Shown: positions 1-64,000 of the stretch, in pieces | How the letters are laid out: every line of letters starts with the position of its first letter | How positions within the stretch are numbered: the first letter of the stretch is position 1 | Source of the DNA: Paludibacteraceae bacterium | GTDB taxonomy: Bacteria; Bacteroidota; Bacteroidia; Bacteroidales; Paludibacteraceae | NCBI GenBank assembly: GCA_024399835.1 | Contig: JAKSNK010000002.1 | Location: 61,284-125,283 of the forward strand | Length of the DNA stretch: 64,000 nucleotides | Reading direction: 5' to 3' | Program-made: the position numbers and the translations under genes | Notes under the pieces: model-generated | Told to the model about the DNA's origin: nothing | Seen by the model: the letters and a program-made list of their open reading frames with translations, nothing else | Database searches by the model: none

Positions 1-3000
1 TCATTACCGATGGATGATGAAGAGTCCGGTAGTGTCCTACAAGCTCCCATGCGTGAAGATATGACAATGGGTTGTCCGTCATTCCCCGGAATTATGTACT
101 CATCTATGTCTTACAATGTGGGTGCTATACCTTGGCGGCTGGAGTGGACCAGTGCCAATTTCGGAGACTTGACAGGTGCTACCATTCAGTGGTATCGCTA
201 TAATTCTCGAGCAGGAGAAAGTAAGAGTCAAGCCGTGCCCTATAATGGTCCGGGATCTAATACAATAGATGAATGTCTGCCTGCAACCGATGAAGCAAAT
301 TCGTGGTATGATTATTTCTGTCGTATTACCAAACCAGGATGTTCTACCATTGAATCAGGCATATTTGATGTACAAGTGGGAATAAATGACCCATGTATGA
401 CATTTGTCGGTACTACTTTCAAAATGACCAGTGGTGATCAAAAATACAATGTAGGTCAATCGTTCACATTGTCTGCGAAAACAACTGCCTATGGCGGTGA
501 TCACCAATACACTTGGTATCACAACGGTGAGCCGATTGATACAACCGACCATACTAAATACACACTGACATGGGACTTTAATGCGCCTACATTGCGAGTA
601 AATAATGCAACTTTGCAAGATGGAGGTACTTATTCTATCAGTATGCAAGATGGTACGGAGTGTTTTATGTACACCGACCCGGTGCGTATCACGATAGGCA
701 ATGTGACTTGCGGAACCACACCATCTATCAGTGCTCAAAAGACAGGTTTAGGTGAAGGTGAGACCACCAAAATATCTGTTTCTAATGCCACTTTGGCAGC
801 CGATGAGACGGGTGAGTTTGTCTTTATGCTAAAGCCGGAGGGGTCTAATCCGACGATTACGGGCACTTTGCCGAATATGACTTTTACACCCGATATGGCA
901 GGTACATACAATATCAAGTATGTGATTAATAATTCCACCAATGCTTCTTGTTTCCGTGAATCCAAGGTTATCTCCATTGTAGTGTATGCCTGTGGACCGG
1001 AACCGACTATTACACCGGATAGGGACATTATTGCATATAGTCAAACGGTGAATTGTACCACTACCGGTTTAGGCGACTTTGAGACAGGTAAGGTGACTTA
1101 TCAGAAGAAGGGCGAGAGCGGTTGGACCAATACATGGCCGGAAGGAAGTGCCACCATTTACAACGAAGGCGAATATACCTTTAAATACGAGATTACCAAC
1201 AGCAAAGCGCCCGGGTGCAATCGTAGTGCTACGACTACTGTTCGCGTTTATCATTGCGGCTGGGGTGCGCCACAATGGGGAGTTTGGACGGATAGCAAAT
1301 ATAAGGTAGGGGCTTCGATTACTCCTACACCAAGTGAATTGCCTTCTGAAAATTGGGACTACAAATATTTCTATACAATTGATGGCGGTACAGATACTAC
1401 ATGGTTGGCCAACCGTAACAGTACCATTACTTTTGACACTCCAGGAAAATATAAGATAGAGTGGAAGATTAGCCACAAGTGGACAAACGAGTGTGACAAG
1501 ACATTGACTAAAACCATTACTGTTGAACCCTGTGGCACCAAAGCTACTATCAAATCGAATAAATCCTCGATGAAGGTGGGCGAAAATGCAACCTTGACCA
1601 TTGCTAAAGCTGCTTCCGGTGAGACGGCAACATTGACTTATTCAAAGAATGGTGGCGGTGCTCAATCGCAGACTTTCTCAGGCACAACATCTACTTTCAC
1701 TCCTACAAGTGCAGGAACCTATGTGTTTACCTATACAATTACCGTTCCGGGTTGTGGTCCTAATAGTGCCACTACTACCATTGAAGTCTATGATTGCGGA
1801 CCGGATGCAACTATTTCTGCACCTACCGATGTTGAGGTGAATAAGTCCATCACCATCACCGTCTCCAATGTGGGAGACCACGAAACGGGCGTATTGACCT
1901 ATTCCAAAGACGGAGGGGCTGCGCAAACCATCACTAATCCTGCTTCATGGACACCATCTGCTGTAGGTACATACAAACTGAAATGGACGGTAACCCATGA
2001 TAAGATAGATTGTACGCGTTCTGCTGAAACTACAGTCAATGTCTATGGTTGTGGCGTACCGGCGGATATACAGACCAATAAGACTACATTGAAAATAGGC
2101 GAGAGTGCTACATTCACTTTGTCTGCCGTTTCCAATGTGGAGACGAGTAAAATTACCTATTCCAAAGACGGTGGCAGTTCTGTCGATTTCTCGGGAACAA
2201 CCTTTACACCATCCGAAGCAGGGGTGTATGTATTCACTTACACCGTATCGCATACCAAGATTACCTGTGAGACTTCTGACCAAGTGACTATTACTGTATA
2301 TGGTTGCGGTCCTGATGCAGAGATTACTACGGCGAAGAGTACCTATAATTCTACCGAAACGGTTAACATACAACTTTCTGCGTTGGGTGCTAACGAATCG
2401 GGTACGCTAACTTACTCGCTTGATGGTGGTGCGCCTGTTACGATTACCAATCCTACGGCATGGAATCCGCCATCGTTAGGCAGTTATGTACTGAAATGGT
2501 CGATTACGCACCAATATATAGACTGCTCGCGTGAAGCAACCAAAACCATTAAAGTGTCCGATTGCGGTGAGCCGGCTGATATAGAGGCGTCAAAGACTGT
2601 TCTTAGGTTGGGCGAAAGTGCCACCTTGACTCTGTCGGCGGTGACAGAAGAGGGTGCTACGGGTGCGGTTACGATGGCAAAAGACGGAGGAACGCCTGCA
2701 CCGTTTGAAGGAATGACTTTTGTTCCGACGGCTACCGGGCAATACACTTTCCGTTATGTTATTTCGAATGCCATTTTGGGCTGTGAGACCGAGGACCAAG
2801 TGACTATCGGCGTGTACGATTGCGGACCTGAAGCCACATTAGAGGTTTTGCAGACAGATGTTAAGCTGGGTAATGCGATAACGATTACTCCGTCGGCTGT
2901 AGGAGATTATGAAACGGGTACATTGACTTATTCGTTGAATGGCGGTGCGCAACAAGTGATTAGTAGCGGCTCTTGGACTGCTCCTCAAGTCGGTACTTAT

Positions 3001-5115
3001 GTGTTCAATTGGTCGGTTACGCATAGCAAGATTGATTGTAGTCGTCAAGCCACTCCTGTCACCGTACAGGTATATGACTGCGGTGTGCCGGCTGCCATCA
3101 CTCCGTCTGCCACTGTGCTCAAGGAGAATGAAACTGCCACATTGACTTTATCTCCCGTCTCTAAGGTAGAAACATTCACACTGACATTATCCGAAAATGG
3201 TGCTCCGGCAGTTCCTTTCACAGGTACTTCGTTTACCCCGACTGCTGCCGGTATTTATACTTTTACCTACACGGTGACTCATACTAAGATTGCTTGCGAG
3301 ACTTCTGCAACTGCCACTATTGAAGTGTATGGCTGCGGACCGGAGGCAGAGATTTCTGTTTCGGCTACGGAAGTTAAGTTGCTCAGAACGGCTACCATTA
3401 TGGTTTCGGATGTTGATCCCAATCATGAAACAGGCGTGTTGACATACTCGTTAGACGGCGGTTCGCCGGTAACTATCGCGCCGGGTGTTTGGAAAGCGGA
3501 GCAGTTAGGTACTTATGTGTTCACATGGACAGTAACTCATGACAAGATTGATTGCCGCCGTAGTGCATCGTTTACGGTCAATGTGATAGAGGCAGAGTTA
3601 ATCTTTGATGACAAGAATGGCACACATGTTTGGTCTGATGTCAAGAACTGGTGGCCGTCTTACAAGCGTTTGCCCCATTATAAGGATAGTGCCATCGTTC
3701 AGCAACCCTGTCAGGTTGATATAGCGGATGCACAGACGGGTGATTTGACCTTTGATTTGAAATCGGCAGGTATTCCGTTGACCATTCGTCCTACGGGGGC
3801 ACTCACGATTAATCACCTGTTGATGAATTATAACCCCGGAGACATTATCGTGCGTGCAGATGCTACAGGCAATGGTGCATTGGTTCTGTGGGAAGAGAAT
3901 GTGAATATCCCTGCTACGGTTGAGTTTTATGCGCGCTCCAAAGATGTACAGTTGTTGCAAACCGTATGGCAGTATATGGGTTATCCGTTGAATGACAGTC
4001 CGCTGATTAGCAATGCTTATCCTGCTGCTTCGATGTACGAATGGACGAATACACCCAATCGTAAATTAGGCGGTAACTGGCAGCGTGTAGATTCATTAGC
4101 CGGGGTGGTTAAGCCGTTTAGTGGATATTGCATGACGGAGGATAAGGAGAAAACTTATACCTTCTCGGGTACGCTGAATGACCCTGTTTTGACAACGGTA
4201 GATGTTCCGTACAATGACATGGGAACTTATCCCGGCTTCGCATTTATTGCCAATTCGTGGGTGGCTCCAATAGATATTGCGCGTTTGGATGTAGCAGACT
4301 TCGGTGCTGCAGATGCAACTGTGTATATTATGAATACCGGCACCTATTTTGAGGCAGTTGACCAGCAGGTAAATATGTCCCGTAGCGGTACGGCTTCGGC
4401 GCGTGGACAGTATAATGCTATTCCTGTACATGCTGCTTCGTATTTGGCAGGTTCACTCAAGTCGATTCCTCCTATGCAGGGCTTCTTTGTACACACTAAC
4501 CAAACTACACAATTGAAGTTGGATTATCAAAAGTCCGTTTTTGATGCAGTAGGACATCGCTCTACGGTAGAGCCCACGCGTGCTCCTGCGCGCAAGGCGG
4601 CGAGTGATATAGAGCCGGTGGTTTGCCATTTGCGTGTTAGCGGATTTGGACAGGAAGATGAAGTGTATTTGTTAGTCTCTGACCGTTTCACCAAACAGTT
4701 TGATAATGCTTGGGATGGTCGCAAGGCACATTCCGAACTGAGCGATGTATGTATGTCCGTCCAGTCGCAGAACGACGAATTGGCTGTGGCTGCTCTGCCC
4801 GAGTTGGAAGGGACTATGGTTAATTTCGTAGGCGGTAATCATAAGACCTATACCATTACCATTGACTGCCCGAATGAGGTAGATATGCAGAATCTGTATC
4901 TGTGGAATATGAGCAAAGACACCTACACACCGCTAATGAACGGTGAGCAGTGTGTATTCAAGTGCTCTGCATTGCCTGAAAGTTTCCAGATTGTGCGCAA
5001 AGGTGAACAGATAGAGGAACAGGAAGAACCGATAGAGAAATTTATCTACCGAGAGACCTTGTATATCCGCCGTGGCAACCAACTCTATAACGCTTGCGGA
5101 CAGAAATTGAGATAA
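1..5115 (+). CDS. Giant Ig-like repeat surface protein, 5' end outside window
   Basis: The frame is open from base 1 with no stop before the first ATG at 10, so the gene almost certainly begins upstream; at least 1704 codons are present. Counting from the ATG at 10, residues about 234-1195 are roughly eleven tandem Ig/PKD-like modules of about 85-95 residues. Each begins with a Cys-Gly pair followed by P-x-A-x-I, and carries a conserved Gly-Thr-Tyr-x-F/L-x-W/Y core and a second Cys. Residues about 1200-1650 form a different non-repetitive beta-rich region, typical of the ends of large secreted Bacteroidales proteins. The last 25 residues (Tyr-Ile-Arg-Arg-Gly, then Tyr-Asn-Ala-Cys-Gly-Gln) resemble a degenerate type IX sorting tail. 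A T9SS-exported adhesin or surface protein is the likely role; the ligand is unknown. The stop abuts the mtaB stop on the other strand. Confidence 0.75.
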   Translation, partial: SLPMDDEESGSVLQAPMREDMTMGCPSFPGIMYSSMSYNVGAIPWRLEWTSANFGDLTGATIQWYRYNSRAGESKSQAVPYNGPGSNTIDECLPATDEANSWYDYFCRITKPGCSTIESGIFDVQVGINDPCMTFVGTTFKMTSGDQKYNVGQSFTLSAKTTAYGGDHQYTWYHNGEPIDTTDHTKYTLTWDFNAPTLRVNNATLQDGGTYSISMQDGTECFMYTDPVRITIGNVTCGTTPSISAQKTGLGEGETTKISVSNATLAADETGEFVFMLKPEGSNPTITGTLPNMTFTPDMAGTYNIKYVINNSTNASCFRESKVISIVVYACGPEPTITPDRDIIAYSQTVNCTTTGLGDFETGKVTYQKKGESGWTNTWPEGSATIYNEGEYTFKYEITNSKAPGCNRSATTTVRVYHCGWGAPQWGVWTDSKYKVGASITPTPSELPSENWDYKYFYTIDGGTDTTWLANRNSTITFDTPGKYKIEWKISHKWTNECDKTLTKTITVEPCGTKATIKSNKSSMKVGENATLTIAKAASGETATLTYSKNGGGAQSQTFSGTTSTFTPTSAGTYVFTYTITVPGCGPNSATTTIEVYDCGPDATISAPTDVEVNKSITITVSNVGDHETGVLTYSKDGGAAQTITNPASWTPSAVGTYKLKWTVTHDKIDCTRSAETTVNVYGCGVPADIQTNKTTLKIGESATFTLSAVSNVETSKITYSKDGGSSVDFSGTTFTPSEAGVYVFTYTVSHTKITCETSDQVTITVYGCGPDAEITTAKSTYNSTETVNIQLSALGANESGTLTYSLDGGAPVTITNPTAWNPPSLGSYVLKWSITHQYIDCSREATKTIKVSDCGEPADIEASKTVLRLGESATLTLSAVTEEGATGAVTMAKDGGTPAPFEGMTFVPTATGQYTFRYVISNAILGCETEDQVTIGVYDCGPEATLEVLQTDVKLGNAITITPSAVGDYETGTLTYSLNGGAQQVISSGSWTAPQVGTYVFNWSVTHSKIDCSRQATPVTVQVYDCGVPAAITPSATVLKENETATLTLSPVSKVETFTLTLSENGAPAVPFTGTSFTPTAAGIYTFTYTVTHTKIACETSATATIEVYGCGPEAEISVSATEVKLLRTATIMVSDVDPNHETGVLTYSLDGGSPVTIAPGVWKAEQLGTYVFTWTVTHDKIDCRRSASFTVNVIEAELIFDDKNGTHVWSDVKNWWPSYKRLPHYKDSAIVQQPCQVDIADAQTGDLTFDLKSAGIPLTIRPTGALTINHLLMNYNPGDIIVRADATGNGALVLWEENVNIPATVEFYARSKDVQLLQTVWQYMGYPLNDSPLISNAYPAASMYEWTNTPNRKLGGNWQRVDSLAGVVKPFSGYCMTEDKEKTYTFSGTLNDPVLTTVDVPYNDMGTYPGFAFIANSWVAPIDIARLDVADFGAADATVYIMNTGTYFEAVDQQVNMSRSGTASARGQYNAIPVHAASYLAGSLKSIPPMQGFFVHTNQTTQLKLDYQKSVFDAVGHRSTVEPTRAPARKAASDIEPVVCHLRVSGFGQEDEVYLLVSDRFTKQFDNAWDGRKAHSELSDVCMSVQSQNDELAVAALPELEGTMVNFVGGNHKTYTITIDCPNEVDMQNLYLWNMSKDTYTPLMNGEQCVFKCSALPESFQIVRKGEQIEEQEEPIEKFIYRETLYIRRGNQLYNACGQKLR

Positions 5116-6282
5116 TTAGTAAACGATTTGCTCAAAAGTGTTGACTTTTGCTTTGTCGTAAGGGCAAGATACTTTGATATAATTCTCAGTAAACCCGAAC
5201 ATTTGTTGACCGTCCTTTTTGCTTTCCCAAAGGACGGTCATTTTTTGTCCTTTGTGCTGGGCATAAAACGCTGCAAGTTTCTGTTCGGAGATAGCGTGCA
5301 GTATTTTGCTGCGGCGTTCGCGTTCGCGCTGCGGAACTACATACAAGTCCATTTCCAACATGCGTGTATTGGCGCGTTCGGAATAAGTGAACACATGCAG
5401 TTGGCCGACGGGGAGCGCAGATATAAACTGCACATAATCATTAAACCGCTCTTCCGTCTCGCCACGCACGCCTACCATGCAATCTACGCCGATAAAGGCA
5501 TTGGGCATGACTTGCTTGATATGTTCGATGCGCTCCTGAAACAGTTCGCGCGTATAGTGACGGTGCATAATTTGCAGCATGTCGTTATTGCCGGACTGCA
5601 AGGGTATATGAAAATGCGGTGCAAAGTGGCGGCTATGGGCAACAAAGTCAATAATCTTGTCGGTAAGCAGATTGGGTTCGCACGAAGAGATGCGGCACCG
5701 CCAATCGCCCTCTATTTGGTCTAAGGCAACCAATAAGTCGTAAAAACGCTCTCCCGTACTGTGTCCGAAGTCGCCTATGTTCACACCTGTAAGGATGATT
5801 TCCCTGGCTCCTTCTGCCAGCGCCTTCTCTGCTTGTGCAACGATGTCTTTGATAAACGGATTGCGCGACCGTCCTCGTGCAAAAGGTATGGTACAATAGG
5901 TGCAAAAGTAGTTGCAACCGTCCTGTACCTTGAGAAAACAGCGTGTGCGGTCGTCGCGCGAATAGGCAGGTTGGAACACATCGTCGCGTTTGGGAATGAC
6001 ATGATCCACCTCGACCATAGCGGCTATTTCTTGCGGTTTGAGCCGTGCATAACAACCTGTAACGATAATTTTGGCGCACGGGTTCTCGCGTTTGACACGA
6101 TGAATGGCTTGTCTATCTTTGTGGTCGGCAGTATCGGTGACGGTGCAGGTGTTGACGATAACAATATCTGCCTGCTCACCTTGCTTGGCGCGTGTATGAC
6201 CTTTGGCAATGAGGGTGTTCATCAGCGCGCTTGACTCCGCAAAATTGAGTTTACATCCCAATGTAACAATCCGAATCTTCAT
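5116..6282 (-). CDS. mtaB: tRNA t6A37 methylthiotransferase MtaB
   Basis: Radical-SAM methylthiotransferase (388 aa) expected to add the 2-methylthio group to t6A37 of tRNAs decoding ANN codons. The N-terminal UPF0004 domain carries the cluster cysteines C10, C46 and C77. The radical-SAM motif C-x3-C-x2-C is at C123, C127 and C130. The Asn-Thr-Cys-Thr-Val-Thr segment and the shape of the C-terminal end (short TRAM-like region) fit the MtaB branch rather than MiaB. A TTG two codons upstream is in frame, but the ATG at 6282 starts directly at the conserved Met-Lys-Ile-Arg and is preferred. It follows the CPBP protease gene by 12 bp and is probably the last gene of the menA-CPBP-mtaB unit. Its stop directly abuts the stop of the Ig-repeat gene. 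Confidence 0.9.
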   Translation of the reverse strand: MKIRIVTLGCKLNFAESSALMNTLIAKGHTRAKQGEQADIVIVNTCTVTDTADHKDRQAIHRVKRENPCAKIIVTGCYARLKPQEIAAMVEVDHVIPKRDDVFQPAYSRDDRTRCFLKVQDGCNYFCTYCTIPFARGRSRNPFIKDIVAQAEKALAEGAREIILTGVNIGDFGHSTGERFYDLLVALDQIEGDWRCRISSCEPNLLTDKIIDFVAHSRHFAPHFHIPLQSGNNDMLQIMHRHYTRELFQERIEHIKQVMPNAFIGVDCMVGVRGETEERFNDYVQFISALPVGQLHVFTYSERANTRMLEMDLYVVPQRERERRSKILHAISEQKLAAFYAQHKGQKMTVLWESKKDGQQMFGFTENYIKVSCPYDKAKVNTFEQIVY

Positions 6283-6294
6283 AAACAAACTTAA

Positions 6295-6948
6295 TTATAG
6301 AATAGGGAACCATACAAAAACGGCAGCGTCCCACAGAGCATGACTGATGACAACGGCAGCAAACCGATTGGGGAAGAGGTAGTACAATCCTCCCCACACA
6401 ACACCGCAAACGAGTGCCGCCATTATCAACATAAAATTGAAGGAAAAGAGGTGAACGAGGGTATAGAACGCAATGGCAAGCAGGGTGACAAGGATGCCCT
6501 TTCGGGTAATGTGGTTGATTCGGTCAGCCGCGCCAAAGAGTTGCATCAGCGTGCGCTGCACATATCCGCGCCAAAAGATTTCCTCTGCCGGACCTATGAT
6601 AAAAAGGAGCAGGGCAGACAACAACAGAGGGGAGATGCCTTCTTTCATTCCATAAATACTATCTACCTGCAGGCGAGCAAAAGACGGGAACAGCCATTGG
6701 CTGACTTTGTCGCCCACCCAAAAGCACCCCCACAATCCGGCAGCAACAGCAATGCCCAACAGGAGGTCGGTAAAACCGATGTGGAGTCCCTTAATCGGAC
6801 TCCCCAATACAAAGGCAAGCGTGATAAGCACGATGGCGGAGCCGGTCATTACGCCCCAAAAAGGAATATAAGGCGCAGTCCACGGACTGAACATGACCGT
6901 CCATAGGACGAAAGCGATTCCGACAGCGGCAGATAAGCGTTTTACCAT
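6295..6948 (-). CDS. CPBP family intramembrane metalloprotease
   Basis: A 217-aa multi-pass membrane protein of the CPBP/CAAX-type (Abi) protease family. All three signature elements are visible: Glu-Glu-x-x-x-Arg in the segment around residue 120 (P-A-E-E-I-F-W-R-G), a His in the following helix (L-V-H-L-F-S), and a terminal I-S-H-A-L-W-D helix. These residues normally coordinate the catalytic zinc. Substrates in Bacteroidota are unknown; relatives process prenylated or membrane peptides or serve in bacteriocin immunity. The start overlaps the end of menA by 7 bp, so the two are translationally coupled. There are about six hydrophobic helices. Confidence 0.85.
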   Translation of the reverse strand: MVKRLSAAVGIAFVLWTVMFSPWTAPYIPFWGVMTGSAIVLITLAFVLGSPIKGLHIGFTDLLLGIAVAAGLWGCFWVGDKVSQWLFPSFARLQVDSIYGMKEGISPLLLSALLLFIIGPAEEIFWRGYVQRTLMQLFGAADRINHITRKGILVTLLAIAFYTLVHLFSFNFMLIMAALVCGVVWGGLYYLFPNRFAAVVISHALWDAAVFVWFPIL

Positions 6949-7823
6949 AATATTAAGACGAGGAAACCCAGTGTGAGCATTAAAACATTGACTATCTGCT
7001 GCTGCGCCGTCATTTGGTCCAACATGTCAATCTTACCCCCTTTGTCCCACTGCGCCATAATGCGCGTGTTGCGGAAAGCCACGACCGATGCCATGAGAGA
7101 AACGATAATCATTATCCAATGCAAATGTCCGGTCGCCACGCAAACAATGACCCACAACAGAGGAGTCCAAACTTCCATGTAGTATAGCCAACGACTCATT
7201 CGGGGTCCGATAAGCATGGCAAATGTTTTGATATCAGCATTGCCGTCCCGCAGCACATCGCGTGTGTTATTGGCGTGCAGTACAGCCACCGTAATGGTGG
7301 CAAAAGTGGGCGTTATCCAAAGGGATGACCAAACGATTTCACCTGTCATGACAAAGGCGGTGCCGAGGGTGGGGATAATGCCGAAAGTGAACAGTATATC
7401 CAAATCGCCAAGAGCGTGGAACTTGAGCCACGGGTAAGCCATTGCGAGTACGGCACCTATGCCGCCAATCAGGAGCAGTTGCCAGCCGGTGCATAATGTC
7501 AAAGCAAGTCCGTTGAGTACCGCTACTGCCAACACGACAAGGGCATAAACAAGTACCTGTTGGGCAGACATGGCGCCGCTTGTGATGATAGAGCCACCCG
7601 CCATCTGCTCGGTATCGACACCTTTCTTATAGTCCCAATAGTCGGAGAACATGTTGCCTGCGGCGTGGAACAGGACAATGCCGACGAGTGCCCAGAACCC
7701 GTATAATGTATTGACATCCTGATAAATTGTACACATGTAGAATGTTGTCAGCAATACGGGTGCAATGCTGACAGGAAAAGACCACGGACGGGTCGCAATA
7801 AAATAACGCTTTAGTGTATTCAT
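6942..7823 (-). CDS. menA: 1,4-dihydroxy-2-naphthoate polyprenyltransferase MenA
   Basis: UbiA-superfamily integral membrane prenyltransferase (293 aa) that attaches the polyprenyl tail to DHNA, the membrane step of menaquinone synthesis. The first Asp-rich motif appears as N-x3-D-Y-x-D-x3-G-x-D near residue 65. The second is N-N-x-R-D-x3-D-x3-G-x-x-T near residue 185. About eight transmembrane helices are evident, and the length is normal for MenA. It is first in an apparent minus-strand run menA-CPBP-mtaB, with a 7-bp overlap to CPBP. The other men genes are not in this window. The upstream gap to nth holds an 11-bp tandem array. Confidence 0.9.
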   Translation of the reverse strand: MNTLKRYFIATRPWSFPVSIAPVLLTTFYMCTIYQDVNTLYGFWALVGIVLFHAAGNMFSDYWDYKKGVDTEQMAGGSIITSGAMSAQQVLVYALVVLAVAVLNGLALTLCTGWQLLLIGGIGAVLAMAYPWLKFHALGDLDILFTFGIIPTLGTAFVMTGEIVWSSLWITPTFATITVAVLHANNTRDVLRDGNADIKTFAMLIGPRMSRWLYYMEVWTPLLWVIVCVATGHLHWIMIIVSLMASVVAFRNTRIMAQWDKGGKIDMLDQMTAQQQIVNVLMLTLGFLVLILW

Positions 7824-7915
7824 AATAGTATATTGTATGCTTAATAGTGGCTTCTACTCCCGTTCTACCCCCGTTAAGGACACATACCGGTCATGTGCCT
7901 GTCACGGTTCGCTCT

Positions 7916-7970
7916 ACTACCGCTATACTACCGCTCTACTACCGATGTACTACCGATGTACTACCGATGA
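7916..7970. repeat. 11-bp tandem array at the 3' end of nth
   Basis: Five head-to-tail 11-bp units: 7916-7926, 7927-7937, 7938-7948, 7949-7959 and 7960-7970. All begin ACTACCG and vary in the last four bases. The array starts between menA and nth and runs into the coding end of nth, so one unit carries the nth stop codon (7961-7963). The unit shares the 14-mer GATGTACTACCGAT with the D-arm of tRNA-Gln at 11830-11900. Confidence 0.9.
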
Positions 7971-8602
7971 GAACAGGCATAATATCGACAATACGCAGAC
8001 AGTCCGCATTGGTCGCATTTGGGCTTGCGTGCCTGACAGATATATCGTCCGTGCAGGAGCAACCAATGGTGGGCTTTGGGAATGAGTTCGGCAGGGATGT
8101 ACCGTGTGAGTTGTTTCTCCGTTTGCAAGGGGTTTTTGCTGTGTGTAGTCAGTCCCAAACGCTCGGAAATTCGGAAAATGTGCGTATCTACTGCCATGGT
8201 AGGTTGATTCCAGATAACGGCACAAATGACATTGGCTGTTTTTCGTCCTACGCCGGGCAGCGTTTGCAAATCGTCTATATTGTCGGGCACGATACCGTTG
8301 TAAGTATCAACCAACCGTTGCGCCATGCCGAGCAGGTGTTCGGCTTTGGAACGGGGGTAACTGACCGAATGAATGTATGTGAGTATGTTCTCGGTTGTGG
8401 CTTGTGCCATGGCATAGGGAGTGGGATAGGCGGCAAAGAGTGCCGGAGTGACCATATTGACACGCTTGTCGGTACATTGGGCAGAGAGCATAACGGCTAC
8501 CAATAACTCGTACGGGTTGTGATAGACCAGTTCGCTTTCAGCGGAAGCGGCATTGATGGCGAACCATCGGATAATATGTTCAAAGCGTTGTTTGGTGGTC
8601 AT
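7961..8602 (-). CDS. nth: Endonuclease III (DNA glycosylase/AP lyase)
   Basis: Base-excision repair glycosylase/AP lyase (213 aa) for oxidised pyrimidines. The helix-hairpin-helix L-P-G-V-G-R-K-T-A contains catalytic Lys121, and Asp139 lies in V-D-T-H-I-F-R. The C-terminal [4Fe-4S] loop has C189-x6-C196-x2-C199-x5-C205 spacing, exactly the family pattern. The gene overlaps the end of the DUF4924-like gene by 23 bp. Its last codons and stop fall inside the first unit of an 11-bp tandem array, so the array could have altered the extreme C-terminus. Length is normal. Confidence 0.95.
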   Translation of the reverse strand: MTTKQRFEHIIRWFAINAASAESELVYHNPYELLVAVMLSAQCTDKRVNMVTPALFAAYPTPYAMAQATTENILTYIHSVSYPRSKAEHLLGMAQRLVDTYNGIVPDNIDDLQTLPGVGRKTANVICAVIWNQPTMAVDTHIFRISERLGLTTHSKNPLQTEKQLTRYIPAELIPKAHHWLLLHGRYICQARKPKCDQCGLSAYCRYYACSHR

Positions 8603-9041
8603 CGTAGTAGGTTTTGCTCAAGAAACGCAACAATTGTGTGGCATCTTTCAGCACTTCTTCCGTTTCAGGAGTAATGGGTTGCTTTTTGAGCCGAAGCAGC
8701 ATGACTTGATAGAGTAGAGTGAGGCACGCCTCCACATCACTCATGAGCGGGGTATTGGTCTTGGCTTTCAGGATATTCAGTTTGGGCTCAAGATGTAAGA
8801 TAACAGCGCGATAGGGCGCTTCGGAATTGAGTAATTCGTCGTGCAGTTCTTCAAGTTCTTCGAGCGCGTTTTGTGCCAATTGCAGGTGCCCGCCGTCGAT
8901 AATACCTTCGGCGTGCATCATGTCGGCTATTTCCATCAACTCGGTATTGGCGTATGCCTGTTGTGGGAAGGCACGCAGATAATCCTCTAATTGCCAGAGG
9001 TATAAGATGTATTCGGCAATGTTGTCCTTTTTGCTTTTCAT
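8580..9041 (-). CDS. DUF4924-like helical protein
   Basis: A 153-aa, soluble, strongly helical acidic protein with Leu/Glu-rich segments at residues 60-75. The sequence layout (N-terminal Lys-rich start, I-A-E-Y-I-L-Y-L-W-Q-x-E-D motif) resembles the Bacteroidota family DUF4924, recognised by memory only. No catalytic motif is visible. It sits between the S4-domain protein (13-bp gap upstream) and nth (23-bp overlap downstream), so all three are probably co-transcribed. Function unknown. Confidence 0.6.
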   Translation of the reverse strand: MKSKKDNIAEYILYLWQLEDYLRAFPQQAYANTELMEIADMMHAEGIIDGGHLQLAQNALEELEELHDELLNSEAPYRAVILHLEPKLNILKAKTNTPLMSDVEACLTLLYQVMLLRLKKQPITPETEEVLKDATQLLRFLSKTYYDDHQTTL

Positions 9042-9054
9042 ATTTTTTTTTCGA

Positions 9055-9465
9055 TTATTCGAGGTTGTCGAGATCGTCTATTTCGTCCAAGTAATCTTCG
9101 CTCATAAATTGTTCTATTTCCCGTCGGTCTTTCTTGGTGGGACGACCTGTGCCTCGTGCTCTGCCGCTTTGCCCTGCCAAGCGTGCCAATTCAAGCAACT
9201 CAAGTTGGTCCTTGGCAGTTATGTCTCGCAAATAATCGGGAACGAGCGCAGCACCTAAACGGTTCTCGCTGAGTTGGAGCACTTCGTAGGAATAGGTGAT
9301 AGGTCCTTTGCGCACGGAGAAGCGATTCCCTATTTCAAGTGTCCGAGACGCTTTGAGCGGTTGCCCGTTCATGGTAACTCGTCCTACACGGCAAGCATCG
9401 GCTGCCATTGAACGAGTTTTGTAAATGCGCATGGCAAAGAGATATTTATCGACTCTGGTGGGCAT
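9055..9465 (-). CDS. S4-domain RNA-binding protein, Hsp15-like
   Basis: A 136-aa protein whose first ~65 residues form an S4 RNA-binding domain (R-V-D-K-Y-L-F-A-x-R, then a G-R-V-x-x-N-G motif). A basic linker follows (R-A-R-G-T-G-R-P-T-K-K-D-R-R) and then an acidic tail ending D-D-L-D-N-L-E. This is the layout of Hsp15/HslR, which binds stalled 50S subunits carrying peptidyl-tRNA. pth, which acts on the same substrate class, is only about 1.1 kb away on the same strand. First gene of the S4-DUF4924-nth run and divergent from the GT87 gene across a 50-bp gap. Confidence 0.8.
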   Translation of the reverse strand: MPTRVDKYLFAMRIYKTRSMAADACRVGRVTMNGQPLKASRTLEIGNRFSVRKGPITYSYEVLQLSENRLGAALVPDYLRDITAKDQLELLELARLAGQSGRARGTGRPTKKDRREIEQFMSEDYLDEIDDLDNLE

Positions 9466-9479
9466 ATTTTGTGTAAAAA

Positions 9480-9511
9480 TTTGTGTATATAAAATATTTG
9501 TTGTATCTTTG
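9480..9511 (+). promoter_or_regulatory. Promoter of the GT87 gene
   Basis: TTTG at 9480-9483, exactly 20 bp, then TATCTTTG at 9504-9511, matching the Bacteroidota housekeeping consensus TTTG-N20-TAnnTTTG. The ATG at 9516 is only 5 bp after the -7 box, so the transcript should be leaderless or nearly so. Confidence 0.75.
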
Positions 9512-9515
9512 CAGT

Positions 9516-10673
9516 ATGAAACGCGAATATATCATCTTTTGGTTGGGTGTATTAGCCACCTTGGTTATCACATCGTTGGAGTTTTTTCACGAGCATGCGC
9601 TGAATTATGTGGATTATCGCGATGCAACCATAAATTTCTTTAACGGTATCAGTTCATATACAACGGAATATGTGCGTGCGCATAACGGGTGGTATTATCT
9701 GTATTCACCGGTGTTCCACTATTTGTTTGCACCGTTTGCGTTCTTGCCGTTTTATATAGGCGGCTATTTGTGGAATTTAGCGGGGTGGGTAGCGTTCTTT
9801 TTTGGCGTGTATTTATTACCGGGAGAACTGAGCAAGCATACTATGCCATTGTTACTCTATACGGTGTTGATTGTGATGCAAGGTATTTTCGCTTTCCAGT
9901 ACAATGTGCTAATCGGTTGTTTCTTCTTATGGGCTTATGTGTTAATGGAGCGTGACTGTCCTTTTTGGGCTGTGGCTCTGATTATGCTGTCTGCTACAAC
10001 CAAGATTTATGGTTTGATAGAGTTGGCATTGTTGCTGTGCTATCCTAAGTTCTGGCGCAATATGGGGTATGCAGTATTGATTGGTTGCGGTTTGTTGCTG
10101 ATACCGATGTTGCAGTTAGGTTGGAGCCAGTTTGTGCCGTGGTACATGGATTGGTTTCATGCGCTGACCGACCATTGTGAGAATACCTGTTCCTATTTGT
10201 CCGTCGTGTGGGCGCAACCGACACGCGCATGGCTATTGCCGAATATGCGTATTGTGCAGTTGGTTGTATTAGGCGTATTGTCGGTTATGTTCTTCGTGTG
10301 CCACAAAGCATGGACAGAGGAGTATTTCAAGGTAGGCGTGCTGTCGGTGTTGATGATGTACATAGTGCTTTTTTCGGAAGCAGCAGAACCGAATACACAT
10401 CTTATATCGGTTGTGGGCTTCGCCATGTGGTATTATAGCGCGGAGAATCGCAATCTGTTCACGAAGATCGGCTATTGGTGTTTATTCGCGTTCTTTAGTG
10501 TAATGCCGATAGATATTTTGTTTCCTGCATCATGGTTTGAGGTTATTCAATACCATTGGTGGGTAGGAGTATGGATTTACACTATTTTGTTCTTCTATGT
10601 AGCGTGGGATGTTATTTCCCGTTATAGAGATTCATGGTCTTGTCGATTCCCTGTAAGCAGAACGAAGGAATAA
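9516..10673 (+). CDS. GT87-type (DUF2029) membrane glycosyltransferase
   Basis: A 385-aa polytopic membrane protein with about ten hydrophobic helices. An early periplasmic loop carries Asp in V-D-Y-R-D and an aromatic Y-L-Y-S-P-V-F-H segment near residue 70. A later Q-x-N-V-L motif is near residue 128. These are hallmarks of the GT87/DUF2029 family, polyprenyl-phosphate-sugar-dependent mannosyl- or arabinosyltransferase-like GT-C enzymes. The sugar and acceptor cannot be inferred. An in-frame TTG at 9483 lies inside the promoter, so the ATG at 9516 is used. The 3' end runs 62 bp into the convergent pth gene. Confidence 0.8.
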
Positions 10674-11178
10674 TCTGATTGGTTATTGCGAGTCGTTCGG
10701 GCATCGCTTTCTCTTCGTCTTCGGTCCACTGACCGAGTACGAAGTGTATTTGTGCGCCTTTGGGGTAGTCATTGCCTAAACCAAATCGTACGCGTGCGTA
10801 ATTATCCGTACCAAGGACTTGCTGAATATGCCCTAATCCGTTGTGTCCGCCATTGCTGCCTTGCTTGCGAATGCGAATGGTACCGAATGGCAGATTGAGG
10901 TCATCTACCAAAACGAGCAGATTCTCAAGCGGTATTTTCTCTTCGTTCATCCAGTATCGCACAGCGTTCCCGCTGAGGTTCATAAAAGTGGACGGCTTGA
11001 GCAGAACGAGTTCTGCGTTTTTGATACGGCCTTTGCCTATGAAACCGTATCGTTTATCTTCAAAAGCAATATTGGACGCTTCGGCAAAAGCGTCCAATAT
11101 CTTAAATCCTATGTTGTGTCGGGTGTTGTGGTATTCGTCGCCGATATTACCCAATCCGACGATGAGGAATTTGCCCAT
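10612..11178 (-). CDS. pth: Peptidyl-tRNA hydrolase
   Basis: Cytosolic hydrolase (188 aa) that releases peptides from peptidyl-tRNA. The start L-I-V-G-L-G-N-x-G-x-x-Y-x-x-T-R-H-N contains the catalytic His21 and Asn11. Further family motifs are K-P-S-x-F-M-N-L-S-G (Asn68), the catalytic Asp of V-D-D-L-N-L-P, and N-G-G-H-N-G-L. Two bases separate its start from the rplY stop, a frequent rplY-pth pairing. The 3' end overlaps the convergent GT87 gene by 62 bp, so the two mRNAs are complementary there. Confidence 0.96.
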
Positions 11179-11180
11179 TG

Positions 11181-11756
11181 TTATTCAGCAGCTTCTTCAG
11201 CAGCAGCGTTGCTGTTACGAGTAACTTTGACTTGTGCAACGATGGCCTCTTTAACGCTCTTGATGGAACATTTATCTACAGCAACATCACTAACGAAGAG
11301 TTTTTTGCCCAGACCCAAGTTGGTAACATCGATGACTACGCGGTCAGGTATGTCGGTATAAATACCGTTTACTTTGAGTTTGCGCATTTCCATGCTCAAT
11401 TTACCACCGGCTTTAACACCTTCTGCATGACCGACGAGAGAAATGGGTATTTCTACGGTAACAGGTTTGCTATCGTTTACCTCGAGGAAATCAATATGCA
11501 GACATTCGTCGCTAACGGGATGGAATTGAAGTTCTTTAACGACTGCCATTTTCTTCACATCACCAATAGTGAGGGCTACAGCCATAGTGTCGGGAGTGTA
11601 GATGAGTTTGCGTACATCAGCTTTGGCTACTGTGAAAGTGATGTTGTCGCCCAATCCGTAGATGTTGCAAGGGACAAAGTCCTGTTTGCGCAAGCATTTG
11701 CTTGCTTTTTTTCCGTACTCATTACGCAGAGTACCTGCTAATTCAAAGATTTTCAT
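11181..11756 (-). CDS. rplY: 50S ribosomal protein L25 (Ctc form)
   Basis: A 191-aa L25/Ctc-type protein that binds 5S rRNA. The N-terminal L25 domain (residues 1-90; [11 protein letters not shown]-x-L-R-K) is followed by the TL5/Ctc C-terminal beta domain (residues ~95-180; motifs V-E-I-P-I-S-L-V-G-x-A-x-G-V-K-x-G-G). A short Ala/Glu-rich tail ends the protein. First gene of the rplY-pth pair; it may be read from the tRNA-Gln promoter upstream if the hairpin at 11811-11828 is leaky, since no separate canonical promoter is visible in the 70-bp gap. Confidence 0.95.
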
Positions 11757-11810
11757 TGTGTTGTTACTTTATTCAGGTCGTGGGACCTTACTTATCATTA
11801 AACATATAAA

Positions 11811-11828
11811 AAGCCCTTAGTCGGGCTT
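11811..11828 (-). terminator. Hairpin terminator after tRNA-Gln
   Basis: On the minus strand AAGCCC - six-base loop - GGGCTT is followed by TTTTATATG. The stem begins 1 base past the tRNA 3' end. The U-run is short, so read-through into rplY is possible. Confidence 0.6.
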
Positions 11829-11829
11829 G

Positions 11830-11900
11830 TTGCCTAACGAGGAGTCGAACCTCGCCCCTCAGAACCAAAATCTGATGTACTACCGATATACGATTAGGCA
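11830..11900 (-). tRNA. tRNA-Gln (anticodon UUG)
   Basis: 71 nt on the minus strand. The acceptor stem TGCCTAA pairs with TTAGGCA. The D-stem is GTAT/GTAC, and the anticodon stem TCAGA/TCTGA encloses a 7-nt loop with TTG at the anticodon. The T-arm is CGAGG-TTCGACT-CCTCG and the discriminator is A. CCA is not encoded. A promoter with perfect spacing lies 22 bp upstream (11922-11953). Confidence 0.93.
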
Positions 11901-11921
11901 GCGATTTTTCGAAAGCGAGTG

Positions 11922-11953
11922 CAAAGGTACAACTTTTTTTTGACATGAGCAAA
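11922..11953 (-). promoter_or_regulatory. Promoter of tRNA-Gln
   Basis: Minus strand: TTTG (11950-11953), 20-bp spacer, TACCTTTG (11922-11929). The predicted start is about 15-18 nt before the tRNA 5' end. Confidence 0.75.
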
Positions 11954-12012
11954 TTTTTTCGTAAAAAAGTACGCAAAAAAAGATATATTTACCTTCTTTT
12001 ATTCTGTTTATA

Positions 12013-12044
12013 TTTGCATAAGTTAAAAAAAATGTGTAATTTTG
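12013..12044 (+). promoter_or_regulatory. Promoter of the PRiA4-like gene
   Basis: TTTG (12013-12016), 20-bp spacer, TAATTTTG (12037-12044). An in-frame ATG at 12046 would lie at the transcription start, which favours the next ATG at 12067 as the true start. Confidence 0.75.
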
Positions 12045-12066
12045 CATGTTTTTTATTCGTATAGTT

Positions 12067-12462
12067 ATGCAATACCGCCTATTACTGACAAACACCGACA
12101 CCAAAGAGAATACCGAAATCTTTGTTCCTGCTGATATGGTATTAGAGGAACTTAGTGCCCACATTAAAGTCGCGTTAAACTTGCCCTATGTCGATTATGC
12201 CTGGCACCGTTTTCAGGCATCCGGTATCGCTTATATGACGAGTGACCGCTCGGAAATAGATGAGGAAGTTAGAGGCGAGTATGAGCTGCCTACTTTGGAC
12301 TATGCAAGTAGTGAACATACCGCACTCAATCAAGTTTTCACTACATTAGAGTCGTCCATTGTGTATCTTCAAGAGGATTCTTTCAAAACCTACAAGGTTC
12401 GTTGCACTCTATTGGAGCGTATTGACGATGAATTGCCCGAAAGCGAAATGCCTGCGGACTAA
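12067..12462 (+). CDS. PRiA4b ORF-3-like small protein
   Basis: A 131-aa acidic protein. Its N-terminal half (Y-R-L-L-L-x-N, V-P-A-D-x-x-L-E-E-L, a short D-Y-A-W-H-x-F segment) resembles the plasmid pRiA4b ORF-3 fold, whose members have a conserved L-H-x-x-I and H-x-F layout. The match is by pattern only and no catalytic residue can be assigned. The tail is rich in Glu/Asp. It stands alone with its own promoter between tRNA-Gln and the convergent tyrS (50-bp gap). Role unknown. Confidence 0.55.
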   Translation: MQYRLLLTNTDTKENTEIFVPADMVLEELSAHIKVALNLPYVDYAWHRFQASGIAYMTSDRSEIDEEVRGEYELPTLDYASSEHTALNQVFTTLESSIVYLQEDSFKTYKVRCTLLERIDDELPESEMPAD

Positions 12463-12512
12463 AATCGTAAGAATTGACTTGATTGGGCGAGTTAATTTGA
12501 TTGTGGTACAAG

Positions 12513-13808
12513 TTATTCGGCAATGACGAGGAAATAGTCTTTTTTGCCTTTTTGGAAAAGAATGTACTTACCGTCAATCAATGCCTGCGCATCAATGGGT
12601 TTTTGCGGGTCGGTCAGTTTCTCCTTATTCATCGAAAAACCATTGGCGACAATCATCTTACGCGCTTCTCCCTTGCTGGGGAAGATTTGTGTTTTCTCTG
12701 CCAGCAAATCGAGTGGGGGAATGCCTGCCATGAGTTCGTCACGACTGATACGGAACTGCTGTACGCCGTCAAAAATTTGCAGGAAAGTGGCTTCGTCAAG
12801 TTTTTCCAACGCTTCTTTTGTCGCTTTGCCAAAGAGTATATTGGTTGCCTCCACCGCTTGCTCATAGTCCTCCCGGCTATGTACCATCACGGTGACCTCT
12901 TCTGCCAGGCGCTTTTGCAACAGACGCAAATGGGGTGCCTCGTCATGCTCGGCAATGAGTGCCTCTATCTCTTCGCGTTCTAATGAAGTGAAAATCTTAA
13001 TATAACGCTTTGCATCCTCGTCGCTGACATTGAGCCAGAACTGGTAGAACTGATACGGACTCGTGTACTCACGGCTGAGCCATATATTGCCTTTTTCTGT
13101 CTTACCGAACTTGGTTCCGTCTGCTTTAGTCACCAACGGACATGTTAGTGCAAAAGCATCGTTGCCGGTGAGTTTTTTTATCAGTTCCATACCGGTGGTT
13201 ATATTGCCCCATTGGTCACTGCCGCCCATTTGCAGTTTGCACCCTTTATGTGCATTCAGATAATAGAAATCATATCCCTGCAAGAGTTGATAAGTGAACT
13301 CGGTAAAACTCATACCGCAATTGAACTCGCCGTTGAAGCGCTTTTTGACGCTATCCTTCGCCATCATATAGTTGACCGTGATGAGTTTGCCTATATTACG
13401 CGCGAAATCAATAAAGGTGTAGTCCTTCATCCAATCATAGTTGTTGACCAATTCAGCCGCGTTGGGTTCGCTGCTATTGAAGTCAATAAAGTGCTCCAAT
13501 TGATGTTTGATACATGCCACATTGTGTGCCAGTGTCTCCTCGTTGAGCAAATTGCGCTCGGCACTCTTGCCACTCGGGTCTCCAATCATACCCGTAGCAC
13601 CGCCGATGAGTGCAATCGGTTTGTGTCCGCAACGCTGCAAGTGGCGCAACATCATAATGCCGCACAAGTGCCCGATATGCAAACTATCTGCCGTGGGATC
13701 AATGCCCAAGTACGCTGTTGTCATCTCTTTCAGTAATTGCTCTTCGGTACCCGGAATCATATCCTGCAACATACCACGCCATCTCAATTCTTCAACGAAA
13801 TTTTTCAT
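12513..13808 (-). CDS. tyrS: Tyrosyl-tRNA synthetase
   Basis: Class I aminoacyl-tRNA synthetase (431 aa). HIGH is at residues 44-47, the G-S-D-Q-W-G-N motif at 196-202, and the KMSKS equivalent K-F-G-K-T at 233-237. A C-terminal S4-type RNA-binding domain carries the [11 protein letters not shown] motif. An upstream in-frame extension to 14084 exists, but it crosses the promoter and has no family similarity, so the ATG at 13808 is the start. Its promoter is interleaved with the divergent mltG promoter. Confidence 0.97.
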
Positions 13809-13835
13809 ATAGTATATATTTTCAAAATTTGACTG

Positions 13836-13867
13836 CAAAGGTACTAAAAAATTTGCATATATCCAAA
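13836..13867 (-). promoter_or_regulatory. Promoter of tyrS
   Basis: Minus strand: TTTG (13864-13867), 20-bp spacer, TACCTTTG (13836-13843). It lies within the same 48 bp as the opposing mltG promoter. Confidence 0.75.
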
Positions 13868-13883
13868 AAAAAGTGTACTTTTG
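13852..13883 (+). promoter_or_regulatory. Promoter of mltG
   Basis: TTTG (13852-13855), 20-bp spacer, TACTTTTG (13876-13883). The ATG lies 9 bp after the -7 box, leaving almost no leader. The -33 box falls in the spacer of the tyrS promoter. Confidence 0.75.
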
Positions 13884-13892
13884 CAGTTGATT

Positions 13893-14939
13893 ATGAAAAA
13901 AGGAATGAAAAAAGCGGTTCTTGCCTTGCAAGTGTTGGCCCTGTTGATAGCAGTTACATTGTGTGTAGGTGCATGGGGTTATTATCGTGGCTATGTGTGC
14001 AACTGGGCAAGCACCGACAATCAATCGCACGGCTATTATATCTATCCGGATATGCCGGTTGACAGTGTATTGCACATGGTGCAAGCGGACTACAGGATAT
14101 CTTCACCCCTATGGTTGCATTGGCATATTCGTTGTGCAGGGTGGAATAAACCCTGTGCCGGATACTATGAGTTCCCCGAGCGGATGGGAGACAAAACACT
14201 GATTAACAGGATGATGCACGGACGGCAAACGCCTGTCAATCTGCGTTTTACCAATCAGATTCGTAATCGCGAACAGTTGGCAGCACGCATTGGAAAAGTG
14301 TTGCTGGTCGATTCGCTTGAGATTAAAGAGCGGTTGGACAGCGTCATTTATATGGCACAATACGGACTGACACTAGAGACGGCAATCTGTCTGTTTATCC
14401 CGAATACTTACGAAGTGTATTGGTCATTGTCTGCAGATGACTTGTTTGCACGCATGGAAAAGGAATACAAGCGTTTTTGGACAGAAGAACGCCTCCGATT
14501 GGCTAAGCAGCAGGGATTGACACCTGCCGAAGTGGCAACGCTCGCCAGTATTGTCGAATCAGAAACCAACCGCACAAGTGAACATCCGCAAATAGCCAGT
14601 TTATACTTGAACAGACTACGCAAGGGTATGGCATTGCAGGCATGTCCGACGGTTATTTTTGCGAATGGAGATTTTATGGTCCGTCGCGTTAGTGGCGCAA
14701 TGCTGCAAAGCAACTCGCCCTATAACACCTATCGTTATGTAGGTTTGCCTCCGGGACCGATACGATGTGCCAATGGTGCAACAATGGATGCTGTATTGCA
14801 TGCACCACAAACGGATTATCTATACATGTGTGCGAACCCAGACTGGTCGGGGACACATGTTTTTTCCTCCACTTATGCCCAACATCAGCGTGTGGCTGCG
14901 GCTTATCGTAGGGAGTTAAATAAACGGAATATCCGGTAA
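13893..14939 (+). CDS. mltG: Endolytic murein transglycosylase MltG
   Basis: YceG-like lytic transglycosylase (348 aa) anchored by one N-terminal helix (residues ~8-28), with the catalytic domain outside the inner membrane. Family motifs are present: the [10 protein letters not shown] segment, the catalytic Glu in A-S-I-V-E-S-E-T, then A-S-L-Y-L-N-R-L-R-x-G-M-x-L-Q-x-C-P-T-V. A Y-N-T-Y-x-x-x-G-L-P-P-G-P-I segment is near the end. It cleaves nascent glycan strands and is thought to set their length. Start at 13893 (ATG A-A-A); an upstream TTG lies inside the promoter. Only one base separates its stop from the USP stop on the other strand. Confidence 0.93.
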
Positions 14940-14940
14940 T

Positions 14941-15504
14941 TTAGTCGCACAAACTGAATAAATCAGCGCGTGGATTAATCAGCATTACAGGCACTTGACT
15001 ATGGCGAATAGCATGGCGTTCCTGCGGACCAAAAATCCAATCATCTAATCCGTATTCACGGCTGGCAGTCAGTAACAATAACTGATGCCCGAAATCGCGT
15101 TGTCGCTCTGCTGCCTCGCGATTGATTGAAAATGAGTCTTTTACCCCTTCGTGAACTTCAAACTCTATATTCTCCCCCGTCCGTTCTGCCACTGAACGGA
15201 TGTGCGTGATAATCTTATTTAGATTATGCTGCGCTTTAGAACCGTAATCTTTGGCTTTGAGTAATACTATCTTTGCCCCTGTTTTGCGTGCCAGATAAGT
15301 GCAAATTTCGGCTTTGTAAACCTCTTCTTCTAACATTGAGACGGGCACCAATATACGCCGAATATTCTCAATGTGCCGCATAGTATCGGTGACAAACACA
15401 TAAGGGCGTCTCTCCTCCCGGCAAGCGTTTAGTTGCCGTTGAATCTCGCGTGATGAGTTGGCGCATGTTATGAGACGGATATCATCGTTATTCTCGTATA
15501 TCAT
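14941..15504 (-). CDS. Universal stress protein-like
   Basis: A 187-aa protein with one USP-like alpha/beta domain. The typical start R-R-I-L-V-P-V-S is at residues 48-55, followed by an A-x-I-C-T-Y-L-A-R-K-T-G-A-K-I-V-L-L helix-strand. The last strand is V-P-V-M-L-I-N-P-R. A ~45-residue N-terminal extension precedes it. The G-x2-G-x9-G-S ATP-binding signature is absent, so nucleotide binding is doubtful. Last gene of the dxs-to-USP operon, 11 bp after engB. Confidence 0.7.
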   Translation of the reverse strand: MIYENNDDIRLITCANSSREIQRQLNACREERRPYVFVTDTMRHIENIRRILVPVSMLEEEVYKAEICTYLARKTGAKIVLLKAKDYGSKAQHNLNKIITHIRSVAERTGENIEFEVHEGVKDSFSINREAAERQRDFGHQLLLLTASREYGLDDWIFGPQERHAIRHSQVPVMLINPRADLFSLCD

Positions 15505-15515
15505 CGTATAGGAAT

Positions 15516-16112
15516 TTAGAGTGTGGCATTAATGCCTTCTATGTAGGTAATCAACTCGTTTTCTCCAATATGCTTTTCTGCACTGGTGACAAAGATAAGG
15601 GGCAGTTCTTCCCATGTCTCCAATAGTTTCGTTTTGTATGCCTCTATATTGGCAGTTAGTCTCTCTTTGCCCAATTTGTCGGATTTGGTAAAGACGATGG
15701 CAAAAGGTATTTCGTTCTCGCCCAACCAATTCATAAATTCCAAATCAATGGCTTGAGGCAAATGCCTGCTGTCAACTAAAACGAACAATGAAGTCAGGGC
15801 ATCGCGCAATAGGCAATAGCGTTCAATCATTTTGCGCAGTTGTTCGCGTTGCTTTTGTCCCGTTTGAGCGAATCCGTAACCGGGTAAGTCCACCAAGTGC
15901 CATTGGTTATCAATGAGAAAATGATTGATAAGTAGTGTCTTACCGGGCTTTTGCGAAGTCTTTGCCAATTTCGGGTTATGGCACAGCATATTGATTAAAC
16001 TGGATTTCCCCACATTGCTTCGTCCGATAAAAGCGTATTCGGGCAGAGTGGATTGCGGGCACTGTGCTACATCGGGGGAGGAAATTACAAATGTTGCGTT
16101 ATGTATAGGCAT
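15516..16112 (-). CDS. engB: Ribosome biogenesis GTPase EngB (YihA/YsxC)
   Basis: A 198-aa P-loop GTPase required for 50S subunit maturation. G1 is [11 protein letters not shown]3 is D-L-P-G-Y-G-F-A, and G4 is F-T-K-S-D-K; a T-S-A-E G5-like segment follows. Length is normal. The start overlaps the 3' end of coaE by 28 bp, suggesting coupled translation. Part of the eight-gene minus-strand operon from dxs. Confidence 0.95.
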
Positions 16113-16669
16113 AGTTCATCTATTGTTTTAGTTCCGTCGTTACATACGACAATGTCTGCTGATTGATTGCGCTCCAATTCGCCCATTTGCGCCTGCATGC
16201 GTGCGCGAACCTTATTTTCATTGGTGTGGTCACGCAGGATGGTCCGTTCGATACGCAGATGTTCGGGCGCCGTTACTGCAATGGTTTTATCACATATACG
16301 ATGTAGCCCGCTCTCAAATAGAATAGCGGATTCAACGAGCGTATGTCGTGTGTCGTGTGCCACTTGTCGTGCATTATGAGAGTTCAGTATGTCCTGTTGT
16401 ACGGCAGGGTGAACGATGGCATTGAGTTGTTTCAATAAGTTTGGATGTTCAAATACCCTCGTAGCGACTATGGCAGTGAGGTAAGTGCCGTGTTCATCGT
16501 AGCAGTCGTCCCCTAATAGGCGTTTAACCTGTGTAATCAAAGAGGAATTGCTCTGCAGAAGTTGTTTGGCACGACTATCAGTGTCGTAAAGCACCATACC
16601 ATATCGCTCCAGCGCATGCGCGATGGTACTCTTCCCGCTACCTATGCCTCCTGTTAATCCGATTATCAT
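16085..16669 (-). CDS. coaE: Dephospho-CoA kinase
   Basis: Last step of coenzyme A synthesis (194 aa): phosphorylates the ribose 3'-OH of dephospho-CoA. The start [13 protein letters not shown] contains the Walker A. The Y-D-T-D-S-R-A-K acceptor-binding segment, H-P-x-V and the L-F-E-S-G-L lid-type motif follow. Overlaps engB by 28 bp, 12 bp after the MBOAT gene. Nothing unusual. Confidence 0.95.
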
Positions 16670-16681
16670 TCTGTCAATGGG

Positions 16682-18232
16682 TTAGAATTGAAAATAGATG
16701 AAGGGTTGCAAATCTGCAGTAACGAATTGATAAACAACCAATACGACCACGGCAACTATAATTGCCATTGCATACCATGGCAGACGAGAGAATTTGATAC
16801 GGTACCATTGCTTGAACTTTGCCGGCAACCAATGAATAATCATGCCGGTAATAAAGAGTAGCACGACCGATTTATATTCCCACAGAAAGAGGGGAATGAT
16901 GCTGCTATTCCAAGCCCCGAAGATTTGTCCCAACATCTGTTTAGCAGTTCGCCATGCCACTTCGTTGGCATAAGCAGGATCAAGATTGGACGAAGCACGG
17001 AAGAAAAGTCGCGTAAAGGTAATAAATGTAAAAGTTAGCAGTACGCAAACCGTATCGTCTATGTAGCGCACAATCTTGTGGCGAAGAATGAATCCCTCAA
17101 CACCTATCTTTTCTTTCATGCTATGCCAACATTTGGCAATGATCATACCTATACCGTTGAGTCCGCCCCAAATAACGAAGTTCCAACTCGCTCCGTGCCA
17201 CAAACCGCCGATAAGCATTGTGGCAAAACTGTTGATGTTACCGGCAAGAAGCTTGTTGGCAGGTCGTCCGAAAACGGTGCGATTGCCACCTAATGGGATA
17301 TATACATACGACTTGAGCCATCGGCTGAGGGATTGGTGCCATCTGCGCCAGAACTCCTGCGGATTGCGTGACTTATATGGTGAGTCGAAGTTCTTAGGCA
17401 AATAGAATCCCATTAACATGGCTACACCAATTGCAATATCTGTATAGCCGGAGAAGTCCGCATAAACCTGCATTGAATAGGCAAAAAGCGCAAACAGGTT
17501 TTCAAAACCGCTGAATAGTAGGGGATTGTCAAATACACGGTCGATGAGATTGACTGCCAAATAGTCGCTGAGGATGATTTTTTTTGTTAGTCCGTTGAGA
17601 ATCCAGAATACGCTCACGCCCATTATTCGGTGAGTCATGTGGAAGGGGCGATAGAGTTGCTGCATAAACTCCGATGCACGCACGATCGGACCTGCTACCA
17701 ATTGGGGGAAGAAACTGACATACATGCCAAAGTCAAAGATATTGCGTACAGGCGCCACATGTCCACGATAGACATCTACGGTATAGGAAATAACCTGGAA
17801 GATGTAGAACGAGATACCAACGGGCAATAAAATCGTATCTACAATCGAACAGTGTGTACCAAAAATTGAATTAAACACATCCACCCCAAAGTAGGCATAC
17901 TTGTAATAGAATAAAAAGCCCAAGTCAATCAATATGCTGACCACGAGCCACAACTTGGCGTGTATCTTGCGTGCAATCGGAAACGCTGTTAGATAAGAAG
18001 TGCAGGTGACTATTGCCAAAATAGCCAAAAAACTGCCACTGGTCTTGTAGTAAAAGAACCAACTGACCAGCATAAGATAGATATTGCGCAAATGCAGGCG
18101 CTGCCGGTTCAACTTACCTATTACCAATGCATAGCCGATATAGACAATGAATAGAAAGACCCAAAAATACAATTGGGTAAAGAGCAGCGGACTATTGCTG
18201 TCAAATGCAAATGTATGTCTTAGAAATTCCAT
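16682..18232 (-). CDS. MBOAT-family O-acyltransferase (AlgI-like)
   Basis: A 516-aa polytopic membrane protein of the AlgI/DltB/PatA type. The MBOAT hallmark W-H-G-A-S-W-N-F-V-x-W-G with its catalytic His is near residue 345. The R-N-P-Q-E-F-W-R-R-W-H-x-S-L motif lies before it. Such proteins move acyl groups, usually acetyl, across the membrane onto exported polysaccharide or peptidoglycan. They work with a periplasmic SGNH partner, and that partner is encoded 21 bp upstream. The polysaccharide target is not shown by the sequence. Confidence 0.9.
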   Translation of the reverse strand: MEFLRHTFAFDSNSPLLFTQLYFWVFLFIVYIGYALVIGKLNRQRLHLRNIYLMLVSWFFYYKTSGSFLAILAIVTCTSYLTAFPIARKIHAKLWLVVSILIDLGFLFYYKYAYFGVDVFNSIFGTHCSIVDTILLPVGISFYIFQVISYTVDVYRGHVAPVRNIFDFGMYVSFFPQLVAGPIVRASEFMQQLYRPFHMTHRIMGVSVFWILNGLTKKIILSDYLAVNLIDRVFDNPLLFSGFENLFALFAYSMQVYADFSGYTDIAIGVAMLMGFYLPKNFDSPYKSRNPQEFWRRWHQSLSRWLKSYVYIPLGGNRTVFGRPANKLLAGNINSFATMLIGGLWHGASWNFVIWGGLNGIGMIIAKCWHSMKEKIGVEGFILRHKIVRYIDDTVCVLLTFTFITFTRLFFRASSNLDPAYANEVAWRTAKQMLGQIFGAWNSSIIPLFLWEYKSVVLLFITGMIIHWLPAKFKQWYRIKFSRLPWYAMAIIVAVVVLVVYQFVTADLQPFIYFQF

Positions 18233-18253
18233 TGTCGTATTACATTTCGCCGT

Positions 18254-19663
18254 TTATTTGTTCATTAGCCAGTCTGCAATCATTTGTCCGGCTTTCTCAG
18301 CACCCTTGGGTGTAAAGTGTATATAATCTCCTCCGGCTAACCCTTGCTCTTTCCATCGAACCATGCTGTCTGAACCACCCATGGCGTGATACATACTGAA
18401 ATAGCTGATATTCTCCTCTTTTGCCATTTGTCGTAATGCTCTATCCATAACTGGCAGCATCGCATAGGTGTGCATTACACCGTCTTTGCGCTCACACATA
18501 TCGCTTGGACCAATAAAGAGAATGCTGCTATTTGGGGCTAAGTATTGCAAATATTGAACCTGTGTGCGTGTTTTTTCTATATACCGTACCACTTGTTGTC
18601 TCGAACGCGTACCGGGCATAATATTTCCCCCGTATTGCAGAATGATAAGCCGTGTGTTGGTAGAAAGAAAGTAATTCTTTAATTCGTTGGATGCAATGCC
18701 TGTAAAAATAGTTCCTGCACATCCTCGCATGGGAATATTATCGACCATTATACCATACTCGGTTTCCAAACTGATACCATATACCTCTCCGTCGCCTTGC
18801 AAATGAATAGTAGTATTGGTGGTACTATCCGGCAAAACAAAGATGTCTCCATTGGTTTCGGTTGCTTTATCAACGGAAGCAGTAATAGCTCCACTCTTCC
18901 ATATATGCACGCGATTGAAATATGTCTCAGAGTGAGCCGGCTTGGAGATCGTGCGGACTTGCAAGGATATGTCTTCGCTCCCGTCCGTTACTTCGTTATC
19001 CATGATAGCAACTTGTCCCATAGGTCCATAGACCCCGCCTTTACGATGAAAAGACGAAGGACCATAAACCATATAGCGTTTGGGACCGCCATTTGTCCTT
19101 TGCACCTGATCGTTCATTGTGAGCGTCTGCCATAGCGTGCGCGTAGCGATGGTTTGATGCAGTGGTATCAAACCTACGCCGCCACCGCCATAGTGATTTT
19201 GCAGTGTACGGCGTATTTGCATGGATATACGGTCTTCTTCAATTTGTGAGTCTCCGTAGTGTACCACTCGGATAGCGGTATTGCCTGCATTGTGCAGCGA
19301 TTGGTAAAAAGCAGATAAATAGATACGCATATCGGTGGTGTCTTCAATCTCGTCGAGTACGAAATCTTGCCGCGTCTCCTCAGCAATGGGCGGAAAAAAA
19401 TTAGTGTCAAGAACGGTAGCAGAAAGGTCTTTTTCCACGATAGATGAATCCGTCATTATTGCCACTTCGATACTATCCATCGGCTCGTCGCCATCTGCCA
19501 AATAGGTATCTGTGCTGTCAATACCGAAGATAGTAGTCAGTTGAGGAGTACGCAAGTTGACATCCCAATTAATCTCCTTGGGAAGTATAAGACACAACAC
19601 GGCAATCAATGCCATGCATGCAGCGATAAAGGCACAAATATGTATGGGACGAATCGGTTTCAT
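18254..19663 (-). CDS. SGNH/GDSL-like periplasmic acyltransferase or esterase
   Basis: A 469-aa protein with one N-terminal signal-anchor (residues ~8-28), so extracytoplasmic. Block I is H-Y-G-D-S-Q-I-E (catalytic Ser) near residue 138. An N-containing block follows (Q-Y-G-G-N), and the final H-F-T-P-K-G-A-E-K-A-G supplies the catalytic His with a preceding Asp. Paired with the MBOAT gene downstream, it likely completes a two-part O-acetylation system like AlgI-AlgJ or PatA-PatB. An in-frame start at 19753 would overlap trkH by 88 bp and lacks a signal, so 19663 is chosen; it lies 2 bp after the trkH stop. Confidence 0.8.
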   Translation of the reverse strand: MKPIRPIHICAFIAACMALIAVLCLILPKEINWDVNLRTPQLTTIFGIDSTDTYLADGDEPMDSIEVAIMTDSSIVEKDLSATVLDTNFFPPIAEETRQDFVLDEIEDTTDMRIYLSAFYQSLHNAGNTAIRVVHYGDSQIEEDRISMQIRRTLQNHYGGGGVGLIPLHQTIATRTLWQTLTMNDQVQRTNGGPKRYMVYGPSSFHRKGGVYGPMGQVAIMDNEVTDGSEDISLQVRTISKPAHSETYFNRVHIWKSGAITASVDKATETNGDIFVLPDSTTNTTIHLQGDGEVYGISLETEYGIMVDNIPMRGCAGTIFTGIASNELKNYFLSTNTRLIILQYGGNIMPGTRSRQQVVRYIEKTRTQVQYLQYLAPNSSILFIGPSDMCERKDGVMHTYAMLPVMDRALRQMAKEENISYFSMYHAMGGSDSMVRWKEQGLAGGDYIHFTPKGAEKAGQMIADWLMNK

Positions 19664-19665
19664 GT

Positions 19666-21183
19666 CTATTTTTTCCAAAGCACTCGCGAGAATAGTAGCA
19701 GAATGGTAAATATCTCTAAACGACCAATCAGCATGACTGCTGTCATAACCCATTTGCCTATAAGGGGGAACGAAGCGTATGTGCCTGCAGGACCATATTG
19801 CCCGATACTGGGTCCTATATTGCCCATGGCACTGACACTGGCTCCTAATGATTCGTCAAAATTGACCCCTAAGGCGCAGAACAGGAGGGTAGAAAGGATG
19901 ACTATCATCAGATAAAAGACCATAAAAGCCATCACATTGTTGGTGGTATGCTGACTGATAGGATGTCCGTTCATCTTGACGGGTACAACGGCATTGGGGT
20001 GTATGCGACGCTTAAATTCAGCGATGCCACTCTTAATAAAAATAGCCGTTCTGACCCACTTGATACCTCCGGCAGTACTGCCGCTACTTCCACCCATGAA
20101 CATCATGAAGAAAATCGTTACCCATAGCAGGGATGCCCATTTGGTATAGTCTGCTACGGCAAAACCTGTACTGGTCATGGTTGCCACGGTGGTAAAAAGC
20201 CCCGTACGGAAACTCTCTTCTAAAGAAACGAAGATATTTGCCCATGTGGCTTCACCGCCATCAATGGAGAAACCGCCGTATAGCGTAAACCAATGCCGCC
20301 CCATCAGTCCGATGGTCAATAGTAGCGTGACCGCTATCACGGCACTGAGGAACCATTTGGCTTCTTCGTCTTGTGCCGTCTTACGGAATTTACCGCGGAA
20401 AGTCAATATGATAGTGGCAAAGTTAATGCTGCTGAGTAACATGGCTGCAGTAATCGTGTACTGAATCCAAGGATTGGAATAATAGGCAATGCTGGCATTC
20501 TTTGTAGAAAAACCTCCGGTAGCCACTGTGGTCAAACTATGGCAAATGCTGTCAAATCCGCCCATGCCTTCTAAGAACAGTGCTCCCGCTTCGGCAATGG
20601 TCAATCCTAAGTAGGTCAACCAAATATGTTTGCTGGTATCAGCGATACGAGGAGATATTTTTTCGTACTGCACACCGGTCACTTCGGCGGCATAAAGCTG
20701 CATGCCGTTCAGCCCGAAAATAGGTAAAATGGCTATACTGAGTACAATAATACCGCATCCCCCTAACCACTGAGTGAGTGACCGCCAAATGAGTGCGCCA
20801 TGTGTCAAGCATTCTACATCGTTGAGTATGGTTGCACCGGTGGTGGTAAAGCCCGACATGGTTTCAAACCACGCGTCGGTAATGGTGGCTATTTGTCCGC
20901 TTAAATAATACGGGAGCATGCCAAATAGCGAGAAAACCAACCATACGCATGCCACAATTACATATCCCTCTCGCTCGCCCATTCGGCTGGGGGCGTTATG
21001 ACCGCCTATCAATGCCAATAAGCCACAAAGGAATGTGATGAGGGCGGATATTAAAAAAGCACTATTATCCGGCTCATGGTACCACCAACTGACGGCAGTG
21101 GCAATGCCCATAAAGAACGCTTCAATCAGCAGTAGCGCTCCCATGGTGCGTAAAACCATTTTATTGTTAAATGCGCGAGTCAT
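19666..21183 (-). CDS. trkH: Potassium uptake protein TrkH
   Basis: Channel subunit of the Trk K+ importer (505 aa, about ten transmembrane helices plus pore loops). Four selectivity loops can be seen, e.g. T-M-S-G-F-T-T-T-G-A, T-T-V-A-T-G-G-F-S, T-M-T-S-T-G-F-A and S-A-M-G-N-I-G-P-S. A G-G-S-S-G-S-T-A-G-G-I-K-W segment precedes the last repeat. It follows trkA by 9 bp, and TrkA gates it in response to nucleotides. Confidence 0.95.
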   Translation of the reverse strand: MTRAFNNKMVLRTMGALLLIEAFFMGIATAVSWWYHEPDNSAFLISALITFLCGLLALIGGHNAPSRMGEREGYVIVACVWLVFSLFGMLPYYLSGQIATITDAWFETMSGFTTTGATILNDVECLTHGALIWRSLTQWLGGCGIIVLSIAILPIFGLNGMQLYAAEVTGVQYEKISPRIADTSKHIWLTYLGLTIAEAGALFLEGMGGFDSICHSLTTVATGGFSTKNASIAYYSNPWIQYTITAAMLLSSINFATIILTFRGKFRKTAQDEEAKWFLSAVIAVTLLLTIGLMGRHWFTLYGGFSIDGGEATWANIFVSLEESFRTGLFTTVATMTSTGFAVADYTKWASLLWVTIFFMMFMGGSSGSTAGGIKWVRTAIFIKSGIAEFKRRIHPNAVVPVKMNGHPISQHTTNNVMAFMVFYLMIVILSTLLFCALGVNFDESLGASVSAMGNIGPSIGQYGPAGTYASFPLIGKWVMTAVMLIGRLEIFTILLLFSRVLWKK

Positions 21184-21192
21184 ATAGGCGAA

Positions 21193-22530
21193 TTATTGCT
21201 TAAAGTATCTTTCCAATTGGCGAATAACATCGTTCTTGCACAGCACTACCACTTGATCGTTCGGCAGAATCTTCGTTTCACCATTGACTAATATACCTTC
21301 TCCTGCACGGACAATGCCTCCGATAGTCGCTCCGTCGGGCAAATCCAAATCACGCACGGTGCTACAAGTGGCTTTGCTATTTTCGGTAGCCATGAATTCC
21401 ACGATTTCGGCATCGGCATTGGTCAGATTATGCACATTGAGAACACTGGCATTCAGCAGCATTTGGTAGATGTAACTGGCAGCTGTGATTTTTTTGTTGA
21501 GTACCGTGCCCACATCCAATCCTTCCGCGATGGATATATAGTCAATGTTTTCGATATCGGCAATGGTTTTGTGAATGCCACAGCGTTTGGCAGCGAGACA
21601 AGCGAAAATATTGGCTTCGCTATTATCTGTTACGGCAATAAAGGCATCGGCATCTTCTATGCCTGCTTCCTTCAGGTTCTCCAAGTTGCTTCCGTCGGTG
21701 TTGATGATGAGCACATTGCTTAATTTTTCGCTCAAACGCTCGCATTGCTCGCGGTCGGATTCCAATATCTTGATGTTAAAATCGTCAGGCAGACTTTGTG
21801 CGGCTTTTTGGGCAATTCGACTGCCGCCGTAGAAGATGATGTTCTTGATTTCCCTTTTTACTTTGCCGGTCTGCTCGCGGAAAAATTCCATATCGTCCTC
21901 CAAACAAATGGCATACACCATGTCTCCCACTGCTACAGCATCCGTCCCTTTGGGAATAATGGTCTCGCTACCACGCTTGAGAGCCACTACGCGGTAACGC
22001 CCATGGTCAAAGAATCCCGACATGAAGGTGTGTCCCACAATAGGTGCCTGTTCACGCACTTTGACTACGCAGAGCGCCAACTTGCCGTCGCATAAACTCA
22101 GATGATAGCGCATCCATGAGTTCCGCAGGGACTCTTGCACCTCGTTGGCTGCCAATACTTCGGGATAAATGAGATGGTGCAATCCCATACTCTCAAAGAA
22201 TGCTTTGTTCTCAGGCAACAGGTATTCGTAATTATCGATTCGTGCCAGTGTCTTTTTTGCGCCTAATTGTTTGGCAATCAGACACGCAGACATATTGGTG
22301 GCTTCATGTGGAGTGACGGATATAAACAAGTCGCACCCCTTGACGCCGATGTCTTGCAGGTCACGAATAGAAGTCGAATTACCAACACGGGTAATCATAT
22401 CATAGTCGGTCTCTAAATCTCCCAATCTGTTCGGGTCTTCGTCCAACAGGGAAATGTCCATATTCTCTCTGGACAACAGTTTGGCTAAGTGTGTGCCGAC
22501 TTCACCTGCACCGGCAATAATGATTCTCAT
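21193..22530 (-). CDS. trkA: Trk potassium regulator TrkA
   Basis: Cytosolic gating subunit (445 aa) with two RCK repeats. The first TrkA-N domain starts I-I-A-G-A-G-E-V-G-T-H-L; the second near residue 230 starts I-I-F-Y-G-G-S-R-I-A. Each is followed by a TrkA-C domain. Both Rossmann Gly patterns are present, though the second is less canonical (G-G-S-R-I-A). The gene lies 5 bp after dxs and 9 bp before trkH. Confidence 0.95.
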   Translation of the reverse strand: MRIIIAGAGEVGTHLAKLLSRENMDISLLDEDPNRLGDLETDYDMITRVGNSTSIRDLQDIGVKGCDLFISVTPHEATNMSACLIAKQLGAKKTLARIDNYEYLLPENKAFFESMGLHHLIYPEVLAANEVQESLRNSWMRYHLSLCDGKLALCVVKVREQAPIVGHTFMSGFFDHGRYRVVALKRGSETIIPKGTDAVAVGDMVYAICLEDDMEFFREQTGKVKREIKNIIFYGGSRIAQKAAQSLPDDFNIKILESDREQCERLSEKLSNVLIINTDGSNLENLKEAGIEDADAFIAVTDNSEANIFACLAAKRCGIHKTIADIENIDYISIAEGLDVGTVLNKKITAASYIYQMLLNASVLNVHNLTNADAEIVEFMATENSKATCSTVRDLDLPDGATIGGIVRAGEGILVNGETKILPNDQVVVLCKNDVIRQLERYFKQ

Positions 22531-22535
22531 ACGAA

Positions 22536-24425
22536 TTATGATTTTAATTGTTCTAATGCACCTATGATTCCCTCTGCATCCAACCCTAATAAATGGTATA
22601 GTTGCTCGGGTGAACCGTGTTCGACGAATTGGTCGTCAATGCCTAATCGCTTGACATGACAGGTATATCCTTTGTCTGCAAAGTACTCCAAAACGGCGCT
22701 GCCCATACCTCCGTTCAGTATGCCGTCTTCTACGGTAACAACTTGGCTAAAATGTGTACCTGCAAAATCTAATATGCTTGTATCCATCGGTTTGAGCCAC
22801 CGCATGTTCCAGTGGGCAATGCTCATCCCTCGTGCCGCTAATTGGTCAATCGCTTCGTTCACGGCATTGCCGATGGCTCCAATGCTCAATACGGCGATAT
22901 CTTGTCCTTCGCGTAATAACACGCCCTTGCCGTATTCTACAGCAGGTATGGGGGCAGATGCTGATTTCGATCGTTGAACACTCTTGCCACGCGGATAACG
23001 AATGGCAATAGGACCATCCAAGTGTACCGCCATTTCCATCATCTCCTCAAGGTCTTCTTTTGTCATAGGTGCCGCAATCTGCATATTGGGGATAGGACGC
23101 AGATATGCCATGTCGAATAGTCCGTGGTGGGTAGCACCGTCATTTCCCACAATGCCGGCACGATCGATACAAAAGACGACATGCAGGTTTTGCAATGCTA
23201 CATCGTGTACGATATTGTCGTATGCCCGCTGCATGAAGGTGGAATAAATATTGCAATAGGGTAATATGCCGTCTTTGGCTAATCCTGCAGAAAAAGTGAC
23301 GGCGTGCCCTTCGGCTATCCCTACATCAAATACGCGTTCGGGCAAAACCTGTTGCATGGTACACATGGAGCAACCTGTCGGCATGGCAGGAGTAACGCCC
23401 ACTATTCTTTTGTCTTTTTGTGCCAATGCCAATAATTGGTCTCCAAAAACATCTTGCCACAACGGGACAGGAGTCTGCCCCGTCTCGTTGCGTACACCGG
23501 TCTCCGGGTCAAACTTGCCGGGAGCGTGCCAAATCGTCTGGTTCTGCTCTGCCGGTTTGTATCCTTTGCCTTTTTTTGTGATAATATGCAATACTTTGGG
23601 ACCTTGATGGTTCTTGATTTCCGATAAAATGCGCACCAAATCCGTCACACTATGACCATCCGCCGGACCGAAATAGCGAATATTCATACTTTGGAATATA
23701 TTGCTCGGTTGCTTGGTCAGGATAGTCTTCAGATTATTGCTGAATCGCCTCAGATTGGTGGTCTTCTTCTCGTCAATGATATGCAGTCTGTTCATCAGGC
23801 GATAGAGTTCCCAGCGCCATTTGTTGTATCGTTCGCTGGTGGTTATGTCCACTAAATACTGCGTAAATCCGCCTTTAATGGGGTCTATCGCCATATTGTT
23901 GTCATTAAGGATAATCAGCAGATTATTCCTGTCCATCGAAGTGTTGTTCAGTCCCTCAAATGCCAATCCGCCGGTCATGGCGCCGTCTCCGATTATGGCA
24001 ACCACATTCCGGTGAACCTGTTGCAGTTCGTCGGCTATTTCCATGCCCAATGCTGCGGATATGCTGTTGGAAGCATGTCCTGATATGAAAGCATCGTATT
24101 CGCTCTCTTGGGGAGTGGGGAAGGGGGCTAACCCCTTGAATTGACGATTGGTACTAAAACGCGCTCTGCGACCGGTTAAAATCTTGTGGGCGTATGCCTG
24201 GTGACCAACATCCCATATCAGTTTGTCGTGAGGTGTGTCAAATACATAGTGTAACGCTACCGTCAGTTCTATCGTTCCCAATGAAGAAGCCAAATGACCG
24301 GGATTGTGACTGAGTTCCTGAATGATAAAGTCACGCAACTCGTCACATACAGCCGATAAGGCGTTGATCGGTAATTGCTTCAAGTCCCGAGGGTATTCTA
24401 TTTGGTTCAAATACTTATATTCCAT
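22536..24425 (-). CDS. dxs: 1-deoxy-D-xylulose-5-phosphate synthase
   Basis: Thiamine-diphosphate enzyme (629 aa) that opens the MEP isoprenoid pathway from pyruvate and glyceraldehyde 3-phosphate; dxr, the next step, is at 40762. Motifs in order: G-H-L-A-S-S-L-G, the ThDP G-D-G-A-M-T-G-G...N-N-T motif, D-G-H, a transketolase central domain with G-I-A-E-G-H-A-V-T-x-S-A-G-L, and the C-terminal domain ending E-H-G-S-P. The ATG at 24425 is used; an upstream in-frame TTG at 24464 lies in the -7 region. It heads the operon dxs-trkA-trkH-SGNH-MBOAT-coaE-engB-USP. Confidence 0.96.
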   Translation of the reverse strand: MEYKYLNQIEYPRDLKQLPINALSAVCDELRDFIIQELSHNPGHLASSLGTIELTVALHYVFDTPHDKLIWDVGHQAYAHKILTGRRARFSTNRQFKGLAPFPTPQESEYDAFISGHASNSISAALGMEIADELQQVHRNVVAIIGDGAMTGGLAFEGLNNTSMDRNNLLIILNDNNMAIDPIKGGFTQYLVDITTSERYNKWRWELYRLMNRLHIIDEKKTTNLRRFSNNLKTILTKQPSNIFQSMNIRYFGPADGHSVTDLVRILSEIKNHQGPKVLHIITKKGKGYKPAEQNQTIWHAPGKFDPETGVRNETGQTPVPLWQDVFGDQLLALAQKDKRIVGVTPAMPTGCSMCTMQQVLPERVFDVGIAEGHAVTFSAGLAKDGILPYCNIYSTFMQRAYDNIVHDVALQNLHVVFCIDRAGIVGNDGATHHGLFDMAYLRPIPNMQIAAPMTKEDLEEMMEMAVHLDGPIAIRYPRGKSVQRSKSASAPIPAVEYGKGVLLREGQDIAVLSIGAIGNAVNEAIDQLAARGMSIAHWNMRWLKPMDTSILDFAGTHFSQVVTVEDGILNGGMGSAVLEYFADKGYTCHVKRLGIDDQFVEHGSPEQLYHLLGLDAEGIIGALEQLKS

Positions 24426-24468
24426 ACGTCCATACACGCTCGTGTGCATGTGCACACAAATCAAGGTG

Positions 24469-24500
24469 CAAAATTACATAAAAAAAATCATTTTTGCAAA
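24469..24500 (-). promoter_or_regulatory. Promoter of the dxs operon
   Basis: Minus strand: TTTG (24497-24500), 20-bp spacer, TAATTTTG (24469-24476). Predicted leader is about 40 nt. Confidence 0.75.
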
Positions 24501-24536
24501 AATATTTATAGTTTCTTTCACTTTCATGCTTTTTTT

Positions 24537-24568
24537 CTTGCTTTTCTGCGAATTTATTCGTAACTTTG
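24537..24568 (+). promoter_or_regulatory. Promoter of the MurF-Alr gene
   Basis: CTTG (24537-24540), 20-bp spacer, TAACTTTG (24561-24568). About 20 bp before the ATG at 24588. Divergent from the dxs promoter. Confidence 0.7.
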
Positions 24569-24587
24569 TGGCATAATATATTTGATT

Positions 24588-26483
24588 ATGCGTTTATCTC
24601 TTATTCGACAGTTGTTAGACGGTATCGCTACTGTTCAGGTCGTTTCTGACGGTGATGTCGATATTCGTCATTTATTGACTGATTCGCGCCAATTGGGTGC
24701 AGATGCTCGACATACTCTTTTCTTTGCCATCCGTACTGCTACCAACGATGGGGCGAAATACATCCCCGAATTGCAGCAAAAGGGTGTTCCTGCTTTTGTG
24801 GTAGGCGATGCCGTTAGGGCATTGCAGACATTGGCAGTATATGTCCGTTCGCAGTTTAAGGGAACGGTTATCGGCATTACCGGGAGCAATGGAAAGACTG
24901 TGGTCAAAGAGTGGCTGTACCAATTGCTCAAGGACGATTATACGATTATTCGTTCTCCTAAGTCTTACAACAGTCAGATAGGCGTGCCTTTGTCGGTTTG
25001 GCAACTCGCCGATTCCCCGGTTCACCGATTCACCGATTCCCCGGTTCACCGATTCACCGATTCCCCGGTTCACCGATTCACCGATTTACCGACCAAACCC
25101 TGCTTGGCTATCTTTGAAGCCGGTATTTCGGAAGTGGGGGAGATGGAACGCTTGGAGCCGATGATTCGTCCGCAAATAGGTGTGATTACCTATATAGGTG
25201 CTGAACATGGAGAAAATTTCCTGTCCATCGAGCAAAAACGCGCCGAAAAGATGAAACTTTTTGTCCATTCATCGGTTGTAATAGAGGATTCGACCCACCA
25301 GAATGCACGCACTTGCGCCGCTGTAATGCGTTATCTCGGCTACGACGAAGAGACTATCGCTTCGCGTGTTTTGCACCAAACGCACGAAACAGTCCTCCAG
25401 GTCAATCTTTCTGCTTTGGTTGACAATGTGCGTTACTTCCGTTCGTTGCTTCGTGCTGAAACGCGATTGACATGTATGGTCAAGGCATTCGCATACGGCA
25501 CCGGCAGCGTGGAAGTCAGTCGTGCGTTGCAGCAGTCGGGATTGGTTGATTATCTTGCTGTCGCAGTCGCGGACGAGGGTGTCGAATTGCGCCAGGCGGG
25601 GATTACATTGCCTATTATCGTAATGGATCCCGAGGTGGCTGCGATGGACCTGATTTTGGAGAATAATTTGGAACCCAATGTCTATTCGTTCCAAAGTTTG
25701 GACAATGTGATGTCTGCCGCTAAATCCAAAGGGCTGGAGCATTATCCTATTCATATTAAGATAGATAGCGGTATGCACCGGCTCGGTTTTTACCGTGAGC
25801 AGATACCCGAACTGGTTGCCCGCCTTACACAACCCTCCGATGGAAATGCGGTACGGGTTTGTTCTGTTTTCAGTCACCTTGCAGGGTCGGACGAATCGCA
25901 ATTCGATGATTTTACACGCAGCCAAATACACTATTTTGACGATTGTGCAGAGACATTAAAAGGCGGACTTGGTTACCCGGTTATCAAGCATATATGCAAC
26001 TCGGCAGGAATAGAGCGGTTTAGCGAATATCAGTTTGATATGTGCCGTTTGGGAATAGGACTGTACGGTTTCTCGTTCGCAGGGGCTAAATTGCGCAATG
26101 TATGCACCTTAAAAACGACCATTTTATCGGTAAAAACAGTCCCCGCAGGCGAAACAATCGGCTATGGCAGACATACCGTTTTGCAGCAAGACCGACAAAT
26201 AGCCGTCATCCCTATCGGTTATGCCGACGGGTTTGACCGGCGGTTCAGCAATTATGGAGGAGAAGTCCTGATTCGTGGCAAGCGCTGTCCCGTAGTGGGA
26301 AATGTGTGCATGGACCAAGCCATGATAGACATTACCGGCACGGATGCCTGTGTGGGAGATTATGTGGAGATTTTTGGTGACCATTTGCCGTTGGACGAAT
26401 TGGCAAACAGATTGGGTACGATTACATACGAAATACTTACATCCGTATCGCGACGGGTTACTCGCGAATATTTTTACGAATGA
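24588..26483 (+). CDS. Truncated MurF fused to a complete alanine racemase
   Basis: A 631-aa fusion. Residues 1-~265 match the MurF ligase: N-terminal domain, then the ATP loop G-I-T-G-S-N-G-K-T at ~96-104, and I-F-E-A-G-I-S-E-x-G-E-M. It then jumps to a T-H-Q-N-A-R-T-C-A-A-V-M segment and straight into Alr; the MurF C-terminal domain of about 150-200 residues seen in usual ~820-aa fusions is missing. Residues ~268-631 are a full PLP alanine racemase: the PLP-lysine segment M-V-K-A-F-A-Y-G near 297, and a C-terminal barrel with catalytic Tyr in G-Y-G-R-x-T. Residues ~141-170 are an in-frame 8-bp repeat array. The racemase should work; the ligase half probably does not. The start ATG follows a promoter by ~20 bp. 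Confidence 0.85.
   Translation: MRLSLIRQLLDGIATVQVVSDGDVDIRHLLTDSRQLGADARHTLFFAIRTATNDGAKYIPELQQKGVPAFVVGDAVRALQTLAVYVRSQFKGTVIGITGSNGKTVVKEWLYQLLKDDYTIIRSPKSYNSQIGVPLSVWQLADSPVHRFTDSPVHRFTDSPVHRFTDLPTKPCLAIFEAGISEVGEMERLEPMIRPQIGVITYIGAEHGENFLSIEQKRAEKMKLFVHSSVVIEDSTHQNARTCAAVMRYLGYDEETIASRVLHQTHETVLQVNLSALVDNVRYFRSLLRAETRLTCMVKAFAYGTGSVEVSRALQQSGLVDYLAVAVADEGVELRQAGITLPIIVMDPEVAAMDLILENNLEPNVYSFQSLDNVMSAAKSKGLEHYPIHIKIDSGMHRLGFYREQIPELVARLTQPSDGNAVRVCSVFSHLAGSDESQFDDFTRSQIHYFDDCAETLKGGLGYPVIKHICNSAGIERFSEYQFDMCRLGIGLYGFSFAGAKLRNVCTLKTTILSVKTVPAGETIGYGRHTVLQQDRQIAVIPIGYADGFDRRFSNYGGEVLIRGKRCPVVGNVCMDQAMIDITGTDACVGDYVEIFGDHLPLDELANRLGTITYEILTSVSRRVTREYFYE
25008..25095 (+). repeat. 8-bp tandem array inside the MurF-Alr gene
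   Basis: Eleven contiguous 8-bp units of the forms ACCGATTC, CCCGGTTC and ACCGATTT. They are ordered as three copies of a 24-bp higher-order unit. Because 24 bp is 8 codons, the frame is kept and the protein gains a repeated D-S-P-V-H-R-F-T octapeptide. It lies just after the conserved G-V-P-L-S-V-W-Q segment. Confidence 0.95.
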
Positions 26484-27244
26484 ATCTTTCCGCGCAACAT
26501 CTGACTATCGGCTACGGAAAAAAAATCGTTCAGTCGGACTTGCTTTTCTCGATGAATAGTGGAGAAATGATTGGTCTGTTAGGACCTAACGGTTGCGGTA
26601 AATCTACATTGTTGCGAACGATGGCAGGGTTACAACCTCCTCTTGGCGGTACGCTTTCCCCTGTTCTTAACGAAACGAATATGGCACTTGTCTTGACGGA
26701 AGCAACCGGCATAGACCGGCTGTCCGTGCATGATGTGGTGGCAATGGGACGGTATCCGTATCTTTCTTTCTTGGGCACTTTGTCCGATGAAGACGAGCAA
26801 ATCATCCGACAATCCTTGGAAGCAGTCGGACTATCTGCCCGATTCGCCGATTCACCGATTCACCGATTCACCGGTTCACCCTTTCACCCTTTCTCCGCCC
26901 TCTCCGACGGAGAGAAACAGCGTGTTCTTATCGCCAAGGCGTTGGCACAGCAGACTGACCTTATTTTGTTGGACGAACCGACTGCGCATTTGGATTTGCC
27001 CAATCGGTTGCGCATTTTCCGTCTGCTGCAGAACTTGGCACATACATGCAATAAGACTATTCTTATCTCTACGCACGAGTTGGATATGGCACTCGCTCAT
27101 TGCGACCGCATCTTCCTGTTAGGTGAGCATGGACTCCAGACAGGCACGCCCGCATCTCTTCGTGCTACGGGTACTATCGAATCGGCTTTTTCTATAACCC
27201 CAAGCGATTTGTCTTACCTTGATTCGTCCCTAAAATTCGATTAA
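26480..27244 (+). CDS. ABC transporter ATP-binding protein (FecE/BtuD type)
   Basis: A 254-aa ABC ATPase resembling the iron-siderophore/cobalamin importer class. Walker A is G-P-N-G-C-G-K-S-T at 35-43, signature L-S-D-G-E-K-Q-R at ~141-148, and Walker B L-I-L-L-D-E-P-T-A-H-L-D; the switch His follows in S-T-H-E-L-D. No permease or binding-protein gene is next to it, so its partners lie elsewhere. ATGA overlap with the MurF-Alr stop couples the two. Residues ~121-137, just before the signature, are an in-frame 8-bp repeat array giving S-P-I-H-R-F-T. Confidence 0.9.
   Translation: MNLSAQHLTIGYGKKIVQSDLLFSMNSGEMIGLLGPNGCGKSTLLRTMAGLQPPLGGTLSPVLNETNMALVLTEATGIDRLSVHDVVAMGRYPYLSFLGTLSDEDEQIIRQSLEAVGLSARFADSPIHRFTGSPFHPFSALSDGEKQRVLIAKALAQQTDLILLDEPTAHLDLPNRLRIFRLLQNLAHTCNKTILISTHELDMALAHCDRIFLLGEHGLQTGTPASLRATGTIESAFSITPSDLSYLDSSLKFD
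26838..26893 (+). repeat. 8-bp tandem array inside the ABC ATPase gene
   Basis: Seven 8-bp units (CCCGATTC, GCCGATTC, ACCGATTC twice, ACCGGTTC, ACCCTTTC twice). Read in frame they give D-S-P-I-H-R-F-T-G-S-P-F-H just before the ABC signature motif. The reading frame is the same as in the MurF-Alr array. Confidence 0.93.
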
Positions 27245-27565
27245 CCGATTTACCGATTTACCAACTCTCTTAATTCTTAGCCACAAGGGCACGATTTTTT
27301 TTATCTCATAATTCAAAATTCTCAATTTAATCTCATCGATCCCCTGTAGCGCAGCGTCCTCTCCCCTGTAGGCGCTTGCGCCGTCCTCTAAACTCATGCC
27401 TATGTTATTGATTATCAATGGTGCTATCGAACGGTTAAGCAACGATTAAGCAACGGTCAGTATAGGATGAGCGAACGGTGGAGATTAAAAACCGCCATTT
27501 TTTATCTCATAATTCTTAGCCACAAGGGCACGATTTTCTCAAAATTCTTAATTCAATAAATAATA

Positions 27566-27597
27566 TTTGCATATATCAAAATTAATCAGTATCTTTG
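27566..27597 (+). promoter_or_regulatory. Upstream promoter of the umuC-like gene
   Basis: TTTG (27566-27569) extended to TTTGCATAT, 20-bp spacer, TATCTTTG (27590-27597). The predicted transcript starts near 27602 and would run through the 43-bp dyad element before the ATG at 27680. Confidence 0.75.
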
Positions 27598-27627
27598 TAG
27601 GCAAAAATAGAAAAAAACGAAAAAAAA

Positions 27628-27670
27628 CTACAATGTGACACCAAATTGACACTTTGAAGTAGTAATTTTG
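27628..27670 (+). promoter_or_regulatory. 43-bp dyad element, copy A
   Basis: Same length as the elements at 56429-56471 and 57614-57656, differing at five positions. It starts with CTAC, contains TGACAC twice 11 bp apart, then GAAGTAG, and ends in the -7-like box TAATTTTG, 10 bp before the umuC ATG. It lacks a TTTG box at the usual 20-bp distance. It could be an operator with a regulated promoter. Confidence 0.6.
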
Positions 27671-27679
27671 CAGTCGCTT

Positions 27680-28933
27680 ATGATAGTCCATATTGATTGT
27701 AATAGTTATTTTGCCAGTTGCGAGATAGCCGACCACCCGGAACTCGCGGACAAGCCGGTTATTGTCAGTTCATCAAACGACAATAACGGCGGCATCATAT
27801 TGGCACTTAACAAACCCGCGAAGCAGTTAGGTCTCAAACGGGGACTGCCTATTTTTCAGGCATTCAAAGGACACCAACCGGATGAGCCGTACATGCTGAA
27901 CGGTACCGAAGTGTTTTTCTTCGAGGTTGATCATAAGAAATATGGCCGTATCTCCGAGCAGATTATGTCTATTGTTCTGGAACAGGAGATAGTCCTCAAT
28001 TTTGTCCAGTATAGTGTTGATGAGTTCTTCGGGGAGATACCCGTTGATGATGACCCTGATGAATTGCGTCAGTATATCAAGCAGGTCAAAGACCTTATAG
28101 AAACCACGACACACATTCCCGTCAGTTGTGGCAGTGCCGCCACCTACACCCTGGCTAAAGTAGCCACACACTATGCCAAGCAGTATAGTGGTTACAACGG
28201 CATTTGTATTCTTCCGGAAGAGAAGCGCGAGAAAGCCCTTCAGTTGCTCCCCATTGAAGAGGTTTGGGGCATTGGCCGTGCTTTCCGCAAGCACCTTGAA
28301 CGCACGAATATAAAGACGGCTTGGGACTTTATTCAAAAATCGGATGAGTATATCCTCAATGTCTTCAACTCCACGGCTGTGAATACATGGAAGGAGTTGC
28401 GCGGTATCCGTGCCATTGAACTCAAAAAGCACGACCAGCGCCAATCTATCGCCCACACACGCACACTGACCAGAACGAGCCACGACTTGGACTACCTGTT
28501 GCAGCAACTGAGCAGTTACACCAGTGCTGCTGCATTCAAGTTGCGTGAGCAACACAGTTGTTGCCAACAACTGACCGTCTTTTTGCAGACCAACCGCCAC
28601 CGCACGGATTTACCGCAATATGCCAATGAGCAGACGCACAAGTTCGCTTCGCCCGAATCGGACAGTGGCACATTGATAGCAGCGGCAGCGCAAGCGCAAG
28701 CGTTCCGCACTATCTACCGTCCTGGCTATGAAATCAAACGCTTGGGGGTGATATTGGATAAGATAGTCGATGCCAACACGATGCAACTTGACCTCTTTGA
28801 AGATCCTCACAAGCAACGGCTTCGCAAAGCGCAGTCTGCTGTGGATGCCATCAATCGCAAGTTCGACCGTGAACTTGTTCACTCAGGCAGTTTCACGGAT
28901 TCTTCCGACCACAATCCTGGAATAACAAAATAA
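27680..28933 (+). CDS. umuC: Y-family DNA polymerase, UmuC-like
   Basis: Translesion polymerase catalytic subunit (417 aa). The N-terminal palm start H-I-D-C-N-S-Y-F-A-S-C-E holds the first catalytic Asp and a steric-gate-type Tyr/Phe pair. The V-D-E-F-F motif (S-V-D-E) near residue 115 gives the other carboxylates. A helix-hairpin-helix G-I-G-R-A-F-R segment and the little-finger domain follow. No umuD neighbour is present. A TTG 12 bp upstream is in frame but sits in the -7 box, so the ATG at 27680 is used. It is preceded by a canonical promoter and by the 43-bp dyad element, consistent with damage- or stress-linked control (inference). Confidence 0.9.
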   Translation: MIVHIDCNSYFASCEIADHPELADKPVIVSSSNDNNGGIILALNKPAKQLGLKRGLPIFQAFKGHQPDEPYMLNGTEVFFFEVDHKKYGRISEQIMSIVLEQEIVLNFVQYSVDEFFGEIPVDDDPDELRQYIKQVKDLIETTTHIPVSCGSAATYTLAKVATHYAKQYSGYNGICILPEEKREKALQLLPIEEVWGIGRAFRKHLERTNIKTAWDFIQKSDEYILNVFNSTAVNTWKELRGIRAIELKKHDQRQSIAHTRTLTRTSHDLDYLLQQLSSYTSAAAFKLREQHSCCQQLTVFLQTNRHRTDLPQYANEQTHKFASPESDSGTLIAAAAQAQAFRTIYRPGYEIKRLGVILDKIVDANTMQLDLFEDPHKQRLRKAQSAVDAINRKFDRELVHSGSFTDSSDHNPGITK

Positions 28934-28953
28934 AAAACGTCAGCAAGGTCTTG

Positions 28954-28975
28954 ATAGACACTTGTTGATGTCTAT
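28954..28975 (+). terminator. Possible hairpin between umuC and the LOG gene
   Basis: ATAGACA and TGTCTAT form a 7-bp stem with an 8-base loop between two convergent genes. There is no strong T-run on either side. Confidence 0.35.
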
Positions 28976-28990
28976 TAAGTGCACACATTA

Positions 28991-29569
28991 TTATTTTATC
29001 ATTGTATGTCTCTTTGTATATTTTGCTAATTTATCATTAATAATATCAATTACCTCTTTAACAGATGACACTCCATAAACCTTATCATCAGGTATATCAT
29101 TATAACGAATGCGATTATCAATCTTTTCTCCAGCGAGTTTTGAACTCCATCCTTCAACATTGTCAAATGCAATAATTAAGCGGAATAATGACCACGCTAG
29201 TGCCATTTCGCATAGTGTGCCAGCTCCACCACCAATGACTATAACTGCATCTGCATTAGCGGTGATTCCATTTCGATAAACATCTAATCCTGTTGGAATA
29301 ATGATATCAACATACTTACTAACTTTCGTTGGCGAAAACCCGGGTATAATACCAATGGTATCCCCATCATGATAGTTTTTAGAGGATTTAGCTCCTTTCA
29401 TAGCAAATTCCATTATTCCATCATCTATCTCATCACGACTACCCACACCACCAGTCATTATTCGATAACCTGCATCAATAAGTGCTTCCCCTAATTGAAA
29501 GGCAAGAATTGCTTTTGGTGTATCAGGCTCACAATGCCTATCTCCTATAACTGCTACAATTGGTTTCAT
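28991..29569 (-). CDS. LOG/SLOG-family protein (TIGR00725-like)
   Basis: A 192-aa Rossmann-like protein. The first motif V-A-V-I-G-D-R is at 5-11, G-G-V-G-S-R at 41-46, and the phosphate-binding G-G-G-A-G-T-L-C-E at ~114-122, the LOG-type G-G-x-G-T-x-x-E. The family includes nucleotide-specific phosphoribohydrolases and SLOG ligand sensors. This copy lacks the classical plant LOG P-G-G form, so the activity is uncertain. It overlaps the end of the 1947-codon gene by 32 bp and is surely co-transcribed with it. It shares the AT-rich base composition of that gene, unlike the flanking housekeeping genes. Confidence 0.8.
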   Translation of the reverse strand: MKPIVAVIGDRHCEPDTPKAILAFQLGEALIDAGYRIMTGGVGSRDEIDDGIMEFAMKGAKSSKNYHDGDTIGIIPGFSPTKVSKYVDIIIPTGLDVYRNGITANADAVIVIGGGAGTLCEMALAWSLFRLIIAFDNVEGWSSKLAGEKIDNRIRYNDIPDDKVYGVSSVKEVIDIINDKLAKYTKRHTMIK

Positions 29570-32500
29570 ATCTTTCTTTTGCTTTTTGTAATATTATATT
29601 TCGTGTTTCATTGACTAGTTGTTGATTGTATTTGCCTTCTTTTTTTTGATTGGCTAATGATGGTTCAAAATAATATATGGGTATAGGTTGATAACAAGGA
29701 TTTTGTGCGACTTGAATTAAGGGCATTGCATAGGCAAAATCTGTGCAAACATTAATATACTCACCATCAATCTGTAAATCTTTATTATTAATCATATCAA
29801 ATAACTCTCGTCTAAAACAAATGGGATGAAGCCATATGTTATCCCCGTTTCGTTTCCATAGATAATCAAAACCTGATACACTATATTTTTTGTTGGGCTT
29901 ATCATATCGAATGCAATTGCCACAAATATAATCGTGTCCTTTTTTATACTGTTTCCAAAGAATAGATAATGCATCCTTGCGCAATAAGAAATCATCATTA
30001 TCAACCAATACAATCAGGGCATCTGGATTAGTAATATTTCGCATCGCACCAATCAATAAATTCATCTCCTTCATATCCGTCTGATTGGAAATATAAATCG
30101 TGCGATTTAGTTGGGGATGATAATGGAATAGGAACGATGCATATTGTTCACTGCTATTCGTTGAATGTGCATCTGTATAGATAAGGTCAAACGTCTTATT
30201 TTGGATGATAAGACTATCTAACAGGCGTTTAACCTTTTCAATAGGTGTGTTTTTGCCACGCGATACAACAACTATTGGAGCATTTGCCTTAGGTATCCAA
30301 TCGTACTTTTCGCCACATAAATCAACATGTTCTTCTTGACATAATGGAATGAAATGTTTTTCCATAGCATATCTCACAGCCGTAATGAGGTTGCAATCTT
30401 TTTTCTGTTCATTCGTTGGATGCACAAAAGCTAAAGTAGGATTACCTGAACGAAGAGACAAATATGGTTTATCTTTAATTTTGGCATCTATACACCGATG
30501 CCAAGGTTGCACAAAACCCTCTCCTTCTATTAAATTAGGTAGAGGAAGAATAGCGTTTAATAAAGAGAGATTGAGGAAACATGTTCTCACTTCTACACGC
30601 CGACCATCCGTATCAGGAACAATGTTTGAATGAAAGATACTTGGGGCTAATGTAAGAATAGGTCGTCTTGTAAATTGATGATATAGTTCAATCAGGGCAC
30701 CAGATTGTGTTTTGTATAGTATATCACAATCCGTTTGGTAAACATAGGGAGTATGGATGTGCCGAAACCCATAAAGTGTAGCAAATAATGGTTGCCCGTT
30801 TTGAGCGTGTGTGTTAGTGGCTTGCTGTTGAAAATAATGAGTGTAAATAACAGATATATCTTGGATGTTAGGAACAATAATTCGATCAATCCAACCATTA
30901 TGCTGAGCATGTTGTAATTCGGAGAGTAGATGCCCTTCGTTATCATCATTGTAAGCACGTTGTCTTGCAATGGGTGAGTTACCTTTTGTACGTCCTCCAT
31001 CAACACAAACCACTCTTTCCGCAAATATGCAACCATTTTCCAATTGGGACACAATGTGTTGTATGTTACCATATATATATTCGTGGTCCATCGCACATGC
31101 CTTTATCATTAAGGTAGTATCTGCCAAAACTTGATAATCAGTAATCTTTTTACACACAAACACCAAATGTTCCCCAATAGACAATGCTGTGTCGGTGTCA
31201 ATACCGGTAGTTTCCCATGTGTCAATAATTTGGAAGCCATATCGTCGCAATTGGTGAATATACCAATCTACTGGTCTATGATGCTCCAATCCATCAATGG
31301 GTTTCCCCGCAGCAGTATATTCTTGAAAAGTATGTACATTGTAATAAGAATCTTTACGTCCTCCCCCTCGAAGCATGGTATGCTGGATGTCACTAAAGAA
31401 CGGATTACATATACTCACAACAAAGTAAGCATCCTTCTTCAATGCTTGTGAAACATTATGCATGACTTGTTGTACCTGCTTGTCATCAATCCAACATAGT
31501 ACTTGATTGCAATTTATGAGGTCATAAGCATTGAGTGGAATATCGCTTGCTTTTTCTATTATATGAACGAATTGGTTTGCACGTTCTCTTAAAATAGATG
31601 TATTGATGTCAAACACATCTACAGAGCAAGTTGTACTTGCTAATTGATTAGCAATTTTGCATTTGCCTGCTCCATAATCCAAAATATGCTTTGGCCTTAA
31701 TTTTCTAATAGTCTGAATTATACTTGGGTCATGTATTTGCTCTTTGTAGGTCGGAATTAGCATTTGCCTAAATATATCAAGTCCTGCATTGATGGCATCC
31801 GCCGTGTGATTGTATGAATGTGATATAATCTCTTTAAATTCAAGATTGCTGAGAAAATAATACCTAAATGTTTGAAATGCGCGTTCAATGCTTCTTTGAT
31901 AAATTTGTTCAGAAAATGGAACAACATCTCTCCCATAATCAATGTATTTAAGCCCATTTTCAGTTTGGATAAAGTTATCTGGCTTTAGATTAGTCAATAC
32001 AAATCCATTTTCTTTCCCAAACAATATCAATTGACTTAAATCGCTTGCCTTGACTGATTGCAATGGTTGAGATGGTTCATAAGGATAAGATATAATTGTA
32101 TGTTTTCCTTCTTGTTCAAAAGATAAGGAATAAAATAGCGAACATGTGGCTAATGTAGGTGCAAAACGAATTAAAAAACTAAGGTCTATGTTTAAGTCAT
32201 ATAACACTTTATACACGCGGTTATTCCACATATAAACACATCCTTCATTTCCATATCCTAATGTGTGCAATTCATTCTGAGCGATATGCAAATGTTGGCT
32301 TAATAATCTTTTATATTCATCTTGATGACTACATTTTTTTGCCAAGTCAACATTTCGGACTAATTCTCTAAATGCAGTCCGTATCAGTTCTGGTTGGCTA
32401 TATTCTTCTATTTTTTTTAGAAAATATGATAAATGTTCTTTTGTAAAAATATCCTTATACTGGTTTGCCTCGTTCCCTATTATATGTAACAATCCTATTA

Positions 32501-35381
32501 TGCGATAATAATTTTCAATAAAGTGGACTAATCGTTTCTGCAATTCATCCTTGTATGTACAAATAATTCGACTTCCATTATGTATATCTTGGTAGGATAA
32601 ATCTACTCTTTCTATAGCTTTTGTCATAGAGGATCCTATCAAATCACAAAGCATTTTTTTTATTTCATAATCATAATCAAATGCCTTTTTCTCGCGATTA
32701 TGGAAGGTGCAAAAAGTTCCTTGACAAATTTTATAACCTTCTTGTTTTGCGCACAATGTCCATAAATAATCTCCTCGTCGTGCAGTAATGTCTCGAATTT
32801 TTAATGAACATGTCGGTAATAGCAATAAATTGCGATTTAGAATGAGTGTATTACCCCCTCGATTCATTGTTTCCCGAATTGTCGTATATTGATTAATCAA
32901 AGGGCGGGTCATCTTTCCTTTAAAAATATCCTCCAATGAACAAGATTGCACACATAAAGGAGTTTCCAAATGTGTATAGCCACTATCCGTTAAAGCATAA
33001 TAATAATCAGGAGTTTGTTTTAGTCCATCAGAGGTCGTCTTGGGTGATTGGGAATAACTATAATCCAAGAGCGATAACCGCAGTGTGGATAATAATGGAA
33101 GGGGGGCATCATTCGTATATCCACCAACTACTGCATCATATTTTCCGATATAATCAAGAATTTCTTTTCTAATATCAAGAATTTCTTCTTGACCATCTGC
33201 ATATAACTGTTTTAATTGCATATCATCATCCAATATCCAACTAATGGTATCATGGTGAGGCCAAATTTTATAGATATATTCTTGTAGTTGTTGTCGATTT
33301 TCTGCAATACTTCTTTGTTTGGTTTGGGGTAATATTACGTCAATCCGTTTCCTTAATGATTGAGATAAAGTTGATAACCATATTAAATCCTCACCTGTAT
33401 TATTTAATAGGACAATTTGATAATCTCCTCCAATGTGTCTAGAAATCTCTTGCAATAGTCTTTTTGCACCTTCTTGATATGTTACAATACATCCAATAAT
33501 GATGTGCCCGTCATATTGTTTTCTATCACTCTTATGGTAAATAGATAGATTACACATTTCAGATTGAGGAACATATATATCTTCCATAGATATGCCAAAA
33601 TATGTACTATTCCTTTGATTAAATTGCTTTTTATCTTCAGGAGACATTAATACATGATATTTGTGATAGAATCGTTTTAATCCTTCTGTTTTTTTTGGCT
33701 TGTTGGTAGTGATTCTATCCCCATCTGTGTAGATATGAATTAATGATTTAGGAACAATACTATATTGAGGAGTTTGTTGCATGATGCGTACAAAGATATC
33801 TCTATCTGTTGTAGAAGGCATGCCTTCATCAAAGCAACCGGTTTTCATCAAAGTGGATAATTTTACAAAAGTATTAGAACCTTGAATATGTGGATTACCC
33901 TGCAAAAAAGAATGAATCGACAGATGATTGGGAATAGTTAATTTCTTTGTTTCCTGCTTAGTATGATAAATAAGACCCGATACAACAAAATCAGTAGAGG
34001 GTTGTATTACTTTACTACATTCTTCTAAATATTCTGGCATCCACACATCATCATCATCCAAAGTCGCAATATAAATAGAGGTAGCATCTAAATTTCGCTT
34101 TATAAGGTATTCATTGACAATATAATCAATGCCAATATTTAAAGATCCTGCATAATTATGCTCGTGATTATTGATTCCTGCTTTAAGGTAAATACCATTA
34201 GCGGTTTCAACCGCTAATCTTTCCTTTTCAACTCTCTCTCTTGTAGAATCACTAACAATTATTATTAAATCTGGTTGACGATGTTGCTCAGTCACGGATT
34301 GTAAAGCAGTATAAAACGAGTCCCTGTTTTTAGTAGTCAGCAAACTGACAATAAAAATATTACGATTATGTTCCCTATACCATTTCACAAACTGAGACAA
34401 TCCTTGTTCTAAAGACCATTTAGGACATACGCCTAAATCGTTTTTTAATAGAGTTGTATCTGCCCATGTTTGACTCACATCCTCTTTGGGACAATATTGA
34501 ATATATTGTGGCATTGCTTTCTTCCCAAAAGCATGTTCCATTGCATGTATAAACTCCTGAATGGTAATTGGATGCCCATTCCCAACATTATATATTTTAT
34601 AAGGAATAGCATCTGCTGGAATTTGATAATCTAAAGCACCAATAATAGCATCTACCACATCACTAACATACGTAAAATCACGCTTGAAATGTCCTTCATT
34701 ATAAATAGAAAGAGGTTTCCCATAAAAAATATTATCTGCCACCTTCATGGGCAACATATCGGGACGCCCCCAAGGACCATACACAGAAAAGAAACATAAA
34801 CCAATGCAAGGCAATCCATATTGAGTAGCATAATCTAAAGCAATCCTCTCGTTTTGTTTTTTCGTTTCTGCATAATAACTACATAGAGTACCATTTGTGT
34901 CGGTTTCTTTTTGTGTGAAGGCACAATTTGTTCCGTACACCGAAGAACTACTGGCAAAAATAAATTTCTGAATAGAATAGCGTTGGCAAGTTTCAATGAT
35001 AGTGTGAAATCCAACAATATTGGATTGGTAGTACACATCTTGCGGAATATCATCTTGTCGAATACCTGCTTGAGCTGCCAAATGAATAACAAAATCGAAA
35101 GACTCCGTCTTGAAGAGACAATCAATACTTTGAGTGTCTTCAATTGCTAATCGTACAAATGATACATTCGGGAATAGATTACTCTGTGCTCGTTCTCCAT
35201 ATGATATGGATTCTGGCACAGAGAAACCCAGCGACCGAAGTCGATCGTACTTCATTTTTACATTGTTTCCAAACTCGTTGATGTTGTCCACACCAACAAT
35301 TTCAATATCCCTTTTGGATAAAGTCGCAATAAGTTGCGATGCAATGAAACCGGCAGCGCCGGTTATAATTATTTTTTTCAT
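29538..35381 (-). CDS. 1947-aa multienzyme: sugar epimerase, four GT-like domains, kinase-like and methyltransferase domains
   Basis: One uninterrupted reading frame. Residues 1-340: extended SDR nucleotide-sugar epimerase (T-G-A-A-G-F-I-A at 7-14; S-S-S-V-Y-G at 145-150; Y-x3-K with Y170, K174). 342-~605: GT2 (L-D-D-D-D at 441-445). ~625-900: second GT-A-like domain (L-D-D-D at 717-720). ~900-1035: helical. 1037-1200: kinase-like (G-Y-G-N-E-G at 1042-1047; K1058; N-L-K-P-D-N at 1131-1136; I-D-Y-G at 1147-1150). ~1215-1415: SAM methyltransferase (L-D-Y-G-A-G-K at 1234-1240). ~1424-1690: third GT-like domain (D-C-D at 1551-1553). 1700-1905: fourth, GT2 (V-D-N-D-D at 1792-1796). No signal peptide or membrane helix is seen, so cytosolic. 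Probably builds or decorates a surface glycan; substrates unknown. AT-rich, followed by an overlapping LOG gene. Confidence 0.85.
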   Translation of the reverse strand: MKKIIITGAAGFIASQLIATLSKRDIEIVGVDNINEFGNNVKMKYDRLRSLGFSVPESISYGERAQSNLFPNVSFVRLAIEDTQSIDCLFKTESFDFVIHLAAQAGIRQDDIPQDVYYQSNIVGFHTIIETCQRYSIQKFIFASSSSVYGTNCAFTQKETDTNGTLCSYYAETKKQNERIALDYATQYGLPCIGLCFFSVYGPWGRPDMLPMKVADNIFYGKPLSIYNEGHFKRDFTYVSDVVDAIIGALDYQIPADAIPYKIYNVGNGHPITIQEFIHAMEHAFGKKAMPQYIQYCPKEDVSQTWADTTLLKNDLGVCPKWSLEQGLSQFVKWYREHNRNIFIVSLLTTKNRDSFYTALQSVTEQHRQPDLIIIVSDSTRERVEKERLAVETANGIYLKAGINNHEHNYAGSLNIGIDYIVNEYLIKRNLDATSIYIATLDDDDVWMPEYLEECSKVIQPSTDFVVSGLIYHTKQETKKLTIPNHLSIHSFLQGNPHIQGSNTFVKLSTLMKTGCFDEGMPSTTDRDIFVRIMQQTPQYSIVPKSLIHIYTDGDRITTNKPKKTEGLKRFYHKYHVLMSPEDKKQFNQRNSTYFGISMEDIYVPQSEMCNLSIYHKSDRKQYDGHIIIGCIVTYQEGAKRLLQEISRHIGGDYQIVLLNNTGEDLIWLSTLSQSLRKRIDVILPQTKQRSIAENRQQLQEYIYKIWPHHDTISWILDDDMQLKQLYADGQEEILDIRKEILDYIGKYDAVVGGYTNDAPLPLLSTLRLSLLDYSYSQSPKTTSDGLKQTPDYYYALTDSGYTHLETPLCVQSCSLEDIFKGKMTRPLINQYTTIRETMNRGGNTLILNRNLLLLPTCSLKIRDITARRGDYLWTLCAKQEGYKICQGTFCTFHNREKKAFDYDYEIKKMLCDLIGSSMTKAIERVDLSYQDIHNGSRIICTYKDELQKRLVHFIENYYRIIGLLHIIGNEANQYKDIFTKEHLSYFLKKIEEYSQPELIRTAFRELVRNVDLAKKCSHQDEYKRLLSQHLHIAQNELHTLGYGNEGCVYMWNNRVYKVLYDLNIDLSFLIRFAPTLATCSLFYSLSFEQEGKHTIISYPYEPSQPLQSVKASDLSQLILFGKENGFVLTNLKPDNFIQTENGLKYIDYGRDVVPFSEQIYQRSIERAFQTFRYYFLSNLEFKEIISHSYNHTADAINAGLDIFRQMLIPTYKEQIHDPSIIQTIRKLRPKHILDYGAGKCKIANQLASTTCSVDVFDINTSILRERANQFVHIIEKASDIPLNAYDLINCNQVLCWIDDKQVQQVMHNVSQALKKDAYFVVSICNPFFSDIQHTMLRGGGRKDSYYNVHTFQEYTAAGKPIDGLEHHRPVDWYIHQLRRYGFQIIDTWETTGIDTDTALSIGEHLVFVCKKITDYQVLADTTLMIKACAMDHEYIYGNIQHIVSQLENGCIFAERVVCVDGGRTKGNSPIARQRAYNDDNEGHLLSELQHAQHNGWIDRIIVPNIQDISVIYTHYFQQQATNTHAQNGQPLFATLYGFRHIHTPYVYQTDCDILYKTQSGALIELYHQFTRRPILTLAPSIFHSNIVPDTDGRRVEVRTCFLNLSLLNAILPLPNLIEGEGFVQPWHRCIDAKIKDKPYLSLRSGNPTLAFVHPTNEQKKDCNLITAVRYAMEKHFIPLCQEEHVDLCGEKYDWIPKANAPIVVVSRGKNTPIEKVKRLLDSLIIQNKTFDLIYTDAHSTNSSEQYASFLFHYHPQLNRTIYISNQTDMKEMNLLIGAMRNITNPDALIVLVDNDDFLLRKDALSILWKQYKKGHDYICGNCIRYDKPNKKYSVSGFDYLWKRNGDNIWLHPICFRRELFDMINNKDLQIDGEYINVCTDFAYAMPLIQVAQNPCYQPIPIYYFEPSLANQKKEGKYNQQLVNETRNIILQKAKERYETNCSSYRR

Positions 35382-35491
35382 AATAGTATCATCATCTTGC
35401 GATGATAATAAAGTGTTAAACCTCGCTCCGTCGATGTCTTAAATAAACATCCAAGGAACCTTATAATATAGATTTCCTTTGAAATCCGCTG

Positions 35492-35523
35492 CAAAGGTAC
35501 AACTTTTTTATGACATATACAAA
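35492..35523 (-). promoter_or_regulatory. Promoter of the multienzyme-LOG operon
   Basis: Minus strand: TTTG (35520-35523), 20-bp spacer, TACCTTTG (35492-35499). Predicted leader is about 105 nt, longer than for most genes here. The box and part of the spacer (AAAAGTTG-TACCTTTGCA) nearly match the tRNA-Gln promoter. Confidence 0.75.
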
Positions 35524-35774
35524 TTTTAATGCTATTTTGAAAACAAAACATGCAAGTTCTACCATTAAAAGGTGTGACGATTGCGATTTGGGGCGTATAG
35601 GTAGTCGCGCTCAGCACATCGTGGGAGCGCCTTCTATCTCAAAAATGAAAAACAAATAACCTCTCAGGTCAAAGAAACAGGTCAAATGCTATCGAAAAAA
35701 AATGTGGTAAACCACAAAAATTTCCGCTAAAAAACTATAAAAAGTCATTTTTTTACACAAAAACTAATATTTTT

Positions 35775-35806
35775 CTTGTTTATGTGAGATTTTTTGACTA
35801 ATTTTG
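35775..35806 (+). promoter_or_regulatory. Promoter of abiEi-abiEii
   Basis: CTTG (35775-35778), 20-bp spacer, TAATTTTG (35799-35806), about 20 bp before the abiEi ATG at 35827. Confidence 0.7.
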
Positions 35807-35826
35807 CAGTCGAATTTGTGATACCT

Positions 35827-36435
35827 ATGAATATACCAGCCATTCCAATGACAGCCAATGTGCTATCCACATACCTAAACGGATTAGCGGCTCCGATGCA
35901 AAAGATACTTGATATGGAGCAAAAGGGAGAGGTGATTCGTCTGAAAAGAGGATTATACATTGCAGCGAGTGCTAAGCCGAATCTTTTTCTTGTTGCCAAT
36001 CACCTATATGGTCCATCGTATGTATCGCGAGAATCGGCATTACGATATTATGGACTTATCCCGGAACATGTGGAGAGCGTAACATCAGTTACCACCTTGC
36101 GCAGTAACGCATTTGATAATACGCTTGCTCATTTCTCGTATCTACATTTACCTATGGATTATTATTCGCCGGATGTTTGTATTCAAACCGAGGGAGAAGT
36201 GAGTTTTCAGATAGCATCGCCGGAGAAAGCTTTGGCAGACTTGGTGGTTCTTACTTCGTGTCTGCGTTTGCGTTATCAGAAAGAGGTTATTGAATATCTG
36301 GAACATGACTTGCGCCTTGATATGGATGCGTTTTACAAAATGGATGCAGCCACCTTTGAACATCTTGCAACTGTCAGCAAGAAGCAACAAGCATTATTAA
36401 ATATCGCAAAAATTATTCGTTATGACCATATATGA
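35827..36435 (+). CDS. AbiEi-type antitoxin (DUF6088-like)
   Basis: A 202-aa protein with an N-terminal winged-helix region (K-R-G-L-Y-I near residue 40) and the AbiEi C-terminal domain. It includes the typical Y-V-S-R-E-S-A-L-R-Y-Y-G-L-I-P-E segment and S-P-E-K-A-L-A-D-L. It is the antitoxin and probable autorepressor of a type IV AbiE system. The in-frame start at 35794 overlaps the -7 box, so the ATG at 35827 is chosen. It overlaps the toxin gene by 14 bp, which fits coupled expression. Confidence 0.88.
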   Translation: MNIPAIPMTANVLSTYLNGLAAPMQKILDMEQKGEVIRLKRGLYIAASAKPNLFLVANHLYGPSYVSRESALRYYGLIPEHVESVTSVTTLRSNAFDNTLAHFSYLHLPMDYYSPDVCIQTEGEVSFQIASPEKALADLVVLTSCLRLRYQKEVIEYLEHDLRLDMDAFYKMDAATFEHLATVSKKQQALLNIAKIIRYDHI

Positions 36436-37228
36436 GCAAATGTTGGCTCGTTACACGGGCGATGAACGTAAAGCACATCAAGAAGTGATGCAACAGATTG
36501 CATTGGCAGGACTGTACCGTGCCGGTTTTTTTGAACATGCTGCTTTTTATGGTGGCACATGTTTGCGTATTTTTCACGGGTTGCAGCGGTTCTCGGAAGA
36601 TATGGATTTTTCGCTATTACAACCTAATGACACCTTCAATTTTGAATCCTTCTTTCCTACAGTAATTCAAGAATTTGAATTAGCAGGAAGAAAGGTGGAA
36701 ATTACCAAGAAAGACAAGCGTGATTTTGGTAAAGTGGAGTCTGCTTTTCTAAAAGACACTACTGATGTGTATGATTTGTCCTTCCAAACGGAAAAGAGTT
36801 TAAAAATCAAGATTGAAGTTGATATTAATCCGCCATTACATTTCCGGACGGAGCAAAAACTATTGATGCAACCCTATTCGTTCATGACGCGCTGCTTTAC
36901 TTTGCCGGATCTGTTTGCCGGTAAGTTGCATGCCTTGGTTTTTCGCAATTGGAAAAATCGAGTCAAAGGGCGTGATTGGTATGACTTTGAGTGGTATGTC
37001 CGTAATGGAATCCAACCTGATTGGTCACATTTGCACGAACGCATTTTGCAGTTTAACGGTGAAGATATGACTCGGGAGCAATTCATGTCATTATTGTTGG
37101 AAAGGTTACAAACAACAAACATTGAACATGTTAAGGCAGATGTGGAGCATTTTGTTCTCAATCGTCAAGAATTGGATATTTGGTCCAATGACTATTTTGT
37201 ACAGGTCGCTCATTTGATGTCAATTTAA
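36422..37228 (+). CDS. AbiEii-type nucleotidyltransferase toxin
   Basis: A 268-aa toxin of the AbiEii/AbiGii family, a nucleotidyltransferase-fold enzyme whose relatives inactivate tRNA by adding nucleotides. The core motif is G-G-T-C-L-R at 44-49 followed by R-F-S-E-D-M-D-F at 56-63, with D60 and D62 as the metal ligands. A conserved K-L-H-A-L segment and R-x-x-x-R-D-W-Y-D sit near residues 160-190. The pair should act as an abortive-infection or TA module. It adjoins the multienzyme operon and both lie in the AT-rich island. Confidence 0.9.
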   Translation: MTIYEQMLARYTGDERKAHQEVMQQIALAGLYRAGFFEHAAFYGGTCLRIFHGLQRFSEDMDFSLLQPNDTFNFESFFPTVIQEFELAGRKVEITKKDKRDFGKVESAFLKDTTDVYDLSFQTEKSLKIKIEVDINPPLHFRTEQKLLMQPYSFMTRCFTLPDLFAGKLHALVFRNWKNRVKGRDWYDFEWYVRNGIQPDWSHLHERILQFNGEDMTREQFMSLLLERLQTTNIEHVKADVEHFVLNRQELDIWSNDYFVQVAHLMSI

Positions 37229-37232
37229 AACG

Positions 37233-37248
37233 AAAGTGCAGCACTTTT
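37233..37248 (+). terminator. Possible terminator after abiEii
   Basis: AAAGTGC and GCACTTT flank a single A, followed by TTGTTG. Compact stem and weak T-run. Confidence 0.4.
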
Positions 37249-37396
37249 GTTGTATAGTTGATACAAGAAACCGGTTAATATAGTATCCGTGACGGTGTGT
37301 TGTATCTTGGGACGCCGCCTGATGAAAGGTATTTGTATATTCGGCACTCCCTTGCCAAAGGCAATTCCTCCGAATGGTAGTCCTCGTCTTTATTAA

Positions 37397-37541
37397 CATA
37401 CGCAAGTTTTAGGGCACAAGGTTTGCACCTTTATATCATCCGTTTTTTGGCATTTCATTATATGCAAGCATCTATGAACCGCCAAAAATCGTATGACTAT
37501 AGATTAAAAAATCTATTTTGTGCCCTAATTATTTGCGTATG
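37397..37541. repeat. Inverted-repeat (MITE-like) element
   Basis: The left arm has CATACGCAA (37397-37405) and AGGGCACAA (37411-37419). The right arm has TTGTGCCCT (37518-37526) and TTGCGTATG (37533-37541), each the exact reverse complement. The arms are ~100 bp apart and contain an inner hairpin (AGATT...AATCT). The right arm forms the -33 box of the HAD promoter. No transposase is present. Confidence 0.6.
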
Positions 37542-37563
37542 CCAAATTTTTGTTGTATATTTG
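37532..37563 (+). promoter_or_regulatory. Promoter of the HAD-to-rlmN operon
   Basis: TTTG (37532-37535, extended TTTGCGTATG), 20-bp spacer, TATATTTG (37556-37563). The region 37495-37565 is closely similar to the yidC promoter region at 51797-51870. Confidence 0.75.
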
Positions 37564-37612
37564 TAGGCAAAAGTTGTGATGTGTATAAAATATCATAGGA
37601 GGGAGAAAATAA

Positions 37613-38248
37613 ATGAACTATAAAAACATTCTTTTTGATTTGGGCGGAGTGCTGATAGACCTGAGTGTCAGACGCTCGTTAGCGGCTTTTGCTGCCTTAA
37701 TCAATGTTCCTAAAAAAATGGATGGCGCACCGTCGTCGGTAAGCGAGTTGGTGACGGCTGACGGATTGCTGGGCGGTCATACATCCCAATTGATAGACCA
37801 ATACCAAATAGGTGCCGTCACTACCGACCAGTTCATTGCTGCTATCCTCGCTCACTGCAAGCCCGGCACGACTCGCCAACAGGTAATAGATGCGTGGTAT
37901 GCCATGTTGCTGGGCATTAGAGACGAGAAGAAAGCATTACTGCGCCAACTCATTCTGCAGGGCAAACATATCTATGTACTCAGCAATATAAACGACCTGC
38001 ATGTAACATGGACTTTGACCCATTGTCCCGAACTTAAGCAGGCAGACCGCCTCTTCTTCTCTAACGAGATAGGCATGAGTAAACCCGACCCCCGTTGCTA
38101 TGAATTGGTGATTAACGAGACCAAAATAAAACCCGAAGAAACGGTCTATGTGGACGACCTCTTGCCCAATATCGAGGCAGGACGCCCGTTCGGCTTTCAA
38201 TGCCTCCACGCAGTAGGCAATGATTGGATGAAAGAATTAGTTAAATAA
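37613..38248 (+). CDS. HAD-superfamily (subfamily IA) phosphatase
   Basis: A 211-aa HAD hydrolase. Motif I is L-F-D-L-G-G-V-L (nucleophile Asp near residue 8), motif II is V-L-S-N-I-N, motif III is the Lys of S-K-P-D-P, and motif IV is V-Y-V-D-D-L. The helical cap lies between motifs I and II. Substrate unknown. It heads an operon with fumarase (22 bp downstream). A purine-rich GGAGGGAG precedes the start, unusual here since most genes lack a Shine-Dalgarno. The second motif I Asp is replaced by Gly, common in this subgroup. Confidence 0.85.
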
Positions 38249-38270
38249 TAATAATAATAGGAATATAACC

Positions 38271-39908
38271 ATGGAATTTAAGTATGAACCTATGTTTCAA
38301 CTCGGTAAAGACGAAACCGAGTACTATCTGCTGACCAAGGACCATGTGTCTGTCGGTGAGTTTGAAGGTCATGAGATGTTAAAAGTAGATGCCGAAGGTC
38401 TTACCATGATGGCACAACAGGCGTTTCATGATGTCAGTTTTATGCTCCGTCGCAGCCACAACCTGCAGGTCGCCAAAATACTGAACGACCCCGAAGCCAG
38501 CGAAAACGACAAATATGTGGCTCTTACCTTCTTGCGCAATGCAGAAGTGGCAGCCAAAGGGCAATTGCCTCTTTGCCAAGACACGGGAACGGCTATCATT
38601 CACGGAGAAAAGGGACAACAGGTTTGGACCGGCTTTGACGACGAAGAGGCATTGAGCAAAGGCGTCTTCAATACTTATACGCAATGCAATCTGCGCTACT
38701 CGCAGAATGCTCCTCTTACCATGTACGAAGAGGTCAATACCAAATGCAACTTGCCTGCCCAAATCGACATAGAGGCAAGCGAAGGAGCCGAATACCGTTT
38801 CTTGTGCGTGACCAAAGGCGGCGGTAGCGCCAACAAGAGTTACTTGTATCAGGAGACCAAGGCACGCATCCAAAATCCCGGCACACTCATTCCCTTCCTT
38901 GTGGAGAAAATGAAGTCGTTGGGTACGGCTGCTTGTCCGCCATACCATATTGCTATCGTCATTGGCGGCACTTCGGCAGAAAAGAATCTGCTCACGGTCA
39001 AATTGGCTTCTACCCATTATTACGACAGTCTGCCTACAACAGGTAGCGCCGGCGGACGCGCCTTCCGCGATGTGGAACTGGAGAAACAATTGCTGCAAGA
39101 GGCATACAAAATCGGTCTCGGTGCACAATTCGGAGGCAAATATATGGCACACGATGTGCGCGTAATCCGTCTCCCCCGTCATGGCGCCAGTTGCCCAATC
39201 GGATTGGGTGTCAGTTGCTCGGCAGACCGCAATATCAAGTGCAAAATCAATAAGGAGGGTATATGGATTGAGAAAATGGATACCAATCCCGGTTCTCTGA
39301 TTCCCGAAGCATTGCGCCAAGCCGGCGAAGGCGATGCCGTACGCATAGACTTGAATCAGCCCATGGCGGATGTCTGCAAGATTCTGACGAAATACCCCAT
39401 CGGCACACGCCTCAGTTTGAACGGAACCATTATTGTCGGGCGTGACATAGCACATGCTAAAATCAAAGCCCGCCTGGATGCCGGCGAACCGATGCCCGAG
39501 TATCTGAAAAATCATCCTATCTACTATGCCGGACCGGCTAAAACGCCTGCAGGAATGGCTTGCGGAAGTATGGGTCCGACCACAGCCGGGCGTATGGATC
39601 CGTATGTGGACGAATTTCAGGAGCATGGCGGCAGCATGATTATGCTTGCCAAGGGCAACCGCTCGATTGATGTAACCAACGCCTGCCAAAAGCACGGAGG
39701 TTTCTATTTGGGTTCCATAGGCGGTCCTGCTGCCATCCTGGCACAAGAGAATATCCGTAGTATCGAGTGTGTCGAATATCCCGAGTTGGGAATGGAAGCA
39801 ATTTGGAAAATCGAAGTCGAGAACTTCCCCGCATTCATTCTCGTGGACGACAAGGGTAATGATTTCTTTAAACAACTGAAGCCCTGCACAGGGTGTACCA
39901 TTCGATAA
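38271..39908 (+). CDS. fumB: Fumarate hydratase, class I
   Basis: Iron-sulfur class I fumarase (545 aa), interconverting fumarate and malate. Residues ~1-320 form the alpha-like domain with cluster cysteines in L-C-Q-D-T-G-T, the A-A-C-P-P-Y segment and the S-C-S-A-D-R segment. Residues ~330-545 form the beta-like domain with [16 protein letters not shown] and K-G-N-R-S. Length matches E. coli FumA/FumB. The stop TAA overlaps the next start by one base. The minus strand also has a long open frame here, which I treat as a shadow. Confidence 0.95.
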
Positions 39909-40738
39909 TGGAGCAGCAATCCTTTTGGCAACGGCTTAAGACACGCCGCCGTGTGGCAATCGTGGATGACCAGAGTTTGAACGAACTGTGGTCGTTCCGC
40001 CTGTCCGCACTCGGATTGACGATTGTTTTGGTAGTGCTGTTTTTGATTACGGTAACACTACTGTCGTTGGCAATTGTCTTCACTCCGATGAAGTCTATTC
40101 TGCCGGGATACAACCAAAACATCCGCGAACAACTGATGTCTGAGTCCGTGCGGGTGGATTCGCTTTCGACCATAGTGGATTTGCAACATCAGTATTTGGA
40201 TGTCATTCGGAATATAACAGCCGGCGAAGTCAGTACCGACTCCGTTCCCGCTTCCTCCGATTCGTTGCAACTGATTTTCCGCGAAGAATTGCTTCAAGCC
40301 AAAAACGAAGCCACAGAGGAGTTCCTGACGCAGTATGAACAGAAGGAAAAAGACAATATGCTGCTGTTTGATGCGCCGAATGTTCAGCCCACGGTTACGG
40401 TCTTTTGTCCGTTGCGCGGCATCGTAGTGGAGCATTTTGCCCCGCAAAACGGTTGCTATGGCGTGACAATTGCCGCTGCCGCCAAAGAGAATGTGTCTGC
40501 TGTCTTGGCAGGGTGCGTCGTTATGATTGAACCTGAAACGGACGGAACCGTTACCGTCGTGATGCAGCATGCCAATTATCTGAGCGTGTACCGCCATTTG
40601 GGGCATTTGATCAGACAGCGTGGCGATGTCCTTCGCGCAGGGGAAACAATCGGCTGGGTCAATGACAATGTCCCCGTTCAATTGGAGTTGTGGAAGGATG
40701 GCGCGGTGGTTAACCCCGAGGAAGTGATTGCGTTTTAA
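39908..40738 (+). CDS. Degenerate M23 (LytM-like) membrane-anchored protein
   Basis: A 276-aa protein with one transmembrane helix (residues ~37-60), a coiled region, and a C-terminal LytM/M23-like beta domain (~170-276). The domain keeps V-M-Q-H-A-N-Y-L-S-V-Y-R-H-L but its last strand reads V-Q-L-E-L-W where active enzymes have H-x-H. The metal site is therefore incomplete and it is probably a non-catalytic regulator, as in EnvC/NlpD-like activators. The ATG at 39908 overlaps the fumarase stop. Placed between fumarase and dxr in the operon. Confidence 0.75.
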   Translation: MEQQSFWQRLKTRRRVAIVDDQSLNELWSFRLSALGLTIVLVVLFLITVTLLSLAIVFTPMKSILPGYNQNIREQLMSESVRVDSLSTIVDLQHQYLDVIRNITAGEVSTDSVPASSDSLQLIFREELLQAKNEATEEFLTQYEQKEKDNMLLFDAPNVQPTVTVFCPLRGIVVEHFAPQNGCYGVTIAAAAKENVSAVLAGCVVMIEPETDGTVTVVMQHANYLSVYRHLGHLIRQRGDVLRAGETIGWVNDNVPVQLELWKDGAVVNPEEVIAF

Positions 40739-40761
40739 TTGCGATAGTCAAACATTCATCA

Positions 40762-41916
40762 ATGAAAAAACAAATTGCCATATTGGGTAGTACAGGTTCG
40801 ATAGGAACACAAACCTTGGATGTCGTTCGGGCTAATCCCGAGCGGTTTGAGGTCTATGCGATTGCTGCCCATCGTAGCGTGGATAAATTGATTGAGCAGG
40901 CACGCGAATTTCATCCCGAAGTGGTGTGCATTGCCGACGAGACACTATATGACCCGCTCCGACAGGCATTGGCAGATATGCCATACAAGGTGTGGGCAGG
41001 GGATCAGGCAATAGCCGACATGGTAACAATGCCTTCTATCGACATCGTGGTGGCGGCTATGGTGGGATATGCGGGATTATTGCCGACCATGCAGGCAATT
41101 AGGGCACAAAAAACAATCGCCCTTGCCAATAAGGAAACAATGGTTGTGGCTGGAGAAATCATTTGTGACCTGGCAACGCGATATCATGTACCCGTTTTGC
41201 CGGTAGATAGTGAGCATAGTGCCATCTTCCAGTCACTGGTGGGAGAGGAACATAGGGCTATAGAGAAAATCTTGTTGACTGCCAGCGGAGGACCTTTCCG
41301 GACATTCACATTGGAGCAAATGCGCTCTGTTACGGCATCGCAGGCACTCAAACACCCCAATTGGGATATGGGAGCCAAAATAACGATTGACTCTGCCAGT
41401 ATGATGAACAAGGGGTTTGAGGTGATTGAGGCAAAATGGCTGTTTGGCGTGAACTACGACCAAATAGAAGTGTTAGTCCATCCTCAAAGTATTGTGCATT
41501 CGGCGGTTCAGTTTACGGATGGTGCTATCAAGGCACAATTGGGAGCACCCGATATGCGATTGCCGATACAGTATGCCCTTACATTCCCCGAACGCCTGCC
41601 CAGCGATTTTCCCCGTGCAGACTTGTTGTCGCTGCATAATCTCACTTTTGAACAACCTGACTTGCAGCGTTTCCCCAATCTGCAATTGGCATATAGAGCC
41701 ATTGCCAAAGGCGGCAATATGCCGTGTGTGCTGAATGCTGCCAACGAGGTGGTCAACTTGGCTTTCCGAGAGGGGCGTTGCGGATTCTTGGAGATGTCCG
41801 ACATCATTGCCGACACGATGGAAAAAACAACTTATATACAACACCCGACTTACGAAGATTATGTCGCTTCGGATGCAGAAGCCAGACAAATAACCAATAA
41901 CCGATTAACCAACTAA
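40762..41916 (+). CDS. dxr: 1-deoxy-D-xylulose 5-phosphate reductoisomerase
   Basis: Second MEP-pathway enzyme (384 aa), making MEP from DXP with NADPH. N-terminal Rossmann motif L-G-S-T-G-S-I-G-T-Q-T-L. Metal and substrate residues lie in P-V-D-S-E-H-S-A, then T-A-S-G-G-P-F-R, H-P-x-W-x-M-G and the M-M-N-K-G-x-E-V-I-E-A motif. The last eight residues (I-T-N-N-R-L-T-N) and the stop are encoded by an 8-bp repeat array (41892-41947) and so are unlikely to be ancestral. Its partner dxs is in another operon at 22536-24425. Confidence 0.95.
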   Translation: MKKQIAILGSTGSIGTQTLDVVRANPERFEVYAIAAHRSVDKLIEQAREFHPEVVCIADETLYDPLRQALADMPYKVWAGDQAIADMVTMPSIDIVVAAMVGYAGLLPTMQAIRAQKTIALANKETMVVAGEIICDLATRYHVPVLPVDSEHSAIFQSLVGEEHRAIEKILLTASGGPFRTFTLEQMRSVTASQALKHPNWDMGAKITIDSASMMNKGFEVIEAKWLFGVNYDQIEVLVHPQSIVHSAVQFTDGAIKAQLGAPDMRLPIQYALTFPERLPSDFPRADLLSLHNLTFEQPDLQRFPNLQLAYRAIAKGGNMPCVLNAANEVVNLAFREGRCGFLEMSDIIADTMEKTTYIQHPTYEDYVASDAEARQITNNRLTN

Positions 41917-41947
41917 CCGATTCACCGATTAACCAATTCACCAATTA
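41892..41947 (+). repeat. 8-bp tandem array at the dxr 3' end
   Basis: Seven 8-bp units of the form ACC(G/A)A(T/C)T(A/C), running from the last codons of dxr to 2 bases before the rseP ATG at 41950. Same unit family as at 25008 and 26838. Confidence 0.9.
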
Positions 41948-41949
41948 AA

Positions 41950-43398
41950 ATGATACAGGCATTACAACTGATACTCTCCTTGAGTTTTCTCGTGGTTATC
42001 CACGAATTAGGACATTTCACTTTCGCACGCATTTTTGGCGTTAGAGTGGAGAAATTTTACATGTTCTTCGATTGGAAATTCTCCATTCTTAAAGCAAAAA
42101 AGATCAATGGCAAATGGCAATTCCGTTTCTTCCAGCCCACTACGGATGAGAAAAGTGACGACGAGTGGAACCGATACCCCGATAATACCGAATGGGGAAT
42201 AGGTTGGATACCTTTTGGTGGCTATTGTGCCATTGCCGGAATGGTGGACGAGACACACGATGCCGAGCAGATAGCCAAAACGGAACCGCAGCCGTGGGAG
42301 TTCCGCAGCAAGAATGTATGGCAGCGTTTGTGCATCATTATTGGTGGTATTTTAGTTAATTTTATTGCCGCATTGATTATCTTCGGGCAGTTGCTCTTTG
42401 TATGGGGCGAGGATAAATTGCCACTCAAAAATGTCTCTACAGGATTGTATTATGCCGAGATATTGCAGAACGAGGGCTTCCGGCAACAAGACAAGATTGT
42501 GTCTATCGATGGACAGGAACCGCAAAGTATAGGCGATATCGTGCAATGGCTGATTATTGAGGGCAAACGGGATGTTACCGTTCAGCGCGGACAGGAGACT
42601 GTCCAACTCTCCATGTCAGAGGATCTGGGCACGCGCTATTTGGCACTTCAGAACGAGTTTGACAGGCAGGAACGCCATAAGGCACACAGGGATAAGTCGT
42701 ATCAAAAAGCACGCTTTACATTGATAAGCGAGTATATCCCGTTTGTAGTGGATACTACCTTGGCAGGAGATTTGGCGGATGCAGCGGGTATTCGCAAAGG
42801 CGATACGATTGTGGCTGTTGCCGGTGTGCCTACTCCTTGTGCCGTGATGGTGAATCAGCAGATACGCTTGCATCCCTGCGAACAGATTAGTTTAACCGTC
42901 GGACGAACGGACGGTAGGGTAGATCTACCTATTTTTATAGGCGATAGATGTATGATTGGAGTGGCGCCGTATAGCCAATACCACTATTTTGAAACGGAGC
43001 ATACCTCTTATACCTTGTTGCAGTCTGTTCCTGCCGGTATCAAGTATGGCTGGGGTGTGCTGAGAATGTATGTTACGCAGTTCCGACTGGTGTTTACCAA
43101 AGAGGGCGCACAGTCGTTGGGTGGCTTTGGCGCGATTGGCTCTTTGTTCCCCAATCAGTGGAATTGGTATAGTTTCTGGTATATGACTGCCTTCTTGAGC
43201 ATAATGTTGGCATTCATGAATTTCCTGCCTATACCTGCTCTGGATGGCGGATACATATTGTTCCTGATATTTGAAATGATAACAGGCAAAAAGCCGGGTG
43301 ATAAGTTCTTGGAGCGTGCCAATATGATAGGTATGTGGCTGTTGCTTGCGCTATTGATATTTGCAAATGGAAATGATATATTTAAATTATTCTTTTAA
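41950..43398 (+). CDS. rseP: Site-2 protease RseP
   Basis: Intramembrane zinc metalloprotease (482 aa). H-E-L-G-H with catalytic Glu is in the first membrane helix (residues ~18-22). Two PDZ-like regions lie near ~165-220 and ~260-325. The L-D-G-G metal-ligand motif (A-L-D-G-G-Y) comes near the C-terminal helices. It cleaves anti-sigma factors or signal-peptide remnants. The insert between the first helix and the first PDZ is a little longer than in E. coli. It starts 33 bp after dxr, immediately after the 8-bp repeat array. Confidence 0.93.
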   Translation: MIQALQLILSLSFLVVIHELGHFTFARIFGVRVEKFYMFFDWKFSILKAKKINGKWQFRFFQPTTDEKSDDEWNRYPDNTEWGIGWIPFGGYCAIAGMVDETHDAEQIAKTEPQPWEFRSKNVWQRLCIIIGGILVNFIAALIIFGQLLFVWGEDKLPLKNVSTGLYYAEILQNEGFRQQDKIVSIDGQEPQSIGDIVQWLIIEGKRDVTVQRGQETVQLSMSEDLGTRYLALQNEFDRQERHKAHRDKSYQKARFTLISEYIPFVVDTTLAGDLADAAGIRKGDTIVAVAGVPTPCAVMVNQQIRLHPCEQISLTVGRTDGRVDLPIFIGDRCMIGVAPYSQYHYFETEHTSYTLLQSVPAGIKYGWGVLRMYVTQFRLVFTKEGAQSLGGFGAIGSLFPNQWNWYSFWYMTAFLSIMLAFMNFLPIPALDGGYILFLIFEMITGKKPGDKFLERANMIGMWLLLALLIFANGNDIFKLFF

Positions 43399-43403
43399 CA
43401 ATT

Positions 43404-43973
43404 ATGGATTATTTCGTTCATGAATCATCCTATGTGGATGACAATTGTCAAATTGGTAAAGGCACCAAGATATGGCATTTTTCGCACATTATGTCTAATT
43501 GCGTGATTGGTGAAGATTGCAACATCGGGCAAAATGTAGTGATTTCTCCGGATGTCGTTTTGGGACGCAATTGCAAGATTCAAAACAATGTTAGCGTCTA
43601 TACAGGTGTGCGTTGCGAAGATGATGTGTTCCTGGGACCGAGTATGGTGTTTACCAATGTCATCAATCCCCGTGCCGCCGTATCGCGCAAATCAGAATAT
43701 AAAACCACTCTTATCCGTCAGGGTGCTTCCGTCGGAGCCAATGCCACTATCGTTTGCGGACATAGTCTGGGGCAGTATTGCCTGATTGGGGCAGGGTCGG
43801 TTGTTACCAAGGATGTACCTGATTTTGCACTTATGGTCGGCAACCCTGCGCGACGCATCGGATGGGTCAGTCGGCATGGCGAAAAACTGCATTTTGACGA
43901 ACAGGGATTGGCTACATGCCCTGCTACGGGAGATAAATACCAATTAATTAACGATAAAGTAATAAAACTATGA
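43404..43973 (+). CDS. Hexapeptide-repeat N-acetyltransferase (WbpD/WlbB-like)
   Basis: A 189-aa left-handed beta-helix acyltransferase. The start (V-H-E-S-S-Y-V-D-D-N) and the order of hexapeptide rungs (I-G-x-x-C-N-I-G-Q-N-V) match UDP-amino-sugar-acid acetyltransferases of the WbpD/WlbB kind, e.g. F-x-N-V-x-x-P-R near residue 90. The end, R-R-I-G-W-V-S-x-x-G, is also typical. It would acetylate a 3-amino-sugar nucleotide for surface glycans. 5 bp after rseP; its stop overlaps the DUF4293 start by 4 bp (ATGA). Confidence 0.85.
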   Translation: MDYFVHESSYVDDNCQIGKGTKIWHFSHIMSNCVIGEDCNIGQNVVISPDVVLGRNCKIQNNVSVYTGVRCEDDVFLGPSMVFTNVINPRAAVSRKSEYKTTLIRQGASVGANATIVCGHSLGQYCLIGAGSVVTKDVPDFALMVGNPARRIGWVSRHGEKLHFDEQGLATCPATGDKYQLINDKVIKL

Positions 43974-44467
43974 TTCAACGCCGCCAAACTATTTATTTAC
44001 TCACCATTGTGATTTTAGGTGTTATTTTGTATTTCTGTTCAGTATTGCAATTCACTACGCCTGCGACAGACGATATCCAGCGCACTTTTATGCTAAGTGC
44101 ATCCAATGGGTTTGAAGAAGTGACGCAAGAACTGGAGTACATGGAGTTGGAACCCGTTCGCATCAACGGACTATGGGGACTGCAAGTGACCACTTTGCTT
44201 ATTCCTCTGTTGGCATTGGTGGATATCTTCCTGTATCGCAAGCGCATTCTGCAAGCACGGTGGAATATCTTTTTAGCATTGCTATGTATAGGGTATTACG
44301 GCATTCTGATGATGTATGTTTGGTTTATCCGTCATCAGATTCGCGTAGATTGGGATATTTGTTTTGGAGCGTGTGTTCCTTTGGTGTGCCTCGTTTTGAC
44401 CGTCGGTGCCACGCGCTTGATTCTCAAGGACGAAGCCATGGTGCGTGCTGCTGACAGAATACGATAA
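43970..44467 (+). CDS. DUF4293 membrane protein
   Basis: A 165-aa protein with four transmembrane helices, starting M-I-Q-R-R-Q-T-I-Y-L-L, the hallmark of the Bacteroidota family DUF4293. A ~45-residue non-cytoplasmic loop follows the first helix. The C-terminus is basic (A-A-D-R-I-R). Function unknown. It overlaps the acetyltransferase by 4 bp and its stop abuts the rlmN start. In other Bacteroidota this family is often near housekeeping genes such as this. Confidence 0.8.
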   Translation: MIQRRQTIYLLTIVILGVILYFCSVLQFTTPATDDIQRTFMLSASNGFEEVTQELEYMELEPVRINGLWGLQVTTLLIPLLALVDIFLYRKRILQARWNIFLALLCIGYYGILMMYVWFIRHQIRVDWDICFGACVPLVCLVLTVGATRLILKDEAMVRAADRIR

Positions 44468-45481
44468 ATGGAGATACTCTTAGGTAAAACATTGTCTGAA
44501 TTACAATCCGTTGCAGAACAATGCGGATTGCCTAAGTATGCCGGCAAACAGTTGGCAGATTGGCTCTATGTCAAGCGAGTGACCTCGATAGACGAAATGA
44601 CCAATATATCTGCCAAAGGGCGAATGGCGTTAAAATCGACTTATGCCGTCGGACGGGTCAATCCTTCTGCACAAGCCGTCTCGGCAGATGGCACGGCTAA
44701 ATATCTTTTTGCCGTCAATAACGGACAAGTTGTTGAATCGGTGTATATACCTGAGACAGACCGGGCTACTGTCTGCATTAGTACGCAAGCCGGGTGCAAG
44801 ATGGGATGTAAGTTCTGCATGACCGGTACTTTGGGCTTCCATGGGCATTTGACTGCTGCAGAGATGCTCAATCAGGTCTTTTCCATTCCGCAGAGTGACA
44901 CTTTGACCAATATAGTCGTAATGGGCGAAGGAGAACCGATGGACAATTTGGACAATGTCTTGCGTTTCCTGGAAATAATGACGGCAGACTATGGACCTGC
45001 CTGGTCGCCCAAACGCATTACCGTCAGTTCGGTCGGCTTGTTGCCCGGCTTGAAACGCTATTTGGACGCGAGTGACTGCCACCTTGCCGTTTCGTTGCAT
45101 AATCCGTTCCATATCGAGAGGGAACAAATCATGCCTGTCGAGCATGCCTATTATATAAATAAGGTGATTGAATTGCTCAAACAGTACGATTTTAACCACC
45201 AGCGGAGAGTGTCTTTTGAGTATATCTGTTGGGGCGGAATCAACGATACTCCCAAGCATGCCAATGAATTGCTACGCCTGCTCAAGGGCTTGACTTGCCG
45301 CATCAATCTAATTAGATACCACGATGGAGGACAGGCATCTTTCCCCTCTTCCGACGAAAAACAAATGCAGTGGCTGGCGGATTATCTGTCCGAACATGGT
45401 ATCACTACCACCATTCGCAAATCGCGGGGAGAAGATATATTAGCCGCTTGCGGAATGTTGGTCAATAGTTTGCAAAAGTAA
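44468..45481 (+). CDS. rlmN: 23S rRNA/tRNA A2503/A37 methyltransferase RlmN
   Basis: Radical-SAM methyltransferase (337 aa). The cluster motif C-x3-C-x2-C is in A-G-C-K-M-G-C-K-F-C near residues 114-121. G-E-G-E-P-M-D-N near 160 is the SAM-binding motif, and the methyl-carrying Cys is near the end in D-I-L-A-A-C-G. An N-terminal helical RlmN domain (A-D-W-L-Y) precedes it. It methylates C2 of A2503 in 23S rRNA and A37 in some tRNAs. Last of the HAD-to-rlmN run; argD begins 41 bp later. Confidence 0.95.
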   Translation: MEILLGKTLSELQSVAEQCGLPKYAGKQLADWLYVKRVTSIDEMTNISAKGRMALKSTYAVGRVNPSAQAVSADGTAKYLFAVNNGQVVESVYIPETDRATVCISTQAGCKMGCKFCMTGTLGFHGHLTAAEMLNQVFSIPQSDTLTNIVVMGEGEPMDNLDNVLRFLEIMTADYGPAWSPKRITVSSVGLLPGLKRYLDASDCHLAVSLHNPFHIEREQIMPVEHAYYINKVIELLKQYDFNHQRRVSFEYICWGGINDTPKHANELLRLLKGLTCRINLIRYHDGGQASFPSSDEKQMQWLADYLSEHGITTTIRKSRGEDILAACGMLVNSLQK

Positions 45482-45522
45482 TAATCTATTATATCTGAAA
45501 CACATATTAATACATACGATTT

Positions 45523-46644
45523 ATGAATCCATTTAATGTTTACAATTTGTTTAATGTCACTCCGGTTTCTGCGCATGGTTGTACGATTAAGGATGATAAG
45601 GGTCAAGAATTTTTAGACATGTATGCCGGTAATGCCGTTATGAATATCGGTCATAGTCATCCGAAGTATATTCAGGCAGTAACCGATCAGCTACAGCAGT
45701 TGACTTATTGTAGCAATATGGTCAAGAACCCTTTGCAGGATCAATTGGCTTTACGGTTGGGCAAGATGACCGGATATGATGACTATTCCTTGTTCCTGTG
45801 CAATAGTGGTGCAGAAGCGGTGGAGAATGCACTCAAATTGGCATCTTTCCATACAGGCAGGCAGCGTGTGATTGCTTTCAAACGAGGGTATCACGGGCGC
45901 ACTTCAGGAGCAGGAGCCGTGACGGATAATCCGTCTATCTCCTCTCTGTTCAATAGGGTGCATAAGGTGATTTTTTTAGACATCAACGATACGGCTACTC
46001 TCAAGAAGGAGTTGGAAACGCAAAAGGTGGCTGCCGTGATTATCGAACCGATACAGGGAACGGGTGGGGTGCATACCCCTCAGCCGGAGTTTATGCAAAC
46101 ATTGGAGTTGGTGTGCCGCCAAACGGAGACCATGCTCATTATGGATGAGATACAAACCGGCTTTGGACGCACAGGCAAATTCTTTGCCCATCAATGGCTG
46201 AATATCCATCCGGACTTAATTTGTATTGGCAAACCGATGGCAAACGGACTGCCTTGCGCAGGAGTCATGATTGCTCCGCATTTTGAGGCGGTTAAGGGAC
46301 GCTTGGGAACTACCCTGGCGGGTAATTATGTGACGATGGCTGCGGCGTTGAGCGTATTGGATGTGTTGGAAAAAGATAATTTAATGGCAAATGCCAAAGC
46401 AATGGGCGATTTCCTGAAAGAGCACATACCTGCCTCTCCGCGTATCAAAGAGGTACGGGGAAAAGGGCTGATGATTGGTATCGAATTCAGAGAATTGGTC
46501 GCTCCTATCCGCCAAAAGTTGCTATACGACAAGCATATTATAACCGGTTCTGCCGGTATGAATGTCATTCGATTGCTGCCACCCTTGTGCATCACGCAAC
46601 AAGAGTGCTATACCTTTATTAATGCATTAAAAGCGGTCCTGTAA
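45523..46644 (+). CDS. argD: Acetylornithine aminotransferase
   Basis: PLP-dependent class III aminotransferase (373 aa) of arginine (and possibly lysine) synthesis. The N-S-G-A-E-A-V-E-N-A-L-K-L motif near 93-105, Y-H-G-R-T, the D-E-I-Q-T-G-F-G-R-T-G PLP motif near 205 and the Schiff-base Lys of C-I-G-K-P-M-A-N-G near 235 are all present. Ends in a terminator that overlaps the stop codon. Other aminotransferases of the group (e.g. GabT) are longer. Confidence 0.88.
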   Translation: MNPFNVYNLFNVTPVSAHGCTIKDDKGQEFLDMYAGNAVMNIGHSHPKYIQAVTDQLQQLTYCSNMVKNPLQDQLALRLGKMTGYDDYSLFLCNSGAEAVENALKLASFHTGRQRVIAFKRGYHGRTSGAGAVTDNPSISSLFNRVHKVIFLDINDTATLKKELETQKVAAVIIEPIQGTGGVHTPQPEFMQTLELVCRQTETMLIMDEIQTGFGRTGKFFAHQWLNIHPDLICIGKPMANGLPCAGVMIAPHFEAVKGRLGTTLAGNYVTMAAALSVLDVLEKDNLMANAKAMGDFLKEHIPASPRIKEVRGKGLMIGIEFRELVAPIRQKLLYDKHIITGSAGMNVIRLLPPLCITQQECYTFINALKAVL

Positions 46645-46659
46645 GAACCGCTTTTTTTT
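46630..46659 (+). terminator. Bidirectional terminator between argD and the decarboxylase
   Basis: AAGCGGT (46631-46637) pairs with ACCGCTT (46647-46653) and is followed by a run of T. The left arm lies inside the last codons of argD. The reverse strand also ends in TTTT, so it can serve the convergent gene too. Confidence 0.8.
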
Positions 46660-47881
46660 ATTTGTTTTCCGCTTTCAGGTCGGCTATGAAGCGGTCAATC
46701 GCTTCGTGATTGACATGTTGCATTACTACAACATGGGCAAGGTCGCCGCCAAACATGTCGTTGTGTCCGCATGCCAAACTGTATTTATTGACAATGGCTT
46801 GAGAGGGACGGCGGAAGAATATCGTGTTGCTGTATTCGTTGCACCAGCAAGGCCAACCTATCTTGTCCATCTCTGCTTTCATGTATTGTGTGCATTCCAG
46901 CATAGCCGTGGCTTGTTCCGACCATTGTTCGGTGCCGATATGCTTAATCAACCACCAGAATTTTAGGGCTTGTACTGCATCGCGGGAACAATTGATCATC
47001 TTCATATCTGCATTCAGATAGGGAATATCGTAACTGGCTTGCTTGTCATATACTTCGCGAGAGGTGATAAACAGACCTGAAGGACTGTCTATACCGAAGA
47101 ACTTGTGTCCGCTGACAGAGATAGACTGGAAACGCATTTTTTTGCTGTTGACCATATCCTTGTATTGCGTAAAGGGCAGGTAACCGCCGAATAATGCTGC
47201 ATCTACATGGCGATAAACGGGCATGGGATGTTTATCCAATACGGCATTGAGTGCCTCCATGTCGTCAATAGCACCCTTGAAAGTGGAGCCCATAGCATAG
47301 ACAACCAGGCAGGGACGACTGGGGTCTAACTGCTTCTCCAGGTCTTCAGGCGACATGCGTCCCATACTGTCCGTTTTGATTAAGCGCAACTCAAGGTTCT
47401 GCAAGTCGCACAGACGGGCATTGGAATAGTGGGCTTCGTCAGATACATATACGATAGGCAGTTGACCTGTCTGCATTTGCAATAAATTGGCACCGAAATA
47501 GATACCATGATTATTACCGTCTGTGCCGCTATTGGTGATGATGCCCCACAGGTTGTCTTTATCAAAGCCGTACATCGGACCAAAATATTCCAGTACTTCC
47601 ACTTCGAAAGGATGGGTACTCAACAGATATGAACTTTGTTCCCACGGGTCGCCTACATTGTTCATGTTAACGGTGTCCAAGCCGGAATTGATATACCAAC
47701 GGTAAAACTCGTGCAAGGCACTGCGTTGATTGACCGGATAGCCAAATGCATTCGGGTGCAGTTGGTGGCATTGAGCCACTAATTGGTCTAATTCGGGACA
47801 TGTGTCAATAGGGTTACATTGATGTTTACCACATCCAAACAAAACAATGGCTGTCGCCAATAGGATAATTGATCTTTTCAT
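46658..47881 (-). CDS. PLP-dependent histidine-decarboxylase-like protein with lipoprotein signal
   Basis: A 407-aa group II PLP decarboxylase, closest in motifs to bacterial histidine decarboxylases. His151 (D-E-A-H-Y-S) stacks on PLP, Asp227 (H-V-D-A-A) pairs the pyridine N, and Lys260 (S-G-H-K-F-F-G) is the Schiff base. The N-terminus is unusual: M-K-R-S-I-I-L-L-A-T-A-I-V-L-F-G-C-G is a lipoprotein signal peptide with Cys17 in the lipobox. The enzyme would thus be anchored outside the cytoplasm. A histamine- or other amine-forming activity is possible but substrate is inferred. No permease is adjacent. The promoter (47907-47938) is interleaved with the divergent outer-membrane gene. Confidence 0.85.
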   Translation of the reverse strand: MKRSIILLATAIVLFGCGKHQCNPIDTCPELDQLVAQCHQLHPNAFGYPVNQRSALHEFYRWYINSGLDTVNMNNVGDPWEQSSYLLSTHPFEVEVLEYFGPMYGFDKDNLWGIITNSGTDGNNHGIYFGANLLQMQTGQLPIVYVSDEAHYSNARLCDLQNLELRLIKTDSMGRMSPEDLEKQLDPSRPCLVVYAMGSTFKGAIDDMEALNAVLDKHPMPVYRHVDAALFGGYLPFTQYKDMVNSKKMRFQSISVSGHKFFGIDSPSGLFITSREVYDKQASYDIPYLNADMKMINCSRDAVQALKFWWLIKHIGTEQWSEQATAMLECTQYMKAEMDKIGWPCWCNEYSNTIFFRRPSQAIVNKYSLACGHNDMFGGDLAHVVVMQHVNHEAIDRFIADLKAENK

Positions 47882-47906
47882 ACGATGAATTGTTTATTTG
47901 AGTACA

Positions 47907-47938
47907 CAAAATTACAAAAAATTATTGATTTATGCAAA
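47907..47938 (-). promoter_or_regulatory. Promoter of the decarboxylase gene
   Basis: Minus strand: TTTG (47935-47938), 20-bp spacer, TAATTTTG (47907-47914). The -33 box lies 5 bp from the -33 box of the divergent gene. Confidence 0.75.
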
Positions 47939-47942
47939 TATT

Positions 47943-47974
47943 TTTGCTTATGTCAGAAAAAAACTGTAATTTTG
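47943..47974 (+). promoter_or_regulatory. Promoter of the outer-membrane protein gene
   Basis: TTTG (47943-47946, extended TTTGCTTATG), 20-bp spacer, TAATTTTG (47967-47974). 24 bp before the ATG at 47998. Back-to-back with the decarboxylase promoter. Confidence 0.75.
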
Positions 47975-47997
47975 TACCGTATTTAGCGAATAATTAT

Positions 47998-48666
47998 ATG
48001 AAAAAGAAACTTTTGGTGTCTTTCTTGCTTTTGAGCAGTATGTTTTTGTCGGCTCATGACTATCAGCATGGTTTTGGTCTAAATATCGGTTCTCAATACG
48101 GCTTGACATACAAGGGGTTTATTTTTGGCAGAAATGATTTGGCGTTGCAGGTAGATGCCGGTATCAATCTGTGGGGTACTGCCGGTATGGCAAATCATCA
48201 GGTCAAGAATTTGGATACGGGTTCGATGACCAAGCGCCGTGATTCGTTTACCAGCATGGCTGCGTATGACCTGCAGATTAACCCGAATATCCTGTACCAG
48301 CGTGTATTCAAGGACGCTGATTTTGGTACTGCCTCCTGGTATGTGGGCGGCGGTGTGAATATCGGATATATGCGCCAGAGCGAAAAAGCACAAATCAGAC
48401 ACGAAGATTGGGATTATTTCCCCATGATGATAGGCAAGGCGATGCGGGGCAAAGCCGGTGTGAATGCAATCGCCGGTGTCGAGTTACATTTCCGCAAAGT
48501 GCCTATGACTCTCAGTTTCGATTATCGCCCCGGATACGGTATAGGGTGGGCGTACGAGACATACGAGCATTACAAGAATATGCTGCAACTGCATTTCTAC
48601 GATTGGTCGTTGGCGGTCGGGCTGAGATATAGTTTTAATAGCAAACACAATTCATTAACCAAATAA
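47998..48666 (+). CDS. Outer-membrane beta-barrel-like protein
   Basis: A 222-aa protein with a signal peptide (residues 1-19; M-K-K-K-L-L-V-S-F-L-L-L, cleaved after S-A-H). Alternating amphipathic strands and terminal aromatic residues follow, typical of an 8- to 10-strand barrel (e.g. W-Y-V-G-G-G-V-N-I-G-Y near 120). The last residues before a short tail are L-A-V-G-L-R-Y-S-F. I recognise no family. An in-frame ATG at 47932 would precede the promoter, so 47998 is used. 12 bp upstream of the lipoprotein gene. Confidence 0.7.
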   Translation: MKKKLLVSFLLLSSMFLSAHDYQHGFGLNIGSQYGLTYKGFIFGRNDLALQVDAGINLWGTAGMANHQVKNLDTGSMTKRRDSFTSMAAYDLQINPNILYQRVFKDADFGTASWYVGGGVNIGYMRQSEKAQIRHEDWDYFPMMIGKAMRGKAGVNAIAGVELHFRKVPMTLSFDYRPGYGIGWAYETYEHYKNMLQLHFYDWSLAVGLRYSFNSKHNSLTK

Positions 48667-48678
48667 ATTTTTACAACA

Positions 48679-49161
48679 ATGAAAAAGATTCTTTTTTACA
48701 CTTTGGCAGCCATGCTGCTTTGCTCATGTGGTATGCAGAACTTTGCAAGTTCTTCCTCTAATGCTGCTCCGGCTGCAACATCTGCCACTACTCTCTCTAC
48801 CGGCAATGACGGTGCTTCCGCCGGCCGTGCTTTACGCGCTTTGTACACCAGTTACAAGGCAACCGGCAAGTATGACTATACCGACCTGACCAATATCATG
48901 AATACCATCAGTTTGGTAAATAGTTGCAAAAATCTGAAGACGAATGCCAAAGATAAGGCATATTGGCAGAGTTTTGCCGAAGGGCTGGTTATCGGGTCGG
49001 ATAATCTGGTTACTAACCAAATCTCCAATACCGTGACAACTCAATTGAATAATATCGTGTCGAATATCGATACCGAGAAGATCGAGAGTGCTTCCGAGAA
49101 ACTGGCTGCTACCAAGACGGTTGCCAACGATATCACTTCGCTGTTCAAGCTTTTCCAATAA
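48679..49161 (+). CDS. Putative lipoprotein, helical
   Basis: A 160-aa protein with a lipoprotein signal (M-K-K-I-L-F-Y-T-L-A-A-M-L-L-C-S-C; Cys17). A Ser/Ala/Thr-rich linker (22-45) is followed by a helical domain with Asn/Thr-rich heptads. No family recognised. It lies 12 bp after the outer-membrane gene and probably forms a small envelope operon with it. It converges on the DUF2520-like gene with a 17-bp overlap (49145-49161). Confidence 0.6.
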   Translation: MKKILFYTLAAMLLCSCGMQNFASSSSNAAPAATSATTLSTGNDGASAGRALRALYTSYKATGKYDYTDLTNIMNTISLVNSCKNLKTNAKDKAYWQSFAEGLVIGSDNLVTNQISNTVTTQLNNIVSNIDTEKIESASEKLAATKTVANDITSLFKLFQ

Positions 49162-49852
49162 GCGCACTCAGCGTTTTGTATAACTCTCGCATTTCGTCGC
49201 TTGCCAATAGCGACAGATGATGCGCCATTACCTGCTCGTCTTTCCGACGGGCAGGTCCTGTTTGTGCATCTTCGGGAGATAAAGTGTGCACTTTGTTGGC
49301 TGTCTCGTCTATCAACGGCAGCAGGGCGGTAAAGGGGATATGTGTGCCCTTGAGTTGCTCTGCGGCTAAGCGGTACATCAGATTGGTAAAGTTGTTGCAG
49401 AACACGCCTGCCACATGCAATCGCTCGCGGTCGTGCTGGGATGCTTCATAAATGCACGAACTTAACTGTAGAGCCAAGGTGTAGATGGCACTCACATCGT
49501 CGATGGCTGCCGCCTCTATAAAAATAGGTATATGCGAAAAATCCGTGATGGGCTTGGCTTTGGTGAAGGTCATAAACGGGTAGAAGATACCGCAATGCGG
49601 TTTGTCTTCGCCAAAGACCGTTACCGGCATAGTTCCTGATGTGTGGACATGCAGACAGCGCCGCTCGGTATGTACCCCGTTGATTACATCCTGCAATGCT
49701 TCGTCCCTGACGGCATAGATGTAGCAGTCCGCTTCGGGTAGCGTGTCCAGACCCGTGCGGGAAGAGACGGCTTGGATGTTGATATTTTTAGCAGAAAATG
49801 CCGCCAGCAATGATGTGGCGACATTCCCTTGACCGATAATAACTATTTTCAT
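49145..49852 (-). CDS. Rossmann-like DUF2520 protein
   Basis: A 235-aa protein with an N-terminal Rossmann fold (K-I-V-I-I-G-Q-G-N-V-A-T-S-L, a GxGxxA form) and a C-terminal helical dimerisation domain with N-N-F-T-N-L near residue 160. This is the layout of DUF2520, distantly related to P5C reductase and ketopantoate reductase. The substrate is unknown. The start at 49852 shares ATGA with the yidC stop (49849-49852). A longer in-frame start at 50023 lies inside yidC and is rejected. Confidence 0.8.
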   Translation of the reverse strand: MKIVIIGQGNVATSLLAAFSAKNINIQAVSSRTGLDTLPEADCYIYAVRDEALQDVINGVHTERRCLHVHTSGTMPVTVFGEDKPHCGIFYPFMTFTKAKPITDFSHIPIFIEAAAIDDVSAIYTLALQLSSCIYEASQHDRERLHVAGVFCNNFTNLMYRLAAEQLKGTHIPFTALLPLIDETANKVHTLSPEDAQTGPARRKDEQVMAHHLSLLASDEMRELYKTLSALIGKA

Positions 49853-51771
49853 CTGTATTTTTTTGCTTGTGCTTTGGCGTTCTCGCGAGCCATGCGTTGT
49901 TGCTCCTGTTGCATCTTTTCTAAGCGAGCCATGAACCCGGACTTGGGTTTGCCGGCTTTCTTTTTGGCATTTGCTTCCATTTGTGCCAATAGTTTTTTGT
50001 CGTCTATTGCCCAGCGGAAGCACATCGTTTGCAGAATCGTGAAGCCGAGTGAGATGGTATAGTAGAAACTCAAACCGGCTGCATAGTCGTTAAATATGAA
50101 CAGGAACATGATAGGCATCAGATACATCATCCATTTCATGAACTTCATATTCGGGTCGGTGGCTTGACTTTGCATCGTGATAATGGTATAACCCAAGTTG
50201 GCAACGGTCATGATTAAGCAGAATAGGGACAAGTGGTCGCCAAATAGCGGAATAGGAGTACCCCATGTGAGAATGGCGTCGTATGCCGATAGATCGTCTG
50301 CCCACCACAGGGACTGACCGCGCAACTCGATGGCAATCGGGAAGAACCAGAACATCGCCATCAGGATAGGCATTTGGAATAGCATGGGCAGACACCCGGA
50401 CATGGGACTGACACCGGCGCGGTTGTATAGTTCCATGATGGCTTTTTGGCGCTCTTGCATCTTCTCTGCCGGATATTTGGCATTGATTTCGTCCATTTGC
50501 GGCTTGAGTACACGCATCTTGGCGGACGAACGGTACGAGGCAAAGACGAAGGGAAGAATAATCAGTTTGATGATGAGTGTCATCAGCAGAATGACGATAC
50601 CTATCGGCAAACCGAAGTGTAATAACCAGTCAAATACGGGGAACGAAAAGATTTGGTTAATCCAAATAATCACGCGCCAACCTTGCAGCACTATCTCTTG
50701 CAGGTGAAGTTTGACAAGTTCGTTTTCTGCATTGTCGTCATAGGATTTGAGCAGGTTGTAGTTGTTCGGACCCATGAAGAAACGCATGGATGCGGATTGC
50801 TGGTTGGCAATGTCAAATGCAAGGTTCGCTTTGGTCTGATATGCCTTGATATAGCGTGTGTCCGCTTGTTGCGGAGTCGATTCAAATTCGCAGGACGAGA
50901 ATGCGTCGTTGGCGATTAGGATAGTGGAGAAGAATTGGTCTTTGTATCCTATCCAGCGCACTTTGCCGGATTCGCGTTTGGTGTCGTGTTTGGCTTCGGA
51001 CATGCGCTCCTGGTCCAAACCGGTAGTCATGTATTGCAGATGGGCGTAGCGCTCTTCAAACTTCCTGCCGCGCTCCTGTTGGGGGATGAGTTGACGCCAT
51101 TGCATTTCCAAACTGTTCATGTTCTGTGCCAAAACGAGATTGGCATTGTGGGGAACGATTTGGAAATCGAACATATAGGTGCTGTCGGGTAGGGTATAGA
51201 CGAAGTCGATATAGGCATCTTCTATTTCGCTTTTCAGACGCATGATAACATTTTGGGCATTGGGTTGTATGGGCTCAAAATAGAGGTTGCGTGTCGTCAG
51301 AATACGGTTGTTGGAAGTTATCAGAGTGAAGGACATGTCCGATTCGTCGGCTCTGAATAGTGTCAGGGGGTTGACGGTATCGCCGTATGCTTTGTATTCT
51401 TTGAGTTCGGCTTGTGCGATACGGCCGCCTTTGGCTGCAATGTGAAGGCGCAGTTTGTCGTTCTCTAATATTATTTCTTTATCTTCGCCTTGTGCGGCTG
51501 GTGTGAACGGACCATATACGGCAGATAGTTGGGCGTATAGCATTTCGCCGTCTATAGTGTCTGTAGCCGTTTGTTCGCTGTTGCTACTGATTGTTGCGTT
51601 GATGGAGTCGGACAGGTGTTGTGCTTCCATCTCCATTTGTTGTGCGATACGAATGCTGTCGTTGATGCGTTGTCGCTCAGCCATTTCCTCTTTTGACGGG
51701 CGGTTGAGCATTGAAAATCCTACAATAATTGCGGCTATTAAGAGTAAGCCGATCCAAGAATGTTTATCCAT
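49849..51771 (-). CDS. yidC: Membrane protein insertase YidC
   Basis: A 640-aa Oxa1/YidC-type insertase. The N-terminal helix (7-25) is followed by a large periplasmic beta domain (~50-360) and the five-helix core (~365-590) with P-x-x-x-x-x-S-G-C-L-P-M-L-F-Q-M-P-I. A basic C-terminal tail (K-K-K-A-G-K-P-K-S) is present. It inserts inner-membrane proteins with or after SecYEG. The promoter (51799-51830) lies in an unusual repeated upstream region. ATGA overlap with the DUF2520-like gene. Confidence 0.95.
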   Translation of the reverse strand: MDKHSWIGLLLIAAIIVGFSMLNRPSKEEMAERQRINDSIRIAQQMEMEAQHLSDSINATISSNSEQTATDTIDGEMLYAQLSAVYGPFTPAAQGEDKEIILENDKLRLHIAAKGGRIAQAELKEYKAYGDTVNPLTLFRADESDMSFTLITSNNRILTTRNLYFEPIQPNAQNVIMRLKSEIEDAYIDFVYTLPDSTYMFDFQIVPHNANLVLAQNMNSLEMQWRQLIPQQERGRKFEERYAHLQYMTTGLDQERMSEAKHDTKRESGKVRWIGYKDQFFSTILIANDAFSSCEFESTPQQADTRYIKAYQTKANLAFDIANQQSASMRFFMGPNNYNLLKSYDDNAENELVKLHLQEIVLQGWRVIIWINQIFSFPVFDWLLHFGLPIGIVILLMTLIIKLIILPFVFASYRSSAKMRVLKPQMDEINAKYPAEKMQERQKAIMELYNRAGVSPMSGCLPMLFQMPILMAMFWFFPIAIELRGQSLWWADDLSAYDAILTWGTPIPLFGDHLSLFCLIMTVANLGYTIITMQSQATDPNMKFMKWMMYLMPIMFLFIFNDYAAGLSFYYTISLGFTILQTMCFRWAIDDKKLLAQMEANAKKKAGKPKSGFMARLEKMQQEQQRMARENAKAQAKKYR

Positions 51772-51798
51772 TAGTGCTTATTTTTCCAAATTAGAGTA

Positions 51799-51830
51799 CA
51801 AATATACAACAAAAAATTGGCATACGCAAG
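51799..51830 (-). promoter_or_regulatory. Promoter of yidC
   Basis: Minus strand: CTTG (51827-51830, in CTTGCGTATG), 20-bp spacer, TATATTTG (51799-51806). The region up to 51870 shares most bases with the HAD promoter region. Confidence 0.75.
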
Positions 51831-51899
51831 TTTTAGCGCTACTAAATAGATTTTTAATCTATAAATAGTCATTTTTACCTCTCTCCCCGGTTGCCCTCT

Positions 51900-51967
51900 C
51901 TCTTAATTCTTAGCCACAAGGGCACGATTATCTCATAATTCAAAATTCTTAATTCAATCTCACCCGA
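51900..51967. repeat. Dispersed intergenic repeat, copy 3
   Basis: The 30-base core at 51900-51929 is identical to the core at 27267-27296, with continued similarity to 51967 (TCTCATAATTCAAAATTCT then AATT and AATCTCA). A shorter copy of the core is at 27511-27535. Confidence 0.85.
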
Positions 51968-52117
51968 TTCCCCTCTCTTCTCTCTTAATTCATTACGGTA
52001 GCACTATTAACGATGAGTATGTCTCTGAATGAAAGACGATGCAAAGATACAACAAAAATTGGCTTTTCGTTGGTGCTTATCACCAATGGTGCAAAAATAG
52101 GGAATGTTTACTCTTCT

Positions 52118-52183
52118 ATGAGTTAAGGATGAGTTAAGGATGAGTTAAGGATGAGTTAAGGATGAGTTAAGAATGAGATAAGC
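52118..52183. repeat. 11-bp tandem array
   Basis: Six units of ATGAGTTAAGG (last two with one or two changes) between 52118 and 52183, non-coding. Unit length matches the arrays at 7916-7970 and 61151-61183. Confidence 0.93.
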
Positions 52184-52382
52184 GAACCCAACGCAGGAAA
52201 TAGCGAATTCATGATTTCGTATTTTATGCATTTAGGTACATCACTTGTCGCAAAACGGAGTACGCTTGACAACATTTTAGGCATTTTAGGGGCATCTAAA
52301 CCCATCAAATCGTATTGTTTTGTATTTTGTAACATAATTGATAAAACTCTAACTAATTGATAAATAACATATTAGTTGTTTA

Positions 52383-52556
52383 GCGTTACAGCGTTACGCG
52401 TTAAAATCCAAAAAAATGAAAGGGGTATATCTGACTTTTTCAATCCTATTCTATTATATAACTTATTAATTATTAATATATTATATATTATATATAGGTA
52501 ATGTTAGGAGGTAGGTACCCTTCCAAATTTTAGTTGTCACGCTGTCACGCTGTCAC
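52383..52556. repeat. Imperfect inverted repeat flanking an AT-rich block
   Basis: The left arm (52383-52403) is built of GTTACAGC-like units and the right arm (52536-52556) of GTCACGCT units; the right arm's reverse complement resembles the left arm. They enclose ~130 bp that is nearly pure A/T over 52450-52498. Confidence 0.5.
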
Positions 52557-52900
52557 ACTTAGTTAGTTTTTACAGCCCCAATTCCTTTTTTATCATTTTT
52601 TTGTTCGGTTAAACCATAGAGGGCATTTTTGGGCGTTTTTTTGTCGGTCAAAATAACGATTTGCCAAGTGTCGGTCAACGGTCTACCAACCCTTTGACCT
52701 ATAAAACACCACTTGTTCGGTGTGACGGTTGACAATCGCAATGCACGATTTTTCTTCTTTCAACTCTAAACTCTAAACTAAATCCCCCTCTACTATTCTG
52801 ATTACGAACTTTTTGGGCAAACATTACATCAATCCATGCTTTTTCTTAATTTTATCCTTTGCGGATTATTTCTTTTTCGGATTCATAGATGTGTTAAAGA

Positions 52901-55714
52901 TCATAGTGCGGAATACAATCTTAACTTACGATACTCACCAAATGTCATCATACGGTTACAGCCATCGCCTTCATGCTTGTATTCTGTACAACCCAAAAAA
53001 GGATCATTCTTCCCTTCTTTAACGATAAGATAGCCATCTCGACATTGGTCACATTTGAGTATAGACATTCCATTACCATTGAGATCGTTAGTAATGAAGT
53101 CACAAATCTCAGGTTCATTGGAGCATATCCATAATTTCAACCCATATAACTTTTTATATCGGAGCTGGAGTGGGTAACCACAAATAGGGCAAAACTTTGT
53201 CTCACCAGAATTCTCTTGCACTTCGTCCAACGTACCACGCAATGTAACATTTGGGTAATCTGATAGCAATTCACGCACAAACGCTGACGGACGCTGCTGC
53301 GGTGTAACGATGTAAACACGGTTCTTGGTACGTGTCAATGCGACATAGAACAAGCGTCGTTCCTCAGCATATTCTATAGCATGATCATCTTTTACAACAA
53401 ACTTTAGTACGGGGTCATCCTGCACTTTTGATGGGAATCCATAGATTGAATCTATTGCATTGATGATAATGACATTGTCATATCCCAATCCTTTAGAGCG
53501 ATGGACGGTCATGAACTCCATCTCGATGTCTTCAAAAGTTTTGGAGGTAACATTGCCTGTTTTCTCCCAATAGATAAAATCGGCGGACTTGGTCAAATTG
53601 AATCCGTCAAAGCCATATCTACCAAGCAGTAAAATGGAAGATTTTGGATTTTCGGCAAGAATTTCCTTCATAATCTTTTCCACAGTTTCGCCAACAAGGA
53701 AATACTTACCTCCTTTCCCCTCATATTTCTTTCGATCCACATTTTCCGTATAGCTTTGGATGATGACAGGATTTGTAATATGTTTAGGAGAAATAAGTGC
53801 TTTTTGAATCTGAGAACTATTCTTTTGAATGAATCCTCCTGCGATGTCAATAATCTCCTGCGCATTGCGGTAGGTCTTCGTTATTCGGAGTTCAAGACCA
53901 TAACCAAATGCTTCTTTGAATCGTGTAAAGAGCGTGATATCAGAGCCTGCATACGCATAGATAGATTGCCAATCGTCGCCCACAGCAATAATCTTAGCAT
54001 CACATAATTTACTCAGTTCCTTAGTAAGATTGAAACGCTGACGAGAAATATCCTGATACTCATCAACAATAATATATTTAAAATCCAAACGACTTCCCCT
54101 TAATTCTTCCTCGCGGAGAATACGTGCCGAATCGTTAATCATATCCTCAAAGTCAATAGCTTGCTTCTCTTTCAAGCGTTTAGCATACTCATGGTAGCAT
54201 TGCTCACAAATTGTGAGGAAAAGTTTGGTGCGCTCGTTACGAGATGTAGATTGGAAGCGGAAGAAATCTTCGATAGTATAACCATTGGTTTTGAAATTTT
54301 GGATAAAAGTGCATACTAACTTAACTAGACGAGCAATGTATCTGTTTTCTTCCGTGCTTACAATCTTATCGAACACCTCGCGCGATGGACGGGGATTAAG
54401 GGCGATGTCATGTGCCTGCAATTCCTCCCGCAAATGCTCAATAAAATCGCGTCCATCGTTGTATGCAGAGAATGTGTAGATGAGTTCCGTCTTATGTTTA
54501 CGATGCAGTAGGATCTTGTCATTAACCTCCTGTTTATACTTTGCCAATTGTTCGTCATTGTATCGAGTATTGTGACCTTCTTGCGTGATACCAAAGTGCT
54601 CTAGATAGACTGTTCTATCTCCCTGCGTAATGGTAAAGTCTGGTGTATATGGCTTGCGTGAACGAAGAATATTGAACGGATATGGTTTTTCGTATGTGTA
54701 ATCAATACCGTTGAGATACAGGAAATTGGCAATACGTACCTCTTGCGAAGAACGTAAGGTTTCGTGTACTATGCTGACGCATTTACCGGTGCGTTTGTCA
54801 ATAATCTGCTCGGCATACTCATCTATATTGCCACGCAAGGTCGAGAAATCAGCTTTTGTGATGTAGTTAAAGAAGTCGTTCAACTCCTCACCCTCGTATG
54901 GCGCATCAAAGTAACTGCCAAAGAACAGAATCAACTTATCCACCAACTCTGGATTTTCCAAAATATTACCCTTGAGATAGTTGTTGATGACATTGAACAT
55001 AAATCCCTGGTCAACAATCATCTTTCGGTCAGTATCTTGGCGTTTGAGAATGGCGTAACCGGTTTTGTGGAATGTTGTAACAGGACATGATATCTTCAAA
55101 TCTTTGTTAATCTTGTCTCGCAGTTCACCCACAGCTTTGTTGGTGAAGGAAATGACAAGTATCTGATCAGGACGAATGCCTTTTTTATCCACTAAATATT
55201 TGACTTTTGCGGATACAGTAGTGGTTTTCCCAGCACCTGCTCCAGCTATCACAAGAGTATAATCCTCATCCGAAAGCACAACCCTACGCTGCTCATCATC
55301 CAAGCGAATCTTGGGATCTACAGCTTTGAGAACATTGTCCAAATAGATCTTGTCATCTTCAAGATGGCGCTGAATAAACGAATCATTATGCTGAGCGACC
55401 AACATAGAGTTTGCACTAATAAAGAAATCTTGATATTCATTCAGAAATCTTTCCACATATAACTTTTCTACTGCATTCTTCTCACAGTAGTAGTCGATTG
55501 TGCCAGCTCGTTGGGCATTCTCAAAGAATATGTAGGTAGTCGCATACTGGTCACGGAAATGCGCATAGTCCGACTTTGCTATATAAGCATCAGTCTCTAG
55601 CAAAGACATTGCTGCCTTGCGGAAATCCATCATCGCTTTAATCTCTGGTGTTAAGGCTTGAAAATCAGAGTTGTTCGATTGGAAGATGCTTAATATTTTG
55701 TATAGCAGGGACAT
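52901..55714 (-). CDS. UvrD-like helicase with inserted nuclease-like domain and C-terminal zinc fingers
   Basis: A 937-aa superfamily 1 helicase. Q-motif region D-D-E-Q-R-R near 140, Walker A G-A-G-A-G-K-T-T at 158-165, motif Ia F-T-N-K-A at 190-194, Walker B I-I-V-D-E-Y-Q-D at 548-555, motif III G-D-D-W-Q-S-I-Y at 579-586. Between motifs, residues ~320-430 look like a PD-(D/E)xK-type insertion: E325, P-D-F at 358-360, E372 in L-E-H-F-G. The end carries C-P-I-C-G and C-D-Q-C...C pairs, like topoisomerase-type zinc ribbons. It likely acts on DNA ends; a defence or repair role is inference. 15 bp after the 179-aa gene. Confidence 0.87.
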   Translation of the reverse strand: MSLLYKILSIFQSNNSDFQALTPEIKAMMDFRKAAMSLLETDAYIAKSDYAHFRDQYATTYIFFENAQRAGTIDYYCEKNAVEKLYVERFLNEYQDFFISANSMLVAQHNDSFIQRHLEDDKIYLDNVLKAVDPKIRLDDEQRRVVLSDEDYTLVIAGAGAGKTTTVSAKVKYLVDKKGIRPDQILVISFTNKAVGELRDKINKDLKISCPVTTFHKTGYAILKRQDTDRKMIVDQGFMFNVINNYLKGNILENPELVDKLILFFGSYFDAPYEGEELNDFFNYITKADFSTLRGNIDEYAEQIIDKRTGKCVSIVHETLRSSQEVRIANFLYLNGIDYTYEKPYPFNILRSRKPYTPDFTITQGDRTVYLEHFGITQEGHNTRYNDEQLAKYKQEVNDKILLHRKHKTELIYTFSAYNDGRDFIEHLREELQAHDIALNPRPSREVFDKIVSTEENRYIARLVKLVCTFIQNFKTNGYTIEDFFRFQSTSRNERTKLFLTICEQCYHEYAKRLKEKQAIDFEDMINDSARILREEELRGSRLDFKYIIVDEYQDISRQRFNLTKELSKLCDAKIIAVGDDWQSIYAYAGSDITLFTRFKEAFGYGLELRITKTYRNAQEIIDIAGGFIQKNSSQIQKALISPKHITNPVIIQSYTENVDRKKYEGKGGKYFLVGETVEKIMKEILAENPKSSILLLGRYGFDGFNLTKSADFIYWEKTGNVTSKTFEDIEMEFMTVHRSKGLGYDNVIIINAIDSIYGFPSKVQDDPVLKFVVKDDHAIEYAEERRLFYVALTRTKNRVYIVTPQQRPSAFVRELLSDYPNVTLRGTLDEVQENSGETKFCPICGYPLQLRYKKLYGLKLWICSNEPEICDFITNDLNGNGMSILKCDQCRDGYLIVKEGKNDPFLGCTEYKHEGDGCNRMMTFGEYRKLRLYSAL

Positions 55715-55729
55715 TGGTTGTGGACAAAT

Positions 55730-56269
55730 TTACTTTACAATCAAGTTGATGTGGGCTAAAATAAACTTCTGCGCTTCAAGATTGTACGATGTCGCCAAAT
55801 AAGTATTGCCATCCGTACGTCTTTGCCAATCACTCACAATACCTTGAGCGTTTCCTTTAGTTGTAGCTTGCTTGTTTTTCTTTCCTTCGGGCGAAGCAAC
55901 TTCGGTTAAAAAACCTTCATCCACTAGCCATTTAGACACTTGCGGAATCGTAACAGGATGCATATTAGAGGGGATTACTTTATTAATCTCACGAATAAAA
56001 TTAGCAATACCGGTATGTTCAACTAGCAGAACACGCGCAGCGTTTTCCTCTGACAAATAGAAATCAAGGTCATATTGCCTTGCCTGACGCGGAGCACGAG
56101 TTTTTATGGAACTATTGAGTACTTCTGCTACATAGAACAAACAACGTGAGATATGAACATCGTTCACGATGTCTGTACCATTCAAAGGGGTATTGTTTAG
56201 CGGATTTACACCATTTGCCAATCTCAGTATCCACTCTTTAGCGGATTTTATTTTTTCTATATCAGTCAT
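55730..56269 (-). CDS. Conserved-looking helicase-partner protein, unknown function
   Basis: A 179-aa soluble protein: L-A-N-G-V-N-P-L, I-V-N-D-V-H-I-S-R-C-L-F-Y-V near residues 20-50, then a winged-helix-like segment (V-S-K-W-L-V-D-E-G-F-L) near 115. I recall similar proteins beside UvrD-type helicases, but cannot check. No catalytic residues evident. It probably forms a two-gene unit with the helicase 15 bp downstream. The 43-bp element at 56429-56471 lies ~160 bp upstream. Confidence 0.65.
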   Translation of the reverse strand: MTDIEKIKSAKEWILRLANGVNPLNNTPLNGTDIVNDVHISRCLFYVAEVLNSSIKTRAPRQARQYDLDFYLSEENAARVLLVEHTGIANFIREINKVIPSNMHPVTIPQVSKWLVDEGFLTEVASPEGKKNKQATTKGNAQGIVSDWQRRTDGNTYLATSYNLEAQKFILAHINLIVK

Positions 56270-56428
56270 ATTTTTTTATAATTTTCTTAATATTATCAGA
56301 ATTCTAAACATCGGTACGGATATGCTGCCTTATCACAAAGTGATGCTTCCCTATAGCGAGCAATAAGATTCTGCGACAATTCGGTGTTATCAATATCCTT
56401 GTTCTCTTGACCTTTTCAATTTTGTCCA

Positions 56429-56471
56429 CAAAGGTACTACTTCAAAGTGTCATTTTGGTGTCACTTGGTAG
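56429..56471 (-). promoter_or_regulatory. 43-bp dyad element, copy B
   Basis: Identical over 43 bp to the copy at 57614-57656 and in the same orientation. On the minus strand it starts CTACCAAGTGACACC and ends TACCTTTG. It contains the DUF1016 stop codon: its first bases supply the last two codons (Thr, Lys) and the TGA. It is upstream of the 179-aa/helicase pair. Confidence 0.9.
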
Positions 56472-57540
56472 ATTTTTCGTTTTTTCCTAACTGCTTATTT
56501 TCTTGTTGCTTCTCGCGAGCAATGGCAATGGCGCGTTGCAATTTATCAGCCAATAATTTTTGGTCAGGCAACTGCGTAAAGTATTGCGCTACGCGGATAT
56601 CGCTCTTCTCGTCCATCATTAGGTACTGAATATGCTCAGTATTGCCTTCACTACACAAAATCAAGCCGATTGGTTCTTCTTCCCATTCCTTGCGCTCATT
56701 GGCATTGAGGTAACGAAGATATAGACGCATCTGCCCCTCGTATGCGGGTTTGAACTTGCCTAATTTGAGGTCAATGGCTACCAAACGGCGGAGACTACGA
56801 TGGAAAAAAAGTAGGTCAATATAGTAATCCTCAGAATCTACTGTAATCCGCTTCTGACGATCCACAAAAGTAAAATCCGAACCTAACTCATGAATGAACT
56901 CCACCAAACTATTCAAGATGGAATCTTCCAAATCTTTCTCTGTGTATATATCCGGTAGTCCCAACATATCAAGAATATATGTGCTGCGAAAAACTACGTC
57001 AGGATGCAACATGTTGGTTTGCTCTAAATTCGCCAATTCGCGACGAATAACCTCCTCTGGACGTTGGCTAATAGCGGTCCGCTGAAAGAGTTGACCATCT
57101 ATTTTTTCTGCCAAGGTGCGCGTATCCCAATGTTCTACGCGACACATCTCCATATAAAACTTGCGTTCTAACTCATTGCTGATAGACATTATAGATCGTA
57201 GATGTGTCCATGTCAATTGGGTACGCGCTGCGTACCGAATCTCATCTTCTGAAAAAAGGTACGCGCTGCGTACACATTGTTTTAGTTTTTCGTGTCCCCA
57301 ACCCATACCAAACTGCTCAGTAAGATGTTTGGCAAGATTAATTATCACTTGCTTACCATACTCTGCACGTTTATTGAGGAGAATTTCTTCCTTGATGCGC
57401 TTACCTACACGCCAATTCATTAGACATGCTTCTTCGTTGACATACGTAGCCACATGACGACGTGCCTCGCTAATGATGGCGCACACATCAGTATAGAGTT
57501 GCTGTTCCTCTTGAAAGGATATGAGTTTATTTGAGTCCAT
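56461..57540 (-). CDS. DUF1016 (YhcG-like) PD-(D/E)xK nuclease
   Basis: A 359-aa protein of the DUF1016/YhcG family. An N-terminal helical DUF1016_N domain (W-R-V-G-K-R-I, Y-G-K-Q-V-I-x-x-L) is followed by a C-terminal nuclease-like domain (residues ~200-330) with D-S-E-D-Y-Y-I-D-L-L-F-F-H-R and the A-I-D-L-K-L-G core. Asp and Lys in I-D-x-x and D-L-K match the nuclease fold. Family members are linked to defence and mobile loci. The whole gene sits between identical 43-bp direct repeats. Its promoter lies in the downstream half of the right-hand flank (57563-57594). Confidence 0.9.
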   Translation of the reverse strand: MDSNKLISFQEEQQLYTDVCAIISEARRHVATYVNEEACLMNWRVGKRIKEEILLNKRAEYGKQVIINLAKHLTEQFGMGWGHEKLKQCVRSAYLFSEDEIRYAARTQLTWTHLRSIMSISNELERKFYMEMCRVEHWDTRTLAEKIDGQLFQRTAISQRPEEVIRRELANLEQTNMLHPDVVFRSTYILDMLGLPDIYTEKDLEDSILNSLVEFIHELGSDFTFVDRQKRITVDSEDYYIDLLFFHRSLRRLVAIDLKLGKFKPAYEGQMRLYLRYLNANERKEWEEEPIGLILCSEGNTEHIQYLMMDEKSDIRVAQYFTQLPDQKLLADKLQRAIAIAREKQQENKQLGKNEKSTK

Positions 57541-57562
57541 TTGTTTTTTTAATTTTGCAACA

Positions 57563-57594
57563 CAAGATTACTAAAATTTTTTGGAATAAGCAAA
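57563..57594 (-). promoter_or_regulatory. Promoter of the DUF1016 gene
   Basis: Minus strand: TTTG (57591-57594, in TTTGCTTATT), 20-bp spacer, TAATCTTG (57563-57570; one mismatch to TAnnTTTG). 23 bp before the start codon and downstream of the 43-bp element. Confidence 0.6.
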
Positions 57595-57613
57595 TTTCGC
57601 TGCGTTCCGCCTG

Positions 57614-57656
57614 CAAAGGTACTACTTCAAAGTGTCATTTTGGTGTCACTTGGTAG
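57614..57656 (-). promoter_or_regulatory. 43-bp dyad element, copy C
   Basis: Minus strand: CTACCAAGTGACACC then AAAATGACACTTTG, GAAGTAG and TACCTTTG. TGACAC occurs twice at 11-bp spacing. The arms CTAC.AAGTG and CACTT....GTAG form an imperfect dyad. A GGTAGC/GCTACC hairpin (57652-57667) overlaps its upstream edge, just after the folA stop. Confidence 0.9.
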
Positions 57657-57667
57657 CATGAGCTACC

Positions 57668-58201
57668 TTATCTTACATATTCGGCAAAAGTGTAGTCAAA
57701 CGGGTTCTTTTCGTCTGCGAAGTGCAATTCTTCGGATATTCTGCGCCATTCGTCCGGTTTAACCTCCGGGAAGAATGTGTCTGCCTCCTCCCATGTATGG
57801 TGGATATGCGTGATATAGAGTTTGTCTGCCAAAGGGAAGAACTGACGATAAACCATGCCACCGCCGATGATGAAAACCTCCGGTGAATCGTCCGGTTTAG
57901 AACCGGAGCAGGATATATTTTGGTGAATCGGTGAATCGGTAATTAGTTGTAATGCTTCGGGGATAGAGTGAACCACTTCTACGCCCTCTGCATGGAAATC
58001 GGGATTGTCGGTCAGCACGATATTACGGCGGTTAGGCAGAGGACGAACAGGAAGCGAATAAAAAGTGCGCTCTCCCATCAAGACGGGATGTCCCGAAGTG
58101 ATGGATTTGAAATGCTTCAAGTCGGCAGGCAAGTGGCACAACAGACCACCCTTCTGCCCAATGGCATTGTTTTCGGATATGGCTACGATGATGCTTATCA
58201 T
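57668..58201 (-). CDS. folA: Dihydrofolate reductase with internal 8-bp-repeat insertion
   Basis: NADPH-dependent dihydrofolate reductase (177 aa) that regenerates THF for thyA, 41 bp upstream. N-terminal I-V-A-I-S-E-N-N-A-I-G, the active-site Asp27 in L-P-A-D-L-K-H-F, M-G-E-R-T-F-Y-S-L, and the nucleotide-binding I-I-G-G-G-M-V-Y at 111-118. Residues ~88-106 are an insertion (T-D-S-P-I-H ... P-D-D-S-P) not seen in typical DHFRs, encoded by 8-bp units. It lies in a loop before the G-G-G strand, so activity is probably kept. Confidence 0.93.
   Translation of the reverse strand: MISIIVAISENNAIGQKGGLLCHLPADLKHFKSITSGHPVLMGERTFYSLPVRPLPNRRNIVLTDNPDFHAEGVEVVHSIPEALQLITDSPIHQNISCSGSKPDDSPEVFIIGGGMVYRQFFPLADKLYITHIHHTWEEADTFFPEVKPDEWRRISEELHFADEKNPFDYTFAEYVR
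57884..57945 (-). repeat. 8-bp units inside folA
   Basis: Minus strand: two clean ACCGATTC units (57925-57940) with a third near-match (57885-57891), giving T-D-S-P-I-H and D-D-S-P in frame. Same unit and reading frame as at 25008 and 26838. Another short array (58209-58241) lies between folA and thyA. Confidence 0.85.
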
Positions 58202-58208
58202 ATTGGTG

Positions 58209-58241
58209 GTAAATCGGTGAATCGGTGAGTTGGAATCGGTT
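58209..58241 (-). repeat. 8-bp units between thyA and folA
   Basis: Minus strand: ACCGATTC, ACCGATTT and related units in the 41-bp gap between thyA and folA, up to 8 bp upstream of the folA start codon. Confidence 0.85.
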
Positions 58242-58242
58242 G

Positions 58243-59037
58243 TTAGACGGCTACAATGCCGGCGATATGAGGATGCGGGTCGTAATTGAGCAACTCAAAG
58301 TCCTCGTAACGGAACGAGAACAAATCCTTGACCTCAGGATTGATGTGCATGGTGGGCAACGGTCGCGGTTCGCGCGTGAGTTGCAAACGCACTTGGTCAA
58401 GGTGATTGAGGTAGATATGTGCATCGCCCAAAGTGTGCACAAAATCTCCACATTCCAATCCCGTCACTTGCGCCATCATCTGCAAGAGTAGGGCATAAGA
58501 GGCGATATTGAACGGCACGCCGAGAAATATATCCGCGCTGCGCTGGTAGAGTTGCAAACTGAGTTTGCCGTCTGCTACATAGAATTGAAACAAGCAATGG
58601 CAAGGCGGCAACGCCATCTTGTCCACTTCCGCCACATTCCATGCAGAAACCATCAGCCGACGGCTGTCAGGGTTGGTCTTAATCTGCTGTACCAAATTGC
58701 CTATTTGGTCAATCGTACCTCCGTTATAGTCAGGCCAAGAGCGCCATTGGTGCCCATAGACGGGTCCTAATTCGCCGTTCTCGTCCGCCCATTCGTTCCA
58801 GATACGAACACCATGCTCCTGCAGATAGCGGACATTCGTATCCCCCTGCAAGAACCACAGCAACTCGTAAATGATGGACTTGAGGTGCAGTTTCTTGGTG
58901 GTCAGCAGAGGAAAACCGTCTGCCATGTGAAAACGCATCTGATGCCCGAAAACGGACATCGTGCCCGTTCCCGTACGGTCCTCCTTTTTGACCCCTTCGG
59001 TCAAAACACGCTGTATGAGATCCAAGTATTGTTTCAT
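58243..59037 (-). CDS. thyA: Thymidylate synthase
   Basis: Converts dUMP to dTMP using methylene-THF (264 aa). The active-site Cys is in [11 protein letters not shown], preceded by [28 protein letters not shown] and G-D-A-H-I-Y complete the family set. Length and order match E. coli ThyA. Its start overlaps the PorE-like stop by one base; folA follows by 41 bp. Confidence 0.97.
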
Positions 59038-61097
59038 TAGTATAGTTTATATGTCGTTTTCAAAACTTTGAATTCGGTTCGGCGGTTGATTTGATTGCAT
59101 GTCTCCCGCTGTTGGGGGGACTCCAATTTGGCAATAAAATCTTCGTCCAGCACCTGTTCTATCGGGATGTACGGGTACTGCTTGTGGATGGCTTGATCGG
59201 CAATAACGGGTTTGTTTTCGCCATATCCGACAGGTGTCAGCCGCTCGGGGTCAATACCTGCCCGAATAAGGTAATTGACACACGATTGGGCACGCTTTTC
59301 GCTCAGTTGTTTATTGGAAACAGAGTCGCCCACCATATCGGTATGTGCCGACAATTCAATTGTGATATTGGGATTATCGTTCAGCAGTTTGACCAACGCA
59401 TTCAAACTGGTTTCGCTCTCGGGGGTCAAGTCCCATTTGCCGGTTTCGTAGAAGACATTATCCATCTTGACCGGTTTGGAAATAGGTGCCAAAGTGAAGT
59501 TCTGGGTATATGTGCGCGAGTTTTTTAGTCCTTCGGTGGAAAGTGCCTCCTTGCTATTGAGGTATCCGCGCGAAGTGGCAAGCATGACATATTTGACCTC
59601 TTTGTTGAGTGTCAGGCGGTAAGTTCCGTCCTTGCGTACCTGCAGTTTCTGATTGGTTCCGTCGTTGCCGACCAGCCGTAGCGTGCCATCCACAATGGGG
59701 TCTCCGTTGGGGTCGGATATTTTGCCTTCGACAGCATAGACGAGTTCGGGCAGAACGAAACTGTAAATTTGGTCATACCCCTTCTTCTGTCCGCGGTTGG
59801 ACGACAATAATCCGTTTCCCGACTCGCCGTCAAAAGTGATACCGAAATCGTCTCCGTTGGAATTAAAAGGCATCGCCATATTGGCAACCTCCCATAAACG
59901 CAGGTCGTTGGAGTCCTTTTCGCCGGTCGGAATGGCGCGGAATATATCCAATCCGCCATATCCGGGGTGTCCGTTGGACGAGAAATACAACTGTCCGTCG
60001 TATCGAATGCACGGAAACATTTCGTCGCCCGTGGTATTGATTTGCGGTCCGAGATTCTGCACATTAATCCATGTGTCGCCCTCCAATTCTGCCATCCAGA
60101 TATCTTTTCCGCCCAGTCCTCCCGGGGCGTCGGATGCAAAATACAGCGTGTCGCCTGCCTGATTGACAGACGGATGTCCCACCGTAATGGTACTGTCCAA
60201 GAAGAGCCGAACTTCTTGCGGTTCGCCCCAAGCACCGCCTGTACGGGTAGAAGAAAATATCTTCGTGCCCAAATCCTGTCCGTTGATAGGTTGCGAGAAG
60301 GTAAAATACATCGTCTTGCCGTCTCCCGTAAACGAACATACCCCCAATTCCTGCGAACCGGTTTTTTGTGCGGTAGAGTCGTTTTCGGTCTCCGTCTCTT
60401 CGCCATACAGCCCTTCGGGCAATTCGATTTCACCCCACTTCATGTTCATATCCCTGCGCGAGGTATAGAGATTGAAAGTCATATTGCCTGTCACGGGAGA
60501 AACGCGTTTGCTCTTTTTGTTGCCTGCACTTTTTTCCTGCCGATTGGATGTGAACATTACCGCTCCCGCTTCCGTCCCTATGAAGGCAGGACAGAAATTG
60601 GATGTCCGCTTGGCATTAAATTCCTTAACCAGTTTAAGTTGGTGGCGCGAGGGCTCTTTTTTCCAAGTTCCCACTTGCCGGCAAGCATACAATCCTGCCT
60701 GTGCCACATAGTCGGCAGGGTGGGCTTCGAGGTACTGGTTGTATGCCTTTTCGGCTTGACTGTACTTGCCCTGATATTGCAAACTCTGCGCCAGATGCAG
60801 AAAGACAGTAGAGTCTTGCTGAAAATACTTGTTACTAATGGCATGCTGATACGACGCAACGGCTTTGCTGCTGTTGAGAATGCGGTAACACTCGCCCTGA
60901 TTGAAAGCAATGCGCCCCTTGAGTTTCTTGTCCGTTTTCTTGATGCGCGGGTATATCTGACGATACAACTCGGCAGCATCGTAGTACTCGCCGATGGCAT
61001 ATTTGCGGTCGGCACGCTTGATTTTGGTCTTGATACCACATGAGGGCAACCAAAGCAGAACAATCAGTCCTAAAAATATGTATAAAAGGCGTTTCAC
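59037..61097 (-). CDS. porE: PorE-like T9SS lipoprotein with TPR, propeller, CRD and OmpA domains
   Basis: A 686-aa outer-membrane lipoprotein starting at GTG: signal [11 protein letters not shown] with lipobox L-P-S-C. TPR repeats at ~30-145 (Y-x-x-A-x-x-Y segments), a WD40/PD40-like propeller ~160-440 (F-T-S-N-R, F-A-S-D, F-S-S-N), a carboxypeptidase-regulatory-like beta domain ~455-540, and an OmpA-C peptidoglycan-binding domain ~560-640 (S-A-H-T-D). This is the order of PorE in Porphyromonas. It would anchor the T9SS to the cell wall. The gene shares a TAATG-type one-base overlap with thyA. Confidence 0.85.
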
Positions 61098-61150
61098 CCT
61101 ATTGTTGTGTTTGTTTTTTGTCTCAATAATGTCTCTGTTACCTCAAATTC

Positions 61151-61183
61151 GACCGTCGGTTGACCGTCGGTCGACCGTCGGCA
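61151..61183. repeat. Three 11-bp units upstream of the porE-like gene
   Basis: GACCGTCGGTT, GACCGTCGGTC and GACCGTCGGCA in a row, with further GCCGTCGGCA-like copies to ~61213. Non-coding. Confidence 0.85.
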
Positions 61184-61257
61184 AACTCCCTATCATCTAT
61201 CGGTCCGCCGTCGGCAAAGACCCGTAAATGACCCTTAACCGGACCTGCCCAAATACA

Positions 61258-62508
61258 CTACTCGTTTTCAAGGGAGTGAATGACGAGTCCCGAACGCAGT
61301 TTGGGTTCGAACCAAGTGGTCTTGGGCGGCATGATATTACCGCTGTCGGCAATATCAATAATCTGCTGCATGGTGACAGGGTAGAGCGCCAATGCCATAC
61401 GCATTTCTCCCGAATCGACACGGCGTTTGAGTTCGCCTAAACCGCGAATACCGCCTACAAAGTCGATCCGCTTGTCCGAACGGAGGTCTTTGATACCCAG
61501 TATTTGGTCCAAAATGAGGTTGGACGAGATAGTCACATCCAGTACGCCAATGGGGTCGGCATCGTTGTAACGACCGGGCTTGGCAGTCAGACTATACCAC
61601 TTGCCGGACAGGTAAAGCGAGAAATTATGCAGCCGGTCGGGCTTGTAGATGTCTGCGCCTTTGCATTCAACGATAAAATTCTCGTTGAGGGCGTGCAGAA
61701 ATGCCTCGTCGGTCAGTCCGTTGAGGTCACGCACGACGCGGTTATAGTCAATGATATTCAGTTGGTTATCGGGGAAACAAACGGCAAGGAAGTAGTTGTA
61801 TTCCTCCTCTCCCGTATGGTGAGGGTTGGCTTGCTTGCGCTCGTTGCCCACCAAAGCGGCTGCGGCTGAACGGTGGTGTCCGTCGGCTATGTACATGGCA
61901 GGGATAGCAGACACGAGTTCGGTAATGCGCGCGATGTCCTTGTCGTCGTCAATACACCAGAACTTATGTCCGAAACCGTCTATGGCAGCCACAAAGTCGT
62001 ACTCGGGCGTAGTGGCGGTATAGCGGGCAATAATGGCATCCAATTCGTCCACATGCTTGTAGGCAAAAAAGACCGGTTCGATGTTGGCATTATTGATACG
62101 CACATGCTTCATACGGTCCTCCTCCTTGTCGCGACGGGTCAGTTCGTGCTTCTTGATTTTGCCGGACATGTAGTCCTCAAAATTGGCAGCAAGAACCAAT
62201 CCGTATTGTGTGCGTGTGCCCATCGTCTGTGCATACACATAGTACATCGGTTTGGGGTCCTTGACGAGCCAACCGTTACGCAAGAACAGGTCAAAATGTT
62301 CACGGGCGGAAGTATAAACCTTGGGGTCGTGCTCATCCGTACCCGGAGCAAAGTTGATTTCGGGTTTGATGATATGATAGAGCGATTTGTCGTTGCCGGC
62401 GGCTTCTGCTCTCGCTTCGTCGGAATTTAACACATCGTACGGACGCGAATTGACATCAAGGACATATTGTTTGGGCGGACGAATGCCGCAAAAAGGACGA
62501 ACTTGCAT
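61258..62508 (-). CDS. DUF1015 family protein
   Basis: A 416-aa protein with the DUF1015 pattern: N-terminal P-F-C-G-I-R-P, a P-Y-D-V segment, R-I-N-N-A-N-I-E-P-V-F and A-D-G-H-H-R-S-A-A-A near residue 215. The D-G-H-H-R motif is a candidate active site. Function unproven. It is preceded by the bactofilin gene across a gap rich in 7-bp units, and followed by a gap holding 11-bp units. Confidence 0.85.
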   Translation of the reverse strand: MQVRPFCGIRPPKQYVLDVNSRPYDVLNSDEARAEAAGNDKSLYHIIKPEINFAPGTDEHDPKVYTSAREHFDLFLRNGWLVKDPKPMYYVYAQTMGTRTQYGLVLAANFEDYMSGKIKKHELTRRDKEEDRMKHVRINNANIEPVFFAYKHVDELDAIIARYTATTPEYDFVAAIDGFGHKFWCIDDDKDIARITELVSAIPAMYIADGHHRSAAAALVGNERKQANPHHTGEEEYNYFLAVCFPDNQLNIIDYNRVVRDLNGLTDEAFLHALNENFIVECKGADIYKPDRLHNFSLYLSGKWYSLTAKPGRYNDADPIGVLDVTISSNLILDQILGIKDLRSDKRIDFVGGIRGLGELKRRVDSGEMRMALALYPVTMQQIIDIADSGNIMPPKTTWFEPKLRSGLVIHSLENE

Positions 62509-62510
62509 AA

Positions 62511-62560
62511 CTAATTATGAATTATGAATTATGAGTTATGAGTTATGAATTATGAGTTGT
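62511..62560. repeat. 7-bp tandem array
   Basis: Repeated GAATTAT/GAGTTAT units between bactofilin and the DUF1015 gene; a second short array lies at 62943-62966. Confidence 0.9.
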
Positions 62561-62563
62561 GAG

Positions 62564-62935
62564 TTATTTTTTTGCGGCGGTCGGTACATTATTCTCACGC
62601 TTCATCGAACAAGTGCCGTTGAATTGTGCGTTGGGCTCAATGACCAAAGTGCGCGTATTCAATTCGCCTTTCATCGACCCTGTGGCGCGAAGCGAGAAGG
62701 TACCGTCGATAGTGGCTTTGCCGTCCAACAGACCCATAACTTCTGCATTTTGGCAAACGATAGTCCCTTTGATAGACCCTTTTTCGCCGATTACGACTTT
62801 ACCCTTGCATTGTAAATCCCCCTCCAAAACACCGTCAATACGGATGTCCGAATCTGCGATAACTGTTCCGATAATTTTACTTCCGGCGGTCAAAGAATTA
62901 AAAAGCGTGCCGGATTGCTGTTGTGTTTGTGCCAT
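62564..62935 (-). CDS. Bactofilin (polymer-forming cytoskeletal protein)
   Basis: A 123-aa protein with a beta-helical DUF583 domain: about eight short rungs such as I-R-I-D-G-V-L-E-G-D-L, G-S-I-K-G-T-I and A-E-V-M-G-L-L-D-G-K, between short unstructured ends. Such proteins polymerise into filaments in the cytoplasm near the membrane, shaping the cell or placing proteins. Its promoter (62996-63027) has the extended CTTGCGTATG -33 box. Confidence 0.92.
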   Translation of the reverse strand: MAQTQQQSGTLFNSLTAGSKIIGTVIADSDIRIDGVLEGDLQCKGKVVIGEKGSIKGTIVCQNAEVMGLLDGKATIDGTFSLRATGSMKGELNTRTLVIEPNAQFNGTCSMKRENNVPTAAKK

Positions 62936-62995
62936 ATTTATTTGAATTATGAATTATGAATTATGAGTCGGGTTAAGTATATAAAAACCCATGTG

Positions 62996-63027
62996 CAAAG
63001 GTACGAAAAATCTCTCGCATACGCAAG
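62996..63027 (-). promoter_or_regulatory. Promoter of the bactofilin gene
   Basis: Minus strand: CTTG (63024-63027), 20-bp spacer, TACCTTTG (62996-63003). Confidence 0.75.
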
Positions 63028-63063
63028 CGTGCGAACATTATTTAGAAATAAAAGTGGATTTTG

Positions 63064-63095
63064 TTTGCATAAATCATTTTTTTTTGCTATCTTTG
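63064..63095 (+). promoter_or_regulatory. Promoter of the small membrane protein and ompH
   Basis: TTTG (63064-63067, TTTGCATAA), 20-bp spacer, TATCTTTG (63088-63095). The ATG follows at 63105. Confidence 0.75.
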
Positions 63096-63104
63096 CACGA
63101 TAAA

Positions 63105-63305
63105 ATGCTTATTTTGCTCTCCATATTGATTCTTGCGTTCGCGATGGTCGGTCTTTGCGTGCGCGTGATAGCGAAAAAAAACGGTCGCTTTTCCAGCCAG
63201 CATATCGGCGGCAGCAAAGCCATGCGCGAGCGCGGTATCCATTGCGTCAATACACAAGATTGGGAAATGCGCCATCAGAAGAAAATCAATGTTAAACAAT
63301 TATAA
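63105..63305 (+). CDS. Small single-pass membrane protein
   Basis: A 66-aa protein with one N-terminal membrane helix (residues 2-22) and a basic cytoplasmic tail with S-K-A-M-R-E-R-G-I-H-C-V-N-T-Q-D. I recall this motif as conserved in small Bacteroidota proteins near ompH, but cannot check. Function unknown. A longer frame from 62991 would start upstream of the promoter, so the ATG at 63105 is used. It lies 10 bp before ompH. Confidence 0.75.
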   Translation: MLILLSILILAFAMVGLCVRVIAKKNGRFSSQHIGGSKAMRERGIHCVNTQDWEMRHQKKINVKQL

Positions 63306-63315
63306 ATAAAAGATT

Positions 63316-63918
63316 ATGAAGAAAATTCAAATTATTGTAGATGCAGTATTGGCAGCCGCTGTGGTTGCATTGTTCGTGTTGTATTTTGTAGCTAAACCCG
63401 GTTGCTGCAAAAAGAGTGCAGAAGTTGGTTCGGTAGCAGAAGTGAAAGAAGGCAATCTGCCGATTGCGTACCTGAATGTGGACAGTTTGTTGCAAGGGTA
63501 TGTATTTGCACAGGAGGCACAGGAAAAACTGATGTCCAAACAGGAAGATGCACGGCTGAAACTGAATACCAAAGCGCGCACCCTGCAAAACGAAATGGCG
63601 GATTTCCAGCGCAAGTATGAGAATAATGCGTTCCTGAGCCAAGAGCGTGCCCAAAACGAGTACCAGCGTTTGCAGAACAAACAACAAGAGTTGGAAGAAC
63701 TGGAACAAAAACTGACCAACGACATTCTGCTGGAGAACCAAAACCTGAATATGCAGTTGGCAGACAGTTTGACCGCCTTCTTGGCAGAATACAATGCCGA
63801 CGGCCGTTTCCAAGTGATATTGAGCAATCAGGGCAAAGACAATGTGCTGATGGCTGCTGACGGTATGGATATTACAGCCGATGTAATAGCCGGTATGAAT
63901 GCCCGTTGCGGGAAGTAA
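63316..63918 (+). CDS. OmpH/Skp-family periplasmic chaperone-like protein
   Basis: A 200-aa protein with an N-terminal signal or anchor helix (residues ~8-27) and a long coiled coil (~60-150, rich in Gln/Glu/Lys) between short beta segments (I-A-Y-L-N-V-D-S and F-Q-V-I-L-S-N). That is the jellyfish-like plan of Skp/OmpH. It likely handles outer-membrane proteins in the periplasm. C-C-K-K follows the helix. Its 3' end is followed by a 7-bp array. Confidence 0.88.
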   Translation: MKKIQIIVDAVLAAAVVALFVLYFVAKPGCCKKSAEVGSVAEVKEGNLPIAYLNVDSLLQGYVFAQEAQEKLMSKQEDARLKLNTKARTLQNEMADFQRKYENNAFLSQERAQNEYQRLQNKQQELEELEQKLTNDILLENQNLNMQLADSLTAFLAEYNADGRFQVILSNQGKDNVLMAADGMDITADVIAGMNARCGK

Positions 63919-64000
63919 GTTGATAGTTGATAGTTGATAGTTGACAGTTGATAGTTGACAGTTGACAGTTGATAGTTGACAGTTGATAGTTGACAGTTGA
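63919..64000. repeat. 7-bp tandem array continuing past the window
   Basis: Consecutive GTTGATA/GTTGACA units to the last base of the window, at least eleven. Non-coding. Confidence 0.93.

Follow-up and report, generated by a model that had tools for sequence, protein, structure and literature searches.

The protein ORF6 of Klebsiella pneumoniae O7 joins a methyltransferase, a kinase, and two GT2 glycosyltransferase modules in a single polypeptide (PMC11231755). In the available portion of that report, the order is given as methyltransferase, kinase, coiled coil, GT2, GT2, and the protein, whose gene belongs to a cluster with wzm/wzt export genes, adds a methyl-phosphate cap. The same portion states that kinase activity is lost in a D441A mutant, and that 7pd7 (CgnL) is the closest fold to the methyltransferase (PMC11231755).

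WbdD of E. coli O9a and K. pneumoniae O3 is, in the accessible text of its report, a bifunctional enzyme whose kinase and methyltransferase activities act on the end of a glycan (PMC3482155). It serves as a terminator with a coiled-coil ruler, and the polymerase WbdA is a separate protein (PMC11231755, same portion). Jumbo phages offer a further point of reference, because paralogous glycosyltransferase (GT) genes occur sporadically in clusters in their genomes, together with NDP-sugar genes, in a context of pseudolysogeny and prevention as set out in the available part of the source (PMC7824862).

The giant gene and its domains

The window considered here is a 64,000-nucleotide stretch from a gut bacterium of the Paludibacteraceae. 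Its giant gene, P0001 (29538..35381, minus strand), starts with ATG and encodes 1947 amino acids in a single frame, and an ORF check across all 1947 codons found no internal stop. The preliminary description had called this frame open throughout, and had also regarded the gene as foreign, AT-rich and unlike its neighbors. Both statements agree with our results, as the GC content of P0001 is 0.348 versus approximately 0.46 in its surroundings. An AT-rich island (28991..37228, no strand assigned; roughly 31-42% GC by 500-base steps) contains P0001, its partner gene P0002, and a toxin-antitoxin pair, AbiEi/AbiEii, identified by PADLOC.

That one polypeptide carries all of the domains originally listed was confirmed by Pfam, by profile HMMs, and by conservation in relatives. 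Their order is epimerase, GT_D2, GT_D3, ePK-like kinase, class I methyltransferase, GT_D6, and GT_D7, with the boundaries from GT_D2 to GT_D7, including those of the kinase and methyltransferase, set by profile HMMs. A sister copy in another species (L032/L087) is 1953 amino acids long and 90% identical. The dN/dS ratio is 0.15 for the whole of P0001 and 0.10-0.21 per domain; purifying selection acts on every domain. This copy, the low dN/dS, and the presence of the core order in several phyla together indicate that P0001 is more than a product of chance. An assembly or reading error that joined separate genes, or a gene in decay, would be a trivial explanation for such a long frame. No point in its support was found, although the assembly that holds the contig is fragmented, with 46 contigs and 85% completeness. 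Because the fused core also exists in independent genomes and in IMG/VR contigs, and P0001 is under purifying selection, this explanation is refuted in practice and retains only a negligible probability.

The NAD epimerase domain (residues 1-340; 34362..35381, minus strand) matches Pfam Epimerase over residues 4-267 (5.9e-45), and its nearest matches in the PDB are 5u4q (3.9e-66), 6zl6 (1.1e-34), and MoeE5 (1.8e-31), the latter two of which we take to be UDP-glucuronate 4-epimerases. Fusion of this domain to the core, a prominent element of the preliminary description, is real for the window but is a local addition rather than a family trait: only the window copy and its sister copy have the full order, and in L083, L084, and L088 a gene of its own, upstream of the giant, encodes the epimerase.

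GT_D2 (residues 347-580; 33642..34343, minus strand) and GT_D7 (residues 1701-1925; 29607..30281, minus strand) are assigned to the GT2 glycosyltransferases by profile matches and conserved DxD motifs. Pfam Glycos_transf_2 is found in two stretches of P0001, the best being residues 350-485 (5.1e-17) in GT_D2, and profile A4 matches PglI (9jma, 2.1e-9) over the same domain. GT_D7 matches the NCBIfam PglI model over residues 1719-1829 (5.2e-6, under the model's cut-off), and its profile A3 matches GalT1 (3.2e-10) and TagF (2.8e-8).

The remaining two, GT_D3 (residues 687-970; 32472..33323, minus strand) and GT_D6 (residues 1421-1688; 30318..31121, minus strand), are GT-A-like regions outside any Pfam family that fall short in the GT2 profile test, and they are putative glycosyltransferases by motif and position. 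GT_D3, for which profile A4 gave no GT match to a PDB chain, has WxxDDD, RGG, and ARRxD-like motifs and is conserved across 13 type A rows (the type is defined below). GT_D6 carries a DxD motif and is present in 53 of 54 profiled loci, duplicates counted, the exception being the partial locus L043. Aspartate motifs of the DxD type are conserved in all four GT-like domains: DDDD in GT_D2 (13/13 rows), DDD in GT_D3 (13/13), DxD in GT_D6 (45/45), and three positions in GT_D7 (kept in 41, 41, and 44 of 45 rows).

The methyltransferase (class I, SAM-dependent; residues 1218-1396; 31194..31730, minus strand) matches Pfam Methyltransf_23 over residues 1227-1353 (4e-8), and its profile A6 matches the PDB entry 3g5l (1.5e-13). 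The kinase-like domain (residues 1038-1169; 31875..32270, minus strand) is recognized by profile A5, which matches ROCK2 (2.2e-7) and YabT (4.2e-7). Its Gly loop, Lys, metal-binding Asn, and DFG Asp are retained, but the HRD Asp is replaced by Asn in 15 of 15 type A rows and in 32 of 45 rows overall. The kinase-like domain proposed at the outset is supported, but ordinary phosphotransfer is not assured, and the type A domain may be inactive. The kinase-like region and two GT-like regions of P0001, all conserved in relatives, have no Pfam or NCBIfam match, which may be why the cassette formed by this gene and its partner has perhaps gone unnoticed.

Partner gene, relatives, and mobility

The partner gene P0002 (28991..29569, minus strand) overlaps the 3′ end of P0001 by 32 bp and encodes a 192-amino-acid SLOG protein that passes the cut-off of Pfam PF18306 (SLOG LDcluster4; 2e-25, 89.6 versus 26.3 bits). 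The preliminary description had named it a LOG gene. In NCBIfam it is under the TIGR00725 cut-off (83.2 versus 106.9 bits) and far under that of the LOG model NF058542 (21.4 versus 300 bits), and its PDB matches are 6y01 (7.8e-15), the MoCo carrier 2iz5 (3.2e-14), and the LOG protein 5zi9 (6.4e-6). A GGGAG(T/S)..E signature is kept in every aligned SLOG row, and RN is also conserved. By these comparisons, P0002 is a divergent TIGR00725/MoCo-carrier-type SLOG protein and not a canonical LOG.

The pairing itself has stood up better than the name. Of 15 type A copies that could be assessed, 14 have SLOG, either fused or no more than 700 bp downstream; twelve of these form one set, to which the fused L102 and L103 are added. 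The association is nearly constant without being universal. SLOG is missing from the type A copy L101, from L078, where the copy is split, and from L043, a partial set. The giant and SLOG frames overlap in 10 of 12 cases when the longest-frame start is used, and in L102 the SLOG domain forms the C-terminal part of a fused 1799-amino-acid ORF. Trees of the two proteins have six of nine splits in common; the other three differ, some with support >0.9, and SLOG genes may therefore have changed partners on occasion. Both co-inheritance and the fusion found in one phage-like copy argue that SLOG is a component of the system and not simply a neighbor.

Searches with the whole of P0001 were swamped by the epimerase domain. 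For this reason, relatives were sought with the kinase-methyltransferase piece and then with alignment profiles. The core order GT-GT-kinase-methyltransferase-GT-GT, which we call type A, recurs in Bacteroidales, Gammaproteobacteria, Rhodobacterales, and Planctomycetota, as well as in a Methanoregula MAG and three IMG/VR contigs, and the kinase-like and methyltransferase profiles adjoin in every intact type A copy. Profile A4 also brought up loci L105-L118, which were dropped because they lack the core architecture and contain no more than single GT-like domains. A viral scan with the whole of P0001 gave only short matches in the GT2 region (L024 and L025), and a plasmid search with the kinase-methyltransferase piece gave seven records matching the methyltransferase part. 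Nothing was found in phage records with the L102 protein or in E. coli genomes with the Vibrio cassette.

The cassette occupies different sites in the window and in the sister species, and in G159, where an empty site was sought, the flanks of the window site are on different contigs. Each of the three IMG/VR type A loci has an integrase within approximately 6 kb. Among 39 loci and the window, tRNA genes are beside the cassette only in L087 and L103, about 0.3 kb beyond SLOG in both, so that insertion next to a tRNA is not general. Sparsely distributed and mobile, the cassettes constitute a scattered family that is apparently undescribed.

Neighboring genes and candidate functions

Sugar-nucleotide genes occur near members of the family. 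At no fewer than 21 of 47 loci, epimerase matches fall inside the cassette or next to it. Relatives of UDP-glucose dehydrogenase are present in L055, L061, L063, L069, and L073, and in L102 one immediately follows the fused giant. AsnB-type amidotransferases are encoded in L043 and L078, and an Acyl_transf_3 gene, of a family common in surface-glycan acetylation, is near L088. A guess that a convergent gene of about 256 amino acids encodes a GT42 sialyltransferase was rejected, as three members had no Pfam match.

From these domains and neighbors we favor, with confidence just short of even, a soluble glycan-writing machine that probably uses uronic-acid nucleotide sugars, is mobile, and serves in phage or mobile-element conflict. 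The glycan-writing chemistry, read from families and motifs, is likely, and the conflict role is inferred more weakly. The four GT modules of one soluble polypeptide would build a short oligosaccharide sugar by sugar onto one acceptor. At least one donor would probably be a uronic-acid nucleotide sugar, whose source would be either the epimerase, fused or neighboring, or a UDP-sugar dehydrogenase. With ATP bound, the kinase-like domain would either phosphorylate the glycan or acceptor or gate assembly, and the methyltransferase, absent in a sister type that usually has a radical SAM protein, would cap or alter the product. SLOG would cleave or bind a nucleotide-like compound required for the same product. 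In conflict with phages and other mobile elements, the system might mark an intracellular molecule, or it might change a surface glycan in such a way that phages or superinfecting elements are kept out. The earlier suggestion that one polypeptide may make and modify a glycan is in keeping with the conserved motifs and with the sugar-nucleotide genes nearby, and is retained as a proposal.

An ordinary surface-glycan enzyme, in which a polymerase is fused to a chain terminator as in O7 ORF6 and makes a short cell-surface glycan, the island location being incidental, would employ the same kinds of parts. We consider this somewhat unlikely, while granting it real weight: the ORF6 module set is a known precedent in the available text (PMC11231755), A6 matches 7pd7 (2.9e-7), and the sugar-nucleotide, AsnB-type, and Acyl_transf_3 genes noted above would be at home in such a pathway. 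Against these points, a simple hydropathy scan found no membrane segment in P0001 (the mean over 19 residues peaks at 1.73, for a segment beginning at residue 4 within a Rossmann strand of the epimerase). Moreover, no flippase, polymerase, or O-antigen exporter family, including wzm/wzt ABC exporter genes, was found among 30 cassette neighbors put through Pfam, a non-exhaustive set in which several proteins had no family at all. The type A kinase lacks its HRD Asp, whereas the O7 kinase needs D441 (PMC11231755, available text), and the nearly constant SLOG partner is not explained.

The sister form, which lacks the methyltransferase and has radical SAM in 26 of 33 loci, raises another possibility. 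The product might be a small glycosylated or nucleoside-like metabolite, such as an antibiotic or signal, for which SLOG would trim a nucleotide and which would be tailored by the methyltransferase or the radical SAM protein. In one relative (G539), the kinase domain of the family and two of its GT domains are combined with GTP cyclohydrolase II, NADAR, AsnB, and an arylamine N-acetyltransferase-like domain, and both SLOG and NADAR enzymes act on nucleotide N-glycosidic bonds. However, GTP cyclohydrolase II and NADAR were seen in this one locus only, the 30 neighbors put through Pfam include no exporter or carrier-protein family, and no convincing conserved small precursor ORF lies near 52 cassettes. 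We judge a metabolite role to be improbable.

The precursor search, made with RiPPs in mind, covered 684 small ORFs near those 52 cassettes, and the matches, bar one, linked closely related loci or lay on frames overlapping or antisense to larger genes. The unexplained exception is a short proline- and glycine-rich stretch common to L068, L076, and L083, where there is no tRNA.

Returning to the favored conflict-related glycan writer, restriction-modification, AbiE, and GmrSD genes are over-represented next to the cassettes. Across 638 kb of flanking DNA, with families chosen after they had been sighted there and without correction, N6_Mtase was found at four loci versus 0.39 expected, AbiEii at two versus 0.21, and GmrSD_N at two versus 0.37. 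In L049, L050, and L052 the cassette has an hsdR-like gene on one side and hsdM on the other; when these three are collapsed as one arrangement, the families together give six loci versus 0.98 expected. GT4, the only GT family counted, was at chance level (1 versus 1.37 expected), contrary to an ordinary glycan gene cluster.

Restriction-modification genes also mark general integration hot spots, and thus cargo status could explain this bias. PADLOC gave no match for 15 of 20 cassette neighbors and has no specific model for the giant or SLOG; in the giant, the methyltransferase region alone gave matches, a weak one to mad2 (4.9e-8) and a borderline one to E2 (0.0032), and P0002 had none at E 0.01.

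A bolder and unlikely proposal is that the cassettes are a new mobile conflict class, in which a one-polypeptide oligosaccharide writer, with four GTs and ATP-binding kinase-like and SAM domains, and a nearly obligate SLOG nucleotide enzyme would place a methylated, uronate-containing glycan on an intracellular macromolecule (e.g., DNA, RNA, or a phage protein). The hsdR-cassette-hsdM order seen in the sister type would in that case reflect a joint modification system rather than simple proximity. If the favored reading given above is correct, prokaryotes and mobile elements have in common a compact, transferable two-gene machine for decorated oligosaccharides, nucleotide-acting SLOG enzymes are tied to glycan assembly, and phage conflict gains a specific, testable candidate for a layer based on glycans. 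Both the single-gene L102 fusion and the type A forms with two genes are of a size that laboratory strains can express.

Comparison with described systems

P0002 has the SLOG signature in common with TIGR00725/MoCo carrier-like proteins and LOG phosphoribohydrolases, but it is under both NCBIfam cut-offs, and in these cassettes SLOG accompanies a multi-GT protein or is joined to it. To our knowledge, such a tie or fusion has been noted for neither family.

The preliminary description knew of no enzyme with this domain order, and the results listed in literature searches, mostly outside subscription papers and preprints, likewise contained no description of the architecture. Within that scope the statement holds for the order itself, and it must be tempered by systems that use similar modules. 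Jumbo-phage GT clusters resemble the cassettes as sporadic, phage-borne GT sets with NDP-sugar genes, yet they are described as clusters of paralogous genes, and the available part of the report describes no fused GT-kinase-methyltransferase protein with SLOG (PMC7824862). WbdD, as partly accessible, combines a kinase and a methyltransferase in one polypeptide, as do type A giants; the 60 matches listed for A6, out of 433, do not include it.

The nearest parallel in the available text remains O7 ORF6, which acts on a glycan and fuses methyltransferase, kinase, and GT2 modules in one polypeptide, though in another order. The giant instead runs GT, GT, kinase, methyltransferase, GT, GT, is accompanied by SLOG, and, in a departure from both WbdD and O7 ORF6 terminators, has Asn in place of the catalytic Asp of its kinase-like domain.

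The giant gene and its sister copy

The preliminary description had claimed an open frame of 1947 codons, and this frame is indeed present as a single minus-strand ORF (29538-35381) that begins with ATG and runs without an internal stop. The gene was also said to be AT-rich and unlike its neighbors, which agrees with its GC content of 34.8% against about 46% in the surroundings. Directly downstream, likewise on the minus strand and with an overlap of 32 bp, lies the equally AT-rich gene for its partner, a SLOG protein of 192 aa (28991-29569). An AbiEi/AbiEii pair (35794-37228) shares this AT-rich island, which is bordered by a gene for a UmuC-like translesion polymerase (27668-28933). A further AT-rich block (~38-42% GC) occupies 51000-58000 of the window.

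The proposed fusion of many domains was recovered in part by family searches. Within the giant, Pfam detects an epimerase, GT2 regions, and a class I methyltransferase. The matches listed in Pfam and NCBIfam each cover a single domain, and they include none for the kinase-like domain or for two of the four glycosyltransferase-like (GT) domains, D3 and D6, yet all three are conserved in relatives.

Among 178 genomes of the genus, the kinase-methyltransferase piece of the giant matches six, including the window's own genome (1.76 Mb, 85% complete). One of these genomes, G159, encodes a copy of 1953 aa that is 90% identical over 1947 residues and is accompanied by its own SLOG gene, but at a site unlike that of the window. 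Its neighbors, as judged by eye, are EamA-like permease-like and lipoprotein-like genes, and a tRNA-Val gene lies ~0.3 kb past SLOG (L087 13570-13645). The G159 homologs of the window flanks sit on other contigs, and when these stretches were examined for the giant, SLOG, UmuC, and AbiE, none was found. Comparison of the two copies gives dN/dS values of 0.15 for the giant, 0.10-0.21 for its individual domains, and 0.12 for SLOG; the giant is a real gene under selection. The remaining four matches in the genus (G108, G192, G163, and G211) represent the sister form, termed type B below. In an order-level sample, two of 393 genomes match, one being the window's own. Strong matches to the SLOG partner occur in two of the 178 genomes of the genus, namely those of the window and G159, and there is one marginal match.

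Two forms of the family and a SLOG partner

An alignment-based search of the genome collection yielded 45 loci, and a search of IMG/VR yielded L089. Profiles of the individual domains, built on the window and its relatives, were used to read the architectures. The window's type, called type A, has the order GT_D2-GT_D3-kinase-methyltransferase-GT_D6-GT_D7 and was found at 12 of the 45 loci. Its hosts are Gammaproteobacteria (L067, L086), Methanoregula (L069), Planctomycetota (L081), Bacteroidales (L083, L084, L087, L088), and Pseudotabrizicola, Aliiroseovarius, Roseovarius, and Hasllibacter (L077, L078, L079, L085), which we take to be Rhodobacterales; the gene is split in L078 and cut by a contig end in L085. 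Many records of the family, of either type, are metagenome-assembled genomes (MAGs), in which single contigs may be misbinned. Beyond this set, type A was seen in L089 and later in L101, L102, and L103. Among type A giants, those of the window and G159 alone have the epimerase fused at the N-terminus; in L083, L084, and L088 the epimerase is a separate gene upstream of the giant.

The other 33 loci have no methyltransferase and carry type B, whole, cut, or split, in which GT_D2 is followed by GT_B-kinase-GT_D6-GT_D7. A radical-SAM protein adjoins or is fused to the cassette in 26 of them. Hosts include Vibrio, Photobacterium, Shewanella, Marinobacter, Planctomycetota, Myxococcus, Treponema, Fibrobacter, and Bacteroidales, and on a Salinivibrio plasmid the cassette is flanked by IS transposases and ylqF.

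Several peculiarities of individual loci were also encountered. One Phycisphaerales MAG holds both a type A gene (L101 1569-7592, a second copy without SLOG) and a type B gene (L057). A MAG labeled as an archaeon (L082) carries D6-D7 twice within 12 kb, once fused to a radical-SAM domain. The type B giant of gammaproteobacteria is met at its 3′ end by a convergent gene of ~250-300 aa, which overlaps it or directly adjoins it (L037 13789-14559, minus strand, and 12 other type B loci), and three members searched against Pfam matched no family. Three Bacteroidales cassettes have in common a short reading rich in proline and glycine (L068 13586-13672, L076 6420-6509, and L083 10585-10671), which was checked for tRNA and is not one.

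By the SLOG profile, 13 locus copies contain the partner, or 12 once L032 and L087, which represent one record, are merged. Where the type A giant is intact and downstream sequence is available, SLOG is present in 14 of 15 cases (the window, L067, L069, L077, L079, L081, L083, L084, L086, L087, L088, L089, L103, and, as a fusion, L102). The exception is L101, in which the 6.4 kb examined contains no SLOG. Kept outside this count were L078 (no SLOG found), L085, L043 (a partial domain set, no SLOG), and the duplicate pulls L032, L104, L119, and L120. The pairing noted in the preliminary description is thus nearly constant, but its naming of the partner as LOG needs revision, as the nearest sequences are 6y01 and MoCo carrier proteins and LOG is more distant.

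With longest-frame starts, the giant and SLOG genes overlap in 10 of 12 cases, the extent being 4-139 bp; the 139-bp overlap in L081 probably reflects a start placed too far upstream. An additional gene separates the two in L069 (12523-13203) and L089 (7279-7992), encoding proteins of 226-237 aa, and in L103 as a 262-aa frame (15757-16545); those of L089 and L103 are methyltransferase-like, and that of L069 is unassigned. The best argument for counting SLOG as part of the machine is its fusion in L102, a single 1799-aa ORF with the order GT_D2-GT_D3-kinase-methyltransferase-GT_D6-GT_D7-SLOG. Trees of the two proteins have six of nine splits in common, and three conflict, some with support >0.9 on both sides. 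These conflicts count against the main reading.

Active sites and sugar context

The Asp motifs of D2 and D3 are intact in all 13 type A rows. Across both types, the D6 DxD is present in 45 of 45 rows, and the three Asp positions of D7 are kept in 41, 41, and 44 of 45. The kinase-like domain can be aligned to genuine protein kinases (ROCK2, 2.2e-7; YabT, 4.2e-7) and retains both loop glycines, the Lys, the metal Asn, and the DFG Asp in 45 of 45 rows. At the HRD Asp position, these rows have Asn (32), Asp (12), or Ser (1), and each of the 15 rows of type A, a count that takes in L043 and L078, has Asn. The domain is therefore likely to bind ATP, and its capacity for classical phosphotransfer is uncertain. 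The class I methyltransferase matches PDB 3g5l (1.5e-13). A hydropathy scan of the giant revealed no clear membrane segment.

For the epimerase, the nearest PDB structures are 5u4q, 6zl6, and MoeE5, the latter two presumably UDP-glucuronate 4-epimerases. At least 21 of 47 loci have epimerase matches within or next to the cassette, and UDP-glucose dehydrogenase relatives occur in L055, L061, L063, L069, and L073 and immediately after the fused giant of L102. AsnB-type amidotransferases are present in L043 and L078. Together, these associations point to uronic-acid sugars as probable donors.

Genome G539 carries an odd relative (L043 320-7295), a strange blend of glycan and riboflavin-type parts. 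This operon encodes a protein of 1453 aa that joins AsnB, an arylamine N-acetyltransferase-like domain, GT_D2, and GT_D3, a second of 542 aa that joins GTP cyclohydrolase II, NADAR, and the kinase-like domain, and an epimerase. NADAR enzymes, like SLOG enzymes, act on nucleotide N-glycosidic bonds, a parallel drawn from this one locus.

In the most likely mechanism, the giant would add as many as four sugars one after another, each by its own GT module. The kinase-like part would provide ATP-dependent control or phosphorylation, the methyltransferase would add a methyl cap, and SLOG would handle a nucleotide-linked part.

Mobility, neighbors, and known systems

Integrases lie near the cassette in all three IMG/VR type A loci. 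Those of L089 and L103 belong to the phrog_95 family and resemble DNA invertases, and so are probably large serine integrases; L102 has a phrog_1 integrase, a replication initiator, and DNA methyltransferases. A tRNA-Asn gene lies ~0.3 kb past SLOG in L103 (17404-17476), and this gene and the tRNA beside SLOG in L087 are possible integration sites.

At the chromosomal loci, the cassette has among its neighbors type I restriction-modification (R-M) genes (L049-L052, L055, L078), AbiE (the window, L081), a C5 DNA methylase (L079), and GmrSD, in whole or as its C-terminal part (L055, L067, L076). Others are SMC-like proteins (L071, L075), a PD-(D/E)XK nuclease (L056), and, in L044 and L054, UvrD or SNF2 proteins that look like components of Gabija or Druantia. 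The neighbor scans covered 48 proteins from selected flank ORFs. In L049, L050, and L052 the cassette sits between an hsdR-like gene and hsdM, followed by a putative hsdS. Ordinary genes are found as well; L084, for instance, has a tRNA synthetase, L086 a signal peptidase, and L088 an acyltransferase. PADLOC gave no match for 15 of 20 neighbor proteins. Large proteins beside three cassettes (L044 14403-17597, L059 14720-18082, and L077 1344-6188) have no PADLOC match, and that of L077 has no Pfam match; these may be undescribed neighbors.

Chance levels were derived by counting each family throughout the 47 genomes or records concerned and scaling to 638 kb of flanks (20 kb for the window); to this set the window's genus contributes several loci, and L072 and L073 are near-identical. 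N6_Mtase (120 in total) was expected at 0.39 loci and observed within 10 kb at four (L049, L050, L052, L078), AbiEii (52) at 0.21 and two (the window, L081), and GmrSD_N (91) at 0.37 and two (L055, L076). Pooled, these three defense families, picked after they had been sighted in the flanks, give eight observed against 0.98 expected (Poisson 9e-6), or six (Poisson 5e-4) if the R-M arrangement common to L049, L050, and L052 is counted once. GT4, a mark of ordinary glycan clusters, was observed once (L061) against 1.37 expected from 350 in total, with flanks searched by a profile made from eight GT4 proteins, genomes counted with PF00534, and PF00534 positions limited to the matches listed. Because of this mobility and these neighbors, we infer a role in conflict.

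PADLOC has no specific model for the giant or SLOG, and the literature matches listed hold no description of the giant's architecture. The claim that no described enzyme has this order stands to that extent, and must be tempered by ORF6 of the Klebsiella O7 locus, which fuses similar modules: methyltransferase, kinase, and two GT2 modules form one glycan-capping protein (PMC11231755). The giant family differs from ORF6 in domain order, number of GT modules, SLOG partner, and HRD change, and no export genes were seen among its surveyed neighbors. The family would fall among multi-module glycan synthases, a kind already known, and there is a real chance that it constitutes a new class of conflict system.
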